Shown here: piece by piece, positions 1 to 64,000 of the stretch
How positions within the stretch are numbered: the first letter of the stretch is position 1
Layout: each line of letters starts with the position of its first letter
NCBI RefSeq assembly: GCF_000016065.1
Contig: NC_009092.1
Span: 4,340,001-4,404,000 of the forward strand
Reading direction: 5' to 3'
Length of the DNA stretch: 64,000 nucleotides
Source of the DNA: Shewanella loihica PV-4
GTDB taxonomy: Bacteria > Pseudomonadota > Gammaproteobacteria > Enterobacterales > Shewanellaceae
Position numbers and translations under genes: made by a program
The notes under the pieces: generated by a model
What the model saw: only the letters and a program-made list of their open reading frames with translations
Database searches by the model: none
Told to the model about the DNA's origin: nothing

Positions 1-1
1 C

Positions 2-1783
2 TACCTGAGTACGGGCAACAGCCAGCAGCTGAGCAGCGCCAAGCAACAGCTTCAGACCATAGCCGCCAGCCTGGACCAGCTTTCTCATGAGGAAGCCAAC
101 CGACTACAGGGGTCTATCTCAAACTTTATCAAAGACTTGGACAGCCAATACCGCGCCGCGGGTAAGCTGGCCGGCAATCCCCGTCAGCTGCTGGCCCACG
201 CCGAGAGCGAGATGATCTCCTATAACCAGCACCTGGCCGAGTATGCCGACAAGGGCCTGGCGGAAAACCCAAAACTCGCCAAGCAATACCTGCAGCTGAC
301 TCAGAGCCTGCCGCCTCTGGTGTATCAGCTGTCACAGTTAACCCAGGACTATCTGATTGGCAAAGATCAGCGCCTCAAGTCACTGCTGGCGACTCAGATC
401 CAAGCCCTGACCGACTGGCACGACCAACTGGCCAAGCTGCCGCTACTCGGCCTGTATGAAGCCCAGGAGGCGGACGAGTTTGCCCTGGGCGACGACGAGC
501 CGGAACAGATAGAGATAGGCGAAAGCTATTACAGCGAGCTGCTCTCCCTCAGCCAGCGCTATGGCAAAGAGGTGAGCAACACCCACCAGATGCTGACCGC
601 CAACCAGGCTGCCCAGGAAGCCATGATGGCCGCCATCGTCCGCATAGAAGATGAGCTGCTCCAGCTCGGCCAGGCACAGCAGGCGCAAAACCTGCACCTC
701 AAGCAGCAGCTACAGACCCTGCTCTATGGTGTGGTCTCTGTGCTGGCAGTATTTGCCCTGGTCTACCTCTTGTTGCAACAACGCCGGGTGGTTAAGCCCC
801 TCAGACACCTGAATCAGGCCTTCATGCGCCTGAGCGAGTCCAACAACCGCGAGCGCCTGACCATAGAGCGACGCTGTGAAACCGGCCAGATCGCCGGTCA
901 CTTCAATCAGCTACTCGATCACTTCGAGGCAGAAGATGCCGCCCAACGCGTCAAGATAGGCCAGATCTCCACCTCGCTGTCGCAGCTGGTACACCGCATT
1001 ACCGAGCTGACCCAGGGCACAGAGACCACGCTCGGCATAGTCGACACGGCGCAGAATCAGACCGAGCAGGTACGCGCCATCGCCCGAGAGGTGAGCGAGC
1101 TCTCCAGCCAGGTCGAGCAGCATGCCCAGCAGACCCATAGCCAGATGCTCGCCAGTCAGGAAGAGGTGCAGGCCTTTATGAGCGCCGCCGACGAGACTCA
1201 GCAGGCGGTGAGCCACTGTCACCTCTCTTTAGGCAGCCTGACCACCTCGGTCAACGACGTCTCCACCATACTGGACGTGATTGGCAACATCGCCGAGCAG
1301 ACCAACCTGCTGGCCCTCAACGCCGCCATCGAGGCCGCCCGCGCCGGCGAGCAGGGACGCGGTTTCGCCGTGGTCGCCGACGAGGTGCGTAACCTGTCTC
1401 AACGCACCCAGGAATCCTTGCAGCAGGTGGTGACCATATTGAGTCAGCTCACCGAAGCCAATCAGCAACTGACCCTGAGCGTAGAGGGGATAGCGAGCAC
1501 CAGCCAGAAGCAGGCCCAGGGGGCGCAGAATCTCTGGCAGGTAACCCAGACGGTACAGCAACAGTCTCAGGAGATGACAGAGACCGCCAAGCAGGGCAGT
1601 CGCTTCAGCGTCGATCAGGCCAGCCACCTGGACAGCCTGTCACAGGCGATGGAGTCGCTGAAACAGCACGCCATGGCCGCCGCCAGCCAGAGCGAGGTGA
1701 TCGCCGATGAGGTGGCTCAAGGGGTCGCCGACATAGAGGCCAGCCTGGGCATCGACGGACAATCTCTGGATAACGCCGCCTAA
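2..1783 (+). CDS. methyl-accepting chemotaxis protein, 5'-truncated by window edge
   Basis: The reading frame is open from base 2, so the N-terminus lies outside the window; a TTG at 137 is internal, not the start. A single membrane segment is coded near 719-775 (Leu/Val-rich, followed by QQRR), then a HAMP-like stretch to about 940, then a long coiled coil carrying the highly conserved methyl-accepting hairpin tip around 1285-1410 ([19 protein letters not shown], then [12 protein letters not shown]). The part before the membrane segment is helical and would be the periplasmic sensor. Such proteins signal through CheA/CheW to the flagellar motor. The ligand cannot be told. The C-terminus lacks an NWETF-type CheR pentapeptide. 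Family assignment is firm. Confidence 0.95.
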
Positions 1784-1812
1784 CATAGAGACTCGGGAGC
1801 AAACTGGAATCT

Positions 1813-1838
1813 GGCCAGCAGAAAAGCTGGCCATTTTA
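1813..1838 (+). terminator. intrinsic terminator of the chemotaxis receptor gene
   Basis: A perfect 7-bp stem GGCCAGC / GCTGGCC with a six-base loop is followed by ATTTTAT, 30 bp after the stop codon. The T-run is short, so efficiency is uncertain. Confidence 0.6.
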
Positions 1839-1887
1839 TGCTAATGTGCGCCGCACCATAACGGATGATGAACCACAGAGGCGCCTC

Positions 1888-2733
1888 ATGAAGACCACGC
1901 TCGCACTCGGCCTAGCCGGCCTACTCAGCTTTCCTGCGCTAGCAGACTCAGACAACTCCCCCTTCGCCATGTCACTCATAGCTGGCCTGGAGTCCTATCC
2001 GGATTCCGAGTTCAGCTCAATGTCACGTGGTGGTGGCCTGTCGTTTATCTGGGACGACCTGCGTTACGACAATGTCTACCAGCTGGATAACAACTACTTC
2101 CGGGTGCGTGGAACCTACTACTACGAGCGCGACTCGGAAAAATATGATGAAGACAGGTTCCGTAACTCCATGGATCTGCGCTTCAACTATCAGCGTCCCT
2201 TCGCCCGCTTCGGCGAGCAGCAAGACTACCTGCTGAGTTTCCATGGTCGCTACGAAGGCCACTACAACAGCCAGCAGCTAGAAGAGTTCGAACAGCTGGC
2301 CGTCGCCGGGCTGTCACTCAACCGCCGCTTCGGCAACGTCAACCACTATGATCTCGGCCTGACGCTCGGCCTGGGCTACAGCGAAGAAGAGAAGGATGAC
2401 GACTGGCCGCGTGAGGAGATGGGCCGCACCGAAGAGGAGCTCAACCGCGCCGGTTTTGGCTATTTCTTCGAGTGGAGCAATAAATACACCTTCGCCCACA
2501 CGGGGGTGCAGCTCGGAGCCAAGTGGAGCCGCTTCGACGGTCAATGGGGCTATGACGCCGACAAGTTCTACACCATGGACAGACTCACCCTGGAGGTGAT
2601 CATGCCTCTGGCCAATCAGAATAACCTGCTGCACTTCACCACCCAATATATCAACCGCGACTACGAGGTGGATCTACTGGGCTTCGAAGACACCCTCTAC
2701 CGCGTCGCCGTGGAATATGTGCACTATTTCTAA
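1888..2733 (+). CDS. putative outer-membrane beta-barrel protein, family not recognised
   Basis: About 281 residues. The start is placed at ATG 1888 because a signal peptide (MKTTLALGLAGLLSFPALA) begins there and AGAGG lies upstream; an upstream ATG at 1846 would add 14 non-signal residues. The mature part alternates aromatic and polar residues, with many Tyr/Phe/Asp/Glu and strand-like stretches, and ends in VEYVHYF with a terminal Phe, the usual C-terminal beta-strand signature recognised by the BAM machinery. An acidic stretch (EEEKDDDWPREE) probably sits in a loop. I do not recognise the family or a substrate. The gene stands alone between two terminators. Confidence 0.75.
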   Translation: MKTTLALGLAGLLSFPALADSDNSPFAMSLIAGLESYPDSEFSSMSRGGGLSFIWDDLRYDNVYQLDNNYFRVRGTYYYERDSEKYDEDRFRNSMDLRFNYQRPFARFGEQQDYLLSFHGRYEGHYNSQQLEEFEQLAVAGLSLNRRFGNVNHYDLGLTLGLGYSEEEKDDDWPREEMGRTEEELNRAGFGYFFEWSNKYTFAHTGVQLGAKWSRFDGQWGYDADKFYTMDRLTLEVIMPLANQNNLLHFTTQYINRDYEVDLLGFEDTLYRVAVEYVHYF

Positions 2734-2737
2734 GGGC

Positions 2738-2789
2738 TTGTTTTAAGGTGTTGTTTTAGCGCTTTGTTTTATAGCCTTGTTTTAAAAAA
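2738..2789 (+). repeat. 13-bp tandem repeat, four units with TTGTTTTA core
   Basis: TTGTTTTA occurs at 2738, 2751, 2764 and 2777, exactly every 13 bases, with variable 5-bp fillers. It lies just after the stop codon of the beta-barrel protein gene and before the terminator at 2822. Confidence 0.8.
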
Positions 2790-2821
2790 GCTGTTTAGTG
2801 CCTTTTAACAACTAGCCACAA

Positions 2822-2847
2822 AAAAGGGAGCCTTAGGGCTCCCTTTT
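2822..2847. terminator. bidirectional intrinsic terminator between convergent genes
   Basis: AAAAGGGAGCC / GGCTCCCTTTT forms an 11-bp stem with loop TTAG. The A-run and T-run on either side let it work for the + strand beta-barrel gene and the minus-strand peroxiredoxin gene. Confidence 0.85.
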
Positions 2848-2861
2848 CTATTTGCAGCGGT

Positions 2862-3335
2862 TTATAACGCCGCCAGTACCACCTCGGCCTTGCTGACCTC
2901 GAAGCTCTTGGGCGCCTCGACATTCAGCAGGCTCACCACGCCATTGTCGATTACCATGGCGTAACGCTGAGAGCGAATACCGCCAAAGCCTGCGGTGTCC
3001 ATCTCCAGCCCCAATGCCTTGGTAAAGCTGGCATCGCCATCGGCCAACATCATCAACTCGCTAGCATTTTGCGCCTCGCCCCAGGCCTTCATCACGAAGG
3101 CATCGTTAACCGATACGCAGGCGATGATATCGACCCCTTTGGCCTTAAACTGATCCGCCAGTACTACATAGCCGGGCAGATGCGCCTCTGAGCAGGTTGG
3201 GGTAAAGGCGCCGGGTACGGCAAACAGCACCACCTTCTTGTTGGCAAACAGTTCGTTCACATCATGGTTGACCATGCCGTTCTCGGTGAGCTGACCTAAG
3301 GTGGCGGCGGGTAATGGTTGTCCTTGGGCTATCAT
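2862..3335 (-). CDS. peroxiredoxin, Prx5/AhpE-like (TSA family)
   Basis: 157 residues from the ATG at 3335, chosen because MIAQGQPLPA is the typical Prx5 N-terminus and AAGGA lies just upstream; the longer frame to 3446 has no homology-like character. The thioredoxin-fold peroxidatic motif PGAFTPTCSEAHLPGY is present with Cys48 as the expected peroxidatic cysteine; Cys73 is a second cysteine. Conserved C-terminal GGIRSQRYAMVIDNG also fits Prx5. Members reduce hydrogen peroxide and organic peroxides, often using glutathione/glutaredoxin, in the cytoplasm. The gene appears monocistronic, ending at the shared terminator. Confidence 0.93.
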   Translation of the reverse strand: MIAQGQPLPAATLGQLTENGMVNHDVNELFANKKVVLFAVPGAFTPTCSEAHLPGYVVLADQFKAKGVDIIACVSVNDAFVMKAWGEAQNASELMMLADGDASFTKALGLEMDTAGFGGIRSQRYAMVIDNGVVSLLNVEAPKSFEVSKAEVVLAAL

Positions 3336-3467
3336 GGAAAAATCCTTATGGTTAACAGTAAACTTAGGTGGCCCAATTTGAGCCTTATTCAATCGCAAAC
3401 CTAAGCAGGTACCTGAAGCATAGCCGTTATTGGGCGAGACAAACACAGACGAATGTTAGGGTTTCTC

Positions 3468-4013
3468 TTACCTGTTCTCTGGCTGCGGCTCAGCTTTAGA
3501 CTTGAGGCGACGATAGGCGCCAAGGCAACAATGGCCGCAGCCGTGTAGCGTCAACTCGCAAAACATGGCAAACAGCAGGCCGAACACCAGACCGAAGGCG
3601 ATGGCGCGACCATCCAGCAGTATGCTGTGGCTGAAATGCTGCCACACCTGGTCTCGGATCTCAGGCAGAGGCGCAAGCACAAGCCTGTCGAATCCACCGT
3701 AGGGTGATTGATTGAACTCAGTCAGCGCTGCAGACAGCAACTGATACCTCTGATACAGCGCCTCTATGCTCTCACCACCGGCGTTAAACACGGCATCGGG
3801 ATTCTGCTTATAGTGGGCGATCAGCTTGTCGATATCGCCGCCGAAGAAACGGTCGGCATCACGCTGAAACTCGGCCAGACTCTGTTTGGCCTCCTGGGTA
3901 TGAGCCGCAAGCGCCTTGCCATACTGATCCACAAAGGCCGGCATCTGCACTCCGAGCAGCACGCCGCAGACAAACAGCAAAAGCCTGAGGTAATCCATCA
4001 AGCGTCTAATCAT
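3468..4013 (-). CDS. DUF2937-type membrane protein
   Basis: 181 residues. An N-terminal membrane helix (LLLFVCGVLLGVQMPAFV) is followed by a helical periplasmic-looking domain with FGGDIDKLIAHY and QRYQLLSAAL, then a second hydrophobic segment (AIAFGLVFGLLFAMFCELTL), a cysteine/histidine cluster HGCGHCC and a basic tail. This architecture matches the DUF2937 family common in Shewanella and Vibrio; its function is unknown. HGCGHCC could bind a metal, which is inference. It lies downstream of the small gene ending at 4040. Confidence 0.8.
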   Translation of the reverse strand: MIRRLMDYLRLLLFVCGVLLGVQMPAFVDQYGKALAAHTQEAKQSLAEFQRDADRFFGGDIDKLIAHYKQNPDAVFNAGGESIEALYQRYQLLSAALTEFNQSPYGGFDRLVLAPLPEIRDQVWQHFSHSILLDGRAIAFGLVFGLLFAMFCELTLHGCGHCCLGAYRRLKSKAEPQPENR

Positions 4014-4039
4014 CTTTTCTGACCCTCCGGCAAAACGTG

Positions 4040-4258
4040 CTATTTGCTCTCTAACCTGACCTCAGGGTGCTGGGCACTGGCCTGTTCGTGATAGATATCA
4101 TCCAGATAACTTAGCAGCTGATCTTCAGCAAGCTCGGGCGGGATCACCACCTCATAGACACGGCTGCGCATCCCGGTTTGCGACTCATTAAACAGCTGCC
4201 ACTCCTCGCCCACTCGCCGCACCGACATAGATCTGCCAAACACATTCACCCTGATCAT
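4040..4258 (-). CDS. small conserved hypothetical protein (DUF7661-like)
   Basis: 72 residues from ATG 4258, selected because AAGG sits eight bases upstream on the minus strand and MIRVNVFGRSM looks like a natural N-terminus; an upstream ATG at 4309 would add 17 residues. It has a compact alpha/beta pattern: RVNVFGR, then a charged middle, then VVIPPELAEDQLLSYLDDIYHE. The NVFGR start and IPPELAEDQLLSYLDD end resemble a small bacterial family of unknown function. It probably shares a transcript with the DUF2937 gene 27 bp downstream. Confidence 0.65.
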   Translation of the reverse strand: MIRVNVFGRSMSVRRVGEEWQLFNESQTGMRSRVYEVVIPPELAEDQLLSYLDDIYHEQASAQHPEVRLESK

Positions 4259-4309
4259 TCCACCCACCTTGGTATTATTGATTGCTAACTTAGTTATATT
4301 GTCAAACAT

Positions 4310-4751
4310 CTATCGTTACATACACAAGCTGACAGACTAAGCAATATCACACTAAAACATTGTTACAAAATGAATTTTAATTAAGGCCGGAATCATAGAA
4401 GCTACAGCAAAAGCCGATTAAACAGAGCAAGCGGCGTAAATCGCTATTTCTTAAATGAAGCTAATCATGAAATCCTTTAGGGAAGTTGCAAATAAGTCCT
4501 CGTGGCACTTCGGCTTACAATGCAATTGGCATTCAAGGCGTCTGACTCAAGGCATGCCGGAGCCTGTCAAAGTCAGATGTTACAAAGGGTTATCTGCTGT
4601 GAAAGCCCCTAAGGCAGGGCTTACTGGCTTACCTGTTGTGAATGCACCTTCTTGGGCCATTTGCCGCGAATCACACCATGCATCCACTCCTGTAAACCGA
4701 CGCAGAACACACATAGGGCTTGTTCACACCTTAGCCCACTCACACCAAAAA
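4310..4751. other. AT-rich intergenic stretch at island edge
   Basis: No convincing gene. An open frame on the + strand (4455-4868) has no ribosome site or coding character and overlaps a real minus-strand gene. A partial copy of the island repeat motif (AAGCTGACAGA, 4326-4336) marks the edge of the accessory island. An inverted repeat CTGACT (4542-4547) / AGTCAG (4571-4576) encloses a CATGCC-containing loop. Confidence 0.5.
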
Positions 4752-5345
4752 TCAGTGCACTATTTTATACAATTCGTAAGAACCATCAGTCTTAAAAATT
4801 TGCACATAGCTTTTTCTGTTATTAACATCACTGCGCAAAACTTCATATTCAGTTTGATTCCTATATGACTTGCTCGAAATTCTTACGATCTCTGTGTTAT
4901 TGCAAATTTCATTTATGCTAACCCCATTGCTGAAAACATTTTCCTCCAAACTTTCACAAAATTTTTCAAAACTATCTATAAACTCATTAATAATTTCAAA
5001 ATCTTGTCTATTTGCCATATTTTCAATTGTGACAAAATCTCTTTTCTCCTCGCAATCTACACTCGAGACCTCCCCCCCAAGAAAAGCACTCTTTCTATAA
5101 TCTACATGGAAATCCACTCCGACCATTTCCAACTCAACAAAATCTCTAAAACACATCCCACGCTCAAGATAAGGATTAAGCTTTAACTTAAAGTTATAAT
5201 AGCTCTCATGTACTGCCTCACGCTTAACTATAAACGAATCAAACGTAACGCCCTTTTCCAATTCCAAAGTGACAAATTCGCCGTTAGCATAAGCACTGAT
5301 GTTGATTAAATAGAAAAACATAACAGCATATAGATATTTTTTCAT
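4752..5345 (-). CDS. putative exported protein, unknown function
   Basis: About 197 residues from ATG 5345, chosen because it opens a clear Sec signal peptide (MKKYLYAVMFFYLINISAYA) preceded by GAGAG. The mature protein is acidic, with four to five cysteines (CFRDF, VDCEEK, KFCESL, ICNNT) that could form disulfides in the periplasm. No family recognised. It follows the upstream minus-strand exported-protein gene by 42 bp, so the two are probably co-transcribed. The gene is markedly AT-rich with backbone-unlike codon use, supporting recent acquisition. Confidence 0.65.
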   Translation of the reverse strand: MKKYLYAVMFFYLINISAYANGEFVTLELEKGVTFDSFIVKREAVHESYYNFKLKLNPYLERGMCFRDFVELEMVGVDFHVDYRKSAFLGGEVSSVDCEEKRDFVTIENMANRQDFEIINEFIDSFEKFCESLEENVFSNGVSINEICNNTEIVRISSKSYRNQTEYEVLRSDVNNRKSYVQIFKTDGSYELYKIVH

Positions 5346-5387
5346 ACGCACTCTCACAGCTATAATCTCTGACAAGCGAAGCCAGGC

Positions 5388-5882
5388 TCATTCCTTTAAA
5401 GAAATAAATTCCGTAGCAGTTACACCCAGTTCAAATTTCAAAGCGGAACACTCTTTTAGAAGATTTTGGTCTTCCCAATATACAGACGGAGCCATAAACT
5501 TCCATCCATCTTCATATACTAAAGAAAAACCACCAATAACAGCTTTATTTGCGACAAATACACATGCATATTTATCAACAATCTTGGATTGTATAACCTT
5601 CCCGCCATTCAGATCTGCTAAGATTAAAAATGGCGCGTTGACCAAAGAGATGTCTACATTGCGCATATCACCTTGGGAAACATCAACCCAATGTGAACTT
5701 TTATAAATACTATTTATTTTATTTGAAATAATCTCGCCTTCCTCGACCTGAATCTGTGCAAGATCAACTAAAAAATCTAGCACTATCTCATCTACACGCT
5801 CGTGGGTCTCTTCTGCCACGGAGCAAAGACCTAGATTCTCGATACCGAAGGCTAATACCAATATTAACCAATACTTGTTCAT
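5388..5882 (-). CDS. putative exported protein, unknown function
   Basis: 164 residues with an N-terminal signal peptide (MNKYWLILVLAFGIENLGLCS; a cysteine near the cleavage point makes a lipoprotein possible but the box is poor). The rest has strands such as DISLVNAPFLILADLNGGK and KYACVFVANKAVIGGFSLVYEDGW, ending with a probable disulfide pair. No family recognised. It is the first gene of a likely two-gene unit with the exported protein ending at 4752. A repeat-family copy lies 58 bp upstream of its start. Confidence 0.62.
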   Translation of the reverse strand: MNKYWLILVLAFGIENLGLCSVAEETHERVDEIVLDFLVDLAQIQVEEGEIISNKINSIYKSSHWVDVSQGDMRNVDISLVNAPFLILADLNGGKVIQSKIVDKYACVFVANKAVIGGFSLVYEDGWKFMAPSVYWEDQNLLKECSALKFELGVTATEFISLKE

Positions 5883-5939
5883 CCTTAAGACTCTTTATCC
5901 ACAGGGAAAATATCGCACTTAATGCACAACCACCGCCGA

Positions 5940-5985
5940 CCATAACCTAACATAAAATATAACCATAAGCTGACAGATAAGAATG
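5940..5985 (-). repeat. island repeat copy C (partial)
   Basis: Contains CCATAACCTAACATA then ACCATAAGCTGACAGATAAG, matching the 3' (plus-strand) half of copies A and B. It lies directly upstream of the minus-strand exported-protein gene starting at 5882. Confidence 0.7.
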
Positions 5986-6050
5986 TAATGGTCAACTAAA
6001 AAGCTTAACCGTTTCTGGCTGGGCTTTGAAGCCAATGGGGATTGCTTAGC

Positions 6051-6401
6051 TTACCTTGGATGTCCGCTGCAAATAGTTACAATATCTTCACCTCTAACCC
6101 AAAAACCATCTTCTTTATTAAAGGAACTATAAATTGCTCCACAGCTATCATTATTTGAAATGGCTTTACAAATTGCTATTTCACTATTCGATTTATAAAA
6201 CCACTTTAATAAATGACCTTGCTTTATGGAAACAACCTTTGGAAATTGAAGTGTTATCTCAGACTCAACAGTTTCAATATCTAAAAACTCATTCCAGCCT
6301 TTCCTATATAATGCAGAACAATCTGCTTCAGTGAGGGCTTGCTTTGAAGCGAAGCACCCTTGAAGTAACAATGTCAGTATTAAAACTCGATATATAGTCA
6401 T
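6051..6401 (-). CDS. putative small lipoprotein
   Basis: 116 residues. MTIYRVLILTLLLQGC is a lipoprotein signal with LLQGC as a plausible lipobox (Cys16), so the protein would be membrane-anchored and face the periplasm. Further cysteines (DCSALY, IAICKA, DSCGAIY, TICSG) could pair. GGAAGAG precedes the ATG. No family recognised. AT-rich and surrounded by unrelated small genes of the same kind. Confidence 0.6.
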   Translation of the reverse strand: MTIYRVLILTLLLQGCFASKQALTEADCSALYRKGWNEFLDIETVESEITLQFPKVVSIKQGHLLKWFYKSNSEIAICKAISNNDSCGAIYSSFNKEDGFWVRGEDIVTICSGHPR

Positions 6402-6430
6402 ACTCTTCCATTAAAATATTCATCAATTTT

Positions 6431-6660
6431 TCAGCAGTATCTAGGTCGCCATTTGCAAATGGCAAAATCTATATCTCCAAAAACTTTATAGTGGAATCTC
6501 TCGACCCCAGTATTCAATGCATCAATGACTCTTTGAGTTCTATCAGAAAATTTTGATGTTGGTGTTGATATTTTTGGCGCTCGTAAACCCGCGACCATTA
6601 TTAGATTTTCATTGATACTGCGATTGTCCTTCGCAACTGATGTCGCTAGAAGCATAAAAT
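6431..6660 (-). pseudogene. possible gene remnant fused to repeat A
   Basis: An open frame continues out of repeat A into a non-repeat part reading SDRTQRVIDALNTGVERFHY then KVFGDIDFAICKWRP. The latter part looks more protein-like than the repeat-derived start, so it may be the 3' remnant of a gene whose 5' end was replaced by the repeat. It ends 29 bp before the lipoprotein gene. Family unknown; could be chance. Confidence 0.25.
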
Positions 6661-6750
6661 GGCATAGGCCACCTCTAGCTTTCAATCACTTAGCCAATAG
6701 ATGCAACCATAACCTAGCATAAAAGATAACCATTAGCTGACCAATAAAGC
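6640..6750 (-). repeat. island repeat copy A
   Basis: About 110 bp closely matching copy B at 7792 (roughly 14 differences by eye). Read on the minus strand it contains two TGGTTA-type subrepeats of the unit TGTCAGSTTATGSTT. It lies upstream of the lipoprotein gene starting at 6401. Confidence 0.8.
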
Positions 6751-6994
6751 CTCCTTTGACGCTCATGGTCGCGCCATTTGCTTTTAGTAGATCTGAGATC
6801 GTTAAAACTTGAAGATGTCGCTAAACAAACTAGTAACTATCGATTGCACTTGTCACCCCAATTGGCGGCGCAGCGGAACATTGCCTTCCAAGCAAGCACT
6901 GAGCACTTCGTCAAGTTGCACAAGCCAGATTGAAAATAAGAAAAATACCTATGTCATAATGACTTAAATTAAGCCTAGTTATATATGACCAACC

Positions 6995-7465
6995 TCATTT
7001 CCAGCAGTCGAATACCTTCTCATCTTTATACTCGAGCTTTCCATCATGTAGGATGTACCACCTCACCTTAGCTGTTCCACAAGTATTAGCATTCACGGCT
7101 CCTAACTCAAACCCTGGTCTTCTTAAAAGATCTTTAGATGAACGAGCATATTTAATTTGATATATATCAAAATCTTTATTAACTACTCCACCACAATAAA
7201 GCAATCCTTCATAATCAGGACTCCTCGCGGTAAAATCGCCCACATCTCCATGTGAAAAAAACACATCAGCTAAATTAGAGCCTGCATAAAAAACATAAAC
7301 CCTATTGGCTTTATCAATTATATTGCTGCGACTATGCAAACCATATTCATTGATGCAGTTTAAAATATATCCTTCATATCTATCTTCAACCGTATTTATC
7401 CCTGAACTAGTGCAACCAGAAAGCACCATAAAAGCCCAACACAATAAAAGCTTCAATCTATTCAT
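6995..7465 (-). CDS. putative lipoprotein, unknown function
   Basis: 156 residues. MNRLKLLLCWAFMVLSGC is a good lipoprotein signal with LSGC lipobox (Cys18). The mature part has aromatic strands and cysteines (LNCINEY, LLYCGGVV, NTCGTAKVRW, VFDCWK) suggesting a small disulfide-stabilised periplasmic domain. AAGAAGG precedes the ATG. No family recognised. The 3' flank carries a sequence (AACTAGGCTT on the minus strand) shared with the 3' flank of the membrane-protein gene at 8350. Confidence 0.62.
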   Translation of the reverse strand: MNRLKLLLCWAFMVLSGCTSSGINTVEDRYEGYILNCINEYGLHSRSNIIDKANRVYVFYAGSNLADVFFSHGDVGDFTARSPDYEGLLYCGGVVNKDFDIYQIKYARSSKDLLRRPGFELGAVNANTCGTAKVRWYILHDGKLEYKDEKVFDCWK

Positions 7466-7541
7466 TGAAATACCTTCTTCACAACTTCCCCATCAAGGAT
7501 GACATTACTAGCAAAAACACCACAAATATGTCCATTAAGAC

Positions 7542-7612
7542 TATGTAGCCGGAAGCATAAGTCAACACAAACCTCTATCACCTTTCAATTGCTTACAAAG
7601 ATACAGCAAACC
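7542..7612 (-). repeat. island repeat copy D (divergent, partial)
   Basis: GGAAGCATAAGTCAACA and the following CTTTCAATTGCTTACAAAGAT parallel the first 70 bp of copy B. It sits 77 bp upstream of the lipoprotein gene starting at 7465. Confidence 0.55.
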
Positions 7613-7791
7613 AGGGCATATCTTGTGGCAAAATCAGTATCTATAAAGTCCCCCACAGTGAATCAATAACATAGCATCACTTTTTCCAGATTACTCCTAT
7701 GCGCCCCTAGGAAGAGAACATGAATGAGAACACATATTCAGATGGCTATGAGCGGAGTATCAGATAGGTTGAGTTTGACAGAAAGATAAAA

Positions 7792-7903
7792 ATGTCGCTG
7801 GAAGCATAAGCTGACATAGGCAGCCTCCAGCTTTCAACCACTTAGCCAAAAGATGCAACCATAACCTGACATAAAATATAACCATAAGCTGACAAATAAG
7901 AGC
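7792..7903 (-). repeat. island repeat copy B
   Basis: 112 bp. On the minus strand it carries three copies of TGTCAGSTTATGSTT (at about 7890, 7867 and 7812). The open frame read across it (7760-8002) is repeat-derived and has no signal of a real gene. Confidence 0.8.
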
Positions 7904-8240
7904 GGCCTTTTTCAGATCATGATGATGGCATGTACTTTTGCAACATCCGGATATTTTAAGATCCACTGACAACGCTACATAACAATTGGCAAGAAATAAC
8001 ACCGATCACGTACACAAGTAACAGCTCAGGTTCAAATCGCTCCAACTGTGGGCAAGCACGATACGCTTCGGCCAAACAGCAGAAATCAAGTTACAGGAAG
8101 GGGGACCCCGATAATACGGGCTTATACAATTTATCTTAGTAGCGGCGCAGGCTCGGATTGCCCCGCCTGCTGGCAGCCACTGACCGCTTCTAATGGCAAC
8201 GACTGCTCAGACTACTGGTCACATTGCTTAGTTCAAGGCA
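7904..8240. other. gene-free stretch inside the island
   Basis: No convincing coding region; the + strand open frame 8048-8296 has no ribosome site and runs through the terminator at 8248. The block from about 8090 to 8230 is richer in GC than its surroundings (CGGCGCAGGCTCGGATTGCC), so it may be a fragment of something else, but I cannot identify it. Confidence 0.4.
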
Positions 8241-8242
8241 AG

Positions 8243-8266
8243 AAAAAGCCCCAAGATTATTGGGGC
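8243..8266 (-). terminator. intrinsic terminator for minus-strand gene
   Basis: Read on the minus strand: GCCCCAA, five-base loop, TTGGGGC, then TTTTT. It is 80 bp downstream of the membrane-protein gene ending at 8350. Confidence 0.85.
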
Positions 8267-8349
8267 ATATACACAATAAAGCCTAGTTCTAAATGACCGG
8301 CTTCGTATCTAACTGGAAGGCGCCTAAGATATCAGTGGCGATTCATAAT

Positions 8350-8700
8350 CTACTCTTTTTTCTCTAAATCATCATTAATAGATTCAATTTTCTTTGCCAC
8401 TTTCAAACCATAAAAAATATCAATTGTAAACCAAACAGATATCAATAATGAGCTTAAATGTGAAAAGAAAATTAGCCCAACCCCTACCATCAAACCAGTT
8501 ATAAAGTTATAGGCGATGAACTTGTCCGCCCCATCTATTTGGCTTCTAAACCTCTTAAAAAGAGGGTCAAATACAACTAACAGAAGAGCTATAGCAAAGG
8601 TACCTAAAAAATAGAGATACATCCCTTTAAATAACATAACAACAGGAATGATCAATACCGCACTAATATACATAAAATCTCTTGAACTAATTTTTTCCAC
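8350..8700 (-). CDS. small multi-pass membrane protein, unknown function
   Basis: 116 residues starting at GTG 8700, with GAGGTG upstream. Three to four hydrophobic segments are visible (MYISAVLIIPVVMLFKGMY; FLGTFAIALLLVVF; AYNFITGLMVGVGLIFF; SSLLISVWFTIDIFYG), ending in a charged tail ESINDDLEKKE. No family recognised. AT-rich; last gene of the island before rsmJ. Confidence 0.55.
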   Translation of the reverse strand: MEKISSRDFMYISAVLIIPVVMLFKGMYLYFLGTFAIALLLVVFDPLFKRFRSQIDGADKFIAYNFITGLMVGVGLIFFSHLSSLLISVWFTIDIFYGLKVAKKIESINDDLEKKE

Positions 8701-8873
8701 TTATTGACACCTCATTGGAACTTGACATGTGCTCGTTGCATTAGTCGTTTGCTGTAACCAGCTAAAGCCACCAACAGCATGATCAAGCCCTTGGAAGAAT
8801 GTATTGTCCAATAGGGGACCTACGCGCATAGTTGCGACATCTACAACTTGAATCGCCACCGATTATCTAGACG

Positions 8874-9653
8874 CTACTCGCTCTTCATCGCGGCTTTGAC
8901 GTAGACGTCGAAGCGGTTTTTCTTGGTTTCGATGCGGGTGTTGGGTTTGACGCCGTCGAGATCCTCGGCGTAGTCGGGGCGTTTGACCACTACCCGCTTA
9001 CTGGCGAGCGCCATGGCGGGGGCCAGCAGGCCGTCGGCGTCGAGATCGGCGCCCACTAGCGATTGGAATACCCGCATCTCCTTCTTCACCAGGGCCGACT
9101 TCTCCCTGTGGGGATACATAGGATCCAGATAGACCACATCCACCTGCTCACCCAGTTCGGCCAGCGCCGTCAGGCTGGAGCCATGCACCAGGCGCATGCG
9201 TTCCTGCATCCAGGGGCCGATATCGGCATCCTCATAGGCGCGGCGCAGACCATCTTCCAACAGAGCGGCGACCACGGGATTACGCTCCACCATGGTGACA
9301 TTACAGCCCAGGCTGGCGAGCACGAAGGCGTCTCGCCCCAAGCCTGCGGTACCATCGACGACACTCGGTGTCACCCCCTGCTTAAGGCCGACGGCCTTGG
9401 CGATCGCCTGACCCCGGCCACCGCCAAACTTGCGTCTATGGGCCACGGCACCAGAGACGAAATCGACAAATATCCCCTTCAGCTTGGGCTCGTCACGCTT
9501 ATTCAACACCAGGCAGTTATCTTCGAACACCAGCTCAAACAGGGCGTTTTCGTCGAACACCAACCCCCAACGGTCACACACGGCTTCCAGGGTCGGGTAT
9601 TGGCGATTAAAAAAGATCCCCACAGAGGCGGGCTGGGTCGATGATGCTGTCAC
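8874..9653 (-). CDS. rsmJ: 16S rRNA (guanine1516-N2)-methyltransferase RsmJ
   Basis: 259 residues, the usual RsmJ (YhiQ) length. The S-adenosylmethionine-binding core is visible as [20 protein letters not shown] followed by VTMVERNP, and the catalytic-site motif as [17 protein letters not shown] conserved [14 protein letters not shown] precedes the fold. The enzyme methylates G1516 of 16S rRNA in the small subunit head. In Escherichia coli rsmJ adjoins prlC; here it is followed divergently by rlmJ instead. Start at ATG 9653. Confidence 0.95.
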
Positions 9654-9815
9654 TTTGGCTCGGTCAATTAAGAAATCACGCCGCCATTATGCCAAAACTG
9701 CGCCGCGCTGAATATGGCCTTTGTTAGCGAGGCTTACTGCCTGCTGCTGTACCTGGGCTGGCATCCCCCCTATAATCGCCCTATCAGGCTAGCGCCCTCA
9801 TCATCTGGAATATTC

Positions 9816-10655
9816 ATGTTAAGTTACCGCCACGGCTACCACGCCGGAAACTATGCCGACGTGCTCAAGCACAGCATCTTGCTGCAAACCCTCAAGCTGA
9901 TGCATAAGAAGAATAAGCCCATGGTGTATATCGACACCCATGCCGGTGCCGGCGGCTATGCGCTATCCGATGAGTTTGCCCAGAAGACGGGCGAGTATCT
10001 AGAGGGGGTCGCCAAACTGTGGGACAAGCAGGACCTGCCCGAAGCCCTTAGCCAATACGTAAGCGATATCAAACACTTCAATGGCTCAGATGAGCTGGAG
10101 CTCTACCCTGGCTCGCCCGCCTTTGTCGACATGAACCTGAGAGATAATGATCGCATGGTGCTGCATGAGTTGCATGGCACAGACCATCAGCTACTTGAAG
10201 AGCAGCTGGGCAGCGACAAGCAGATCAAGGTGATCAAGGGCGATGGCCTCAAAGGGCTGCAGGCCGCCGTGCCACCACTTGAGCGTCGCGGCGTCATCCT
10301 CATCGACCCCAGCTACGAGATGAAGAGCGACTACCAGGAGGTCGCCAAGGCGGTGATCAAGGCCCATAAGAAGTTCGCCACCGGCGTCTTCATGATCTGG
10401 TATCCCGTGGTGCAGCGCGAGCAGACGGAGGCAATGTTCGAGCTGCTCAAGCAGAGCGGCATCAAGCGTCAGCTACGCATAGAGCAGGCAATAAAACCTG
10501 ACAGCGAGGAGTTTGGCATGACGGCGGCGGGGCTGTGGGTGATCAATCCTCCCTGGCAGCTGGATGAGATCGCCGAGACGACGCTAGAATATCTGGATCC
10601 CTTGCTCAATCAGGGCGGCGGCCATGTGCAGGTCACCTGGGAAGTGGGCGAATAA
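9816..10655 (+). CDS. rlmJ: 23S rRNA (adenine2030-N6)-methyltransferase RlmJ
   Basis: 279 residues from ATG 9816; MLSYRHGYHAGNYADVLKH is the characteristic RlmJ (YhiR) N-terminus, so the longer frame from 9714 is not used. Methyl-donor site YIDTHAGAGGY and catalytic LIDPSYE are both present. It methylates N6 of A2030 in 23S rRNA. Divergent from rsmJ with about 160 bp between starts; both genes belong to the cluster conserved in Enterobacteria near gor. Confidence 0.95.
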   Translation: MLSYRHGYHAGNYADVLKHSILLQTLKLMHKKNKPMVYIDTHAGAGGYALSDEFAQKTGEYLEGVAKLWDKQDLPEALSQYVSDIKHFNGSDELELYPGSPAFVDMNLRDNDRMVLHELHGTDHQLLEEQLGSDKQIKVIKGDGLKGLQAAVPPLERRGVILIDPSYEMKSDYQEVAKAVIKAHKKFATGVFMIWYPVVQREQTEAMFELLKQSGIKRQLRIEQAIKPDSEEFGMTAAGLWVINPPWQLDEIAETTLEYLDPLLNQGGGHVQVTWEVGE

Positions 10656-10683
10656 CGCCCTCAATAACGAATACTTTTAGTAC

Positions 10684-11046
10684 TTAGAAGAAGGGCGCGC
10701 AGGGCGTGCCCTGATGATAGATCATCTGCCAACGCCCCCCATCGCATTTCCACAGCGAGGTGCGCAGCGAATAGCGCTTATCCACCTCGTTCACCGGCTT
10801 AAAACAGGCGCGATAGTTGAGCTGAGCCAGGTTCTCACTCAACAAGCGATACTGCATATCACTTATCTTAAACGCCGGCGGCTTCTCCTTGGGCAGACGC
10901 GCCAGCACCTCGGGCTTGCCAAAACTCATCCCGGTAGCGCCCACCTCCAAGAAATCGGCATGGATCAGCTCGTCGAGCACATTGGCATCGCAGCGCACCT
11001 CTGGGCTAAGCAGCGCGAGTTCCAGTTCGATAATGGTCTGGCGCAT
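10684..11046 (-). CDS. nuclear transport factor 2 / DUF4440-like protein
   Basis: 120 residues. The SnoaL/NTF2-like pattern is visible: N-terminal helix LELALLSPEVRCDANVLDELIH, then DFLEVGATGMSFGKPEVLARL, then strands ending SLWKCDGGRWQMIYHQGTP. Members form cone-shaped dimers binding small ligands, but most have no assigned function. It is the last gene of the lemA operon, starting 5 bp after the transglycosylase stop. Confidence 0.8.
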   Translation of the reverse strand: MRQTIIELELALLSPEVRCDANVLDELIHADFLEVGATGMSFGKPEVLARLPKEKPPAFKISDMQYRLLSENLAQLNYRACFKPVNEVDKRYSLRTSLWKCDGGRWQMIYHQGTPCAPFF

Positions 11047-11051
11047 CTCAT

Positions 11052-11783
11052 CTACCCCAGCTTCTGATAGCGTTTCAGCAGTATCTTGACCCGTTTTACA
11101 TAGGCCTGGGTCTCCGGATAGGGCGGGATCCCCTTGTACTGAGTCACTGTGGTGGGGCCGGCGTTATAGGCGGCGCAAGCCAGATCGATATTGCCGTCGA
11201 ACCTTGCCAGCATCTTGGCCAGATAGCGGGCGCCGCCGTCGATATTCTGCTCGGGCCGGTAAGGGTTCTTCACCCCCATCGCCTTGGCGGTACCCGGCAT
11301 CAGCTGCATCAAGCCCATTGCACCGCTGCGTGACAGGGCAAATACGTTGAAGGCGGATTCGGCATGGATCACGGCGCGGATAAGTGCAGGGTCCAGCCCA
11401 TGGGTCTTGGCGGCCCGTGAGATCAACTCATCATATTCGGCGCTAAACAGCGGCATCTTCTGCCAGTCGAGATCTGAGTCTGGTTTGCAGGCGTAGCACT
11501 CATATAACAAGACCCTGAACTCGCTGTCGCCCGGGGCATGGTCGGCAAAGGCCACCACGCCGTTGGCCTGGGTATATTGATAAACCTTGATCTTGCTGTC
11601 GTCGGTCTCATCCAGGCGCGGGGCATCGCCGTTGCTTAAGATGCCATGCTTAGAATAGCTCGCCTTGTAGCGCGGCTTCTGTGCCTGCTCGGTGGCACCT
11701 AAAGGCAGACACAGTGCCAGGCCGCACCAGAGGCATAGCAGCTTTTGAACAAAATGAGGCGCAAGACGAGCACGGCTAGGCAT
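11052..11783 (-). CDS. exported lytic murein transglycosylase (SLT family)
   Basis: 243 residues. An N-terminal hydrophobic segment ([16 protein letters not shown]) suggests export. The central part has a DUF4124-like segment ([17 protein letters not shown]). The catalytic SLT domain is clear: [19 protein letters not shown] with Glu in HAESAF as catalytic acid, then [18 protein letters not shown] and [15 protein letters not shown]. It cleaves peptidoglycan glycan strands giving anhydro-muropeptides. Its ATG shares one base with the stop of the upstream DUF3137 gene (TAATG), so the two are translationally coupled. Confidence 0.9.
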
Positions 11784-12793
11784 TAGAATCCAATATTCTG
11801 ATCGAGTTTAAGTACTTCAATCATAGCAAAAAGCTGCTTCATCTCTCGGTTAATTTGGCTAAATTCGTACTCGAAGGTCGCGCCGTTGAAGATGGAGCCC
11901 AGCTCGAAACGGTTGTCGCCGCTCTGCAACATGATCAACAGCTTGTCTTCGTAGAAGGCACACTGGATCTTGCCGGAAAACAGGTTAGCGAGTGACTGCA
12001 GACGCTCCATGAAACCTAGGGTGAGCAGGTAGCGCGCCTCGATCTGATCGCTGGAGAAGACATCGAACTGCTTCTCGAATCTGGGATCTTCCAGCTTGAC
12101 CCGGCTCAGACTCTTAAAGCTGCTGGAGAGAAAATTCACCAGGCCGCCGCGGTTCTTCACCACTACGGTATGGCCCTTAAACCTCTTGTGGCTGCTGAGC
12201 TGCACCATGACGCCACGAAAGACGGTTTCTGTCTCTGTGCTCTTCTCGCGTTTGACCTGCTTGGTCAGACACAGCTCGTTGATGGCGATCTCCACCCCCT
12301 TGTGGGTGCCCTGCACATAGTCATCAAACTTAGCATTGTCATAGCCAGGCAGCAGCTTGGAGCGTTTGAGCTGAGTCAGGCTCATGTTATGGCTGGTGCT
12401 GAAGATAAAGTCGGGGCCGAAATAGCGGAAGATCTTGGGAAACACCTCCTGCTTCACATCCCGCTTGTAGCGCTTGAGTGGACGATAGCTCCACCAGCCA
12501 AAGGGGAGGCACAGCACGATGAAGAAGACCCAAGGGATATCCAGGTAACCGGACATACTAAAGATAAGGATCAACAGCGCCAGGCCCAGGAGGATCCCTA
12601 AGCTGGTATAGATACGCCCGCGCAGCGCCTTGAGGCTGGCGACCCTATGGTTTTCAAATTTACGGGTGAGCGGCTCGATATGTTCTTCATAATAAGCCTT
12701 AAATTGTACCAACTCCTCGGGGTCCGCCCGCAGGCGTTGCGGCTCACGCTGGGCCTTAATCGGCGCCCCGAGGATGAAACTGATGGGGTTCAT
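11783..12793 (-). CDS. DUF3137-family membrane protein
   Basis: 336 residues. After an N-terminal helical segment there are two adjacent membrane helices ([37 protein letters not shown]), then a soluble domain with [17 protein letters not shown] and [19 protein letters not shown]. This matches DUF3137 proteins, which are commonly found next to LemA; the function is unknown. The gene follows lemA by 16 bp and overlaps the transglycosylase start. Confidence 0.85.
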
Positions 12794-12809
12794 GGCATCT
12801 GAACCCGGC

Positions 12810-13379
12810 TTACTTCAGGTAATCGGATGCGTCGATCGGCGCCTTGGACGCTTCATCGGCCTCGTAGAAAGGCATCACCTTGACCTTGGCCATAGAGGCA
12901 ATAATGGAGCCGGGGAAGATCTCCACCGCGGTATTGAGTTCAGACACGGCAGCGTTGTAGAAACGTCTGGCCGCCGAGATATGCTCTTCGACCTCGCTAT
13001 AGGTCGCCATCGCCTGCACCATAGTCTTGTCAGACTTGAGCTCGGGGTAGTTTTCGACGCTGACCATTAGCTGGCCCATCTTGCTGTTGAGCTGCTCGGC
13101 CAGACCCAGATGCTCCTTGATAGCGGCGGCATCGTTAAGATCATAGCCCGCCGTCACCTGAGTACGCAGCGCGGTGATCTCCGTCAGCAGCGACTTCTCG
13201 TGATCCATAAATTTCTGTGCAATCTTGAGCATGTTGGGCACCAGGTTGGCGCGCTTCTTCAGCTGCACATCGATACCCGACAAGGCTTCACGCACGGCGT
13301 TACGCTTCTTGATCAGGCTGACATACCAGAGGTAGGTGATAATAACGACTAGGCCAAGGCCTAACAGCAAACCTTCCAT
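12810..13379 (-). CDS. lemA: LemA family protein
   Basis: 189 residues with one N-terminal membrane helix (LLLGLGLVVIITYLWYVSLI) and the LemA helical-bundle hallmarks LIKKRNAVREALSGIDVQLK, RANLVPNMLKIAQKFM, ENYPELKS and ISAARRFYNAAVSELN. Members are anchored with a cytoplasmic or periplasmic helical domain; role not well defined, though they recur beside DUF3137 and peptidase genes. First gene of the minus-strand unit lemA / DUF3137 / SLT / NTF2-like. Confidence 0.92.
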   Translation of the reverse strand: MEGLLLGLGLVVIITYLWYVSLIKKRNAVREALSGIDVQLKKRANLVPNMLKIAQKFMDHEKSLLTEITALRTQVTAGYDLNDAAAIKEHLGLAEQLNSKMGQLMVSVENYPELKSDKTMVQAMATYSEVEEHISAARRFYNAAVSELNTAVEIFPGSIIASMAKVKVMPFYEADEASKAPIDASDYLK

Positions 13380-13899
13380 CTTTGAGTTCCTTCCCTATAG
13401 TTATTCTTATATCTCGTTAGTTAACGCACCAGCTTCACCGATTTTCGCGATGATTTCCAGCAATTTATCGTTGCCATTTTCGGCAAGGCGTTGCTGCTAT
13501 ATTCATCTTTTTTCACCGAAAATGATATTTATCACGCCATTTTTGCCGTAAAAGCATCCTTTTTACCTAGCTTAACCGCTTTTAACTCGGCGCGCGGCAA
13601 AAAGCACAGCAAGCGGCGAATCAAAGATAAATGGCAATACAAAACAACGCCATATAAATTGATGCAATATTGCCGCATCAAAATCATCCCCCAAGCCAAG
13701 GGGCAAAATGACAGGCTTTATCGGCGTTAAGCGAGACATTAGGGCAAAAATCGGTCTATCTGCTGCGTATTTCATAGACACTGTCGCCCCAGCATTCAAA
13801 CCCAGGCTGCTAGTTGCGCAGAGTTTGACCAGTAAGATCAGGCCTTGCAGGCAGAGGAAGGCCTAATGCACTTTTTCACTTTTTCACCGGTGTTTGTCC
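13380..13899. other. gene-free stretch upstream of lemA
   Basis: No supportable gene. The strand asymmetry and AT-rich blocks just before lemA (13480-13560) are consistent with its promoter. Several short open frames lack ribosome sites. Confidence 0.5.
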
Positions 13900-14064
13900 A
13901 ATCGCGGCTCCAGCCTTTAAAGGTGTCACCTGTTCAGTATTCGTACAGCCAACCTGGGCTATTATCTTAATCAACCAAGAGGCAACCCAATCTTCCCTAA
14001 TTGGGCTTTGGTTTCAATCATCATCCTTTCATTGGCCCGCTTAGACTAAGCTGGGCTTTTTTTT
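13900..14064 (+). ncRNA. candidate small RNA ending at an orphan terminator
   Basis: A strong + strand terminator (14035-14064) closes a gene-free region whose nearest upstream + strand gene ends at 10655, so some + transcript must start in between. A second hairpin CCCAAT / ATTGGG (13986-13991, 14000-14005) lies just upstream. The 5' end is a guess. I do not recognise the sequence as a known small RNA family. Confidence 0.35.
14035..14064 (+). terminator. orphan intrinsic terminator
   Basis: GCCC-G-CTTAG, one-base loop, CTAAG-CT-GGGC is followed by eight T residues. On the minus strand there is no T-run, so it acts on + transcripts only. Confidence 0.85.
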
Positions 14065-14103
14065 GCCTGAACGAAGCCGCCACAATCGCTTTCAGTACTC
14101 TCC

Positions 14104-14150
14104 ATTTGCCACCCGCCATAACCCGCTAAGGGCGGGCAATTATGGCAAAT
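14104..14150. promoter_or_regulatory. nested inverted repeat upstream of the AbgT transporter gene
   Basis: ATTTGCCA (14104-14111) pairs perfectly with TGGCAAAT (14143-14150); inside it CCCGCC (14112-14117) pairs with GGCGGG (14131-14136). The 14-bp stem has a six-base bulge. It lies about 105 bp before the transporter start and could be an operator or leader hairpin; role unknown. Confidence 0.45.
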
Positions 14151-14254
14151 TAAGCTTCAGTTAAAGCAACTCCTTCATCATAAAGTGCTAACACTCCGCC
14201 TACAGGCGATCAAAATGATAAGGGCACCCAGATGCCCAAGATGAAGGAAACACC

Positions 14255-15868
14255 ATGAGCTCCAACCAAGAAGATGGTCTGGTGGCCAGTCAGCCCCCAA
14301 CACCATCGACGACCAAGAAGGGCCTTTTCGTCCGCTTTCTCAACCTGGTCGAACACCTGGGTAACCTCCTGCCCCATCCCATCACCCTCTTCGCCCTGTT
14401 TTGCGCCGCCGTCATAGTGATCAGCGGCATCGCCGGCTATTTCGAACTGACGGTCAACGATCCCCGTCCGATCGGCGCGGCGGGACGCAGCGAGGATGGC
14501 CTGATCCATGTGATCAGCCTGATGAATGCCGAAGGCCTGAGGATGATAGTCTCCAACCTGGTGACCAACTTCACCGGCTTCACTCCCTTAGGCACTGTAC
14601 TGGTTGCCCTCTTGGGGGTCGGCATCGCCGATCGCTCCGGCCTGCTATCGGCCGCGATGCGCACTTTGGTGATGGGCGCCTCTAAGCGTCTGGTTACCCT
14701 CACCATAGTCTTCGCCGGTATCGTCTCCAACACAGCCGCCGAGCTGGGCTATGTGGTATTGATCCCTATGGCGGCGCTGATCTTCCACTCCCTCGGGCGT
14801 CATCCCCTGGCGGGTCTGGCGGCGGCCTTCGCCGGTGTCTCCGGCGGCTACAGCGCCAACCTGCTGTTGGGCACGGTAGACCCTCTGCTGTCGGGCATCA
14901 CCGAGGCAGCGGCGCAGATGATCGACCCTGACTATTTAGTGGGCCCAGAGGTCAACTGGTACTTCATGTTCGCCTCGACCTTCGTCATCACCATTCTCGG
15001 CGCCCTGGTCACGGAGAAGATCGTCGAGCCCAAGCTGGGTAAGTATGATCCCAGCGAGGCCAGCATAGATCTGCACAATCAGAAGATGGATGGCGTCACG
15101 CCGCTGGAGATCAAGGGACTGAAGATGGCTGGCCTCTCCATCTTAGTATTGGGCGGCATATTGGCGCTCTCTGTGGTGCCGGAAAACGCGCCGCTGCGTC
15201 ACCCAGAGACGGGGCTGGTCGCGGGCTCGCCCTTCCTCAAGGGGATAGTGGCCTTCATCTTCATCTGTTTCGCCATTCCTGGCCTGGTGTACGGCAAGGT
15301 GGTGGGCACCATGAAGCGAGATAAGGACGTGATCGACGCCATGTCCCACAGCATGAGCACCATGGGCATGTATATCGTGCTGGTGTTCTTCGCCTCCCAG
15401 TTTGTCGCCTTCTTCAAGTGGACTAACCTGGGCGCGGTGCTGGCGGTAGCAGGGGCCGATGCCCTCAACGCCATCGGCCTCACGGGCCCGCTGGTGTTCC
15501 TGCTGTTTATCATGATGTGCGGCTTCATCAACCTGATGCTGGGCAGCGCCTCGGCCCAGTGGGCGGTGACGGCGCCTATCTTCGTGCCCATGTTGATGTT
15601 GGTGGGATACGCCCCAGAGACGATTCAGGCCGCCTATCGTATCGGCGACTCGGTCACCAACCTGATCACCCCCATGATGAGCTACTTCGGCCTGATCCTG
15701 GCCGTGGCCTCCCAATACAAGAAGCATCTCGGCATAGGCACCCTAGTCGCCACCATGCTGCCCTACTCGATCGTCTTCTTCATCGGCTGGACCTGTTTCT
15801 TCTTCATCTGGGTGTTTGCCCTCGGCCTGCCGGTTGGCCCAGGCGCGGCAACCTACTACACGCCTTAA
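14255..15868 (+). CDS. AbgT family transporter
   Basis: 537 residues with roughly a dozen membrane segments. AbgT family traits are visible: N-terminal VEHLGNLLPHPITLFALF, then LVTNFTGFTPLGTVLVALLGVGIADRSG, AGIVSNTAAELGYVVLIPM and a C-terminal repeat with GDSVTNLITPMMSYFGLILA. The family takes up p-aminobenzoyl-glutamate or, in several members, exports sulfonamides and p-aminobenzoate using the proton gradient. Which applies here cannot be decided; no abgAB hydrolase genes adjoin. AAGGAAAC precedes the ATG. It stands alone behind a structured leader. Confidence 0.93.
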   Translation: MSSNQEDGLVASQPPTPSTTKKGLFVRFLNLVEHLGNLLPHPITLFALFCAAVIVISGIAGYFELTVNDPRPIGAAGRSEDGLIHVISLMNAEGLRMIVSNLVTNFTGFTPLGTVLVALLGVGIADRSGLLSAAMRTLVMGASKRLVTLTIVFAGIVSNTAAELGYVVLIPMAALIFHSLGRHPLAGLAAAFAGVSGGYSANLLLGTVDPLLSGITEAAAQMIDPDYLVGPEVNWYFMFASTFVITILGALVTEKIVEPKLGKYDPSEASIDLHNQKMDGVTPLEIKGLKMAGLSILVLGGILALSVVPENAPLRHPETGLVAGSPFLKGIVAFIFICFAIPGLVYGKVVGTMKRDKDVIDAMSHSMSTMGMYIVLVFFASQFVAFFKWTNLGAVLAVAGADALNAIGLTGPLVFLLFIMMCGFINLMLGSASAQWAVTAPIFVPMLMLVGYAPETIQAAYRIGDSVTNLITPMMSYFGLILAVASQYKKHLGIGTLVATMLPYSIVFFIGWTCFFFIWVFALGLPVGPGAATYYTP

Positions 15869-15878
15869 TACCAACTGC

Positions 15879-15902
15879 GAGGCCGGTGAAACCGCCGGTC
15901 TC
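15879..15902 (+). terminator. probable intrinsic terminator after the AbgT gene
   Basis: GAGGCCGG / CCGGTCTC forms an 8-bp stem with one G-T pair; the following GTTCATTTT is a weak T-run. Confidence 0.45.
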
Positions 15903-15954
15903 GTTCATTTTGCTAGGCCAGATCTTTCTAGGCCAAGCAGGCCCTACTCACTTG

Positions 15955-16830
15955 CTAAGCCAGGCAGGCCTTAATGGCCTCGCTGAGCGAATCGACTCGC
16001 CTCGGCAGCACGGCCTGACGTCGGCGGCAAAGATAGATAGTCTCGCTGACGGCTACCGGCAGCCGATGAGCGGTAATCTTATCCTGACGGGCAAAGGCCT
16101 CCACCGCATAGGCGGGCAAGACGCTAAAGCCCAAGCCTCGGCTCACCGGCTCTAAGATCAAACCTATCTGATTCGAGAAGCCCCGGTTAGGCAGCTGATC
16201 ACTGTGCTCGAACTCAGGATAGTTAGCCCCCAGCAGCAACTTGGCATGGTGGGCGCCATCGGGATGATCGATAAAGCCCAGCTGTAGCAAGGCCTCCCAG
16301 GAGAGAGACGTTTGGCTAGCTGGCGTCACCAGGAGTAGCGGCTCCTCGGCAATCGCCTCGGCCTGCACCTCGGACAGCTCTGGCTGGCGGGTCATCAGGC
16401 CGATATCCGCCTCCATGGCGGCGATGGCGCTCTCTACCCCGGCGTTGGAGGCGAAACGATAATCCAGCGACAACTCGGGGTGGGCGCATTGCAGCTCAAG
16501 CAGCTCACCATAGAGCTTGAGGCCGACACTGCCGGGTGACATCAGGCGTACCTCTCCGGCAAAGGGCGGGTCTTGTTTGATTCCCTGCTCAAGCTGAGCC
16601 AGGGATTGCAGTATCGCCTGCCCCTGCTGGTATAGCTGACGCCCGGCGTGGGTCAGGGAAAATTTCTTGCCTTCTCTCAGTAGCAGCTGGGTATCAAGCT
16701 GCTCCTCCAGCTTGCGCACATGCTGGCTGACACCAGACTGAGTCATATACAGGCGCTCGGCGGTGCGGGTGAAATGCCCCAGTTCCACCAAGGTGCAGAA
16801 GCTGCGTAACCAGATGGGATTCATCATCAC
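15955..16830 (-). CDS. LysR family transcriptional regulator
   Basis: 291 residues (ATG at 16830, 16827 or 16824; the last, MNPIWLRSFC, is the usual LysR start). The N-terminal winged helix-turn-helix is clear: FCTLVELGHFTRTAERLYMT then QSGVSQHVRKLEEQL. The C-terminal effector domain shows the periplasmic-binding-like fold (VRLMSPGSVGLKLYGELLEL). It is divergent from the VOC protein gene with about 90 bp between starts, the classic arrangement in which a LysR protein controls its neighbour and itself. Inducer unknown. Confidence 0.93.
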   Translation of the reverse strand: MMMNPIWLRSFCTLVELGHFTRTAERLYMTQSGVSQHVRKLEEQLDTQLLLREGKKFSLTHAGRQLYQQGQAILQSLAQLEQGIKQDPPFAGEVRLMSPGSVGLKLYGELLELQCAHPELSLDYRFASNAGVESAIAAMEADIGLMTRQPELSEVQAEAIAEEPLLLVTPASQTSLSWEALLQLGFIDHPDGAHHAKLLLGANYPEFEHSDQLPNRGFSNQIGLILEPVSRGLGFSVLPAYAVEAFARQDKITAHRLPVAVSETIYLCRRRQAVLPRRVDSLSEAIKACLA

Positions 16831-16920
16831 ATTTTGTACTCAAAATGATTAATTTTGATAATTTTACATAATTTAGTTCACTTTGTAATCTGTGCCCAAT
16901 TCGTTAAACAGGAGCACAGC

Positions 16921-17424
16921 ATGAACAACCCAGCTTACCCAAGAACCTTCTCACACATAGGCATCTCGGTGCCGGACCTCGATGCGGCCGTCGCCTTCTA
17001 CACTGAGGTACTGGGCTGGTATCTCATCATGAAACCCACAGAAATTGTTGAGGATGACAGCGCCATCGGCGAGATGTGTACCGACGTCTTCGGCGCGGGA
17101 TGGGGCTCGTTTCGTATCGCCCACCTGGCTACCGGCGACAAGATAGGTGTCGAGCTTTTCCAGTTTGCCAATCAGCAGAACCCGGAAGACAACTTCGAAT
17201 ATTGGAAGACGGGCGTATTCCACTTCAGCGTACAGGACCCGGATCTCGAAGGCCTGGTAGAGAAGATTGTCGCCGCCGGTGGCAAGAAGCGCATGCAGGC
17301 GCCGCGTTACTACTACCCAGGCGAGAAGCCTTACCGCATGATCTATATGGAAGATCCCTTCGGTAACATCTTAGAGATCTACAGCCACAGCTATGAGCTG
17401 ACCTATAGTGCGGGCGCTTACTAA
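16921..17424 (+). CDS. VOC (glyoxalase/extradiol dioxygenase) superfamily protein
   Basis: 167 residues from ATG 16921 with AGGAG upstream. The fold signature is TFSHIGISVPDLDAAVAFYTEVLGWYL with a potential metal His, GVFHFSVQDPDLEGLVEKI with a second His, and a C-terminal YMEDPFGNILEIYSHSYEL in which Glu would be the third ligand. This supports a functional metal site. The substrate is unknown; family members include lactoylglutathione lyases and ring-cleaving dioxygenases. Likely controlled by the divergent LysR regulator. Confidence 0.9.
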   Translation: MNNPAYPRTFSHIGISVPDLDAAVAFYTEVLGWYLIMKPTEIVEDDSAIGEMCTDVFGAGWGSFRIAHLATGDKIGVELFQFANQQNPEDNFEYWKTGVFHFSVQDPDLEGLVEKIVAAGGKKRMQAPRYYYPGEKPYRMIYMEDPFGNILEIYSHSYELTYSAGAY

Positions 17425-17444
17425 TACCAAACACTAGCCCATAA

Positions 17445-17478
17445 AAAAGGCCAACCCTAATCACAGGGCTGGCCTTTT
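17445..17478. terminator. bidirectional terminator between VOC gene and prlC
   Basis: AAAAGGCCA with ACCCT pairs with AGGGC and TGGCCTTTT across a six-base loop; A- and T-runs on both sides serve the two convergent genes. Confidence 0.85.
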
Positions 17479-17509
17479 GGTATCGGTTTAGGCTAGTCAG
17501 AACAAGGCA

Positions 17510-19549
17510 TTAGCCTTGAATGCCCGAGTGTCTCAGCAGGGCGTCGATCTCTGGCTCACGGCCTCTGAAGCGCTTAAACAGCTCCATCGGCTCCAGGCTG
17601 CCACCCATCTCGAGAATGTTCTCCAGGAAGCTGCGACCGGTATCGGCGTTGAAGATCCCCTCTTCCTCAAAGCGCGAGAAGGCATCGGCCGACAACACCT
17701 CGGCCCACTTGTAGCTGTAGTAACCCGCGGCGTAACCACCGGCAAAGATATGGGCGAAGCTGTGTTGGAAACGGTTGAAATCGGCGGCCTTCACCACGGC
17801 AACCTGATCTCTCACCTCATCCAACTTGGCCTGAATATGGGCGCCCTCTGCCGGGTCATATTCCAGGTGCAGGCGGAAGTCGAACAGCGAAAACTCCAGC
17901 TGACGCAACATCATCATGCCTGACTGAAAGTTCTTCGCCGCCAGCATCTTGTCTAGCATGGCCTTCGGCAATGGCTCATGGGTCTCGAAGTGTCCGGAGA
18001 TCTCGGCCAGGGCTTCCTCCTCGAAGCACCAGTTTTCCATGAACTGACTCGGCAGCTCCACCGCATCCCAAGGCACACCATTGATACCTGATACGCCCGC
18101 CACGTCTATCTTGGTCAGCATATGATGTATACCGTGACCGAATTCGTGGAATAGAGTCGTCACCTCGTCGTGGGTAAACAGCGCAGGCTTACCATTGACC
18201 GGGGCATTGAAATTACAGGTGAGGTAGGCCACCGGCTTCTGCAGGCCATGGGCGGTTTGACGACGCACGCGGCAATCGTCCATCCAGGCGCCACCACGCT
18301 TGCCCTCGCGAGCATAGAGATCCAGGAAGAAACTGCCTCTGTGCTCGCCCTTGGCATCTTTGATATGGAAGAAGCGCACATCTTTGTGCCAGCTGTCGAA
18401 ATGTTCCTGCTCCTCTATGGTCAGACCGAACAGGCGCGACACGGTATAGAAGAGGCCTGACAGCACACGATCTTCAGGGAAGTAAGGACGCAGCAGCTCC
18501 TGGGAGATCTCGTATCTGTGATGCTTGAGTTTCTCGGCATAATAAGTGAGATCCCATGGGGCCAGCTCGATAACGCCAAACTCTTTCTCGGCGAACGCGG
18601 TCAGCTCGGCAAGCTCATTCTGTCCCTGCTGTTTAGAGCGGGCCGCCAACTCGTTAAGGAAATCCAGCACCTGCTGAGGCGACTCGGCCATCTTGGTCGC
18701 CAGCGACTTGTGGGCGAAGCTGTCGAAGCCCAGCAGTTTAGCCAGCTGATGACGCAGATCTAAGATCTCATCCATCAGCGGACCGTTGTCGAACTCACCT
18801 GCGTTAGGGCCCTGATCCGAGGCGCGGGTCACGAAGGCGCGGTAGCACTCCTCCCGCAGCTGACGGTTGTCGCTGTAGGTCATCACGGGTAGGTAAGAGG
18901 GGAAGTCCAGGGTAAACAACCAACCTTGCTGCTCTTTGGCCTCGGCCATCGCCTTGGCTGCGGCAATGGCAGACTCGGGCAAGCCTGCCAGCTCCTGCTC
19001 ATCGGTCACCAACTTGGTCCAGGCCTGGGTGGCGTCCAACAGCTGATTAGAGAAGCTACTGGTTAACTCAGATAAACGTTTAACCAGTTTTCCATAAGTT
19101 TGTTTATCTTCATCGTTTAATCCGATACCAGATAACTCGAAATCACGCAGGCTGTGGGTGATGCTGGTTTGCTGCGCCTGACTTAGCTGGGCAAACTCGT
19201 CGGACTCCTTCAGCGCCTTATAGGCCTGATACAGCCCCTGATGCTGACCCACATAGGTGCCATATTCCGACAAGAGCGGCAGGCAGGCATCGTGGGCGGC
19301 GCGCCACTCATCAGTGCTGAGCACAGAGTTCATGTGCGACACGGGCGACCAGATCTGGCTCAATTCGTCATCCACCTGCTCGAGCGGTGCGATCAGGTTA
19401 TCCCAGGTGTAGGGACCGCCACTGGCGAGCACCTCATCGATCTTCTGGCGACAATTAGCAATCCCCTGCTCGACGGCTGGCTGAATATGCTCGGGTTTGA
19501 TTTGCGAAAATGGCGGTAATTCACTGCCGCTTAGCAAAGGGTTACTCAT
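17510..19549 (-). CDS. prlC: oligopeptidase A (M3 family zinc metallopeptidase)
   Basis: 679 residues, close to the 680 of Escherichia coli PrlC. The M3 catalytic motif HEFGH lies at residues 468-472 (codons at 18148-18134) in VTTLFHEFGHGIHHMLTKI, followed by GINGVPWDAVELPSQFMENW carrying the third zinc ligand Glu. The C-terminal FNRFQHSFAHIFAGGYAAGYYSYKW segment is typical. The enzyme degrades peptides up to about 20 residues, including cleaved signal peptides, in the cytoplasm. GAGGACACC precedes the ATG. In enterobacteria prlC adjoins rsmJ; here it is 8 kb away. Confidence 0.96.
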   Translation of the reverse strand: MSNPLLSGSELPPFSQIKPEHIQPAVEQGIANCRQKIDEVLASGGPYTWDNLIAPLEQVDDELSQIWSPVSHMNSVLSTDEWRAAHDACLPLLSEYGTYVGQHQGLYQAYKALKESDEFAQLSQAQQTSITHSLRDFELSGIGLNDEDKQTYGKLVKRLSELTSSFSNQLLDATQAWTKLVTDEQELAGLPESAIAAAKAMAEAKEQQGWLFTLDFPSYLPVMTYSDNRQLREECYRAFVTRASDQGPNAGEFDNGPLMDEILDLRHQLAKLLGFDSFAHKSLATKMAESPQQVLDFLNELAARSKQQGQNELAELTAFAEKEFGVIELAPWDLTYYAEKLKHHRYEISQELLRPYFPEDRVLSGLFYTVSRLFGLTIEEQEHFDSWHKDVRFFHIKDAKGEHRGSFFLDLYAREGKRGGAWMDDCRVRRQTAHGLQKPVAYLTCNFNAPVNGKPALFTHDEVTTLFHEFGHGIHHMLTKIDVAGVSGINGVPWDAVELPSQFMENWCFEEEALAEISGHFETHEPLPKAMLDKMLAAKNFQSGMMMLRQLEFSLFDFRLHLEYDPAEGAHIQAKLDEVRDQVAVVKAADFNRFQHSFAHIFAGGYAAGYYSYKWAEVLSADAFSRFEEEGIFNADTGRSFLENILEMGGSLEPMELFKRFRGREPEIDALLRHSGIQG

Positions 19550-19875
19550 CTGGTGTCCTCGTCAATCTTAGGGTATTGAGATTATGTATGGGCGATGGCG
19601 CGACTATTCAAGCATCTTTAGCAAACTAGCGCGCCGAAGAGAGCTAAACCCAGGATTTAACAGCTAGGTTTATAAACCTAACACTTAAAACCTAGAAGTA
19701 AGACCTAGCAGCAGCCTGGATGAAAAACCTTGATCTAGAACAAGGCTATATTTACTTCACATTTACAACACAGATATTGCCAAGCGGATCGCAAATGCAA
19801 CCAATTCTCATTTATGTTTAATATTTAACCCATTACTATTCATCCCGATCCCAAACTTATTTCAGTGTTACACCC
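19550..19875. other. intergenic region between divergent prlC and an outer-membrane protein gene
   Basis: No gene. It holds both promoters. Around 19670-19710 the words TAACACTTAAAACCTAG and relatives recur irregularly. A degenerate Fur-like half (TGAGAAT on the minus strand, 19804-19810) is too weak to call. Confidence 0.4.
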
Positions 19876-20652
19876 ATGAACAGATTGATCAGCCACTCAT
19901 GCATTATCGGCCTACTGCTGGCCGGTACCGCCAACGCCGCCGACCAGGCCATTACCGGCACTGTCGATGACTCGCATATCAACAACATCATCAGCCACAG
20001 TGAAGGCCCGGATACCAACGTCATCCTCGACCTGGGGTGGGACTCGAAGTATATCTCAGAGGGGCGTAGCAACTTAGACAAGGGCGGCATCTACTGGGCA
20101 ACCGCCGCCGTGCAGATCGACGATCTCACCCTGTTTACCACAGTCGGTCGGGGCGATAGCCAATACTACATAGAATGGAACATGGGGCTGGAATATGGCT
20201 TCGAGCTTGGCGACAACTTAAGTGCCGCCCTAGGTTACCAGCGCATCGAGGCCTACGGCGATGAGCGCTGCGGCGATAACGAGCTGTTCGCCACCCTGGA
20301 ATACACGGGCATCGCCTGGCTAACCCCTTCGCTGACCTACACCTACTCCACCGAGGCGGCGGGTTACTTTGTCGAGGCCAGCCTGCACAGCGAATGGCCT
20401 GTCTCAGACAGACTCACACTGACGCCCTATGTCACCCAGGCGTTCGACTTCCAATATGTGACCGAAGCGCACAACGGCCCTAACCATTTTCAGTTTGGTC
20501 TCGAGGCCCAATATCAGCTGGCCGACCGCCTGGTACTCTCGGGCCACCTGAGCCGCACCCTGGCCCAGGAAGATATTAAGCAGGAAAACCCAGACACCAA
20601 GGGCAGCCTCAACAATACCTATGCGGGCCTACACCTCACCTTCAGTTTCTAA
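19876..20652 (+). CDS. putative outer-membrane protein (TorF/TIGR02001-like)
   Basis: 258 residues with a Sec signal peptide (CIIGLLLAGTANAA). The mature part is rich in alternating aromatic strands (NVILDLGWDSKYISEGRSNL; YYIEWNMGLEYGFEL; LTPSLTYTYSTEAAGYF) and ends AGLHLTFSF with terminal Phe, as expected for a beta-barrel. The DSKYISEGRSN motif resembles TorF-type proteins of unknown function. No strong ribosome site before the ATG. It appears to be a single-gene unit. Confidence 0.7.
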   Translation: MNRLISHSCIIGLLLAGTANAADQAITGTVDDSHINNIISHSEGPDTNVILDLGWDSKYISEGRSNLDKGGIYWATAAVQIDDLTLFTTVGRGDSQYYIEWNMGLEYGFELGDNLSAALGYQRIEAYGDERCGDNELFATLEYTGIAWLTPSLTYTYSTEAAGYFVEASLHSEWPVSDRLTLTPYVTQAFDFQYVTEAHNGPNHFQFGLEAQYQLADRLVLSGHLSRTLAQEDIKQENPDTKGSLNNTYAGLHLTFSF

Positions 20653-20732
20653 GGCTCTAGCTTTCTAGGCTATAACCTGCAAGACGATGTCCTTCATTGA
20701 AAGCTGGCTCGCCATGAACTAGCTTTATCTAA

Positions 20733-20753
20733 GGCTGGCAAGGAGTGCCAGCC
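20733..20753 (+). promoter_or_regulatory. leader hairpin before a hypothetical gene
   Basis: GGCTGGCA / TGCCAGCC is a perfect 8-bp stem with a five-base loop AGGAG; no T-run follows. It lies 19 bp upstream of the gene start, close to its ribosome site. Confidence 0.45.
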
Positions 20754-20772
20754 CTGACTTGGAGGACACGGA

Positions 20773-21315
20773 ATGTCTGGCCACTATCGAACGCTTACCT
20801 ATTTCACCTTAAACGCTATCGCACTCTCGCTGCTATTTATCTGTGCCGCTCAGGCCCAAGATAAAGACGCGCCGCTAAACTCTAAGGCGATAGCTTCCGA
20901 GACGATCACCCTGCCCGCCGACGGCGCCCTGGACAGCGAAGGTAATCCACTCCTCATCCCTGACAACCCAACCGGCGCCCTTAACTATCGCGCCAGCCCT
21001 ACGCAGCCCAAGTCGCGCCGGGATAAGAGAGCCACCCAAAAGCCCAAACAGAAACGCACTAAGAAACTAAGTCAAAAACAGCTAAGCCGTAAACAGCAGC
21101 TGGCCAGTCGCCAGCATGTGGCCGACGACCCCAGCTGCCGTTGGCTCGACAAGCGTATGTCGCATCTGGAGAAGAGCCTCAAGCGGCAAGCGAAACAAGA
21201 TTACGGCTATCAGGACGAGGAGCTACGCGCCCGCCAGAGCGAATGGGTCTGCATGAAATGCGGCGCCGAGGGGCCAAGCCAGAGCGATCACCACAAGTGC
21301 CAGTACCGGCGCTAA
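20773..21315 (+). CDS. hypothetical exported or membrane-anchored protein with C-terminal Cys cluster
   Basis: 180 residues. N-terminal hydrophobic segment (FTLNAIALSLLFICAAQAQ) is a likely signal peptide. The middle is strongly basic (SRRDKRATQKPKQKRTKKLS). The end carries CRWLDKR, then VCMKCGAEGPSQSDHHKCQY, whose CxxC and HHxC could bind zinc or iron. GGAGG precedes the ATG. No family recognised. It is followed by gor after 130 bp on the same strand, so co-transcription is possible. Confidence 0.6.
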   Translation: MSGHYRTLTYFTLNAIALSLLFICAAQAQDKDAPLNSKAIASETITLPADGALDSEGNPLLIPDNPTGALNYRASPTQPKSRRDKRATQKPKQKRTKKLSQKQLSRKQQLASRQHVADDPSCRWLDKRMSHLEKSLKRQAKQDYGYQDEELRARQSEWVCMKCGAEGPSQSDHHKCQYRR

Positions 21316-21446
21316 TCGCAAACTCATTTGAAAGTCATACGCCCTGACGCGGGTCTAGTGCTAAAGGGCGCACACACCTCTGGTTTGCTTGTCGCTTTAC
21401 CCCTACAATGACCCCCATATGCAATCCTTCGAATTTGGAGAAAAAG

Positions 21447-22802
21447 ATGGCTCAACATTTTGACTATATCTGTTTAGGCGCCGGCAGCGGCGGCATCGCC
21501 TCGGCCAACCGTGCGGCCATGCGCGGTGCCAAGGTACTGCTGATCGAAGCCAAGGCTCTGGGCGGCACCTGCGTAAACGTCGGCTGCGTCCCTAAGAAAG
21601 TCATGTGGTATGGCGCCCAAGTCGCCGAGGCCATGCACCTGTACGCCAAAGACTATGGCTTCGACGTATCGGTCAATAAATTCGATTGGAGCAAGCTGGT
21701 CGAGAGCCGCGAGGCCTACATAGAGCGCATCCACGGCGCCTACGACAGAGGCCTGGACAGCAACGGCGTCACCCTGGTGCGCGGCTATGGCCAATTCGTC
21801 GACAACAACACCATAGAGGTGAATGGCGAGCACTACAGCGCCGACCATATACTAATCGCCACCGGCGGCACCCCGACCATTCCCAACATTCCGGGCGCCG
21901 AATATGGTATCGACTCAGACGGCTTCTTCGCCCTCAACGAACAGCCTAAGCGTGTGGCCGTAGTCGGCGCAGGCTATATCGCCGTCGAGCTGGCGGGTGT
22001 ACTCCATGCCCTGGGCAGCGAGACTCACCTGTTTGTGCGCAAGCATGCACCGCTGCGCAGCTTCGACCCTATGCTGAGTGAGGCCCTGATGGAGTCTATG
22101 GCCACCGACGGCCCTAGCCTACACACCCACAGCATTCCAGAATCTGTCACCAAGAACGCCGACGGCTCACTGACCCTCAAGCTGGAAAATGGCGAGAGCT
22201 ATGAGATCGATACCCTAATCTGGGCCATCGGCCGTCGTCCATCCACCGACAAGATCGGCCTAGAAAACACAGACGTTAAGCTTAACGACAAAGGTTATGT
22301 GGTGGTCGATGCCCAGCAGAACACCACAGCCAAGGGCATCTACTGCGTCGGCGACATCATCGAAGGCGGCATAGAGCTTACCCCGGTTGCCGTGAAGGCG
22401 GGTCGCCTGTTGTCAGAGCACCTATTCAACGGCATGACAGATGCCAAGATGGATTACAGCCTGGTGCCAACCGTAGTATTCAGCCACCCTGCCATAGGCA
22501 CCATGGGCCTCACCGAACCCGAGGCGATCGCCCAATATGGCGAGGAGAACGTCAAGGTCTACAACTCGGGCTTCACCTCTATGTATACGGCGGTCACCGC
22601 CCACCGTCAGGCCTGTAAGATGAAGCTGGTGTGCGCCGGTAAAGAGGAGAAGGTCGTGGGCATCCACGGCATCGGCTACGGCATGGATGAGATACTGCAA
22701 GGCTTCGGCGTCGCCATCAAGATGGGCGCCACTAAGGCCGACTTCGACGCCGTCGTCGCCATCCACCCCACAGGCGCCGAAGAGTTCGTTACTATGCGTT
22801 AA
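21447..22802 (+). CDS. gor: glutathione-disulfide reductase
   Basis: 451 residues from ATG 21447 (TGGAG six bases upstream), matching the usual length. FAD-binding [14 protein letters not shown] is near the start, the redox-active pair is Cys42/Cys47 in [13 protein letters not shown], the NADPH domain shows [20 protein letters not shown], a second FAD motif is GIYCVGDII, and the dimer-interface catalytic His is in [14 protein letters not shown]. It regenerates reduced glutathione from the disulfide with NADPH in the cytoplasm. In Escherichia coli gor neighbours rlmJ; the link is loosened here. Confidence 0.97.
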
Positions 22803-22831
22803 TACGCTTGTTGCTTGATTGAGAGAACAGC

Positions 22832-22860
22832 AAAAGGCCAGACAACTGTCTGGCCTTTTT
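22832..22860 (+). terminator. intrinsic terminator of gor
   Basis: AAAAGGCCAGAC / GTCTGGCCTTTT is a 12-bp stem with a four-base loop and five T residues. Confidence 0.9.
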
Positions 22861-22921
22861 AATGCTGCCGCGATGAGAGTTGGCACTCATCTTGTGTAGA
22901 TATCGGCTAAGGCAGCATTAA
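22859..22921. repeat. nested inverted repeat at the distal end of the cassette array
   Basis: TTAATGCTGCC (22859-22869) is the exact inverse of GGCAGCATTAA (22911-22921), and GATGAG / CTCATC (22872-22877, 22886-22891) nests inside. The right arm merges into the last attC-like site. Confidence 0.7.
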
Positions 22922-23031
22922 TGTATTAGCAACGCCAACGCGATACCTAAACCATTGCACCGTAAACACGAAATCCAACCTTAATCTTAAAAATCAAGCG
23001 TTTGGAATCACTCTGAAATACTTTGTTATAA
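22912..23031 (-). other. attC-like recombination site 1
   Basis: Shares with sites 2 and 3 (plus-strand reading) AGCAACGC, a GATACC-like word, CAACCTTAATC and the end TGTTATA. On the minus strand the first core is TTATAAC, nine bases after the stop of the membrane cassette gene. Its outer end is more degenerate than site 3. Confidence 0.6.
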
Positions 23032-23040
23032 ATACTTTCT

Positions 23041-23409
23041 CTAGCGATCTTTTCTTTTAAATAGCGACGTTATTCCAGCTCCACCACCAACCGCAAGTGT
23101 TGACCCAAGGATGATTTTAACTAGTTCAAATTGCTTCAAGAGCATAGCTGTCATGATCAAAACGAACACCATGCAGAGCAAACCAGACAATACTAAAATC
23201 ATACGTTTATGCTGCTTGTCTTCCAGTTCAAGATCTAACTGCTCTTGTTTTGCTTTATTATCAAAGTACTTATCGGCAACTGAAAAACCGTTTTCAGCTA
23301 CCATTTCCACTGTCTTTGCTATTTGCTCGATATGCTTCATTCGAGCATTTAACTGCTCGATATGTGCTGGCAAATCTTTTTCTATTTCTACAACATTGTT
23401 TTTACTCAA
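23041..23409 (-). CDS. cassette gene: small membrane protein with N-terminal coiled coil
   Basis: 122 residues starting at TTG 23409 with an excellent AAGGAGG five bases upstream. The first 60 residues are helical and charged (coiled-coil-like, HIEQLNARMKHIEQIAKTVE), followed by two membrane helices (MILVLSGLLCMVFVLIMTAM; LVKIILGSTLAVGGGAGI) and a basic end KRKDR. No family recognised. It lies between attC-like sites 2 and 1, the layout of an integron cassette. Confidence 0.6.
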   Translation of the reverse strand: MSKNNVVEIEKDLPAHIEQLNARMKHIEQIAKTVEMVAENGFSVADKYFDNKAKQEQLDLELEDKQHKRMILVLSGLLCMVFVLIMTAMLLKQFELVKIILGSTLAVGGGAGITSLFKRKDR

Positions 23410-23424
23410 GTTACCTCCTTGTAC

Positions 23425-23549
23425 TTATTGCCCTATTAAGCTGTGAGCAACGCAATAACGATACCGCTGCATACCACCTTAATCAGTTAAAACCAACGCA
23501 TACTGAAAATGCCACGCGTCGCGAATCCCTCTTAAACAGTGTGTTATAT
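23425..23549 (-). other. attC-like recombination site 2
   Basis: Plus-strand words GAGCAACGCAATAACGATACC, CCACCTTAATCAGTTAA, CCAACGCAT and CTCTTAAACAGTGTGTTATA are nearly shared with site 3. The minus-strand first core is ATATAAC (23549-23543), six bases beyond the stop of the 80-residue cassette gene. The outer core reads GCAATAAG instead of a GTT core, so it looks partly decayed. Confidence 0.7.
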
Positions 23550-23555
23550 GTGGAA

Positions 23556-23798
23556 CTAAAAGTCGCCACTTATGTTAATCATAGCCATTTTTACAGAACC
23601 CTCAGACTTTCCAATCTTGAGAGTAGGTTTGCGATATGCATCTCGAGTTCGCTCAGCTTCAATTACACTTATGTCTTGTACATCAAATAACTTGAATAAT
23701 TCTCGATTATTCAAAACGTCTTCATCATCTGTAGAAAAAATTAATTGTAATTCAGGATCTAATTTAGACAATTTATCTAGTAACTCTTTTACTTTCAT
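23556..23798 (-). CDS. cassette gene: small hypothetical protein
   Basis: 80 residues from ATG 23798 (GGAG upstream); a longer frame to 23861 runs into the attC-like site. It starts MKVKELLDKLSKLDPELQL and is acidic, with strands IFSTDDEDVLN and KPTLKIGKSEGSVKMAMINI. The MKVKELLDKLSKLDPELQL opening is typical of small cassette- and phage-borne proteins of unknown function that begin with a helix and continue VxFxTDDD-like. No function assigned. Confidence 0.6.
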   Translation of the reverse strand: MKVKELLDKLSKLDPELQLIFSTDDEDVLNNRELFKLFDVQDISVIEAERTRDAYRKPTLKIGKSEGSVKMAMINISGDF

Positions 23799-23828
23799 TG
23801 TGACTCCAATTTCAACATTTAGGAAAAC

Positions 23829-23953
23829 ATATAACGGCCTGTTAAGGGGGGAGCAACGCAATACCGAAGCACCTGCAAACCACCTTAATCATTGAATACG
23901 ACGCATAGCAAAAATACACACATTACAAATTACTCCTCAACAGTTTGTTAGGT
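23829..23953 (-). other. attC-like recombination site 3
   Basis: 125 bp. Minus-strand cores ACCTAAC (fits RYYYAAC exactly) and GTTATAT bracket pairing inner boxes CTGTTGAGG and CCTTAACAG. The first core abuts the stop codon of the HNH gene (stop at 23954-23956). The overall form resembles long Vibrio-type repeats. Confidence 0.78.
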
Positions 23954-24658
23954 TTACTCCAGAGTATCATCTGGATTTTCTTTAAATTCTGTTGGAGGGA
24001 TATATCGAAAGTACATTACATCTGCAGGACTACCATCTTTCTTTTTCAAAGTGTCAGAGTAATACATTGTCACTTCTTCATTTTGAACATAATCCTCTGG
24101 AATAGTTACACCTACGGAATTTAATATTGCTTCAAACATTCCTCTTGGGGTTTGATTCCATATTTGATACGCCTTCTCTATTTGTCGTCCTTCGAATGTT
24201 GCGGCTTCTGGTATACCCTGAATCTTCTTGAATGCGTCTAAAGCTCCATCGCTAAAATGATACAAATACTCTTCAAGCTGGTTACGCCTGTAGGAGTCAA
24301 TAACCAGAGCACCCAGATAACCTGTAAATAAATCTATTTTCTCTCCACCTTGTGCATCCATCGGTTGACTGAGATCCGGACGTCCGTTAAAACCGGTATG
24401 TGGATCTTTATGGCATACGTGACATAAAGTAATTCCATTTCCGGTTTGAAACTTTAAGTGCTTCCAAAAGCTCTTGCGGATTATGTGGTGAGCAGAAAGT
24501 TTCTTCTTCGAGTTACATATAATGCACCTGTGGCCATCTCGCTCTCTTATGAACATACTCCAGAGGCTCAAGCAGTACGAGTTACTCCTTTGTTTTTCTA
24601 TAGCTTTAACTAACCTGCTATACACAATATCTAAATCAGCCAATTTCTTTGACTCCAA
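23954..24658 (-). CDS. cassette gene: HNH endonuclease domain protein
   Basis: Up to 234 residues from TTG 24658; another TTG at 24643, behind GGAG, may be the real start. The HNH/zinc pattern is clear: GHRCIICNSKKKLSAHHIIR gives Cys45, Cys48 and His57/His58, and GITLCHVCHKDPHTGF gives Cys79, Cys82 and the final His. HNH enzymes cut DNA; free-standing ones occur in mobile elements, restriction and anti-phage systems. The C-terminal half is unrelated to anything I recognise. The stop touches attC-like site 3. AT-rich compared with the backbone. Confidence 0.75.
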   Translation of the reverse strand: MESKKLADLDIVYSRLVKAIEKQRSNSYCLSLWSMFIRERDGHRCIICNSKKKLSAHHIIRKSFWKHLKFQTGNGITLCHVCHKDPHTGFNGRPDLSQPMDAQGGEKIDLFTGYLGALVIDSYRRNQLEEYLYHFSDGALDAFKKIQGIPEAATFEGRQIEKAYQIWNQTPRGMFEAILNSVGVTIPEDYVQNEEVTMYYSDTLKKKDGSPADVMYFRYIPPTEFKENPDDTLE

Positions 24659-24672
24659 TGTAAACCTAGCAC

Positions 24673-24729
24673 ATCAATAACCGTCGCAGATTTTCTGCGT
24701 CCGGCGCCGAAGGCACGAAGTTGATTGAT
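24673..24729 (-). other. possible short attC site 4
   Basis: ATCAATAAC (24673-24681) pairs with GTTGATTGAT (24720-24729) with one bulged base; inside, CGCAGA / TCTGCG (24685-24690, 24694-24699) makes a hairpin. At 57 bp it resembles a short attC (AAC...GTT cores plus extrahelical base) but the boxes are degenerate. It fills the gap between the two cassette genes. Confidence 0.42.
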
Positions 24730-24741
24730 TTGACATAACCA

Positions 24742-25734
24742 TCATATGAGTGTCTGGAGCTTAGTTAATATTACCTCCGAATATAAGCCTGCTAGTACTC
24801 CTATAATCAGCCCACCTGTAAAATCTTCAACTGTAATCGCTTTGTTTGTTTCAGGTTTTCTAGATGCCAACAAACTAATCACCAAGCCTAATGCTAAACT
24901 ACCAACTAGAATTCCCCAGTTCAGAGCCAAGCCTTCCCCAGACATTAGCGTGCTCTTTATTGCGTACCCAACTGCAGCTCCTACCATTCCCCCGGTAGGG
25001 ACGGAGAAAGCTGAAGGGTAAATAAATATTCTCGTTGAACTTGAGCGTGTATGAACTACGTCTTCACCCTCAACTCTGTATGAAATTTTAAAAGATAGAT
25101 CCATCTTTTTCTGCTTCAGCAGATGTGGTGCCTTAAAAGAAAATGGAAAAGAAATAGTGCTGCCTTGGGGAAGGGATACTCCTTTCGAAAAGACTTTGCT
25201 CTGTTCTTTTTCTAGCTTAGACATTACACGTTCTAACTTTTCTTTGTTTATTGCGTATGCTTTTGCAAGAAATGAATCTTCATCTTCAAAGCTAATAACT
25301 TCCTTTTCTAACTTTTCTACATCTTCCCACTCATCAATCTTTAGCGCCTCTTCTGCCCAGTACGGAGTTGTGGGTTGCGATTTCCGCTTTGAAAAAATTG
25401 ACGCATAAACATCAACTGCCTCAACAAGCGTAAACGCCAATTGCTCCGATAAAGACTGCTTTTTTCTTCGTTTTCTCGCATAGGCACTTTCTACGGCTCT
25501 CTCAAGATCACGAATAAGTCGTCTCTTCTTGTCTTCTAATGCGTTTAAATTCGAAGATTCTAGGCCATTATTGAGCGAAATCTCTCTTCCTGCAGAGAGT
25601 GTGTTAAACACCTGTAGATCAGATATTTCTTTACCTGAAGCATTAGTGATATTTAGAGCTACGGCATACTCTTGGCTTCCAGCAATATAATCTTGAGTCG
25701 TTAAATTTACTGCAATGTGCTCTGAATTTTTCAC
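24742..25734 (-). CDS. cassette gene: membrane protein with long helical domain
   Basis: 330 residues from GTG 25734 (AAGGA upstream). The N-terminal part has beta-like HIAVNLTTQDYIAGSQEYAV and ALNITNASGKEISDLQV, reminiscent of an Ig/arrestin-like domain; a long charged helical segment follows (KKRRLIRDLERAVESAYARK; NKEKLERVMSKLEKEQSKV). A second beta part comes next, and the end has membrane helices (GGMVGAAVGYAIKSTLM; ILVGSLALGLVISLLAS; LIIGVLAGLYSEVIL). No family recognised. First gene of the minus-strand array, directly downstream of another core-like GTTATAA. Confidence 0.62.
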   Translation of the reverse strand: MKNSEHIAVNLTTQDYIAGSQEYAVALNITNASGKEISDLQVFNTLSAGREISLNNGLESSNLNALEDKKRRLIRDLERAVESAYARKRRKKQSLSEQLAFTLVEAVDVYASIFSKRKSQPTTPYWAEEALKIDEWEDVEKLEKEVISFEDEDSFLAKAYAINKEKLERVMSKLEKEQSKVFSKGVSLPQGSTISFPFSFKAPHLLKQKKMDLSFKISYRVEGEDVVHTRSSSTRIFIYPSAFSVPTGGMVGAAVGYAIKSTLMSGEGLALNWGILVGSLALGLVISLLASRKPETNKAITVEDFTGGLIIGVLAGLYSEVILTKLQTLI

Positions 25735-25748
25735 CGATGTTCCTTACT

Positions 25749-25815
25749 GGTTATAACGCTAATTTGCGAGAAAGCGGACATGCACCCCCTGATGCATTTA
25801 GCCAAACGTAAATAT
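25749..25815 (-). other. possible attC/attI remnant at the proximal end of the array
   Basis: On the minus strand TTAGCGTTATAACC ends 15 bp before the GTG of the first cassette gene and looks like an L'-R' half; upstream there is ATGCA...TGCAT and GGCTAA. The other core is not recognisable. Confidence 0.3.
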
Positions 25816-26358
25816 AAACATCTGAAATATAAATAATAACAGTATGTCATTACTAAAATAAAGTGATCTGCCGCAAAACAATACTCACTTATTTTCAGGA
25901 AAGAGCGAGCCCTGTAATACTTCTTATTTAATACAAACAAGGCTATCCAAAACTCTTATTGCTACACAAAGGTCACAGCGAAACATCAAATAGACAGGGT
26001 ATTAAGCAGATCTATCAGCCTTATCCTTCATTCCAGACTTAGTCTACTCCTGGCGCTGAATCGCTGAACATCAGCCAAAAGTGTGACTTGCACGGCACTG
26101 CAAGGTGAGTCAAATCCAGCATAGATAACACTCCCGCCAAGCCTTGGGTTCAGCAACAAAATCCATTGTGGTCACGACAAAAAAAATTAGCTTTTCTCCA
26201 GTGGGGTTTATCAATAAGGTCGCGCCCTAAACAGGCGATGGAAAACCTCAGACAATCGAATGAAAACCAAGGAAAAAAGTCAGCGGTGCCACGGTGGTGG
26301 CCAATTATGACTATAGTTAAGCCAACTGAGCTTTTCTGCTGGCCGCGCGCCGTGCTTA
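25816..26358. other. gene-free stretch between cassette array and rimK leader
   Basis: No coding region could be supported on either strand, and no integrase remnant was noticed. Base composition shifts from AT-rich (to about 25990) to backbone-like after 26040, which may mark the array border. Confidence 0.5.
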
Positions 26359-26425
26359 GGTGACCTCACCCCCACGCGACGCCTAGCGCCGTCGCTGTCG
26401 ATTGTTCGCCCTGAGGCCAACAATC
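26359..26425 (+). promoter_or_regulatory. three consecutive perfect inverted repeats in the rimK leader
   Basis: GGTGA-CC-TCACC (26359-26370), GCGACG...CGTCGC (26376-26395) and GATTGTT...AACAATC (26400-26425) follow each other within 67 bp and end 60 bp before the rimK ATG. No T-run follows, so they are not simple terminators. Confidence 0.5.
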
Positions 26426-26485
26426 ACTTTGAATTTGAAAGCATTATTTTTTAATTACTTAAAGATTTACACTAAGGAAGTAGAG

Positions 26486-27391
26486 ATGCGTATTGCAATC
26501 TTGTCTCGCAATGAAAACTTATACTCCACCCAACGCCTGAAAGAAGCCGGCGAAGCTCGCGGCCACGAGGTGGACATCATAGATACACTGCACTGCTACA
26601 TGGATATCACCAGCAGCAACCCAACCGTGCGTTACATGGGTAAGGTACTGCCTAAGTATGATGCCGTGATCCCTCGCATCGGCTCGTCGATCACCTTCTA
26701 CGGTACGGCCGTGGTGCGCCAGTTTGAGATGATGGGCACCTTCTGTGTCAACGAGTCTGTGGCCATCAGCCGTTCTCGCGATAAGCTGAGATCCCTGCAG
26801 CTGCTGTCACGCAAGGGCATCGGCCTGCCACGTACCGGATTTGCCAGCAAGCCCGACAAGATCCAGGATTTGATCAAGAACGTGGGCGGCGCGCCCCTGG
26901 TGATCAAGCTGCTGGAAGGCACCCAGGGCATAGGCGTGGTCTTGGCCGAAACCAATAAGGCGGCCGAGAGCGTGATCGAGGCCTTCATGGGTCTCAAGGC
27001 CAACATTCTGGTGCAGGAGTTCATCAAGGAAGCGGGCGGCGCCGATATCCGCTGCTTCGTGGTGGGTGATAAGGTAGTGGCGGCCATGAAGCGTCAGGCG
27101 GCCGAAGGCGAATTTCGCTCTAACCTGCACCGTGGTGGTGTGGCCCAGCTGGTGCGCCTCTCTAAGGATGAGCGTGCGACGGCCCTCAACGCCGCCAAGG
27201 CGATGGGGCTAAACCTCTGTGGTGTGGATATCTTGCAATCGAACAACGGCCCAGTGGTGATGGAAGTGAACTCCTCGCCCGGACTGGAAGGGATAGAACA
27301 GGCGACCGGTAAGGATGTGGCCGGGCTGATCTATGAATTTATTGAGAAGAAGGCGAAACCCAACGCCAACAGAACTCGCGGAAAAGGCTAA
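26486..27391 (+). CDS. rimK: ribosomal protein S6 - L-glutamate ligase RimK
   Basis: 301 residues from ATG 26486, with AAGGAAG upstream; [20 protein letters not shown] is the typical start. ATP-grasp features are seen: [38 protein letters not shown], and the metal-site [15 protein letters not shown]. RimK adds glutamates to the C-terminus of S6 and so alters ribosome behaviour; it is cytoplasmic. The TAA is followed directly by the ATG of the M14-type hydrolase gene, and rimB follows, giving a three-gene operon. Confidence 0.96.
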
Positions 27392-28414
27392 ATGAGCGAA
27401 GCACTTACCATAGCGGGTGTCGATATCCAGCCCGGCACCCAGCACCAGCTTGAACTACCGGTAGCCAGCCTGTACACGGACACTCAGGTGTCGATACCTG
27501 TGCATGTGATCCGCGCTAAGAAAGATGGCCCCAAGGTGTTTGTCAGCGCCGCGGTGCATGGCGATGAGCTCAATGGTATCGAGATCATCCGCCGGTTGAT
27601 CCAGAGTAAGCTCAAGCTGCTCAAGGGTACCTTGATCTTGGTGCCCATGGTCAATGTCTATGGAGTGCTGAATCAGAGCCGTTACATGCCCGACAGGCGT
27701 GACCTTAACCGCTGTTTTCCCGGTTCGCCCAAGGGGTCGCTGGCCGGACGGGTGGCATACACCTTCTTAAACAGCATAGTGCAGCACTGCGACTATGGTA
27801 TCGACCTGCATACCGGGGCTATCCACAGATCTAACCTGCCACAGATACGTGCCAACCTGGATGACGAGCAGACCCTGGCCCTGGCTCAGGCCTTCGGCGT
27901 GCCTGTGCTGCTCAACGCCAACGTGCGCGACGGCTCGCTGCGGGAAGCCGCGGTGAACAAGGGCACCCGGGTGCTGCTGTATGAGGCAGGCCAGGCGCTA
28001 AGGTTTGACGAGCTGTCGATACAGACAGGCGAGCGGGGGATCCTCAATGTGCTGTCGTCACTTGGGCTGATCCGTAAACGCCGCCTGCGCAAGAAGATAG
28101 AACCCTTCATCGCCAACCGCAGCGACTGGACCCGCGCCTCGGCCAGCGGCTTCGTGTGCGAGTTTGCCAAGCTGGGCGCCTATGTGGAGAAGGGCCAGGT
28201 GCTGGCGGAGATCAACAGCCCACTGGGCGAGCTGATCCAGAGCGTGGTATCGAACCGCACGGGTATCGTCATAGGCAAGCAGAATATCCCCCTGGTGCTG
28301 GAGGGAGACGCCATGTTCCATGTGGCCTACTTTGGTAGCGCCGCCGACGAGGTGGCGGAACATATTGAGATAATGAACGATCAGATAATGCCGCTGACCA
28401 CCCAGACCATCTAG
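27392..28414 (+). CDS. M14-family succinylglutamate desuccinylase/aspartoacylase-like hydrolase
   Basis: 340 residues. Zinc-site residues are visible: His56 and Glu59 in AAVHGDELNG and His140 in GIDLHTGAIH; the DLNRCFPGSPKGS substrate loop is also typical. A C-terminal beta domain with GAYVEKGQVLAEINSPLGE and NRTGIVIGKQNIPLVLEG resembles the usual lid. Such enzymes cut amide bonds next to acidic amino acids. Its position, with no gap after rimK and before rimB, suggests it acts on glutamate tails or a related glutamyl compound, which is inference. Confidence 0.9.
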   Translation: MSEALTIAGVDIQPGTQHQLELPVASLYTDTQVSIPVHVIRAKKDGPKVFVSAAVHGDELNGIEIIRRLIQSKLKLLKGTLILVPMVNVYGVLNQSRYMPDRRDLNRCFPGSPKGSLAGRVAYTFLNSIVQHCDYGIDLHTGAIHRSNLPQIRANLDDEQTLALAQAFGVPVLLNANVRDGSLREAAVNKGTRVLLYEAGQALRFDELSIQTGERGILNVLSSLGLIRKRRLRKKIEPFIANRSDWTRASASGFVCEFAKLGAYVEKGQVLAEINSPLGELIQSVVSNRTGIVIGKQNIPLVLEGDAMFHVAYFGSAADEVAEHIEIMNDQIMPLTTQTI

Positions 28415-28444
28415 GGGCGGCCAAGACATTAAGGGATACAAGCG

Positions 28445-28870
28445 ATGAACAAGATCATCATAGGCAACTTAGAGGCCTGCGATCTGCCGGATCTGGGCAT
28501 CAAGGATCTGCAGGTACGCATCGACACGGGCGCCAAGACCTCCGCCCTGCACGTGGATAACCTCAAGCGGATCAAGGTGGGCGGGCGGCCCTATGTCGCC
28601 TTCGACCTGCATCCGGACGTGTATGACCTGGAGCAGATAGTCCACTGTAAGGCGCCGGTGCGCGACTCGCGCCGCATCAAGTCCTCCAACGGCGAGGTAG
28701 AGCAGCGCTGCGTGATAGCGACCACACTCAAGCTGGGGGAGCATGAGTGGCCCATAGAGCTGACCCTGAGCAATCGCCAGGACATGACCTACCTGATGCT
28801 GCTGGGCCGTGAGGCCATGGGCGATCGCGTCCTGGTGGATCCCTCCCAGAGTTTTCTGATTAACGGCTAG
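28445..28870 (+). CDS. rimB: RimB-like retropepsin-type protease (PF05618, ATP-dependent zinc protease family)
   Basis: 141 residues. The aspartyl-protease-like motif VRIDTGAKTSALHVDNLKRI and the later LTLSNRQDMTYLMLLGREAM are diagnostic of this family. In Pseudomonas the family member RimB works with RimK in modifying ribosomal protein S6. Here it is the third gene of the rimK operon, 30 bp after the M14-type hydrolase. The symbol follows that precedent. Confidence 0.85.
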   Translation: MNKIIIGNLEACDLPDLGIKDLQVRIDTGAKTSALHVDNLKRIKVGGRPYVAFDLHPDVYDLEQIVHCKAPVRDSRRIKSSNGEVEQRCVIATTLKLGEHEWPIELTLSNRQDMTYLMLLGREAMGDRVLVDPSQSFLING

Positions 28871-28875
28871 CCAGT

Positions 28876-28899
28876 GAGTGCCTGTTATCGCAGGCACTC
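28876..28899 (+). terminator. hairpin after the rim operon
   Basis: GAGTGCCTG / CAGGCACTC is a perfect 9-bp stem with a six-base loop; no T-run follows, so it may stabilise the 3' end rather than terminate. Confidence 0.4.
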
Positions 28900-28993
28900 G
28901 CAACACCTTTGCCGACCAAAGGTCAGCGTTTCAATGGTTTAGTTAACGGCTTTCCCTTACACTGTCCCCCAAGCTCAACCAAGGACATCCCCT

Positions 28994-30364
28994 ATGACAA
29001 TGCCAGACCCAACAGCACAAACCGATCAGGCGGCCAGAGACGATTTACTCGCCCGCGTCATCGACATTGTCAGCCATCCCGAGGCGGAGGAGCTACCCTC
29101 CCTCGGCTTTATCAGCGACTATTCCGATGCCGACCTGGCCGACCTGCTGGAGTCGGTGAGCGACCAGTATCGTTCGCCCATCTGCCGTAAGATCCCTATC
29201 GACCGCGGCTGGCCCATATTGCACCTGCTGCACTATGAAACCGCCCGCCACGTCTTAGATCTGCTCAGCCCCGAGCAGCTACAAGGGCTGGCACGGCGCA
29301 TCTCTGAGATAGATATCCTCACCTTCGCCGAGATTCTGCCCGGCGACATAGTCGAAGACTATCTGGATCAGCAAGAAGCCCTCACCACGGAGCAGATGCA
29401 GCAGGCGCTGAGCTACCAGGATGAGGCCGTCGGCCGTTACCTCAACAACAATATTCTGCGCTCGCGTCCAACCGCCACGGTCGGCCGGGTGCTGGAGCGC
29501 CTGAACAAGCAGAAGCAGCGGGAGTATGTGGCCGTGTATGGCGTCGATGCCGAGGGACAGTTCCACGGCGGCTGTACCCTGGAGCAGCTCTATCGTGAGG
29601 ATCCCGCCACGCCATTGTCTGAGTGTCTCACCGAACTCGAGGCCGTAGGCGACGAGCTGGATATCACTCAGGCGGCGCAGCAGTTTAATCCGGCGGCAGG
29701 CTTTGCCTGGGTGCCGGTGGAGAAAGGCGGCAAGATCATCGGCGCCATCGCCCTGTCGACCCTGATGCACCGCCTCAAGGAGCGAAGCCTGGAGGTGCTG
29801 GTGTCTGAGACCCCACAGGATGAGGAAGACCTCTTCACCCCGGTTGGCGTGGCGGCGCGCATGCGAGCCATCTGGCTGACCACCAACCTGCTGACGGCCT
29901 TTCTCGCCTCCTGGGTGATCGGCCTGTTTGGCGACGCCCTGCAACAGGTGGTGGCCCTGGCCATACTCATGCCGGTAGTCGCCAGCATGGGCGGCATCGC
30001 CGGCAGTCAGACCCTGGCGGTGGCCCTTCGGGGTATCGCGCTGAACCACTTGAAGCGCAGCAACCTCACCCTGCTGCTGGACAAGGAGCTGAAGATCGCC
30101 GCCTTCAACGGCGTGCTACTGGGCGCCCTCATAGGTGTGGTGGTCAGTTGGTGGTTCTCCTCCCTGGCGCTGGGGGGCATCATCTTCGTGGCCATCGTCT
30201 TCAACAGCCTGGCGGCGGCCTCGTCGGGTACGGTTATTCCCTTTTTGCTCAAGCAGATGCGTATCGACCCTGCGGTGGCGGGCTCGGTGATCCTCACCAC
30301 AGTCACAGACGTGGTGGGCTTCTTCATCTTCCTCGGCCTGGGTAGCCTGCTCCTGCTGAGCTAG
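28994..30364 (+). CDS. mgtE: MgtE-type magnesium transporter
   Basis: 456 residues; AAGGA lies eight bases before the ATG. The N domain (DLADLLESVSDQYRSPICRK) and CBS-like part (RPTATVGRVLERLNKQKQRE; TPLSECLTELEAVGDELDIT) precede five C-terminal membrane helices. The pore signature is LMPVVASMGGIAGSQTLAVA, and the last helices include VILTTVTDVVGFFIFLGLG. It is a divalent-cation channel gated by cytoplasmic magnesium. Transcribed alone after the rim operon. Confidence 0.95.
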   Translation: MTMPDPTAQTDQAARDDLLARVIDIVSHPEAEELPSLGFISDYSDADLADLLESVSDQYRSPICRKIPIDRGWPILHLLHYETARHVLDLLSPEQLQGLARRISEIDILTFAEILPGDIVEDYLDQQEALTTEQMQQALSYQDEAVGRYLNNNILRSRPTATVGRVLERLNKQKQREYVAVYGVDAEGQFHGGCTLEQLYREDPATPLSECLTELEAVGDELDITQAAQQFNPAAGFAWVPVEKGGKIIGAIALSTLMHRLKERSLEVLVSETPQDEEDLFTPVGVAARMRAIWLTTNLLTAFLASWVIGLFGDALQQVVALAILMPVVASMGGIAGSQTLAVALRGIALNHLKRSNLTLLLDKELKIAAFNGVLLGALIGVVVSWWFSSLALGGIIFVAIVFNSLAAASSGTVIPFLLKQMRIDPAVAGSVILTTVTDVVGFFIFLGLGSLLLLS

Positions 30365-30488
30365 CCCTAGACTTGGTGTTGATATGAGTCGAGGCATGCG
30401 GCGTAGCACAAGACGGCGCGGCGAAACCTGACATAGGTAAGGTTAATAGGCTCGAATCTGTGGTAAAACACCCGGCATTCGAAAACGG

Positions 30489-30510
30489 TGGGCAGGATAA
30501 AACCTGCCCA
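30489..30510 (+). promoter_or_regulatory. hairpin in the yeiH leader
   Basis: TGGGCAGG / CCTGCCCA forms a perfect 8-bp stem around ATAAAA, 17 bp before the start. A GTG inside it (30488) is therefore unlikely to be the start codon. Confidence 0.45.
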
Positions 30511-30526
30511 TCTGGTTAAACAAGAT

Positions 30527-31483
30527 ATGGAACCGATGAAAGCATTGTTTCAAAAGTGGCCCTTTCCCCCCGCTCAGGCGATCTTCTTTGTCGCCGGCGC
30601 CCTCTGTCTGACACCGGTGATCTCCTCCCCCATCGCCCTGGTGATCGGCTTCACCCTGGCAAGCCTAGGTTTGGTACCCCACAATCTGGATATCGGCGCC
30701 CTGACCAAGAAGCTGCTGGCCTACGCCATTATCGGTCTCGGCTTCGGCATTCAGCTCGACGCTGCCATCAGCGCCAGCAGCCAAAATATCGGGCTGATCT
30801 TAGGCTCTATCGTATTCACCCTGCTGCTGGGGACTGCCCTGGGTAGACTGCTCAGAGTCGATGCCAAGCTGAGCCATATGATCGCCTCGGGCACCGCCAT
30901 CTGTGGTGGCAGCGCTATCGCCGCTGTGGCCCCGGCCATCAAGGCAGACAGCCAGGATACGGCCATAGCGTTGGCGACCGTGTTCGTGCTCAACTCCATC
31001 GCCCTATTTCTGTTTCCGGCCCTCGGGCATCTGTTGCAGCTGAGTCAGTATCATTTTGGGGTATGGAGCGCCATCGCCATCCACGACACCTCGTCGGTCG
31101 TGGGCGCCGCCTCGGCCTATGGTGACGAGGCGCTGCGCACCGCCACCACGCTCAAGCTGGCCAGGGCCCTGTGGATAGTGCCGGTGGCGCTGGTGAGTGC
31201 CATGGCGTTTGGCGGCAATCGACGCAAGATCGCCGTGCCTTTCTTTATCCTCTTCTACTGTCTCGCCATACTGCTGGCGCACTTCCTGCCTCAGGGGCAG
31301 GTGCTGTATGACGGCATCTTTGCCTTGTCTAAGCGGGTGTTGGTGCTGTGTCTGTTTATGATCGGCGCGGGGATCACCATAGGTAAGATGCGCCAGGCGG
31401 GAATGCGGCCGATGGCCCTGGGATTACTGCTTTGGCTGATTATCGGCGCGGGTTCTCTGCTCTACATCATCAACTTTAGCTGA
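30527..31483 (+). CDS. yeiH: YeiH/UPF0324-type putative sulfate exporter
   Basis: About 318 residues from ATG 30527 (an ATG at 30536 is equally possible). Around ten hydrophobic segments are visible. Family motifs: LLAYAIIGLGFGIQLDAAI, MIASGTAICGGSAIAAVAPA with conserved GTAICGGSAIAA, and IAIHDTSSVVGAASAYGDEAL. The family is linked to sulfite/sulfate export in some bacteria, and function is not proven. The 3' end overlaps, on the opposite strand, the end of a 63-residue membrane-protein gene. Confidence 0.9.
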   Translation: MEPMKALFQKWPFPPAQAIFFVAGALCLTPVISSPIALVIGFTLASLGLVPHNLDIGALTKKLLAYAIIGLGFGIQLDAAISASSQNIGLILGSIVFTLLLGTALGRLLRVDAKLSHMIASGTAICGGSAIAAVAPAIKADSQDTAIALATVFVLNSIALFLFPALGHLLQLSQYHFGVWSAIAIHDTSSVVGAASAYGDEALRTATTLKLARALWIVPVALVSAMAFGGNRRKIAVPFFILFYCLAILLAHFLPQGQVLYDGIFALSKRVLVLCLFMIGAGITIGKMRQAGMRPMALGLLLWLIIGAGSLLYIINFS

Positions 31484-31615
31484 GACGCTGTAGCGCCACA
31501 CCAGGGTCACTATGGTGATAAAGGCCACCAGCTCCACCAGGGATCGGGTTAGCCCTGTGGTGAGCCAGGACGCCAACAGGAAGGCGCAACATAAAAGCAC
31601 TAGCCACTTCTTCAT
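31424..31615 (-). CDS. 63-residue two-helix membrane protein
   Basis: Start at ATG 31615, strongly supported by AAGGAGG seven bases upstream. Two hydrophobic helices (WLVLLCCAFLLASWLTTGL; LVELVAFITIVTLVWRYSV) and a polar C-terminus VDDVEQRTRADNQPKQ. No family recognised. Its last 60 bp are antisense to the end of yeiH, so the two genes converge and overlap. Confidence 0.65.
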   Translation of the reverse strand: MKKWLVLLCCAFLLASWLTTGLTRSLVELVAFITIVTLVWRYSVSAKVDDVEQRTRADNQPKQ

Positions 31616-31744
31616 CTTTGCCTCCTTATATTTGACCAAATGGTCTGGCGAAATGATCGAGTGGCTATTATTTATTGCCGCCGAAATCTCAGCAAATATC
31701 CGTTTTTACTAACAAATAGCTGAATCGGCTAAGCACTAAATCGA

Positions 31745-32470
31745 CTAACTTATGACGGCGTAGGGATCCTTATCGGCGTCGCTGTTCCATTGATATTCGG
31801 TGAGCGTCTCTATCTTCCGCGCCTGAGCCTCGCCATAGGTTTGGGCGATATAGAAGAGGGCTGCATCTATCCCCGCCGACACGCCGGATGAGGTGAGGAA
31901 ACGGCCATCGTCCACCCAACGGGCGCTGGGCTGCCAGATAACCTTGTCGTTTAATCCTGTCACCCAGGTATAGGCCATCTTGTTGGTGGTGGCGCTCACG
32001 CCATCGAGCAGATCGGCCTTGGCCAATAAGGCCGCGCCGGTACAGACGGAGAACACCTTGTTAGAGACCTTCACCTGACGCCTCAGCCAGTCCAACAGGC
32101 GAGTGTCGTCCACCAGCTTGCGCGTGCCCATGCCGCCGGGGACCAGCAGGAGATCGCACTCGACCACCTCATCGAGCTGGCGATCGGCCACCACTCGCGG
32201 CCCCTGATAGCTGCGCACGATAGACTGGGGGCCGATAAGGGTGATCTCGACGCTGGGCAGATGCCCCAACATCTCTAGCGGGCCATGAAGATCTAAGGTT
32301 TCATAGTCGTCAAACACCAGGGCCAGCACCTTGAGCGGCGCCTGGGGTTGATCACCCGACGGTAAATGCTGCTGTATTTGATTCGACGTCGGACTCGCGG
32401 CAAAAAGCTTAGGGGAGAGACCGGCGGCGAATACCGCGCCGCCGGCCAGGATAAATTCTCGTCTGTTCAT
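31745..32470 (-). CDS. exported DJ-1/PfpI family protein
   Basis: 241 residues. MNRREFILAGGAVFAAGL is a twin-arginine-type signal (NRREFI), so the protein may be exported folded. The core shows LKVLALVFDDYETLDLHGPL, then CDLLLVPGGMGTRKLV and the nucleophile elbow VFSVCTGAALLAKADLLDG with the conserved Cys, as in isonitrile-hydratase-like and chaperone/glyoxalase members. The exact reaction is unknown. A signal-bearing member of this usually cytoplasmic family is unusual. Confidence 0.88.
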   Translation of the reverse strand: MNRREFILAGGAVFAAGLSPKLFAASPTSNQIQQHLPSGDQPQAPLKVLALVFDDYETLDLHGPLEMLGHLPSVEITLIGPQSIVRSYQGPRVVADRQLDEVVECDLLLVPGGMGTRKLVDDTRLLDWLRRQVKVSNKVFSVCTGAALLAKADLLDGVSATTNKMAYTWVTGLNDKVIWQPSARWVDDGRFLTSSGVSAGIDAALFYIAQTYGEAQARKIETLTEYQWNSDADKDPYAVIS

Positions 32471-32599
32471 CTATGAGTTAAGCCAGTTTAGGTAAGAGGT
32501 TGGCGCCAGTGTAACCGCCCACGACGCGCCATACAGCGCGGCATGGGACTTCTGCTAGCCAGCGCGCAAATCCTGTGAAACCTTGATGCCTGATCCAGA

Positions 32600-33805
32600 T
32601 CAGTAGAAAGGCGTAGGATCCACATCCAAACTGCTGGGCGACACGCCGCGCTCGATGAAGAGATCCGATTTAAGCAGATCCACCATGGTCACCTCGGTGT
32701 AATGCTTATGCTTCACCGAATAGAAGGTCTTGAGCACGGGATGCAGGGCGTCTCTGTCTTTCGCCTCCCAGACGATGCCAATCCGACCGTCAGAGAGCTG
32801 CACCAGTGAACCCACGGGGTAGATACCGACGCAGCGGATAAACTCATACACCAGCTTCTCATCCAGATGGAAGGGGGTCAGGCTGAGTAGAATCTTAAAG
32901 GCGGCAGCCGGGCTCATCGCCTCCTTGTAGCAGCGAGTCGCGGTCAGGGCGTCGAAGATATCCACGATACAGCTCATGCGGCCATGGAGGGAGATCTCCT
33001 CTCCCTTTAGACCATTGGGATAGCCCTTGCCATCGAGCTTCTCGTGGTGCATCAGACAGACGTCGCGGCTGATCTGCGACAGATCCTCTGTCTCGGCCAG
33101 GATCTCCTGAGCATAGACCTGATGCAGCTTCATATGCTCAAACTCTTCCGGCGTCAGGCGCCCCGGCTTGTGCAGTATGCGATTATTGACGCGCACCTTG
33201 CCGATATCGTGCAAGATACCGCCCACCGCTAACTGTTTGAGCACGCTACGCTTAAGCTTGAGATAGCGACCAAAGGTCACCAGCAGGAAGGCCACATTGA
33301 TGGAGTGTTCCAGCAGGTAGGCATCTTTAGAGCGCAGGGCCGAGATACACTTGAAGGCGTCGGCATCGAGCATGACGGATTCGAGCATCTTGTCCGCCAG
33401 CGCCTCGAAGGGCTCTACCTTGACCGCCTTACCCTCGAAGGTCTCGGACAAGACCTTCTTGACCAGATCTTTCGCCTCGCTCATCAGGCGTTTGGCCTTC
33501 TCCTGGGACTGATCCCGGGTCAGGCGTATTATCTTCTCCGGCTCTTGTTTCGGCCTGAGTCCACACTCTGGCGCCGACCTTTCTACGTCGACCCAGACAT
33601 ACTCGATACCGTTACGCACCAGCTTATCTATGGCTTGTCGATCTTTAATCTGTCCCGGATTGGTGATATTGACTCTTCCCTGATGATCGATAGCCGCAAC
33701 ATACATACCCAGCGCCAGGTTTGGCACCGGCACCTTCATGACATCCGCTTTTTCGTTCACACTTTCGGTCATACCGCTTTCCAAAAAATCACCCGGTTTT
33801 CGCAT
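32600..33805 (-). CDS. HD-GYP domain cyclic di-GMP phosphodiesterase (DUF3391 N-terminus)
   Basis: 401 residues. The N-terminal DUF3391 part (KVPVPNLALGMYVAAIDHQG) is followed by the HD-GYP domain: KDAYLLEHSINVAFLLVTFG, GGILHDIGKVRVNNRILHKP, FEHMKLHQVYA, MHHEKLDGKGYPNGLKGEEI and IVDIFDALTATRCYK. All metal-binding histidines/aspartates and the GYP motif are intact, so it should hydrolyse c-di-GMP and promote motility over biofilm. Starts at ATG 33805 (AAGGAG close) or 33772 are both possible. Confidence 0.95.
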   Translation of the reverse strand: MRKPGDFLESGMTESVNEKADVMKVPVPNLALGMYVAAIDHQGRVNITNPGQIKDRQAIDKLVRNGIEYVWVDVERSAPECGLRPKQEPEKIIRLTRDQSQEKAKRLMSEAKDLVKKVLSETFEGKAVKVEPFEALADKMLESVMLDADAFKCISALRSKDAYLLEHSINVAFLLVTFGRYLKLKRSVLKQLAVGGILHDIGKVRVNNRILHKPGRLTPEEFEHMKLHQVYAQEILAETEDLSQISRDVCLMHHEKLDGKGYPNGLKGEEISLHGRMSCIVDIFDALTATRCYKEAMSPAAAFKILLSLTPFHLDEKLVYEFIRCVGIYPVGSLVQLSDGRIGIVWEAKDRDALHPVLKTFYSVKHKHYTEVTMVDLLKSDLFIERGVSPSSLDVDPTPFY

Positions 33806-34011
33806 CCGCTCCTTTTTAGCCTAGTCTAAATCCCTTAGCTTCGGTGCGATTGCCTGTGAAAACACTGTGATAGGAGGAAATTATAGTATGCCTGGGCGCG
33901 GCAGAACGCCAGAGGCCGGCGAGGATAGTTTCAGGCTGAAGGCCGATTTATCCCCATTTGCCGGCCCCCGAAAATGATGCAAGTTTTTGTAAAGCAAAGA
34001 CTAATATACTG

Positions 34012-34218
34012 CTACAAGAAGGTACACTCGATGGCGTCGATCAACCAACGACGACGGGCACAATTAACGCAGGAACGCTCGATATCATCCACCTGCTCAT
34101 CCTCATCGTCGGCGATGAAGCCGTCGCACTCAGCCGCCAGTTGTCGCGAGGCGGCATAGTCTTCCCCGGTTATGGTCAGTTGCCAGCGCCCCTGGCGTAG
34201 TTCAAATGCTTGCTGCAT
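34012..34218 (-). CDS. small CxxC protein of the TonB-ECF operon
   Basis: 68 residues from ATG 34218, with GAGGAG just upstream (an ATG at 34230 overlaps that ribosome site). The sequence is acidic in the middle (FIADDEDEQVDDIE) and ends with SCVNCARRRWLIDAIECTFL; the CxxC plus a third Cys could bind zinc or a cluster. No family recognised. It is the last gene of the operon, 32 bp after the TiaS-like gene. Confidence 0.65.
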   Translation of the reverse strand: MQQAFELRQGRWQLTITGEDYAASRQLAAECDGFIADDEDEQVDDIERSCVNCARRRWLIDAIECTFL

Positions 34219-34250
34219 CTTGCTCCTCATCGACTTTACTGTGTGGGCCG

Positions 34251-35006
34251 TTAATAGTGTTTCAGCTGCTGCTTGAGGGCGTTGCGCCAGCGGCCCTGAT
34301 CCTCATACACCAGTAGAGAGACCTGATGATCCCGATAGACGGCCTTGACCTTGCCAGACAGATAGAGGAGCGTCTTGAAGCAGAGCTGCTCGCCGCTATT
34401 GCTGAGCACACGGTCGACCCCGGTCAGCTCGATCGCCTCACCGACCGAGAGTGACACCTCGCCCGCCTCTAGGCCGGGCAGGTTAAACTGCCCCTTGATG
34501 CGACCATCGTTGCCCTGCAGCCTAAGTCCCAGCCCCGCGAGTGCACCTATGATCCCCTGCCCAGTGCCGCCATGTTCACTCAGGTGTATGCCAAGCAGCT
34601 CGGCCAGGGCGTAGGCTTGCGCCTTGGTCTTCACCTCTTCCTTAGCCTGCTCGCCGAAGGCGATGAGCGCCTCACGATCACATGAATGCTGCAGATCCAG
34701 CAGGGCGATGCCGGGGTCGGACGCCGCGGCGCTCTCGCTACGCAGATGGGCCACGGCTATCTCTAATATCTCATCCTGAGACTTAGCGGTGCGCACCTGA
34801 AAACACATGGCGCTGTTATGGGAGGTGTAGGGAATATCAGGGTGCACATAGAGCTGATGCCTAGTCACGAAGGCGCAGCGGCTCAGGTGATTATCGCTCA
34901 GCAGATGCGCTATCTCCTCGGCGATCTCCCCGGTTCCCTTGGTGCCGATATCATCGGTATCGTCGATGCACACCAACCAAGATCTCAACCCAGATGCTCT
35001 CACCAT
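34251..35006 (-). CDS. TiaS-like protein (tRNA-Ile2 agmatinylcytidine synthetase N-terminal region)
   Basis: 251 residues; AGGAG lies eight bases before ATG 35006. The N-terminal motif LVCIDDTDDIGTKGTGEIAE, VHPDIPYTSHNSAMCFQV and the later HLSEHGGTGQGIIGALAGLG parallel the three conserved blocks of archaeal TiaS (IDDTDS..., nPNIP.KTRGNGA, GNGRGLIGALAAIG). Archaeal TiaS joins agmatine to tRNA-Ile2 C34, but is longer; bacteria use TilS for that step. The lack of the C-terminal part and the ECF-transporter neighbours argue for a different substrate, perhaps the imported one. Function not assigned. Confidence 0.75.
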   Translation of the reverse strand: MVRASGLRSWLVCIDDTDDIGTKGTGEIAEEIAHLLSDNHLSRCAFVTRHQLYVHPDIPYTSHNSAMCFQVRTAKSQDEILEIAVAHLRSESAAASDPGIALLDLQHSCDREALIAFGEQAKEEVKTKAQAYALAELLGIHLSEHGGTGQGIIGALAGLGLRLQGNDGRIKGQFNLPGLEAGEVSLSVGEAIELTGVDRVLSNSGEQLCFKTLLYLSGKVKAVYRDHQVSLLVYEDQGRWRNALKQQLKHY

Positions 35007-35008
35007 GC

Positions 35009-35548
35009 TTATATCTCCTCTCTATCAATCAGGTCGTGGCTACGCAGTCGCTCCAGTACGGGCGGCACCAACATGGCCGCCAACAGGGCGAAGAAGCTGC
35101 CAAACAACAGGCTCTTACCGAACTGTAGCGCCACCACTTGGGTGCTCAGCCCCGCCAGCAGCCCCTCGATAAGCCCCTTGCTGGCCCAGGCCAGGGTGCC
35201 CACCAGCGCCAGTATGATGCAGCGCCACTTGAGCGCCAGCAGGCTGGGCAGTAGCAGCAGGCAGATATCCATGGCGATAGCCGGCAGGCCAAACTTCACC
35301 AGCAGGAAGGGACCGCCCTTGCCGACGCCCAGGGTCATGGCCATCATGCCCGCCAACAGGCCACACAGGCTGATGGCACCGCGCTTACCCACGGCGCCAT
35401 AGCAAATTAAATAGAAGAAGCTCATCAGGAACATGGAATGTCCCGACAGCCCTAGTTTTAGCCTCAGCATCCCCTTCAGCGCCACCAGCAGGGTGGCACA
35501 GAAGCCGATAAACAGGGCGTCATTTAGGTTGAATCCTTTATTGTTCAT
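35009..35548 (-). CDS. putative ECF transporter S component (substrate-binding membrane protein)
   Basis: 179 residues from ATG 35548; the frame continues upstream to 35923 only as an antisense-like shadow of the T component. Five to six membrane helices are visible (ALFIGFCATLLVALKGML; MFLMSFFYLICYGAVG; AISLCGLLAGMMAMTLG; ICLLLLPSLLALKW; SLLFGSFFALLAAMLVP). Small size, helix count and position between the T component and a TiaS-like gene fit an S component; the fingerprint of a known vitamin family is not seen. It gives the system its substrate specificity. Confidence 0.65.
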   Translation of the reverse strand: MNNKGFNLNDALFIGFCATLLVALKGMLRLKLGLSGHSMFLMSFFYLICYGAVGKRGAISLCGLLAGMMAMTLGVGKGGPFLLVKFGLPAIAMDICLLLLPSLLALKWRCIILALVGTLAWASKGLIEGLLAGLSTQVVALQFGKSLLFGSFFALLAAMLVPPVLERLRSHDLIDREEI

Positions 35549-35562
35549 ACGCTTGGTTCTCA

Positions 35563-36234
35563 CTAATAGGGCCAGTGGGTCGGCTTGGGATGACGACCAA
35601 ACTGGCGCAGCCTGGCCGCTGTGGCCATCTGCTTGGATAGTTTTAACAGCTGGATCAGCAGCGGATAGAGCACGCAGTAGATCAGCTCGCGCCAATGCTT
35701 GGGACGCCACAACGACTTGAGGCGAATGTTGGCGCCGCGCATCACCTGCATCTGATAGATCTCCCGCGTCTCCTGCCCTAGGTAAGGCAAGATGCCGAAG
35801 CAGGCGGCCAGCACGAAGGCCCACTTGTGGGGCAGACAGAAGCTGAGCACCTCGCCGATTCGCTGGGGCGAGCAGGCCACCGACAGCCACCAGCCGGGGA
35901 TCATGGCCATCAAGATGCGGCACACGGCGATAATCCCCTCGGGTAGACGCTCGAGTCCGTGCAGCAACAGATAGAGCAGGCTAGTGATCGCCAACTGACT
36001 GGTGAAGATCACCAACAGCCCCCTGAGTCGCCCGCCCAGGTAACGACCCTGTATCAGCAACAGCAAGTTCGCCAGGCCCAGGTAATGCAGCCATGACTGG
36101 GGCAACAGGAAGGCGCAACTGGAGAGCCCCAGGGCGAGAAGGATGGCGAGCGCGCACCAGCGGGTATCGTTGACCGCGAAGTGGCGTTTAGCACGGCGCA
36201 CTCCAGGCGCGCGCACGCCGCGTCTAGCCCACAC
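35563..36234 (-). CDS. putative ECF transporter T component (EcfT-like)
   Basis: About 223 residues if GTG 36234 is the start, overlapping the ATPase stop by 11 bases; an ATG at 36279 would add 15. Several membrane helices (ALAILLALGLSSCAFLLP; LGLANLLLLIQGRYLG; LLVIFTSQLAITSLLYLLL) are followed by the coupling-helix region QETREIYQMQVMRGANIRLK, whose QVMRGA is close to the EcfT A-R-G signature that contacts the ATPases. It connects the ATPase to the S component. Confidence 0.75.
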   Translation of the reverse strand: MWARRGVRAPGVRRAKRHFAVNDTRWCALAILLALGLSSCAFLLPQSWLHYLGLANLLLLIQGRYLGGRLRGLLVIFTSQLAITSLLYLLLHGLERLPEGIIAVCRILMAMIPGWWLSVACSPQRIGEVLSFCLPHKWAFVLAACFGILPYLGQETREIYQMQVMRGANIRLKSLWRPKHWRELIYCVLYPLLIQLLKLSKQMATAARLRQFGRHPKPTHWPY

Positions 36235-37588
36235 GTGAATACGCCTGTGGCGAGGCCGAGAGAGATTCGAGACGCCCATCCACCACCCGCCAGAGGCGAT
36301 CCACCGGCAGCGCCGCAATCGGCCTGTGACTGGCGATCACCAGGGCTGTGCCCTGACGGCTCAGCTCGGTCAGCAGCGCCACTATCTTGTCGGTGAAGTG
36401 CTCGTCCAGCCCGGCGAACGGGTCATCCAGTAGCAGTAGCTTGGGCCTGAGACAGGCTAGCGACGCCAGGGCGATCAGATGCTGCTGACCGTAGGAGAGC
36501 GTATGAGGCGAGTGCCGCGCCAATGTAGTCAACCCAAGTTGCCCCAGGAGTTCGATGGCCCGCTCCAGCGGCAAGCCGAAACGCTTGAGGCTAAACTGCA
36601 TCTCCTCGATAACGGTATTTTCAAACAGCTGTCGACTCGGCCGCTGGTGCAGCAAGGCAAGGTCGGCGCCGAAGCGTCCCAACTTGGGCTTCTTGCCAAA
36701 CACCTTGATGCCCAAGGGATCGATATCCGCCTGAATACCGGCCAGACTCTTGAGCAGGGTACTCTTGCCGCAGCCGTTGTCGCCCACCAGGGCGGCAATC
36801 TCACCGGGGAAGAGCAGCAGGGAGTCGGCGTCGAACAGCTTCTGGCGCTCACGAAACGCTAAGGTAAAGCCATGACTGTCGATGACGGCGCTACCCTGCG
36901 GCCAGGCCGGCGACTCGCGCCAACTTACCTGCTCCGAAGTCGCTTCACACTCCGCCGGCGCTAACGCCTGCAGTTGGCCCTGACTGAGCTGCCATCTGTG
37001 GGTAACCAGATCCTTGAAGACGCCTCTGTGATGCTCGACGATCAACAGAGCCACGCCCTGCTGCTTGAGTTGGTGGAGCACGGCCGACAGCTCGGCCACT
37101 CCCTGATCGTCCAGCTGCGCCCAGGGCTCATCGAGCAACAAGAGGTCTGGCTCGAGCACCAGCTGGGCGGCGATCATCAGGCGATAACGCTGTCCCAGAG
37201 AGAGGCTGGCGATGGGCGTGTCTAGGCTGATATAGAGGCCGACCCGTCTTAGGGCCGAGCGCACCTGCAGCAGCATCTCACTGCTGGCGACGCCTAAGTT
37301 TTCCAGGGCGAAGGCCACCTCGGCCCCCAGCGTCTGGCGCAGCAGCTGCACATTGGGGTCCTGCATCACCACGCCCAGGGTCGCCCCCTCGGCGATCTCA
37401 CGCTCCCCCTCCCAGGGACGCTCCAGGATCCCCTGCAGCAGCTTGAGCAGAGTCGACTTACCACAGCCGGTGTAGCCGTGGATCAGGTGACACTCGCCGG
37501 CCGCTATGGTCAGATTAAGATCCTCAAACAGCGGCTGCGCCGCTGTCTGGAAGTTAAAATGGATCTGACTGAGTCGCACCAGGGCCAT
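36224..37588 (-). CDS. fused double ATPase of an ECF transporter (EcfA-EcfA')
   Basis: 454 residues with two ABC domains. First: Walker A GYTGCGKST, Q-loop VVMQDPNVQL, signature LSLGQRYR, Walker B LLLLDEPWAQLDD, switch His in LIVEHHR. Second: Walker A GDNGCGKST, Q-loop ALLHQRPSRQ, signature LSYGQQHL, Walker B LLLLDDPFAGLDE, switch VIASHRP. In the second domain Asp replaces the usual catalytic Glu after Walker B, so its ATP hydrolysis may be reduced. It starts 9 bp after the TonB receptor stop and overlaps the T-component start. Confidence 0.92.
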   Translation of the reverse strand: MALVRLSQIHFNFQTAAQPLFEDLNLTIAAGECHLIHGYTGCGKSTLLKLLQGILERPWEGEREIAEGATLGVVMQDPNVQLLRQTLGAEVAFALENLGVASSEMLLQVRSALRRVGLYISLDTPIASLSLGQRYRLMIAAQLVLEPDLLLLDEPWAQLDDQGVAELSAVLHQLKQQGVALLIVEHHRGVFKDLVTHRWQLSQGQLQALAPAECEATSEQVSWRESPAWPQGSAVIDSHGFTLAFRERQKLFDADSLLLFPGEIAALVGDNGCGKSTLLKSLAGIQADIDPLGIKVFGKKPKLGRFGADLALLHQRPSRQLFENTVIEEMQFSLKRFGLPLERAIELLGQLGLTTLARHSPHTLSYGQQHLIALASLACLRPKLLLLDDPFAGLDEHFTDKIVALLTELSRQGTALVIASHRPIAALPVDRLWRVVDGRLESLSASPQAYSRVG

Positions 37589-37597
37589 GGTTTATGC

Positions 37598-39805
37598 CTA
37601 TAGCTGCCAGTTCACGCCCAGGAACAACTGACGACCCGCCTGAGGCAGCCCCTCGCTCTGATAGTAACGCTCATCGAGCAGGTTAGTGGCTCTGAGGTAG
37701 ACAGACAGGGCGTCACCCGCGATAGGCTGGCTCAGCTTGAGATCCACCAGTGTGTAGTCATCCAGCGACTTCTCCACCAGCTGTTTCTGACCGGCCACCT
37801 TCTCTTCGGTGTGGAACACCTGGCCCATGATGTGCTCGATATTCAGGTTGATGCGGGTCGCAAAGCTAAACTCGTAATCCGCCTGCAGCCTGAATTTATG
37901 ACGCGGACGGTACTCTAAGGTATCCAGTCCCGGCGCCGCATCCTTGTCTTCACTATCGAGGAAGCTGTAGCCGAAGCTCAGCGACAGGTTATCGATGCTC
38001 TGATCGCGTACCAGGAAGTCGACCCCCTTGAACTGATAGCGGCCCATGTTCTGATAGATGCCATCGACATCCTTGGCGATATAGTTGTCCGCATCCGTGT
38101 AGTAGGCCGCCAGGCTCAGATCTGTGTTGCTACCCAGCCCCTGTGCCAGACTCAGCTCCAGGTGTTTAGAGGTCTCAGATTGCAGATCTTGGTTACCCGA
38201 CGAGAGTGAGTAGAGGTTGCGCATCGATGGGAAACGCACCTTACGGGCCACACCCAGATTGAGGCGAGTCGCTTCGGCGGCCTGCCAGTAGGCTGAGGCC
38301 TGCGCCGAGTAGTCGGACTCATCTTCACGCACACGTTGCTGCTCGTGTAGGGCGCCGCCCAGGCTGGCACCGATACTATCCTGTTGATACTGATATTCCG
38401 CCGCCAGGGTGTAGAGCCAGGACGAATCGTCGAATGACTCGGCGCCGCCAGAGCCATTACCACCGCCCGTGCCACCGCCGGTTCCTGAGCCAGAACCGCC
38501 ACCTGTGCCAGATCCGCTACCCGACCCTGTTCCACTGCCTGAACCCGAACCGCTACCGGTTCCCGATCCCGAGCCTGATCCGCCCCCAGTACCTGAGCCC
38601 GAACCACCTCCAGTTCCTGTTCCAGATCCGCTGCCGGAGCCAGATCCTAAACCACTACCTGAACCACTGCCGGTGCCACTTCCTGTGCCTGTGCTGCCGG
38701 TATCTATCTGATTACTCTCTGACTCCCAGCTCTGGTGCTCGGCGATCAGGGCGCCGGTCAGCAGGTGACCCTTATCGAAGTCGGCGATCAGCTGCAGGTT
38801 ACCGCCGCTGACCACAGAGCGGCCGTCCAGGCTCTGCTGCAGGCCGGCGAAACTGTCATCCAGATAACGGTTTTCCAGCACGTCAGACTGATTCTGGTAG
38901 ATGAAGCCCCTCAGGGTCAGCAGCTCGTTGAATCTATGGGCCAGACCCAGTTGCACCGTATGGGCATCATAGTCGTCGACGCGTTCAAATTTGGCCTTAC
39001 CAGAGGTTGTGCCATCGACGGCGGGCTTGCCCCACTCGCCGCTACGCAGGCTGAGGTTTGCCATCAGCTGGGTATTGTCCGACAGCCAGTAGCTGCCCTG
39101 GGCAAACAGGTTGTTGATCGTCTTGTCGCTGTTGAAACGGGTATCGCCCTGCTGCACCTCGGTATCCGGCTGATCGCCAGACACAGGCCAGCCATCGGTC
39201 TGCTGACGCGACAGCGATACCAGCCCCTGCCAGCGTTCGCCCGAGCCCGCCACTGTGACGTCGCCGTTGAAGGTATCGTTTTCGCCGCCCTCTAGATGGC
39301 CGGAGAAGCCGGGCACATCGGCGCCCTGTTTAGTGCGGATGTTGATCACGCCGCCGGCGCCGCCCGGACCATAGAGCACAGAGGTTGGGCCCATGGAGAC
39401 GGTGACCGAGGCGATCTGGCTGGCAGGCACCACGCTAGGATCGAACTGACCATCTTCGGCGCCATTGGCCGGCACGCCGTTGATCAGATAGATGACGTGT
39501 CTGGCCTTAAAGCCGCGCACATCGACCCTGGGCGTGCCCTGGCCACCGGTACGCACATAGACGCCAGGGGCATTCTTCAGTACCTCGTCCAGGCTCTGGG
39601 CACCCATGGCCTGAATTTCATCGGCACTGATGGTCCAGCTACTCGTGGTCTGTTGCAGCGGCGTCGGCTTCTCGCCGGTCACCACTATGACTTCGGCCAC
39701 ATCTAAAATGGGCTCGTGTTTGACTTCCTCGGCCATGACCAGAGGACTGGCGGCAACCGCGGCTGCCACGAGTGATAATTTGAGACTGATTGGTTTGTTT
39801 TTCAT
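37598..39805 (-). CDS. TonB-dependent outer-membrane receptor with Gly/Ser repeat loop
   Basis: 735 residues. Signal peptide to about residue 25 (SLVAAAVAASPLVMA), a TonB box near EVIVVTGEK, a plug domain with SLDEVLKNAPGVYVRTGGQG and GPTSVLYGPGGAGGVINIRT, then the barrel, ending GRQLFLGVNWQL as usual. It imports a ligand across the outer membrane with energy from TonB-ExbBD. Residues about 368-455 are an extraordinary run of Gly, Ser and Thr inserted in what should be an extracellular loop. It heads the operon with the ECF ATPase, T, S and TiaS-like genes, so all probably handle one ligand. Confidence 0.93.
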   Translation of the reverse strand: MKNKPISLKLSLVAAAVAASPLVMAEEVKHEPILDVAEVIVVTGEKPTPLQQTTSSWTISADEIQAMGAQSLDEVLKNAPGVYVRTGGQGTPRVDVRGFKARHVIYLINGVPANGAEDGQFDPSVVPASQIASVTVSMGPTSVLYGPGGAGGVINIRTKQGADVPGFSGHLEGGENDTFNGDVTVAGSGERWQGLVSLSRQQTDGWPVSGDQPDTEVQQGDTRFNSDKTINNLFAQGSYWLSDNTQLMANLSLRSGEWGKPAVDGTTSGKAKFERVDDYDAHTVQLGLAHRFNELLTLRGFIYQNQSDVLENRYLDDSFAGLQQSLDGRSVVSGGNLQLIADFDKGHLLTGALIAEHQSWESESNQIDTGSTGTGSGTGSGSGSGLGSGSGSGSGTGTGGGSGSGTGGGSGSGSGTGSGSGSGSGTGSGSGSGTGGGSGSGTGGGTGGGNGSGGAESFDDSSWLYTLAAEYQYQQDSIGASLGGALHEQQRVREDESDYSAQASAYWQAAEATRLNLGVARKVRFPSMRNLYSLSSGNQDLQSETSKHLELSLAQGLGSNTDLSLAAYYTDADNYIAKDVDGIYQNMGRYQFKGVDFLVRDQSIDNLSLSFGYSFLDSEDKDAAPGLDTLEYRPRHKFRLQADYEFSFATRINLNIEHIMGQVFHTEEKVAGQKQLVEKSLDDYTLVDLKLSQPIAGDALSVYLRATNLLDERYYQSEGLPQAGRQLFLGVNWQL
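38440..38704 (-). repeat. degenerate short-period repeat coding Gly/Ser/Thr loop
   Basis: About 265 bp made of hexamer-like GGCTCA / GGATCT / GGTACT variants (minus strand) within the TonB receptor gene. Codons vary (GGC, GGT, GGA, GGG; TCA, AGT, TCT, AGC), so the tract is kept in frame as protein, not as an exact DNA repeat. Confidence 0.85.
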
Positions 39806-40195
39806 GTTTTCATCGCTGTGTCATTTCCCTATGGCCGTCATTCTTCCGGCTTACACCTGTAGCAACAAGCTAACGAAAACCAAAAACAAACCCAGATCGA
39901 CAAATTTGAACAAATGCCGCGGTGACGACGATAGGCAAGGGACATTTTGTCCAGTGTAAAGCCTTGATTAGACAAAAATACACAGGCTTGAAATGCTTCC
40001 GAAAAAACTGACAAATCTCTCTTTTCTTGGACAAGCTCACAGCTTAACCGCCTGTAACTTGACAGCTAACAGTCGGCACATTAATTTGTGGTAAAGATTC
40101 TTATTACCAATTCAGATAAGTCTCACATTCGCCGCGTTTGATGTCCTTAACCCGCCCTCAAACTCACGCACTTTTTTACCAGGTTGGAGTATTTC
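39806..40195. other. intergenic region between divergent TonB operon and menF
   Basis: No gene. It must hold the promoters for both units. A palindrome GGACATTTTGTCC-type element lies at about 39950-39962 and a TGGTAA-N9-TTACCA element at 40089. I looked for a cobalamin riboswitch on the minus strand and saw neither the box GCCACTG nor the rest of the core. Confidence 0.5.
40089..40109. promoter_or_regulatory. operator-like palindrome TGGTAA-N9-TTACCA
   Basis: Perfect 6-bp arms spaced by nine bases, about 90 bp before menF and 280 bp before the TonB receptor gene. It weakly resembles a Fur box (10 of 14 in the 7-1-7 form by eye); the binding protein is unknown. Confidence 0.4.
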
Positions 40196-41554
40196 TTGAG
40201 CGTTTCCTCGCTGCCACAGGCCATACAATCCTTATCCCGCAAACTCGAAAAACTCGACATACACCCCCAGGGTGAGCCGATCATTCAGTTGTCGGTGACG
40301 GCCTGTGTAATGCCGATGATCGCCTGGATCGCCAGCCAACCTTGTTATCCCAGGATCTACTGGCATGGCCGCGACACCCAGGAAGAGGTCGCCGCTCTGG
40401 GGTGCTGTAAAGATTTCATCTTCGAAGATGCGGTAGACGACAACCAGCTTTCCCAGGCCTATCAGACCCAGAGGTCACTCTCGACCAACCAGGAGATACG
40501 CTACTACGGCGGCGTCGCCTTCGATCGTCATACCGAGTGCTGGCCCGAGTATGGCCGCGCCCATTTCATCCTGCCCAGGGTCGAGCTGAGACGCAGTGGC
40601 GATGAATACAAGCTGCTGGTCAACCTCAATGTCGAATCCGGCGATATCGAGCAGGAGCGTAACCTGGCGCTGCAGGCCCTCGCCGCTTTGGTACCACCCA
40701 AGCCGCTGGCGCCACCGAACAAGATCCAGCTGCTGAGTCGCAGCGATCGTCCCAACAAGCTGCGCTGGCACGAGCTGGTCAACCAGGTCACCCATGACAG
40801 GTTTATTCAAGATACGCCTAAGGTGGTGCTGTCACGTCTGACGCAACTTGAGGTGAACGAGAAGGTGGATCCCTGGATGCTGCTGGCCAGCTGGCAGGGT
40901 CGCAACCAGAACAGTTTTCAATTTGGCTTTCAGTTCAGCCCGGAGAGCGCCTTTATCTCCTGCACGCCGGAGCGTCTCTACCGACGTCGCCAGCGCGAGG
41001 TATTTACCGAGGCCTTAGCGGGCACCACCACACGCGGACTCAACGAGGCCGAAGATGCCATGCTGGCGCAGCAGTTGCTGGACGACACCAAGAACAGCCA
41101 TGAGAACCAGCTGGTGCGCGAGCATATCGTCGATGCCCTGACCCCACTGAGCAACTATGTGGGCGCCGACGAGCTGGCCAAGGTGTTTAAGCTGAGCCAC
41201 ATCCAGCATCTACACAGAGCCATTCGCGCCGAACTCAAGCCTGGGGTGAACGATTTTCAGATCCTGCAGGCCCTGCACCCCACCCCTGCCGTGGGCGGCC
41301 TGCCAAAGGCTTCAGCCATCAACTTTATTCGCCAGCGAGAAGGCTACACCCGTGGCTGGTATGCCGGTGCCTGTGGCTACTTCAACAAGTATGAGAGCGA
41401 GTTTGCGGTGGCGATTCGTAGTGCGCTGATCGAACCCGGACGCATCAACTTGTTTGCCGGTGCGGGGATCGTCTCGGGCTCTGAGGCCGAGGCGGAATGG
41501 AACGAGCTGGAGAATAAGCTCAAGACCATAATGTCGATCCTGACAGAGGTCTAG
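40196..41554 (+). CDS. menF: isochorismate synthase MenF
   Basis: About 452 residues from TTG 40196, chosen because GGAG lies seven bases upstream; TTG 40184 overlaps that site. The chorismate-utilising core is clear: FISCTPERLYRRRQREVFTE, EALAGTTTRGLNEAED, HENQLVREHIVDALTPLSNY, LHPTPAVGGLPKASA, and the final INLFAGAGIVSGSEAEAEWN. It converts chorismate to isochorismate for menaquinone, the quinone used in anaerobic respiration. No other men genes are next to it on this strand in the window. Confidence 0.93.
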   Translation: MSVSSLPQAIQSLSRKLEKLDIHPQGEPIIQLSVTACVMPMIAWIASQPCYPRIYWHGRDTQEEVAALGCCKDFIFEDAVDDNQLSQAYQTQRSLSTNQEIRYYGGVAFDRHTECWPEYGRAHFILPRVELRRSGDEYKLLVNLNVESGDIEQERNLALQALAALVPPKPLAPPNKIQLLSRSDRPNKLRWHELVNQVTHDRFIQDTPKVVLSRLTQLEVNEKVDPWMLLASWQGRNQNSFQFGFQFSPESAFISCTPERLYRRRQREVFTEALAGTTTRGLNEAEDAMLAQQLLDDTKNSHENQLVREHIVDALTPLSNYVGADELAKVFKLSHIQHLHRAIRAELKPGVNDFQILQALHPTPAVGGLPKASAINFIRQREGYTRGWYAGACGYFNKYESEFAVAIRSALIEPGRINLFAGAGIVSGSEAEAEWNELENKLKTIMSILTEV

Positions 41555-41555
41555 G

Positions 41556-42311
41556 TTAGTTAACTGTCGGCACCCGGGCGCGATAGCTGATGTTGGCCTG
41601 AAACAGCCTGTCCAGCTCGCCACTCTCGGCCATACGCGCCATAACACTGTTGAAGATCGCCTTCAGACGCTTGCCCTTCGGAGTCTGGGGAAAGACGAAA
41701 AACACCTCTGGATTCAACACGTTTTCCTTTATCACATACTGCTGCGGCCGATTCAGCTGGCTGGCGAGTCCCTGCAGGGAACGCTTGTAGTCGAGCACGG
41801 CGTCTATCTTGCCGTTGTTGACATGGTTAAGCATCTGCAGCAGATCGCTGCCCTCCTCGTAATACATGGGCACCTTGATGAAGGTGTCGTAGCGATACTC
41901 CAGCAGCGCCTTCACCTTCTTCTTTTTCAGGCTGTTGATATCCTGCCAGATGGCCGCCAGCTCTGGGGTGAGGGCCGCGTCCACCTGATCGACCTCTACC
42001 GGCAGGTCGCAGTAATAGTCGGGTTTGACTTCGTCGATGTAGAAGCCCAGCCCCACATCGACCTTTTGCTGCTGCACCATGTAGAGGGCACGGGAGAAAG
42101 GCACGAAATCTATCGAAATTTTCCACTTGGGGGCGGGGAAGGCACTTTGCAGCAGCGCGAGATAATAACCCTTGCCATCGGGCGTGCTGTAACCGGGCCA
42201 GTTGCCGGTCACGACAGTGATCTCTTCCACCTCTTCGGACACGGCGCGCCAGGGCGTGCTCACTAACAGGCAGGCGCATAAGATGACCACAAGATAACGC
42301 CAAGATCTCAT
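41556..42311 (-). CDS. periplasmic solute-binding-like protein (SBP_bac_3 type)
   Basis: About 251 residues from ATG 42311 (MRSWRYLVVILCACLLVS signal; the longer frame to 42332 adds seven). The sequence EITVVTGNWPGYSTPDGKGY, FVPFSRALYMVQQQKVDVGL and GKIDAVLDYKRSLQGLASQL follow the periplasmic binding protein type II pattern common in Shewanella and Vibrio as orphan, transporter-less proteins. The ligand is unknown; no permease adjoins. It converges with menF, leaving one base between stops. Confidence 0.8.
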   Translation of the reverse strand: MRSWRYLVVILCACLLVSTPWRAVSEEVEEITVVTGNWPGYSTPDGKGYYLALLQSAFPAPKWKISIDFVPFSRALYMVQQQKVDVGLGFYIDEVKPDYYCDLPVEVDQVDAALTPELAAIWQDINSLKKKKVKALLEYRYDTFIKVPMYYEEGSDLLQMLNHVNNGKIDAVLDYKRSLQGLASQLNRPQQYVIKENVLNPEVFFVFPQTPKGKRLKAIFNSVMARMAESGELDRLFQANISYRARVPTVN

Positions 42312-42504
42312 CGGCCCCCTCCTCGAAATCATGGTGATAGTCCACCAAGTGTAGTCTCTTTATGTGGTCCAAGCGGGAGCCGGGCAGAGAAAACTGCGCA
42401 AAATCCTTGCTCATTTGGTCTTAATGACTATAATTTGCCGCCCTGTCTCCCGGGTCAACCTTGGAAGACGGCTAACCGAGGCGTAAGCCTTATCCAGTTT
42501 CTAA

Positions 42505-42541
42505 GCGGGTTCCCTCACCCCGCGTTAACCCATTAAAAAGG
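42505..42541 (+). promoter_or_regulatory. preQ1-I riboswitch controlling yhhQ
   Basis: GCGGG (42505-42509) pairs with CCCGC (42519-42523); the loop TTCCCTCAC and the A-rich tail GTTAACCCATTAAAAAGG complete the compact H-type pseudoknot design of class I preQ1 aptamers (compare the Thermoanaerobacter element: ...GGGUCGCAGUAACCC...UUAACAAAACAAGG). The tail ends in the ribosome site AAAAAGG seven bases before the start, so ligand binding would block translation. Confidence 0.82.
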
Positions 42542-42548
42542 CCACAAG

Positions 42549-43217
42549 ATGTTAATGTTATCCCAAGCGCAGATTCAGCGTGCGCTACTGCTGCTCGTCA
42601 GCTTTCATATTGCCATTATCACCGCAAGTAACTACTTGGTTCAGCTACCCTTTCAGCTATTTGGTTTTCATACCACCTGGGGCGCCTTTAGCTTTCCCTT
42701 CGTCTATCTGGCCACAGATCTGACGGTGAGAATCTTCGGCCAGCAGTCGGCGCGTAAGATCATCCTCAGGGCCATGATACCTGCGCTGTTGATCTCCTAT
42801 CTGATCGGCGTGCTCTTCCATCAGGGCAGTTTTCAAGGTGGCGACGCCTTAGCGCAGTTCAACAACTTCGTGTTTCGTATCGCCTTCGCCAGCTTCGCCG
42901 CCTATCTGGTGGGCCAGCTGATGGACATTACCGTGTTTGCCCGCCTAAGACAGGCCAAGGCCTGGTGGGTAGCGCCTGCCGCCTCGACGGTTATCGGCAA
43001 TCTTATCGATACCCTGGTCTTCTTCAGCGTGGCCTTCTATGCCTCGAGCGATCCCTTCATGGCCGAGCACTGGATGGAGATCGCCAGCGTCGACTATGGC
43101 TTCAAGCTGATCGTTAGTCTGGGCCTCTTCCTGCCAGCCTACGGCGTCTTGCTCAGGGTATTGCAGGAGCGAATTTTGCGAGAAGGCCAGACAAAATCGC
43201 AAAGCAAACTGGCCTGA
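42549..43217 (+). CDS. yhhQ: YhhQ family queuosine precursor (preQ0/preQ1) transporter
   Basis: 222 residues with six membrane helices. Family marks: LVQLPFQLFGFHTTWGAFSF, FPFVYLATDLTVRIFGQQSA and AASTVIGNLIDTLVFFSVAF. YhhQ takes up 7-cyano-7-deazaguanine and related precursors for queuosine in tRNA. The riboswitch in front of it senses such a precursor, which independently supports the assignment. ATG 42549; a second ATG at 42555 is possible. Confidence 0.94.
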   Translation: MLMLSQAQIQRALLLLVSFHIAIITASNYLVQLPFQLFGFHTTWGAFSFPFVYLATDLTVRIFGQQSARKIILRAMIPALLISYLIGVLFHQGSFQGGDALAQFNNFVFRIAFASFAAYLVGQLMDITVFARLRQAKAWWVAPAASTVIGNLIDTLVFFSVAFYASSDPFMAEHWMEIASVDYGFKLIVSLGLFLPAYGVLLRVLQERILREGQTKSQSKLA

Positions 43218-43297
43218 CCAGTTGATTTGTACTATCATCGCGGCACTCAAATTTTCACCAGTGCCGCCTTGCTAGCGACAAACTTTGGAGAGCCAAG

Positions 43298-43759
43298 ATG
43301 TACACCACAAGTATCGAGCATCACACCCAACTGAGCGATGAGCTCATCGACACCCTGATTGGCCTGAGCCAGGAGGTGCCCGAATTCGACGGCCGTCATC
43401 GTGCTGAAGACTATCAAGCGCGCCTGGGCGGCAAGACGTTTCTGGTGCAGCTGATCCGCATTGAGGGCGAGTTGGCGGGCTACAAGATAGGCTATGGCGA
43501 GACCAATGGTGAGTTCTATAGCTGGCTGGGCGCTATTCTGCCTGAGTTTCGTCAGCTGGGGCTGGCCAAGGCATTGATGCAAGATCAGGAAAGCTGGGCC
43601 AAGACACAGGGCTTCAACACCCTGGCGGTGAAGACCTATAACCGCTTCGCCAACATGTTGCAGCTGCTGATCCAGCAGGGCTACAAGATCGCCGGATTGG
43701 AAAATACCGCGGCCAATATCGATGATAACAAGTTGGTTTTAAACAAGTTACTGAGCTAG
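43298..43759 (+). CDS. GNAT family N-acetyltransferase
   Basis: 153 residues. The acetyl-CoA site is visible as FYSWLGAILPEFRQLGLAKALMQDQESWA (Q/RxxGxA/G variant QLGLAKA), followed by LAVKTYNRFANMLQLLIQQGYKIAG typical of small GNAT enzymes. Substrate unknown. Stands alone between yhhQ and ryhB. Confidence 0.88.
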   Translation: MYTTSIEHHTQLSDELIDTLIGLSQEVPEFDGRHRAEDYQARLGGKTFLVQLIRIEGELAGYKIGYGETNGEFYSWLGAILPEFRQLGLAKALMQDQESWAKTQGFNTLAVKTYNRFANMLQLLIQQGYKIAGLENTAANIDDNKLVLNKLLS

Positions 43760-43794
43760 AGCCTGTTGATCGTGAATCTTTACACGATAAAAGC

Positions 43795-43823
43795 TTGCAA
43801 ACCTAAATGATAATTATTACTAT
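43795..43823 (+). promoter_or_regulatory. ryhB promoter (-35 TTGCAA, -10 TACTAT)
   Basis: TTGCAA (43795-43800) and TACTAT (43818-43823) are separated by 17 bases, placing the start of transcription near 43830. Confidence 0.65.
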
Positions 43824-43824
43824 T
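43806..43824 (+). promoter_or_regulatory. Fur box over the ryhB promoter
   Basis: AATGATAATTATTACTATT closely follows the Fur consensus GATAATGATAATCATTATC and overlaps the spacer and -10 element, so iron-loaded Fur would block the promoter. Confidence 0.8.
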
Positions 43825-43829
43825 TAGAT

Positions 43830-43948
43830 GCGTTCCAAAACTCAGTCTGTTTTAAGCACTTCATCTCTGCTTACAATGATGAGTTCGCAAGCACAACATT
43901 GCTCACACACTCTTTGTGGCCGGAATATTAGTATTCCGGCTCTTTTTT
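43830..43948 (+). ncRNA. ryhB: RyhB-type iron-responsive small RNA
   Basis: About 119 nt. The conserved RyhB core is visible as AAGCACAACATTGCTCACA (43890-43908; Escherichia coli has AAGCACGACATTGCTCACA). It lies between a Fur-regulated promoter and a strong terminator, the expected layout. RyhB pairs through this core, with Hfq, to mRNAs of iron-using proteins and reduces them when iron is scarce. The short open frame read through it (43828-44025) runs past the terminator and is spurious. The 5' end is inferred from the promoter. Confidence 0.9.
43919..43948 (+). terminator. ryhB terminator
   Basis: GCCGGAATA / TATTCCGGC, loop TTAG, then TCTTTTTT. Confidence 0.92.
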
Positions 43949-44021
43949 ATCTAAAGTCCAGGCTTATCAGGGAATCTTTACGAATCCCTAAGCCTTACCA
44001 ATCACTATGCCTTACGTATCC

Positions 44022-46163
44022 CTAGGCCTCTCGCGCCTTCTTATCTAGCGCACTTGAGAAATGCAGCCCCTCGTAGGGCGGATTGAACTGATCGTCGATC
44101 GCCTTATGGTACAGGCCTATGGTAAACAGGGTGCCCTTGCCGACCGTGGAGCTGACCTCTATGGTGCCGCCGATCCGCTTGATGATGCCGTAGCTTAGCG
44201 ACAGCCCCAATCCGGTACCGTCCTGACGCGTGGTATAGAAAGGATCGAAGATGCGCCCCAGTTGCTCCTCGGGGATCCCCTTACCCTCATCTTCCACCTC
44301 TATCTTGACCCCTATGGGCTCACCGCCCTGGACCCAGTCGTAGGTGCGGATCCAGATGCGTCCCTGTCCATCCATGGCATGGGCGGCGTTGACCACCAGG
44401 TTGATCAGCACCTGCAATAGCTGAGGACGATTGACCTCGATAGGATAACTGGCGTTGAGATCCTGGATCAGCACCACCTCCTGCTTCTTGATGGAGTGAC
44501 GCACCAGAATGGCCATCTCCTCGACGATAGGCGTGAGCTGATGCATCTCCAGCGGCGCGTTAAATTCGCCGGGACGACTGTATTGCAACAGGCTGCGAAT
44601 GATGGTGCTGATACGCCCCACCTGCTCGATGACGATATCAATCTCTTCCTCAACATCCTCGGCCTTGTCGCCCAGCTCAGACTTCAGCAGCTCCATGTTA
44701 CCCAGGATAACCGCCGTCGGATTGTTGATCTCATGGGCGATACCTGCCGTCAACTCACCCAGGGCGGTCAACTTCTCGTTGGTCACCAGCTGCTGGCGAG
44801 TCTCGTTCAGCAGGGCAACGTTACGCTGCAGCTCCTCTGTCTTCTCCTGCAGACTGCGGGTACGCTCCTCGACCTTGACCTCAAGCTGCTCTGCCGCCGC
44901 CTGGATCTGCGAGTTGCGTCGCTGCAACAGGTCCAGCATGCGGTCGAACTGCTCGGCCAGATTCGCCAGCTCGTTGTCGCGCTCCAGCCCCAGAGAACCG
45001 ATTCTCAGGTTACGCCCCGACTGCACCGCCTTCACCACATGGTGAATACGCTCGATCGGCTGTAGCAGGCTGTAGGCGCCACGGTAGACCAGCAGGCCAG
45101 AGACCAGCAGCACCAACATGAGGATAGTGCCCAGCTCTATGATGTTCAGCAGATAGTTATGAATAAAGGGAGATTCGGAAAATCCCGTGTAGATCATGCC
45201 AATACGCTCACCGCGAATATCCTTGAGCGGCGCATAGGCGGAGATAAACCAGTCGTTGTAGACGAAGGCGCGGTCGACCCACAGCAGCCCCTGCACTAAC
45301 ACCTTCTGACGCACCTCTTCCGACACCAGACTACCCAGCGCTCGGCCGCGCTTCTCGCTGTCCTGGGGGAAGAAGTTCAGCGGCACGTTAGTGCTGATGC
45401 GTGTGTTATCGAGGAAGATGGTTACCGTGCCGATGGAGCGCTCTGGCAGCGTGCCCTTGTCATAAACCAGGTCACGAATATGGTCCACGATGCGAATGTC
45501 GCGATTAAGCAAGATGCCGCCGTCCAGATACCAGCCCACTGTGCCATCGCTGCCGAGGATCGGCAGCAGGCTGCGACTGAGCATGCCGCGCTTCTCCACA
45601 TCCTTGCTCGGCTTCTGGGATCTTGGGGTGTCCACCAGGGTGATCACCGCCTCCTGCTCCAGGTTGGGTGCCAAACGGGCCAGACGCTGGGGCTGCAACA
45701 CCATTAAACCCGAGAAGGGCTGATTGTCCTGTATCTTGGGCAGCATCACCCTAAGATCCGGGTCCTGGGCCGCCTCGGAGACGCTGATCAGCCTGAGGAA
45801 GTCCAGGTCGAGCTCGGCCTGCTTTTGCTTGAGCAGCTCGGCCAGCTGAGTTCTGGCGGCCTTGCTGTCGGTATCGAGATCGCGAAATTCGTTTTGAAAC
45901 TCCCAGGAGGCGCGCACCAGCTCGAGCTGATTTTCCTGCTTCTCCTGCACAGAGATCAGTGTGTTGCTGGCAACGGTAAGGTCGGCCTTCACCTTCATGA
46001 AGAGCTGTTTGCCCGTGTAGCTGATGTTCCAGTAGATGGTGATGAACACCAGGCTCACCAAGGTCAGCAAGATGGGCAGCAGGGTAAGGATCAAGATGCG
46101 ATAACGCACCTTGGCCTGCAGCTGCTGCCAGTTGACACCAAAGAGACGCGAGAAAAAAGACAC
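44022..46163 (-). CDS. membrane sensor histidine kinase with periplasmic sensor and HAMP
   Basis: About 713 residues from GTG 46163 (AGGAAG upstream, 2 bp after the regulator stop); a longer frame overlaps the regulator. Order: membrane helix (ILILTLLPILLTLVSLVFIT), periplasmic double-Cache-like sensor, second helix (GTILMLVLLVSGLLVYRG), HAMP, coiled coil, HisKA with phospho-accepting His in GELTAGIAHEINNPTAVILG, and ATPase with LVNAAHAMDG, DEGKGIPEEQLGRIFDPFYT and GTGLGLSLSYGI. Its partner is the sigma54 activator encoded just upstream. Signal unknown; the tup operon suggests an oxyanion or metal-related cue (inference). Confidence 0.93.
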   Translation of the reverse strand: MSFFSRLFGVNWQQLQAKVRYRILILTLLPILLTLVSLVFITIYWNISYTGKQLFMKVKADLTVASNTLISVQEKQENQLELVRASWEFQNEFRDLDTDSKAARTQLAELLKQKQAELDLDFLRLISVSEAAQDPDLRVMLPKIQDNQPFSGLMVLQPQRLARLAPNLEQEAVITLVDTPRSQKPSKDVEKRGMLSRSLLPILGSDGTVGWYLDGGILLNRDIRIVDHIRDLVYDKGTLPERSIGTVTIFLDNTRISTNVPLNFFPQDSEKRGRALGSLVSEEVRQKVLVQGLLWVDRAFVYNDWFISAYAPLKDIRGERIGMIYTGFSESPFIHNYLLNIIELGTILMLVLLVSGLLVYRGAYSLLQPIERIHHVVKAVQSGRNLRIGSLGLERDNELANLAEQFDRMLDLLQRRNSQIQAAAEQLEVKVEERTRSLQEKTEELQRNVALLNETRQQLVTNEKLTALGELTAGIAHEINNPTAVILGNMELLKSELGDKAEDVEEEIDIVIEQVGRISTIIRSLLQYSRPGEFNAPLEMHQLTPIVEEMAILVRHSIKKQEVVLIQDLNASYPIEVNRPQLLQVLINLVVNAAHAMDGQGRIWIRTYDWVQGGEPIGVKIEVEDEGKGIPEEQLGRIFDPFYTTRQDGTGLGLSLSYGIIKRIGGTIEVSSTVGKGTLFTIGLYHKAIDDQFNPPYEGLHFSSALDKKAREA

Positions 46164-46165
46164 GG

Positions 46166-47548
46166 TTATTCTTCCTCGAGATGATTGAGTTCGAACCACT
46201 CTTTATATTTACGATCCAGTGTCTTACGGGAAACCCCTAGATCGCGCGCGGCGGCAGACTTGTTGCCCTGATGCAGGTCGACCACTGAGGTCACATGGTG
46301 TTTCTCAACTTCCTTGAGCGACCAATCCAGCGGATAACCCAGCTCGCCGGTTGCCTCTGATTTAGGCTGCTGTTTCCAATATTCCGCCGGTGGCTTACCC
46401 AGCAAAATACAGCGCTCTATCATGTTGCGCAGCTCACGGATGTTGCCCGGCCACTCATGCTGTTGCAGCTTGAGCATATCCTCGTGGCTCCACACCACCT
46501 CTTTAACCCCCAGCTCGGCGGCCAACAGGCGGGTGAAGTGATGGGTCAGCTCCACCACATCTTCGGGGCGCTCCCGCAGCGGGGGTATCACTATGTCTAA
46601 TACGTTGAGTCGATAGAAGAGATCACGCCTGAAGTTACCGGCCTCCACCTCATCCGCCAGCTTGCGGTTGGTGGCCGCCAGCACCCGGACATCGATATTG
46701 ATCTCCTTCTCGCTGCCCACGGGGCGTATGGTGCGCTGCTCCAGCACCCTAAGCAGAGCCGTCTGCATCTTGAGCGGCATCTCGCCTATCTCGTCGAGGA
46801 AGATGGTGCCGCCCGAGGCGAAGCTGAATAAACCTTCACGGTTGCCCTTGGCGCCGGTGAAGGAACCAGCCGCATGACCGAAGAGTTCACTCTCCAGCAG
46901 TTCGGGAGCGATGGCGCCACAGTTGACCGGTACAAAGGGCCCCTGACGACCGCTGAGCAGATGCAGCTGTCTGGCCACCAGCTCCTTACCCGTGCCCGAT
47001 TCGCCTTCGATCAGAATTACCGCATTGGTGGGTGCCACCCGCTCGATCACATGTTTCACCTCCATCATGGCATCGCTGCTGCCTATGATGGTGGAGGATT
47101 GGCCGATGGAGACCTCGCGGCGCAGCATGAGGTTTTCGCGCTTGAGCAGGCGACGTTCGATGCAGCGGTCAACCGCCTTCATCATCTGCTCCAGGTGGAA
47201 GGGTTTCATAATAAAGTCAGAGGCGCCGGCGCGCAGCGCCTTGATGGCCACGTCCATATCGGCATAGCCCGTCATGAAGATGATGTCTGAGCGCCGCTCC
47301 TGATCGCTCAGCGCCTCGTCCCACTCGATGCCGGAACGACCCGGCAGGCGGATATCGACGATCAGCAGATCGAAGTGACAGCGGCTCCTGAGCTGCTCGG
47401 CATCTTCGACGCTACCTGCGGTTTCCACCAGGGCGAACTTCTTCGACAGCGCCTTCTTCAGGAAGCTGCGCATGCCCGGCTCATCGTCGACGATTAGCAC
47501 AGATACGGCGGATGGTAGGGGCTTCATCTCTTTATTAGGCTGGCTCAT
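46166..47548 (-). CDS. sigma54-dependent NtrC-family response regulator
   Basis: About 460 residues from ATG 47548 (MSQPNKEMKPLPS). Receiver domain VSVLIVDDEPGMRSFLKKAL with phospho-Asp in LLIVDIRLPGRSG; AAA+ domain with Walker A GESGTGKE, the sigma54-contact loop reading GSFTGA (Ser for the usual Ala), Walker B GGTIFLDEIGEM, arginine finger region FRRDLFYRLNV; and a Fis-type helix-turn-helix NKSAAARDLGVSRKTLDRKY. It activates sigma54 promoters. The divergent tupA gene carries such a promoter, so it is the likely target. Confidence 0.94.
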   Translation of the reverse strand: MSQPNKEMKPLPSAVSVLIVDDEPGMRSFLKKALSKKFALVETAGSVEDAEQLRSRCHFDLLIVDIRLPGRSGIEWDEALSDQERRSDIIFMTGYADMDVAIKALRAGASDFIMKPFHLEQMMKAVDRCIERRLLKRENLMLRREVSIGQSSTIIGSSDAMMEVKHVIERVAPTNAVILIEGESGTGKELVARQLHLLSGRQGPFVPVNCGAIAPELLESELFGHAAGSFTGAKGNREGLFSFASGGTIFLDEIGEMPLKMQTALLRVLEQRTIRPVGSEKEINIDVRVLAATNRKLADEVEAGNFRRDLFYRLNVLDIVIPPLRERPEDVVELTHHFTRLLAAELGVKEVVWSHEDMLKLQQHEWPGNIRELRNMIERCILLGKPPAEYWKQQPKSEATGELGYPLDWSLKEVEKHHVTSVVDLHQGNKSAAARDLGVSRKTLDRKYKEWFELNHLEEE

Positions 47549-47644
47549 ATTGTCTTCTTTTGGACATTTTGACTCATATTGAACAGATTCTAGCATCAAA
47601 CCTCGGCCAATTGGTCACCCTGAACCAGTAGAATCACGCTCTGG

Positions 47645-47655
47645 GACATTATGTC
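47645..47655. promoter_or_regulatory. candidate activator site GACATTATGTC
   Basis: A perfect 11-bp palindrome about 80-90 bp upstream of the sigma54 promoter, in the position expected for an enhancer bound by the adjacent NtrC-type regulator. Binding is inferred. Confidence 0.4.
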
Positions 47656-47732
47656 TGGCGACAATTTGCCGAGCTTGCGATCTGCTTCACACTTTGTTGG
47701 CAACTTGTGAGCTTTTTTTACAGATAATGGAT

Positions 47733-47749
47733 TTGGCACTGTTTTTGCT
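47733..47749 (+). promoter_or_regulatory. sigma54 promoter of the tup-mob-moa operon
   Basis: TTGGCACTGTTTTTGCT has GG at 47735-47736 and GC at 47747-47748, exactly ten bases between, and matches YTGGCACNNNNNTTGCW. Transcription would begin near 47760, about 65 bp before tupA. Confidence 0.85.
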
Positions 47750-47825
47750 GAAACAGAGTCGTTATTCACACAATCGGCGTGATACCGGCAACATCACGCA
47801 AACCAGCAGATGCCAAGGAGCAAAA

Positions 47826-48638
47826 ATGCTAAAGCTAAAATCGATACTCAGCCTAGCGATCGTCGCCAGTGCCCTAACATTAACCTCAGCCCAGGCAGAA
47901 GAGATCATTAAACTGGCCACCACCACCAGCACAGAAAACTCTGGCCTACTCAAGCACCTACTGCCTAAGTTCGAGCAGGAGTCTGGCTACAAGGTTCAGG
48001 TTATCGCCACAGGCACGGGTAAGGCCCTCAAGCTGGCTCGCCAGGGCGACGTGGACGTGGTGATGACTCACGCCCCAGCTGCCGAAGCCAAATTCGTTAA
48101 CGAAGGCTACGGCATACTGCCACGCGGCATCATGGAAAACGATTTTGTGATCTTGGGCCCGAAAAATGACCCAGCTAAGATCCGTAGCAGTAAGACAGCC
48201 GAAGAGGCCTTTGCTAAAATAGCCGACTCTGGCGCGGGCTTCGTCTCTCGCGGTGACAACTCTGGTACCAACATGAAAGAGTTGATCATCTGGAAAGGCG
48301 CCAAGGTTGAGCCAACATTTAACGGCTACCGCGCCGTGGGCCAAGGCATGGGTAAGACACTGCTGATGGCCAACGAGCTACAAGCCTACACACTATCTGA
48401 CCGCGGCACTTTCGTGGCCTACAAGGCGAAGCTAGATCTCGCGGTTGACTATGATGGCGGTAAGACACTGGCGAATCCTTATCAAATCATGTTGATCAAC
48501 CCTGAGAAATACCCAGATCTTAACCACAAAGGTGCTAAGGCGCTGAGTGACTGGCTGATCGGCAACGAAGCCCAAGGCATGATTAACAGCTACACCGTAC
48601 AGGGTGAGCAACTATTTAAGGCAACATATAGCGAATGA
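47826..48638 (+). CDS. tupA: tungstate ABC transporter substrate-binding protein TupA
   Basis: 270 residues from ATG 47826 (AGGAGC upstream); the longer frame passes through the promoter. Signal peptide LSLAIVASALTLTSAQA, then the TupA hallmark KLATTTSTENSGLLKHLLPK, followed by GTGKALKLARQGDVDVVMTH and FVSRGDNSGTNMKELIIWK. TupA binds tungstate (and molybdate) in the periplasm. First gene of tupA-tupB-tupC-mobA-mobB/moeA-moaA; its stop overlaps the tupB start (ATGA). Confidence 0.94.
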   Translation: MLKLKSILSLAIVASALTLTSAQAEEIIKLATTTSTENSGLLKHLLPKFEQESGYKVQVIATGTGKALKLARQGDVDVVMTHAPAAEAKFVNEGYGILPRGIMENDFVILGPKNDPAKIRSSKTAEEAFAKIADSGAGFVSRGDNSGTNMKELIIWKGAKVEPTFNGYRAVGQGMGKTLLMANELQAYTLSDRGTFVAYKAKLDLAVDYDGGKTLANPYQIMLINPEKYPDLNHKGAKALSDWLIGNEAQGMINSYTVQGEQLFKATYSE

Positions 48639-49342
48639 GTGAAGGCTGGTTAGCCCTAATACAGCAGGCGTTGAGCCTGCTGTTTTCATTAGATCCCGAT
48701 GTTTGGTCTATCGTCAGCGTCTCCTTTTCTGTCTCTCTGGCTGCGCTGGCGATCACCCTTATTCCCTCTATGATACTGGGCTTCGTGCTGGCCTTCGCCC
48801 GTTTTCCCGGACGCTGGTTTGCAACGAATCTGGTACAGACGACCCAATCTATCCCCACAGTGGTGATCGGCCTCTTGGTCTATCTGATGCTTACCCGCAT
48901 GGGCCCCCTGGGGGATCTTAAATGGCTATTTACCCAGAAAGGCATGATACTGGGACAGATGATGATCTGCGCCCCCGTGTTAATCGCCATGAGTCAGGCC
49001 GCCTTTACCAGCGTGGACAAGCGTGCCTGGGAAACCTCACGCACCTTAGGTGCCTCCTGGCTGCGTTCCGTCTGGCTGGTGTGCCGCGAACTCAAAGTAC
49101 CGCTGTTGATGGCCATAGTCGCGGCCTTTAGCCGCATTCTCACCGAGGTGGGTTGTTCCATGATGGTGGGCGGCAACATCGCCGGCGTCACCCGCAATAT
49201 CCCCACCGCCATTGCCCTGGAAACCAGTAAGGGCGACTTCGCCCAGGCTATCGCCCTGGGACTGGTACTGCTTATTCTGGCCTTAGTGCTTAACTTCACG
49301 CTCGGCACCCTCAGAGGCAGAGCCGAACCTAGGAGCCTATAG
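48635..49342 (+). CDS. tupB: tungstate ABC transporter permease TupB
   Basis: 235 residues with about six membrane helices (SIVSVSFSVSLAALAITLIP; TVVIGLLVYLMLT; AIALGLVLLILALVLNFTL). The ATPase-contact loop WETSRTLGASWLRSVWLVC is the EAA-type motif. ATG overlaps the tupA stop. It forms the channel with TupC as motor. Confidence 0.93.
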   Translation: MSEGWLALIQQALSLLFSLDPDVWSIVSVSFSVSLAALAITLIPSMILGFVLAFARFPGRWFATNLVQTTQSIPTVVIGLLVYLMLTRMGPLGDLKWLFTQKGMILGQMMICAPVLIAMSQAAFTSVDKRAWETSRTLGASWLRSVWLVCRELKVPLLMAIVAAFSRILTEVGCSMMVGGNIAGVTRNIPTAIALETSKGDFAQAIALGLVLLILALVLNFTLGTLRGRAEPRSL

Positions 49343-49344
49343 CC

Positions 49345-50061
49345 ATGGTCAAGATCATCGCCAACAACATAGAGATGCGTTTCGGCAGCCGCCTGCTGTA
49401 CCGTTTCGATCGCCTCAGCCTAGCTCAGCACCAGACCATACACCTGCAGGGCGACAACGGCAGCGGCAAAACCACACTGATGAAGATGCTGGCAGGCCTG
49501 CAGGCGCCAAGTAGTGGCGAGATCCACACAGAAGGTTTCGCCCCCAATCCATGGTGGCGCCGCAACCCTTTGCTGGGCAAGGCGGTCTATCTGCATCAAC
49601 ACCCCTATCTGTTTGACGGCAGCGTGGCCTACAACCTCAACTATGTGCAGCCCCTTTGCGACATGACGGAGCAGGAGATCGCCTCGCGTACCCAGACGGC
49701 TATCGAGATGGCCCAGCTGGGCAGCCTGCTCAACCAGAGAGCCGCCAGCCTCTCCGGCGGCGAGCGCCAACGTCTTGCCATCGCCCGCGCCTGGATCATG
49801 CGTCCACGCCTGCTGATGCTGGACGAACCTACCTCCAACATGGACAAGCTGTCCCAGCAGCTGGTACTGACCATGGTCAGCCACCTGAAACAACAAGGCA
49901 CAGGCATGCTGATCAGCAGCCATCAAAGCTGTTCACTCACCGGCCTGTGCGAGCAGACCTGGCAGATCCAGGCACAAGCAATTCAGGTAAGCCCGTCGAC
50001 TCTCGATGAGCGCCCCTTCACCCCATCACAGCAGGAGCTGAGATATGTCACCGCAAATTGA
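49345..50061 (+). CDS. tupC: tungstate ABC transporter ATPase TupC
   Basis: 238 residues. Walker [11 protein letters not shown]-loop [10 protein letters not shown], signature LSGGERQR, Walker [14 protein letters not shown], switch His in ISSHQ. The tupB end supplies AGGAGC as ribosome site. It overlaps mobA by 17 bases, so import and cofactor genes are translationally linked. Confidence 0.93.
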
Positions 50062-50635
50062 TGCCGTGATCCTTGCCGGCGGCATGGCCAGACGCATGGG
50101 CGGCAACGATAAGGGACTGGTCGAACTCAACGATCAGCCGATGATAAAACACGCAATCGACAGGATAAAACCTCAGGTTAAGCAGATCCTGATCAACGCA
50201 AATCGCAACCAGAATCGCTATGCTGAGTTCGGTTACCCAGTATTGAGTGACGAAGACTCGGGTTATTTAGGGCCGCTGGCCGGCATGATCACCGCAATGG
50301 GGCAGACCCAGGCCGACTACCTTCTGGTAGTACCCTGCGACTGCCCGCTGCTGCCGACGGATCTGGTGCAGCGTATGCTGGCGGCGATCACCGCAGAAGA
50401 CGCCGAGATGGCGGTGGCCAGCGACGGTAAACGAGAACAACCTGTGGTGTTACTGATGAAGCCCGCGCTGCGAGGGTCGATGAAGGCCTTCTTGGATGCC
50501 GGCGAGCGTAAGATCGATTTCTGGTACGCCAAACACCACTGCGTGGTGTGTGACTTCTCCGATCAGCCCAACGCCTTCGTGAACGTCAACACGCCAGAAC
50601 AAAAACAACAACTTTCCGAGGCAATTGCCCACTAA
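50045..50635 (+). CDS. mobA: molybdenum cofactor guanylyltransferase MobA
   Basis: 196 residues. Nucleotide-binding start [20 protein letters not shown], then [17 protein letters not shown] and [17 protein letters not shown], all MobA hallmarks. It transfers GMP from GTP to molybdopterin, making the bis-MGD cofactor of DMSO-reductase-type enzymes. AGGAG sits ten bases upstream, inside tupC. Confidence 0.95.
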
Positions 50636-50649
50636 AAATAGAGGTGTAC

Positions 50650-52449
50650 ATGAGCGTACCGTTTAACAATCCACTGCCGATCCCCGTCCTCGGATTTTGC
50701 GCCTACAGTGGCACAGGCAAGACGACCCTGCTGAAAAAGCTGATCCCCGAACTCAATCGTCGAGGCCTGCGGCTAGCCGTTGTCAAACATGCTCATCACA
50801 ACTTCGATGTGGATATTCCCGGTAAGGACAGCTACGAGATGCGCAAGGCCGGTGCCCGCCAGATGCTGGTCGCCTCCCATGTGCGTTGGGCGCTGATGAC
50901 AGAAGATCCGGTAGAGGATGCGCCCGAGCTGCCCCACCTGCTGGCGCAAATTGAAGCCGACAAGGTGGATATCGTCCTGGTAGAGGGCTTCAAGAAGCTG
51001 GCCCTGCCTAAGGTGGAGCTGCACCGCGCCGCCCACGGCAAGCCCTTTATCCACCCCCATGACGAGCACATTCAAGCCATCGCCTGCTGCGACGATACCG
51101 AGCTGCCCTCAGATCTCAGACGCCTAGATATCAACGATGTGGGCCAGATAGCCGACTTCGTCATCGAATACGCCAACAACTGGCGCCCCAGCACACCATC
51201 GCTCCCCCTCGCCCCCGAGTGCGGATGCGAGCTGGACACCAGCAAGACGCTGTCGGTGAGACAAGGGATAGATAAAATTCTTTCTTACGTCACGCCTGTG
51301 TCGGCCACCGAAGAGGTCGCCATTGACGACAGCACTGACAGGGTACTGGCTCAAGATGCCATCTCGCCGGTAGACGTGCCACAGCACACCAATTCGGCGA
51401 TGGATGGCTTCGCGTTTGCCTACTCAGACCCCATGTTAGACAGCTACACTCTGGTAGGCGATGTGATGGCCGGTCATAGCTATCAGGGCACACTCAACCT
51501 AGGTGAAGCCGTGCGCATCATGACAGGTGCCCCCATGCCGGACGGCGCCGATACGGTGCAGATGAAGGAAATGGCCGAAGACAGCGGCGACAGCGTCCGC
51601 TTCCAGGGTAACATTCGCCTGGGGCAACACGTGCGCCAAGCCGGTGAAGACATCGCCAAGGAGCAGACCGCCCTGAGCGCCGGACACAGACTCAAGGCCG
51701 CCCATCAAGGCATGCTGGCCTCCTTGGGCTTTGGCAAGCTGCCCGTATATCGCCGCCCTAAGGTCGCCGTCTTCTCCACTGGCGACGAGGTGTGTCAGCC
51801 GGGCGAGCCCTTAAAGCCAAACTGCATATACGACTCCAACCGCTTCACCATCAAGTCCATGGTGAAACAGCTAGGCTGTGAGGTGATCGATCTCGGCATC
51901 CTGGAAGATAACGAATCAGCCCTGGTCGACGCCCTACAAGGCGCGGCGCAGCAGGCCGATGTGGTGATAAGCTCAGGCGGCGTCTCGGTGGGCGATGCCG
52001 ACTTTATCAAATTGGCGCTCGCCAAGGTGGGACAGATCAACTTCTGGCGCATCAACATGCGTCCTGGTCGCCCACTGGCCTTCGGTCAGATTGGTGACAG
52101 CCTCTTCTTCGGCCTGCCGGGTAACCCTGTGGCCGTGATGGTCTCCTTCATGCAGTTCGTTCAGCCTGCGCTGCGCAAGTTAGCGGGCGAACTGGAATGG
52201 GCGCCGACCTTAGTGCCCGCCATCGCCGACTGCACCCTACGTAGCCGCACCGGCCGCACCGAGTTTACCCGCGGCGTCTATCATCTGGGCGCTGACGGTC
52301 GCCTGCATGTGACCAGCACAGGCGCGCAGGGTTCGGGCATGTTGAGCTCAATGGTGAAGGGTAACTGCCTTATCGTGATCGCCGAGAAAGACGAGCAGCT
52401 CAACGTGGGTGATACCGTTTATATTCAACCCTTTGCCGATCTCTTATAG
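50650..52449 (+). CDS. MobB-MoeA fusion protein
   Basis: 599 residues from ATG 50650 (AGAGG upstream). Residues 1 to about 180 are MobB: GFCAYSGTGKTTLLKKLIPE (P-loop), KHAHHNFDVDIPGKDSYEMR, DIVLVEGFKK. Residues about 200 to the end are MoeA: DRVLAQDAISPVDVPQHTNS, AMDGFAFAY, IMTGAPMPDGADTVQMKE, STGDEVCQPGEPL, ISSGGVSVGDADF and GLPGNPVAVMVSF. MoeA inserts molybdate (or tungstate) into adenylated molybdopterin; MobB helps nucleotide attachment. The two are normally separate genes, and fusing them puts metal insertion and GMP addition on one chain. Confidence 0.94.
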   Translation: MSVPFNNPLPIPVLGFCAYSGTGKTTLLKKLIPELNRRGLRLAVVKHAHHNFDVDIPGKDSYEMRKAGARQMLVASHVRWALMTEDPVEDAPELPHLLAQIEADKVDIVLVEGFKKLALPKVELHRAAHGKPFIHPHDEHIQAIACCDDTELPSDLRRLDINDVGQIADFVIEYANNWRPSTPSLPLAPECGCELDTSKTLSVRQGIDKILSYVTPVSATEEVAIDDSTDRVLAQDAISPVDVPQHTNSAMDGFAFAYSDPMLDSYTLVGDVMAGHSYQGTLNLGEAVRIMTGAPMPDGADTVQMKEMAEDSGDSVRFQGNIRLGQHVRQAGEDIAKEQTALSAGHRLKAAHQGMLASLGFGKLPVYRRPKVAVFSTGDEVCQPGEPLKPNCIYDSNRFTIKSMVKQLGCEVIDLGILEDNESALVDALQGAAQQADVVISSGGVSVGDADFIKLALAKVGQINFWRINMRPGRPLAFGQIGDSLFFGLPGNPVAVMVSFMQFVQPALRKLAGELEWAPTLVPAIADCTLRSRTGRTEFTRGVYHLGADGRLHVTSTGAQGSGMLSSMVKGNCLIVIAEKDEQLNVGDTVYIQPFADLL

Positions 52450-52508
52450 TCGACAATGGATTAGCCAGGCGGGTGAGACGAACTCCCCGCCGCCGTAGGT
52501 GATTCTGT

Positions 52509-53495
52509 ATGAGTTTGATAGTCGATACCTTTGGCCGCACCGTGGAATATCTGCGTCTCTCGGTGACCGACAGATGCGATTTTCGCTGTGTCTACTGCAT
52601 GAGTGAAGACCCCTGCTTCCTCGACAGAGAGCAGGTGCTCAGCCTGGAGGAGCTGGCCTGGATAGGTCAGGCCTTTACCGAGCTTGGGGTCAAGAAGATC
52701 CGCCTTACCGGCGGTGAGCCTCTGGTGCGCACCGATTGCGACCAATTGGTCAAACTGCTGGGCCAGCTCCCCGGCCTCAAAGAGCTGTCCATGACCACCA
52801 ATGGCTCACGCCTGAGCAAATTTGCCGGCAAGATGCATGAGGCGGGCCTGAGCCGGCTCAACATCAGCTTAGATACCCTAAAACCCGAGCTGTTTACCCA
52901 GCTGACCCGCAACGGCAACCTGGAGCGGGTAATTCAGGGGATCGATGCCGCCAAGGCGGCAGGCTTTAACCGCATCAAAATCAACGCCGTGATCCTGCGT
53001 GGCCAAAATGACGATGAGGTATTGGATCTCATCGAGTTTTGCCGCGAGCGCGAACTGGACATCGCCTTCATCGAGGAGATGCCACTAGGGATCATCGACG
53101 AGCGCAAGAAGAGCCGTCACTGCAGCAGCGACGAGGTCAAGGCGATCATCAGCCAGCGCTATCCACTCAGCGTCTCTGACAAGCGTACCGGTGGCCCGGC
53201 CCGCTACTACACCATGCCCGGCAGCAAGATACACGTGGGCTTCATCTCGCCCCACAGCAACAACTTCTGCCACGAGTGCAACCGGGTGAGGGTCACGGTA
53301 GAAGGACGTTTGCTCCTCTGCCTGGGTAACGAAAACTCGGTGGACCTCAAGGCGATTGTCAGGCAGTATCCCGGCGATATCGCGCGCCTGAAACAGGCGA
53401 TTCTCGAGGCGATCAAGCTCAAACCCAAGGAACATCACTTCGGCCCAGAAGGCGAAACCCAGATCCTACGTTTCATGAATGCCACCGGCGGCTAA
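52509..53495 (+). CDS. moaA: GTP 3',8-cyclase MoaA
   Basis: 328 residues. Radical-SAM cluster Cys23, Cys27, Cys30 in TDRCDFRCVYCMSED; C-terminal cluster in HSNNFCHECNRVRVTVEGRL plus LLCLG; the essential GG end is kept (MNATGG). It starts molybdopterin synthesis from GTP with MoaC. Last gene of the tungstate/cofactor operon; moaB/C/D/E are not in this window. Confidence 0.96.
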   Translation: MSLIVDTFGRTVEYLRLSVTDRCDFRCVYCMSEDPCFLDREQVLSLEELAWIGQAFTELGVKKIRLTGGEPLVRTDCDQLVKLLGQLPGLKELSMTTNGSRLSKFAGKMHEAGLSRLNISLDTLKPELFTQLTRNGNLERVIQGIDAAKAAGFNRIKINAVILRGQNDDEVLDLIEFCRERELDIAFIEEMPLGIIDERKKSRHCSSDEVKAIISQRYPLSVSDKRTGGPARYYTMPGSKIHVGFISPHSNNFCHECNRVRVTVEGRLLLCLGNENSVDLKAIVRQYPGDIARLKQAILEAIKLKPKEHHFGPEGETQILRFMNATGG

Positions 53496-53558
53496 TGCCC
53501 TGGGCCATTTTCGGTGATAGACTCTGACACATCTGATATTGAATGAGTCTGACTCGAG

Positions 53559-54011
53559 ATGGCCCTGACCCGAAGAAAATGGAATAACATCATCATCTTC
53601 GCCTCCATCGCCATGGTGGCGATACTCACCTTTTTGGAACGTCACCGCCAGGCGATCCCGGAAGATGCCCAGCCCCTCTTCGATCAACAGGCGCCCTTGT
53701 TTCAGCTGCAATATGACGATCTCTGGCTCGCCCAGCAGGGCTTCGGCTGGCAGTGTGATCCTCAGGTGCTCAACTGTCGCCAATGGGCCGAGGCCTGGAG
53801 TGGCATCCTGGTCTCGCCAATCGCCAAACCCACTGACATAAGCACACCTGCCCATGAGTTGGTGATCCAGATCCGCGACATAGAGACGCCCCAGCTCTGG
53901 CTCATCTATCCCGAGGAGGGACTGCTCAGCTCACCGGCCGGTAACTGGTACCGGATCCCGCCGAGCCTGCGCCCGTCATTACAGCCGATCCTCAGACTCG
54001 ATAATCCCTAA
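53559..54011 (+). CDS. conserved hypothetical single-pass membrane protein
   Basis: 150 residues with one N-terminal helix ([19 protein letters not shown]) and a soluble part, [40 protein letters not shown], which would be periplasmic. No family recognised. It lies 23 bp before mutM on the same strand, so the two are probably co-transcribed. Confidence 0.65.
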
Positions 54012-54034
54012 ACCAGCGAAACGAAGAGAAACCT

Positions 54035-54850
54035 ATGCCCGAACTCCCAGAAGTCGAAGTGACCCGCCAAGGGATCTCCCCTCACCTGCTGGATCAGCAG
54101 GTCACAGGATTAACCGTGCGTAACGCCTCCCTGCGATGGCCCGTCCCCGAAGTTGCCCAGCAGATTGTCGGACAGACCATCAGAGGCATACGCCGCCGCG
54201 CCAAATATCTGCTGCTGGATACCGATGCCGGCACCACCATAGTCCACCTCGGCATGTCGGGCAGCCTGCGAATTCTGCCCAAGTCTACGCCGGTGGAGAA
54301 GCATGACCATATCGATTTGGAACTGGCCAGCGGCAAGGTGCTCAGGTTTAACGATCCCAGACGCTTCGGCGCCTGGCTCTGGTGCGAGCTCCCCGAAGCC
54401 GCCCATCCCCTGCTGGCCAAACTAGGCCCAGAACCCCTGCAATCGGGCTTCAATGTCGACTACTTGGCCAAGGCACTGGAAGGTAAGAAGAAGGCGGTCA
54501 AACTCTGCCTGATGGACAATCATATCGTGGTGGGCGTAGGGAATATCTATGCCAACGAGGCCCTGTTTGCCGCCGGCATACACCCACAGACCGAGGCGGG
54601 ACGAATCGATAGGGAGCGGCTTACCGTGCTGGTTGCCGAGGTGAAACAGATCTTGGCCCAGGCGATCAAACAGGGCGGTACTACGCTCAAAGACTTCACC
54701 AACGCCGATGGCAAACCCGGTTATTTCGCCCAGAAGCTACATGTCTATGGCCGCGGCGGCGAGACCTGTACTCAATGTGGCAACCTGCTGAGCGAGATAA
54801 AACTGGGCCAAAGGGCCACAGTCTTCTGCGGCCTGTGTCAGCCACGTTAA
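54035..54850 (+). CDS. mutM: formamidopyrimidine-DNA glycosylase MutM (Fpg)
   Basis: 271 residues. The N-terminal Pro of [14 protein letters not shown] (after Met removal) is the catalytic nucleophile, followed by Glu. Further marks: [51 protein letters not shown], and the zinc finger CTQCGN...CGLCQ at the end. It removes 8-oxoguanine and formamidopyrimidines. Confidence 0.97.
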
Positions 54851-54911
54851 GGCCTGCCTAGATAACCCAGCCTGGATAACCCTGCCTGAGCAAATCCCTG
54901 CCGCAAAAAGC

Positions 54912-54940
54912 AAAAAGGCTGACAAGATGTCAGCCTTTTT
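54912..54940. terminator. bidirectional terminator between mutM and the Wzi-family gene
   Basis: AAAAAGGCTGACA / TGTCAGCCTTTTT is a 13-bp stem with a three-base loop. Confidence 0.9.
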
Positions 54941-55001
54941 CTTTACTCGTTTTCAGCTAAAGCCTTAGCTAAACACCTACTCTAAACAACTACTCTAAAC
55001 A

Positions 55002-56516
55002 TTAGAAGCGATACTCATAGCTGCCGAACAGGGTCGCATTGGTATCCTTGTCATCGGCCTCGAATTCTGACTGAGACACAGTGCCGCCCAGGCTCATCAT
55101 CCCCTTCCAGATTGGCAGACGATAGCTGAGTTCCAACATCAACAGATCTTCCTTACGTGGCTTTGGTGCCCAACCATTATTGACCGTTTTACCATCCTTG
55201 TTTAACTGAGCGAAACGCAGCAGTGAGGTGAAGCCATGGCTATTGGCAAACTGACCGATAAGCCCCAACACATAGACGTTGGCATCGCTATCATAGGTGC
55301 TGCCGAGTGAGCGGCCATAGTAGCGCGAGCCACTCTTGTAGGTGCTGTGCTCATAGAAGCAGTTGAAGGCATTCTGGTTTTCGCCGCAGGCCACCATGGT
55401 ATCTGAATACTCGAAGAAGAGCTTATACTGCTGAGAGTCGAACTCGAAACGGGTATCGGCGCCGAACAGCTTGGCGCAATCGGCCAGATCCCAGGGCATA
55501 GGGCCGCTCGAGTCTTCACAGGTACGCTCTAAGTAGAGGCCTACCGGGATATCGAACCAGGTATCGGCGTAACGAATATCGAAGCCCGCCATCTGGTTGC
55601 CTATCTTAGATTGCAGCGCAGGGTCACAGCTGGCCTCACCGTTCACACAGGTGGTATTACCGGCGATGGCATCGAACAGGGTCGATAGGCCGCACTCCTC
55701 GCCCTCACCGCAGAACATTGTGGTCCAGGAGATGCCCATCTCTAACTGTCTGAAGGGGCGTATGGTGCCGCGGAAGTTCCACAGCAATGGATTGGCGACG
55801 GCGCGCTCCTCTTCCAGATAGCTGATGCCGGTTGTCAGTGTCCAGGGGCCAATCCAGGAGAGCCAGGGCGTCTCGAACGCCGCCGCATTGTTGCGGCTCA
55901 GCATCAGGCTAGGCAGCGGACGGGCATTGTTGGAGCGATGCAGGGCGGTATCGAATCCCGGTCCCCACCATTGATCCACGGCGCCGGCCGTCACCATCCA
56001 GTTACCCAGGGCAACGGCAAAATAAGAGTCATCCAGGCGAATTTCTTTCTCATCCATGGGATCATAGTGGGCCGATGCCGCGACTTTGAAGGCAAATCTG
56101 TCACCCAGATACTCGTGAGACGCCTGCACCTCAGCCTTCTCACGATAGTCGGAACCGAAATGCTGGAAGCGCGCCGGGTCGCTGCCACCGGCCAGCTTGA
56201 TGCGGCTGTTACCACGATTCTCGACCGCATTGCGGTAGTAGAAGTTCACCCGGGCAAACGCCGTGGCGAGACCCGGCGAGAGCACTGAGGGTTCCACCTT
56301 ACTCAGATCGCTCCCAATACCCGACCACATCAGAGGATAGGTATTGACGGGCACAGTGATCACTCCGGCATCGGCGAGGGCCTGAATGTCGGCTCTGAGA
56401 TAGATATCGGAAACATCGACCCAAGGGGCCGCGTGGGCTAAGGAGGTGATCATCAGACCTAAGGCCGCGACGCCTCCAACAACATAAGCGCGAGTTTTTT
56501 CCATCATAACGGGCAA
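55002..56516 (-). CDS. Wzi-family capsule assembly outer-membrane protein
   Basis: About 504 residues; starts at TTG 56516 (AAGGA five bases upstream within coaD) or ATG 56507/56504 are possible. Signal peptide VVGGVAALGLMITSLAHAA, then DVSDIYLRADIQALADAGVI (the Wzi N-terminal helical part), the barrel with DDSYFAVALGNWMVTAGAVDQWWGPG, and terminal SYEYRF. Wzi proteins bind or assemble capsular/exopolysaccharide at the cell surface. It begins just beyond coaD and may be read with it. Confidence 0.85.
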   Translation of the reverse strand: MPVMMEKTRAYVVGGVAALGLMITSLAHAAPWVDVSDIYLRADIQALADAGVITVPVNTYPLMWSGIGSDLSKVEPSVLSPGLATAFARVNFYYRNAVENRGNSRIKLAGGSDPARFQHFGSDYREKAEVQASHEYLGDRFAFKVAASAHYDPMDEKEIRLDDSYFAVALGNWMVTAGAVDQWWGPGFDTALHRSNNARPLPSLMLSRNNAAAFETPWLSWIGPWTLTTGISYLEEERAVANPLLWNFRGTIRPFRQLEMGISWTTMFCGEGEECGLSTLFDAIAGNTTCVNGEASCDPALQSKIGNQMAGFDIRYADTWFDIPVGLYLERTCEDSSGPMPWDLADCAKLFGADTRFEFDSQQYKLFFEYSDTMVACGENQNAFNCFYEHSTYKSGSRYYGRSLGSTYDSDANVYVLGLIGQFANSHGFTSLLRFAQLNKDGKTVNNGWAPKPRKEDLLMLELSYRLPIWKGMMSLGGTVSQSEFEADDKDTNATLFGSYEYRF

Positions 56517-56517
56517 A

Positions 56518-57006
<489 letters not shown>

Positions 57007-57284
57007 TTACTTTGGCTTGGTATAAGTTAATGGCGGAATTGCGCCTAGTTTAACGAGTTTCCCCCTCGGATTGAACCACCGGCATCGAATTGTTTATTGT
57101 CGAAAAAATCCCTAAAAGTTACAATTTGCATCAATAGTGTAAAAATGCCGTGGGAGAATGCTCGGCAAGACACTCGCCGATGCTATGATAGATGAGATTA
57201 ACTGTCGTTCTAAGCACGCTTGTTTTAAGCATTCGGCCTTAGGCGCTGTGCCTACTAACAGCCTCCCATCAGATAAGTTTTCAT

Positions 57285-58310
57285 ATGATTAAAAGCGTAC
57301 TAGTCATTCGCAATGATAAAATTGGCGACTTCGTGCTCACCTGGCCCGCGCTCTATGAGCTTAAAATGGCGCTGCCCAACGCCAGCATTGAGGTCTTCGT
57401 CGATCCTGTACTGAAAGATTTCGCCATGGCCTGCCCCTACATAGACCATGTGATAGTGGATGATGGCGACGACCAGGCGATCACCAAGGCATTTGCCGAG
57501 CGCCATTACGATGCGGTTATCGTGTCACGCTCGCAGATACGCACCTACCGACTGCTACGCAAGCTGGATATTCCCTACAAGCTGGCCCCTAAGCTCAACT
57601 GGTATCAGTATCTGTACCAGCACAGAACCAGCATAGAGGTGCCTAAAGGGCTGGGTGGCTGGCGTAAGAGCTGCATGATGGTCGAGCGCTTCTTAGCCGA
57701 TCACAGAATACCTGTCCCCACACTTCCGACACGCTATTGGGACCTCTCCCACGAGCGGCGCAAGTGGCAAGATCACTATGGCCAACAAGGCGAAGAGCGA
57801 CTGATCTTCGCTCATCCCGGCACCGGCGGCTCATCGGGCGGCATCTCCCCCAGCGACTTTGCCGGCCTGCTGGCGCAGGTAGACAAGCTGACCGCAATTG
57901 AGTGCAAGTTCGTACTGACCTACAGCGGTCAGGAGATCGCCCTGGCCCAGCAGATCTATGACCTGCTCAGTGCCCAAGGGATCAAGGTGGTGATGGCCGA
58001 GCCGCTCGCCAGCCTGGCCGACTTTGCCAAGTCTCTGGTCGCCGCCGACATGTTTATGGCGGGCTCTACCGGTCCTCTGCATATCGCCGGCTTACACAAT
58101 GTGCCGACAGTCGGTTTCTACGCGGGCAGACGCTCTGCGCCTAAGGTGCGTTGGCAGACCCTGACCCAGAGCGAGAGGCGTCTGGCCTTCACTCCGCCCG
58201 TCGGCAAGAAGACAGGCAGGAACATGGCGCTCATCGACTTCGATCTGGCTGCCAAGGAGATCGCGGCCTTTTTAGATACCCAATACGCGAGTCAGTCAGC
58301 TGTCAGCTAA
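57285..58310 (+). CDS. glycosyltransferase family 9 (heptosyltransferase-like)
   Basis: 341 residues. KSVLVIRNDKIGDFVLTWPA is the GT9 N-terminal signature (RxDxIGD), and HPGTGGSSGGISPSDFAGLL and MAGSTGPLHIAGLHNVPTVG give the ADP-heptose side. It likely adds a heptose (or related sugar) to the LPS inner core at the cytoplasmic face. Followed by hldD, which makes ADP-heptose. Confidence 0.9.
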   Translation: MIKSVLVIRNDKIGDFVLTWPALYELKMALPNASIEVFVDPVLKDFAMACPYIDHVIVDDGDDQAITKAFAERHYDAVIVSRSQIRTYRLLRKLDIPYKLAPKLNWYQYLYQHRTSIEVPKGLGGWRKSCMMVERFLADHRIPVPTLPTRYWDLSHERRKWQDHYGQQGEERLIFAHPGTGGSSGGISPSDFAGLLAQVDKLTAIECKFVLTYSGQEIALAQQIYDLLSAQGIKVVMAEPLASLADFAKSLVAADMFMAGSTGPLHIAGLHNVPTVGFYAGRRSAPKVRWQTLTQSERRLAFTPPVGKKTGRNMALIDFDLAAKEIAAFLDTQYASQSAVS

Positions 58311-58355
58311 GCTAGCTGGTGTGACTCTGTTTTTCTCACAAACGGGACAAGTATT

Positions 58356-59309
58356 ATGATCATAGTAACGGGTGCTGCCGGCTTTATCGGTAGCAACTTA
58401 GTTAAAGCGCTCAATAATTTAGGGCGTAGTGACATTATCGCCGTAGACGACCTGACCGACGGCACCAAGATGTTTAACCTGGCCGACTGTGAAATTGCCG
58501 ACTATCTGGATAAAGCCGACTTCATCGAGCAGATCGCCCAGGGTCAGTTCGATGGCAAGGTCGAAGTGATCTTCCATCAGGGTGCCTGCTCGTCGACCAC
58601 AGAGTGGGACGGCAAGTTCATGATGGCCAACAACTACGAGTATTCCAAGACACTGCTCCACTTCTGCGAGCGTAACGGCAGCCAGTTTATCTACGCCTCA
58701 TCGGCTTCTGTCTATGGCGGCAGCGATAAGTTTATCGAGCAGCGGGAACTGGAGAAGCCTCTCAACGTCTACGCCTACTCCAAGTTCCTGTTCGACCAAT
58801 ATGTCAGACAGCACAACTTCACCACTCAGGTGGCGGGCCTACGTTACTTCAACGTCTATGGCCCTAGGGAGCAACACAAGGGCGGCATGGCCAGCGTGGC
58901 CTTCCACTTCAACAACCAGATCAAGGCAAGCGGCATCTGTCGCCTGTTCCAGGGCCACGACGGCTTCGAAGATGGCAAGCAGCTAAGAGACTTCGTGTAC
59001 GTGGAAGATGTGGTCAAGGTCAACCTCTGGCTTTGGCAAAACCCAGGGATCTCAGGAGTATACAACTGTGGTACGGGTCAGGCACAGAGCTTCAACGACG
59101 TGGCCAATGCGGTGATCGCCTATCATGGTAAGGGAGAAATTGAATATATTCCCTTCCCGGATAAGCTCAAGGGCGCCTATCAGAGCTATACCCAGGCCGA
59201 CCTCACGCAGCTTAGAGCAGCAGGATATACCCAGGCCTTTAAGACGGTCGAAGAGGGGGTTCCCGAATATCTGGACTGGCTGGCCGCGCAGCACTTTATC
59301 GGTCAGTAG
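58356..59309 (+). CDS. hldD: ADP-glyceromanno-heptose 6-epimerase HldD
   Basis: 317 residues. Rossmann start [20 protein letters not shown], catalytic [10 protein letters not shown] (Tyr and Lys), [40 protein letters not shown]. It produces ADP-L-glycero-D-manno-heptose for the LPS inner core, fitting the flanking GT9 gene. Confidence 0.97.
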
Positions 59310-59341
59310 TGAACGGTCTGTAAGTTATCGATCAGCAAAAG

Positions 59342-59372
59342 AAAGCCCCGGGTGATACCTGGGGCTTTTTTT
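59342..59372. terminator. terminator after hldD (convergent side shared)
   Basis: AAAGCCCC-G-GGT, three-base loop, ACC-T-GGGGCTTT with seven T residues on the + strand; A residues on the other side give a weaker minus-strand function. Confidence 0.88.
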
Positions 59373-59763
59373 ATCTTATCTCCCGCACGACCTCGATCAG
59401 CTGGGTCGTCGAGATGGCCGGTGTTCGCGGTAGATAGATCACCTGGCACAGAGGCTTGAGATGGTCGAACTTGCCTTGCCAGTCATCGCCCATCACCAGG
59501 ATATCGGCCTGATGCGCCTCGATATATTCCGCCTTTAACTCCAGCGATTCCTCCAAAAATACCTCGTCGACACAGGCGAGCGCCTTGACGATGCGCATTC
59601 TGTCGCGTTCGTTACAGATGGGGTAGCGCTGTTTCTTGGAGAAATTCAGCGCATCCGAGGAAACGCCCACCGTCAGGTGTTCCCCTAACTCTCTGGCGCG
59701 CTCGATAATGTTGAGGTGTCCGATATGAAACATATCGAAGGTCCCGAAAGTAATAATTCTCAT
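59371..59763 (-). CDS. glycerol-3-phosphate cytidylyltransferase-like protein (TagD type)
   Basis: 130 residues. RIITFGTFDMFHIGHLNIIE contains the HxGH nucleotidyltransferase site, and RYPICNERDRMRIVKALA and MGDDWQGKFDHL follow the TagD family. Expected reaction: CTP plus glycerol-3-phosphate gives CDP-glycerol. Its ATG overlaps the stop of the CDP-glycerol transferase gene (ATGA), tying donor synthesis to its use. Confidence 0.85.
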   Translation of the reverse strand: MRIITFGTFDMFHIGHLNIIERARELGEHLTVGVSSDALNFSKKQRYPICNERDRMRIVKALACVDEVFLEESLELKAEYIEAHQADILVMGDDWQGKFDHLKPLCQVIYLPRTPAISTTQLIEVVREIR

Positions 59764-60836
59764 GAAGCCTCTTCGGACAAAAGATAATCGACGATGCGCT
59801 GACTAGAGTGGCCATCAACCCGACCGGCCAACTCTAGAGTGTACTCTGCCCGCTTGGCAGCAAATGACTCGGGCTGGGCGATCTGTTGATCCACCACGGC
59901 TTTGAGCTCCTTGTACGACGCCGCGTGAGCGGCCACACCGGCATAACGGTAGAGATCTTCATCCATGCGATTCTTGAAACGGAAACTTAAGATGCCACGA
60001 TAACTCCAGCGCAGGTGGTAGAAATCACACCAGACCACGGGCTTATCCAAGGCCGCAAACTCAAACAGCGCCGACGAGGCGTCGCTGATCAAGAGATCGG
60101 CACTGGCCATGAAAGGCAAGAGGTTCGCCTGCTCAACAGGTGCCAGGTAGACGTTATCAAAAGTGCCCCAATGTTCCAGCAGTTGCTTCTGTTTCTTATA
60201 GCTGGGTTTGCTAAGCGAAAAATAGTGCGGCTTAAGTAAAATGTTGTATTCGCTAAAGGCGCTGGGCCAATCTTTGGCCATCTTCTCTATGCTGCTGGGA
60301 TAGAAGGTCGGCGCGTAAAGCAGCGTCGGCTTGGCAGGATCTAAGCCTAATGCCGCCAGATCAAGCCCTGCCTCACTGCCCTGCACGATAGGATCTAGCT
60401 TGGCATAACCGGTATCGATAAAGGTCTTATGGGGATAAAGCTGCTGCAGGCGCTTGAGGCGGTATTCCCCCTCGACGAAACGCACATCCATATCCGATTC
60501 AGACACAGTGTAATAGCAGGCCTTAGGGCCGATACCGTGCTGCATCAGGGCGGTCTTGCAGATCCCTTTTAGTTTCGCAGCCGCATCGAAGCTGTTGCCA
60601 AAGATCACCCAGCTGGGCTTCTCCTTCAGGTAGTAGGCGAGCGCCTCCTCCTGAGAGTCGACCCAATGGGCCTCCAGGCTATTCTGCGCCACCAGGGCAT
60701 CGAGTGCCGCCTGCTGATCCTGACTGCGATAGATCACGAAGCGCACTACTTGTCCCCGAGCCTGCAACTCCTGCATGACGGGCAAATATTGCGGCAAATA
60801 GTATGGATGCAGAACATCAAAACAGATCACAATCAA
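59760..60836 (-). CDS. CDP-glycerol glycerophosphotransferase family protein (TagB/TagF-like)
   Basis: 358 residues. The family's C-terminal pattern is visible: LLYAPTFYPSSIEKMAKDW, YNILLKPHYFSLSKPSYKK, ADLLISDASSALFEFAALDK (the conserved SDxSS) and KPVVWCDFY. The enzyme would pass glycerol-phosphate from CDP-glycerol to a glycan, here presumably LPS core or another surface polymer. In Gram-positives the family makes teichoic acids. Divergent from the GT9 gene at 61146. Confidence 0.87.
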   Translation of the reverse strand: MIVICFDVLHPYYLPQYLPVMQELQARGQVVRFVIYRSQDQQAALDALVAQNSLEAHWVDSQEEALAYYLKEKPSWVIFGNSFDAAAKLKGICKTALMQHGIGPKACYYTVSESDMDVRFVEGEYRLKRLQQLYPHKTFIDTGYAKLDPIVQGSEAGLDLAALGLDPAKPTLLYAPTFYPSSIEKMAKDWPSAFSEYNILLKPHYFSLSKPSYKKQKQLLEHWGTFDNVYLAPVEQANLLPFMASADLLISDASSALFEFAALDKPVVWCDFYHLRWSYRGILSFRFKNRMDEDLYRYAGVAAHAASYKELKAVVDQQIAQPESFAAKRAEYTLELAGRVDGHSSQRIVDYLLSEEAS

Positions 60837-61145
60837 TCTTCTCGCTGGTTATCGAAACCTTTGACCCGGCACGAGGGACAGCAGATCGCCGCCAAACACT
60901 CAACCTAGCCTCAGTCTATCAATGGGCATACTGGCGCAGATTGTAACACATTCCATTAATACTACAGCCAATTTGTCACCTCGCCAGGCGAAAGCCTGAC
61001 CAGTAGGCCCGGCGCAATTGGCGCCGAGTCACAAATGAGCAAACTCATAGTCCCGGGTCACTGGCAAATAGCCATTGGCCAAGGTTTTCTCTGTCACCAA
61101 AGCCATGTATCCTTAAGCCACTTTAATTTTATCGGCTAGGGCACA
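60837..61145. other. intergenic region with three consecutive hairpins
   Basis: No gene. Between two divergent surface-polysaccharide units it holds CAGGC-GAAA-GCCTG (60985-60998), CGGCGC...GCGCCG (61010-61026) and ATGAG...CTCAT (61035-61048). The promoters of both units must also lie here. Confidence 0.5.
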
Positions 61146-62318
61146 ATGTCTCTTATTCCAAGTGAACGATTAGCACAGGCAAGACGCCTACTCTTTGTTT
61201 CCCCTTTGGCGCTGGGCGATTTTCTCTATATCAAGACCTTTCTGGCCGCCCTCAAACAGCAGCATCCAGCACTCGAGGTGGATATCTGGCTCGACGATAA
61301 CCGCAACAACCAAGACAGTTGGCGCCTCTCTCGCAGCAAGATCATGCAGCAGTGGATCGCCGCCGAGCCCGCCTTTAGCCGCAGCTATGGTTGCAGCGAC
61401 AGCAAGGCGATGCAAGATAGACAGGTCGAGGCCGCCAAGGCCCTAGATTACGACCTGGTGATCACTCACTCAGGCAGCAAGAGCGAGCAGTTTTCGGCGC
61501 TGGCCAGACGCATCAGTCCCAAGGGCTTTATCGTCACCAGCCTGGCCAAATCCAAATTTGGTGGCCTGCTCGACCCCTGGTTTTTCCGCCACAGCGACAA
61601 GACCTTTAAGATAGATGTGGCAGCCCTCGGCGAGCAGCACCATATTACCGATCGCTACTATCAGCTGCTGCACAGAGTTGCCGGGCTGACACTGGACAAA
61701 TCGGCCTTCATGCCGTCGCTGACCATCACGCCAGAGGTTACCGAGACGGCAAAGGCCTGGCTAAGCAAGACCTTTCACGGTCAGTCTCAAGGCAGGCTCT
61801 ATTTTCTCAACCATCTGTCGACCAATAAGAAGCGCGACTGGCATCAGTCTCAGCTGTTTGAATTGATCGCCCGTCTCACCGAGCAGGCACCAGACAGTCG
61901 CTTCATCGTCAACAGCACCCCAGAAAACTTTAGCGCTCTCGAGCAGGCCATCGCCGATGAGCCTAAGCTGGCGAACAGCCAGGTCGCAGCCTTTACCGTG
62001 CAAGACAACTTCTTCGAGCTGCCAGCGATGATCGCCGCCGCCGATATGGTGATCACGGTCGAAACTGCCATCATGCACTTCGCCACCGCCAGTCAGCGCC
62101 CGCTTATCGCCATGATGCGGCAGAAGAAGCCCTACTGGGCGCCGCCTGAAACCACCAGCTCCAAGGTGCTATACGCCTCGACGGGCAAGGGCTATGTCTG
62201 CGATATCGGCGTCGACGAGGTATTAGCCACACTTGCCCAGATGTCTGGCCCCCAGATGCCTAATACCCAGATATCTGACGACGAGAAGCCAGCCGCCCAT
62301 TCACAGTTAAGTTCATAA
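61146..62318 (+). CDS. glycosyltransferase family 9 protein
   Basis: 390 residues. RRLLFVSPLALGDFLYIKTF replaces the usual RxDxIGD with SPLALGD, and the C-terminal site reads ADMVITVETAIMHFATASQR. The general GT9 (ADP-heptose-type) fold is clear but the donor may differ. The tail after about residue 365 is low-complexity. Followed 16 bp later by the GT8-like gene, so co-transcribed. Confidence 0.82.
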   Translation: MSLIPSERLAQARRLLFVSPLALGDFLYIKTFLAALKQQHPALEVDIWLDDNRNNQDSWRLSRSKIMQQWIAAEPAFSRSYGCSDSKAMQDRQVEAAKALDYDLVITHSGSKSEQFSALARRISPKGFIVTSLAKSKFGGLLDPWFFRHSDKTFKIDVAALGEQHHITDRYYQLLHRVAGLTLDKSAFMPSLTITPEVTETAKAWLSKTFHGQSQGRLYFLNHLSTNKKRDWHQSQLFELIARLTEQAPDSRFIVNSTPENFSALEQAIADEPKLANSQVAAFTVQDNFFELPAMIAAADMVITVETAIMHFATASQRPLIAMMRQKKPYWAPPETTSSKVLYASTGKGYVCDIGVDEVLATLAQMSGPQMPNTQISDDEKPAAHSQLSS

Positions 62319-62334
62319 CAGCCAAGGCCCCATT

Positions 62335-63189
62335 ATGAAAAAAGCCATCTTCACCCTCGCCATTGGCGACAACCCCATGTACCGCGCGGCGCTAAAAAGC
62401 TTCGAGCGCTACGCCGAAAAGGTCGGTGCCGATCTCGTGGTATCGGATCGCCTGCACTACAAGATCCATATCGAGAACCCTAAATACTCGGCCAGCCCGG
62501 CTTGGCCCGAAAAGCTCTATACCGCCGAACTATTGAAGCAATACGACAGGGTGCTCTATCTGGATGCGGACATCATGGTGACGCCATGGGCGCGAGATAT
62601 TTTCGAAGAGTATCAAGATCTTGAAACTGTCTACATGTTCGACGAAGGTCCTTACACAGACCGCACCATTCCAGTCGGGGAGATCAATGCCGCCTTCGAC
62701 GCCGTCGAAAGCTGGCCGCAAACCGATGGCCACTACAGCTACTACAACTTCGGCATGTTCCTGATCTCTAAGGAGTGCCCCCTGTTTGAGCTCGCCACCC
62801 TGGAAGGGATGCAGCAGGTGTGTAACACGGTTAAGTTCTACGATCAGACCTATGTGAATTACGTCATTCAGAAGAACAAGATCAAGAACCAAGGCGTCGA
62901 TGCGGCATTCAATCGCATGGATCTGCTGGGCAACGAAGATTATCGCAAGGCCGACTTTATTCACTACGCCGGTCGCGGCTACCGTATCAAGTGCCCGAGC
63001 CGCGAGATCCGCTACGTGGACGACTACTGCCAGATGTATGGCGATACCCTGACGCCGGCAGAGATCAAGCAGCTCAAGCTCGATGCCTGGAATCTCTATA
63101 CCGCCAACCTAAAGCGTAAGAGTGGCGTGCCCCAGGGACTGCTTAACTTTATCGGCAAGCCAACTCTGGGACGCAAATGGCTTAAATAA
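62335..63189 (+). CDS. glycosyltransferase (GT8-like)
   Basis: 284 residues. DxD metal motif in DRVLYLDADIMVTPWARDIF, then GHYSYYNFGMFLISKECPLF and FYDQTYVNYVIQKNKIKNQG and the closing FIHYAGRGYR, the layout of GT8 retaining transferases. Donor and acceptor unknown; presumed LPS outer core. AAGG precedes the ATG. Confidence 0.82.
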   Translation: MKKAIFTLAIGDNPMYRAALKSFERYAEKVGADLVVSDRLHYKIHIENPKYSASPAWPEKLYTAELLKQYDRVLYLDADIMVTPWARDIFEEYQDLETVYMFDEGPYTDRTIPVGEINAAFDAVESWPQTDGHYSYYNFGMFLISKECPLFELATLEGMQQVCNTVKFYDQTYVNYVIQKNKIKNQGVDAAFNRMDLLGNEDYRKADFIHYAGRGYRIKCPSREIRYVDDYCQMYGDTLTPAEIKQLKLDAWNLYTANLKRKSGVPQGLLNFIGKPTLGRKWLK

Positions 63190-63237
63190 AAGCGGCTTAA
63201 ATAACGGTTAATATAAATAAGCAATCACTTAAGTTTT

Positions 63238-63270
63238 AGGGCTGCATACACTAACAGTTGCAGCCCTTTT
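63238..63270 (+). terminator. intrinsic terminator after the GT8-like gene
   Basis: AGGGCTGCA / TGCAGCCCT with a 12-base loop and TTT; a preceding TTTT on the other strand's side gives partial bidirectionality. Confidence 0.7.
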
Positions 63271-63438
63271 CATGCCACAGTCCACCAGCCTTTCGTTCAC
63301 CTTTGAAACCGCAGATTTACCCCGCAGTTACAGCGACACCAGCCCATTAACACAAAACCAGCTAATCAATTGAAAAGATAAAATTTATCGCTTCTAACGA
63401 GTAAAATTCCGGCCAAGATTATCACTCGTTAAGGCGCC

Positions 63439-64000
63439 ATGAAGACCTCACTCATCATCACCACCTATAACTGGCCCCAAGCACTAAATACTGTGCTCGC
63501 CAGCGTCCAGAGGCAAAGCCAGCTTCCAGACGAGGTGATCATCGCCGACGATGGCTCAGGCCCGGCAACACGCGAGCTTATCGACACACTTAAGGCCAGC
63601 TTTCCCGTCCCGCTGATCCACAGCTGGCATGAAGACAGGGGCTTTCGTCTGTCAGCCAGTCGCAATCGCGCCATAGGGCTGGCACGCTTCGACTACATCA
63701 TAATGATCGACGGCGATCTCGTGCTGCACCCAGACTTTATCGCCGATCACCTTGCCGTCGCCGAGCCCGATTGCCTGGTGACGGGCAAGCGAGTGAAGCT
63801 GGGACCGACCTTAAGCCAACGAATATTGACGGGCAACGCACGGCCGAGTCTCTTCTCGCGTGGCATCGCCAGGGGCAGAGAGCAAGCGCTTCGCAGCCGT
63901 TGGCTGTGCGAGAAAAGCGGCTGGGGCGCGCCGGACTCGATAAAGGGAATACACGGCTGTAACCTGGGATTCTGGCGGCGAGATGCCCTGGCCATCAACG
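63439..64000 (+). CDS. glycosyltransferase family 2 protein, cut by window edge
   Basis: At least 187 residues; the stop is beyond the window. ATG 63439 with AAGG before it. The GT2 pattern is clear: MKTSLIITTYNWPQALNTVL, EVIIADDGSGPATRELIDTL, GFRLSASRNRAIGLARFDYI, IMIDGDLVLHPDFIADHL (DxD) and the acceptor-side GIHGCNLGFWRRDAL. This subtype, with GCNLGFWR, is found in LPS-core loci (WaaE-like and N-terminal chondroitin-polymerase-like enzymes). Substrate unknown. Confidence 0.9.
   Translation, partial: MKTSLIITTYNWPQALNTVLASVQRQSQLPDEVIIADDGSGPATRELIDTLKASFPVPLIHSWHEDRGFRLSASRNRAIGLARFDYIIMIDGDLVLHPDFIADHLAVAEPDCLVTGKRVKLGPTLSQRILTGNARPSLFSRGIARGREQALRSRWLCEKSGWGAPDSIKGIHGCNLGFWRRDALAIN

What the first reader, a model, noticed from the sequence alone, without database searches (positions are those of the whole stretch)
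34012..39805. Operon joining a TonB receptor, an ECF transporter and a TiaS-like enzyme: likely undescribed uptake-and-use system
Seen: six minus-strand genes, gaps of 2-32 bp or overlaps, coding a TonB receptor, a fused double ABC ATPase, T-like and S-like membrane proteins, a protein with the three conserved blocks of archaeal TiaS, and a 68-residue CxxC protein. Known: ECF transporters bring in vitamins or metals; archaeal TiaS attaches agmatine to tRNA-Ile2 using ATP, a task bacteria leave to TilS. Inference: a ligand too big or rare for porins is imported and then handled by the TiaS-like enzyme, which lacks the archaeal C-terminal part and so probably acts on a small molecule or a different RNA. 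No vitamin riboswitch was seen to reveal the ligand.
Basis: partly seen in the sequence, partly recalled or inferred. Interest (0 to 1): 0.88.

Follow-up and report, generated by a model that had tools for sequence, protein, structure and literature searches.

The report
Tungsten-linked uptake operon with TiaS-like enzyme
A bacterial gene set pairs a two-membrane import machine with a relative of an archaeal tRNA-modifying kinase, and its control elements and neighbours in many bacteria tie it to the supply of tungsten or molybdenum, so it looks like an undescribed way of taking up and processing these rare metals.

The parts
37598..39805 (-). TonB-dependent outer-membrane receptor, 735 aa
   Evidence: Plug and barrel domains; best PDB relative CntO, metal-pseudopaline receptor, E 3.6e-15; found in 19 of 20 loci of the same genus
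36224..37588 (-). Fused double ABC ATPase of ECF type (CbiO-CbiO), 454 aa
   Evidence: two ABC_tran stretches; TIGR01166 213.3 bits, cut-off 211.8
35563..36216 (-). ECF T component (CbiQ-like); start GTG 36216 is my choice
   Evidence: PF02361 37 bits, cut-off 25; sequence read
35009..35548 (-). S-like membrane protein, 179 aa, no known S family; start is my choice
   Evidence: no match in Pfam or NCBIfam; 2 of 14 aligned proteins touch MptD TIGR02185, best E 0.03; same place in ECF operons of other phyla
34251..35006 (-). TiaS-like protein, 251 aa: TCKD kinase-type domain about 8-165 plus own C-terminal part
34012..34230 (-). Small protein with four invariant cysteines (C35, C54, C57, C69)
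   Evidence: alignment of 27 sequences; model pLDDT 82.7, no convincing PDB fold match
39940..39952 (.). Palindrome GGACATTTTGTCC upstream of the TonB gene
   Evidence: one of two AT-core sites scoring 9 or more of 10 in the window; 11 of 18 loci of the genus have such a site here, against 1 in 137.7 kb elsewhere in them
47644..47656 (.). Palindrome GGACATTATGTCT upstream of tupA, the second window copy
   Evidence: 13 of 21 tupA upstreams have a site scoring 9 or more
47734..47748 (+). Sigma-54 type promoter TGGCACTGTTTTTGC of tupA
   Evidence: only match to the consensus in the window; 21 of 21 tupA upstreams have one
44022..46199 (-). Sensor histidine kinase of a two-component system
46166..47599 (-). 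Sigma-54 response regulator (mechanical start; ATG 47548 is likelier)
   Evidence: S. oneidensis SO4718 is described in print as a regulator for tungstate (molybdate) transport (PMC2667191, table passage); orthology not tested
47826..48638 (+). TupA-like tungstate-binding protein (start ATG 47826 is my choice; mechanical ORF from 47694)
   Evidence: NF041772 199.9 bits, below its cut-off of 400; PF12849; sequence read
48635..50061 (+). tupB permease (48635-49342) and tupC ATPase (49345-50061)
50045..53495 (+). mobA (50045-50635), mobB-moeA fusion (50644-52449), moaA (52509-53495)

Best explanation
The operon is a high-affinity uptake-and-use system for a bulky compound that carries tungsten (or molybdenum), most likely a metal chelate or a pterin-type W/Mo compound too large or too scarce for porins and for the oxyanion importer TupABC. 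The TonB receptor takes it across the outer membrane; the ECF complex takes it across the inner membrane. In other bacteria a MolABC/BtuCD-like importer does the inner-membrane step. In the cytosol the TiaS-like protein uses ATP, through its TiaS-type kinase domain, to phosphorylate the imported compound, trapping it or opening it so that the metal enters cofactor synthesis (MoeA, MobA and the rest). The four-cysteine protein probably helps bind or hand over the metal. In Shewanella the operon is predicted to share a regulator with tupABC-mobA-mobB/moeA-moaA; in Firmicutes and Geobacter-like bacteria it is often under tungsten-cofactor riboswitches. Shown by computation: the operon, the TiaS-domain homology, the W/Mo linkage. 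Inferred: bulky ligand, phosphorylation, role of the small protein.
For: RF01055 in 33 of 58 related loci scanned, 58 elements in 875 kb; in 27 of 58 a sense-strand element precedes the TiaS-like gene at or within its operon. All 58 elements are 112-124 nt without the third hairpin, the form tied in print to tungsten cofactor (PMC2408646, section 11). TupA-like within 10 kb in 12 of 49 genomes (0.43 expected; 10 of 49, 0.41 expected, with matches of 100 bits or more), MoeA in 6 of 49 (0.73), control CobT in 0 of 49 (0.32); TupA-like in 46 of 49. In the window's family all 33 carriers among 58 genomes have TupA-like genes and all 9 genomes without one lack it (Fisher p 1.9e-4, kinship not corrected). 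The two strong AT-core palindromes of the window lie upstream of TonB and tupA. Molybdenum storage protein cluster in 10 of 81 loci (one member tested, PDB E 3e-72). Binding protein of the other importer type matches HI_1472 (MolA) best in the PDB, E 7e-24, one member tested. Bulky ligand: TonB plus ECF, and TonB also beside the MolABC-like variant (L027, L055). Kinase: TCKD fold; Thr25 aligns with TiaS Thr18.
Against: No ligand seen, no reaction tested. 25 of 58 scanned loci have no RF01055, and in 4 of the 33 (L030, L038, L063, L079) the only element is on the other strand. The loci are not independent (several from one genus). The window has none. 14 of 73 loci show no importer part of these two types close by on the same strand. 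No TupA-like match reaches its curated cut-off. The window's genome has no aldehyde ferredoxin oxidoreductase, so molybdenum may be the metal there. MolA binds small oxyanions (PMC4031551, passages), against a large ligand. In the family the gene lies within 20 kb of TupA in 14 of 33 carriers only. The TonB upstream has no canonical sigma-54 site; 7 of 18 lack a strong palindrome. With any core, sites of one mismatch or fewer number 4 in the window against 1.54 by chance; the AT-core form was set. Single tupA palindromes are matched by 0-29 of 100 shuffles.
Confidence: 0.62

Rival explanations
1. Free tungstate/molybdate importer: the TonB-ECF system scavenges the oxyanion itself, and the TiaS-like protein is an ATP-dependent handling, sensing or cofactor-insertion factor rather than an enzyme acting on an organic ligand.
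For: MolA, the best PDB relative of a partner binding protein, binds molybdate and tungstate (that HI_1472 is MolA is recalled); in L033 the gene sits among a WtpA-like binding protein, permease and ATPase (named by eye); molybdenum storage proteins nearby; most S proteins keep a basic LxLPGH-type motif.
Against: Oxyanions pass porins and Tup already imports them; TonB plus ECF or type II importers usually serve larger ligands (established knowledge); surface-type proteins (SLH, Big_5, PF00174 lipoproteins) accompany Gram-positive versions.
Confidence: 0.2
2. Salvage of the tungsten/molybdenum pterin cofactor or its dephosphorylated pieces: the TiaS-like protein rephosphorylates an imported pterin, as vitamin kinases do after ECF uptake.
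Confidence: 0.17
3. An ordinary vitamin, cobalamin, haem or siderophore system that only happens to lie near Mo/W genes.
For: The TonB receptor also scores on B12 and siderophore models below their cut-offs, CbiO/CbiQ parts resemble cobalt importers, and one locus (L062) has a cobalamin riboswitch.
Against: CobT within 10 kb in 0 of 49 genomes; a cobalamin riboswitch in 1 of 58 loci against RF01055 in 33; no convincing Fur box upstream of the TonB genes (best 14 of 19 positions).
Confidence: 0.05
4. The TiaS-like protein modifies a bacterial tRNA, and the transporter link is incidental.
For: True homology to the TiaS kinase domain.
Against: No FLD match in the genome; 24.1 bits against the TiaS cut-off of 600; absent from 25 of 58 genomes of the family; importer parts beside it in 59 of 73 loci.
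Confidence: 0.03

Closest known systems
Archaeal TiaS (tRNA-Ile2 2-agmatinylcytidine synthetase)
   Same: Kinase domain fold and motifs: IDDTD, the threonine aligned with TiaS Thr18, PYxT, GxGxIGALA
   Different: No FLD match in the genome; own C-terminal part; lies in transporter operons
Methanogenesis marker protein 11 (TIGR03280)
   Same: Closest named family: 36 of 36 aligned members match, best E 5e-16
   Different: Window protein 37.8 bits against a cut-off of 255.8; the matched part is the C-terminal half of the marker profile; its function is unknown (recalled)
ECF transporters with TonB receptors (vitamins, Ni/Co; recalled)
   Same: CbiO-CbiO, CbiQ, S-like protein, TonB receptor
   Different: S protein in no known family; W/Mo linkage; TiaS-like and four-Cys proteins in the same operon
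MolABC (HI1470-1472) molybdate/tungstate importer
   Same: Best PDB relative of a binding protein of the Gram-positive variant
   Different: Not in the window; the known system has no TonB receptor or TiaS-like protein (recalled)
TupABC/WtpABC tungstate importers
   Same: Shared neighbourhoods and, in Shewanella, a shared palindrome
   Different: Oxyanion importers without TonB receptor or kinase (recalled)

Membership tests
Archaeal TiaS | Score above NF040849 cut-off (600 bits) | tested here: not met
   24.1 bits
Archaeal TiaS | FLD domain PF08489 | tested here: not met
   no match in own genome; the search rings in 4 of 14 control genomes, all archaeal
Archaeal TiaS | TCKD kinase domain | tested here: met
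Archaeal TiaS | Agmatinylates tRNA-Ile2 C34 | not testable with these tools
   needs biochemistry
Methanogenesis marker 11 | Score above TIGR03280 cut-off (255.8) | tested here: not met
   37.8 bits
ECF transporter | CbiO-type ATPases and CbiQ T component | tested here: met
   TIGR01166 213.3 over 211.8; PF02361 37 over 25
ECF transporter | S component of a recognised family | tested here: inconclusive
   no match for the window protein; weak MptD touch for 2 of 14; YkoE E 3.6
TonB-dependent receptor | Plug and beta-barrel domains | tested here: met
W/Mo-regulated gene set | Cofactor riboswitch, or operator shared with tup genes | tested here: met
   RF01055 in 33 of 58 related loci, not in the window; shared palindrome in Shewanella
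Tungsten importer | Transports a W compound | not testable with these tools
   needs uptake assays

The most novel reading that the evidence does not exclude
Bacteria recover intact or partly broken tungsten/molybdenum pterin cofactor from the environment through a TonB-ECF (or MolABC-like) route, and the TiaS-like enzyme is the cytosolic kinase that makes the imported pterin usable. Methanogenesis marker protein 11 would be its archaeal cousin in W/Mo-cofactor metabolism.
Probability: 0.2. Interest if true: 0.88.

Novelty: new variant of a known kind. Interest (0 to 1): 0.74.

Why it matters
How anaerobes get enough tungsten, and how it is kept apart from molybdenum, is poorly understood; a 2026 paper still calls the tungstate-inserting enzyme not conclusively established (PMC13197769, passage). 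A TonB-ECF route with a dedicated kinase-like enzyme would be a new layer of W/Mo supply, found here in Firmicutes, Geobacter-like and other deltaproteobacteria and Gammaproteobacteria. It gives a testable role to a family of over 3300 protein clusters; among the 120 listed, the named ones mostly carry the label 'DNA-binding protein'. It also suggests a link to the unexplained methanogenesis marker protein 11.

Tried and rejected

Rows dropped or weak: 7 of 81 loci had no TiaS-like gene called by my ORF script, and L081 (own genome) was left out, giving 73. In one search positions were measured from 50 loci whose gene held one exact motif. 50 of 80 loci, giving 49 genomes, went into. Two of the 12 genomes with TupA nearby rest on weak matches (G014 53.5 bits, G028 30.7 bits); without them 10. 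58 of 80 loci went to Rfam. L118 (partial TonB hit) and L129 (no TonB) were left out of the upstream work, so 18 of 20 plus the window were used, and 18 in the count. The script missed L010, whose element lies just before an operon gene. My notes say 8 of 9 loci and 14 of 21 tup sites; recounted, 7 of 9 and 13 of 21.

Papers: searches for TiaS, MMP11, tungsten/molybdate with TonB or ECF, and Moco RNA showed no description of this system in their listings; the library is open-licence PMC only. Prior hints: P. carbinolicus TonB-type channel genes near cobalamin or molybdopterin riboswitches, or near metal-binding proteins, 'may transport metals' (PMC3543383, passage); the S. wolfei triple-riboswitch operon with unknown genes (PMC2408646, section 11 and passages). 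RegPrecise regulons behind PMC3766115 (passages only) may list some of these transporters; not seen.

Full report
Observation. The window lies in a 4.6-Mb one-contig genome (4340001-4404000); the closest named proteins of the TiaS-like gene are from Shewanella, so I speak of Shewanella for its genus. The six ORFs are as described. T most likely starts at GTG 36216, and S is 35009-35548. The genome has one copy of the TiaS-like gene.

Neighbourhood. ORFs of these 80 loci plus the own locus were clustered. Of 73 loci in which the gene was called (own excluded), 59 have an importer part on the same strand within five genes: 41 of the MolABC/BtuCD-like kind (permease, ATPase, binding protein, TiaS-like, four-Cys) and 18 of the ECF kind; 14 have neither. 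The binding-protein cluster lies directly upstream in 25 of 30 placed copies, the TonB receptor cluster occurs in 16 of 81 loci, and four-Cys relatives in 32 of 81. One binding protein tested has HI_1472, MolA by recall, as best PDB match. Loci L027 and L055 join a TonB receptor to the MolABC-like set. In five Geobacter-like ECF loci a TonB energy protein is encoded in the set (cluster 20; one tested by Pfam). As the importer type is swapped while the TiaS-like gene stays, the enzyme most likely goes with the ligand.

Metal link 1, neighbours. TupA-like, MoeA, MoaA-like, MobB-like and molybdenum-storage-protein genes recur. In L006 the order is TiaS-like, four-Cys, MogA-like, two MoeA, MoaA-like, MoaC-like (MogA, MoaA and MoaC named by eye). 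In 49 genomes a TupA-like gene lies within 10 kb in 12 (0.43 expected from uniform placement), or in 10 (0.41 expected) with matches of 100 bits or more; MoeA in 6 (0.73) and CobT in 0 (0.32).

Metal link 2, riboswitches. Rfam scans of 58 loci (875 kb) found RF01055 in 33: 7 of 9, 3 of 10, 7 of 9, 6 of 11, 4 of 10 and 6 of 9 by batch. In 27 loci a sense-strand element precedes the TiaS-like gene at or within its operon; in L030, L038, L063 and L079 the only element is on the other strand, in L063 and L079 before a divergent tup set. Other riboswitches were single cases: cobalamin L062, NiCo L050, sodium L049, TPP L072, glycine L076 and L078; T-box leaders in L012 and L035. For scale, the Moco RNA paper reports one element in most genomes and at least 15 in the richest. 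The nine RF01055 alignments shown by cmscan lack the third hairpin, and an alignment of all 58 shows the same by eye, lengths 112-124. The paper reports that 58 of its 176 RNAs lack P3 and that 17 of 19 organisms with such RNAs have tungsten genes (section 11). That the missing hairpin is P3 is my reading from the order of stems.

Metal link 3, the window. At 44022-53495 lie a sensor kinase, a sigma-54 response regulator, tupABC, mobA, a mobB-moeA fusion and moaA. The palindrome GGACAWWWTGTCC, at 9 or more of 10 arm positions, occurs twice in 64 kb: 39940-39952 before the TonB gene and 47644-47656 before tupA. With any core and up to one mismatch there are four sites against 1.54 expected, so the AT core, chosen, matters. 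In 18 loci of the genus the AT-core site occurs upstream of the TonB gene in 11, and once in the other 137.7 kb. Upstream of tupA 21 of 21 sequences have a sigma-54 promoter, and 13 of 21 have a palindrome at 9 or more, 12 of these 87-90 bp upstream of it. A common regulator is inferred, not shown; the TonB upstream has no canonical sigma-54 site.

Metal link 4, co-occurrence. Among 58 genomes of the window's family 33 carry the gene and 49 a TupA-like gene; all 33 have it (Fisher p 1.9e-4, kinship not corrected). The two lie within 20 kb in 14 of 33. Among 185 gammaproteobacteria 3 carry the gene (own included), all 3 with TupA-like genes, against 47 of 185 overall.

Function. W/Mo supply is the firm part. 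TonB plus ECF, or TonB plus a type II importer, suggests a ligand larger or scarcer than tungstate; the receptor's closest solved relative is a metallophore receptor, CntO. PF00174 (molybdopterin-binding fold) proteins in L001, L006, L056 and L058, and a nucleotide-pyrophosphatase-family protein in L001, leave a pterin cofactor possible. The TiaS-like protein is expected to spend ATP on this ligand. I put about 0.62 on the bulky-ligand-plus-kinase model, 0.2 on a free-oxyanion version and 0.17 on cofactor salvage in particular, which overlaps in part with the first.

Limits. No biochemical data; the loci are the best matches to one Firmicutes sequence and are not independent; the window's genome lacks AOR, so its metal may be molybdenum.

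Noticed in passing
38470-38700: Glycine/serine/threonine-rich low-complexity insertion inside the TonB receptor (about residues 370-445), with imperfect 18- and 24-bp repeats.
   Followed up: partly
32600-33805: HD-GYP-like protein gene (named by eye) directly downstream of the operon, found there in 16 of 20 loci of the genus.
   Followed up: partly
40184-41554: Chorismate-binding enzyme (menF-like) divergent from the TonB gene; present in 17 of 20 loci of the genus, in one of them without a TonB gene.
   Followed up: no
L129: One genome of the genus keeps ATPase-T-S-TiaS-CxxC but shows no TonB receptor between ATPase and menF.
   Followed up: no
L014, L023, L026, L042, L052, L067: Tandem copies (two or three) of TiaS-like genes; in four of the genomes scanned one copy scores far lower (about 174-183 against 300 bits or more), so paralogues may differ in role.
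   Followed up: no
L001:9266-16328: Clostridial ECF-like set with PF00174 proteins, a nucleotide-pyrophosphatase-family protein, a MobB-like protein and a PF09819 membrane protein shortly after the TiaS-like gene.
   Followed up: partly
L027:12403-12633 and cluster 12: A conserved small protein of unknown function beside molybdenum-storage-protein homologues in some loci.
   Followed up: no
L003, L044, L045, L061: S-layer (SLH) or Big_5 proteins encoded within or before Gram-positive TiaS-like operons, perhaps surface capture proteins.
   Followed up: partly
L076: Contig titled Marinobacter nauticus whose coordinates coincide with a genome (G254) placed in the window's own family with Ferrimonas-like genomes: the title may be wrong.
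   Followed up: no
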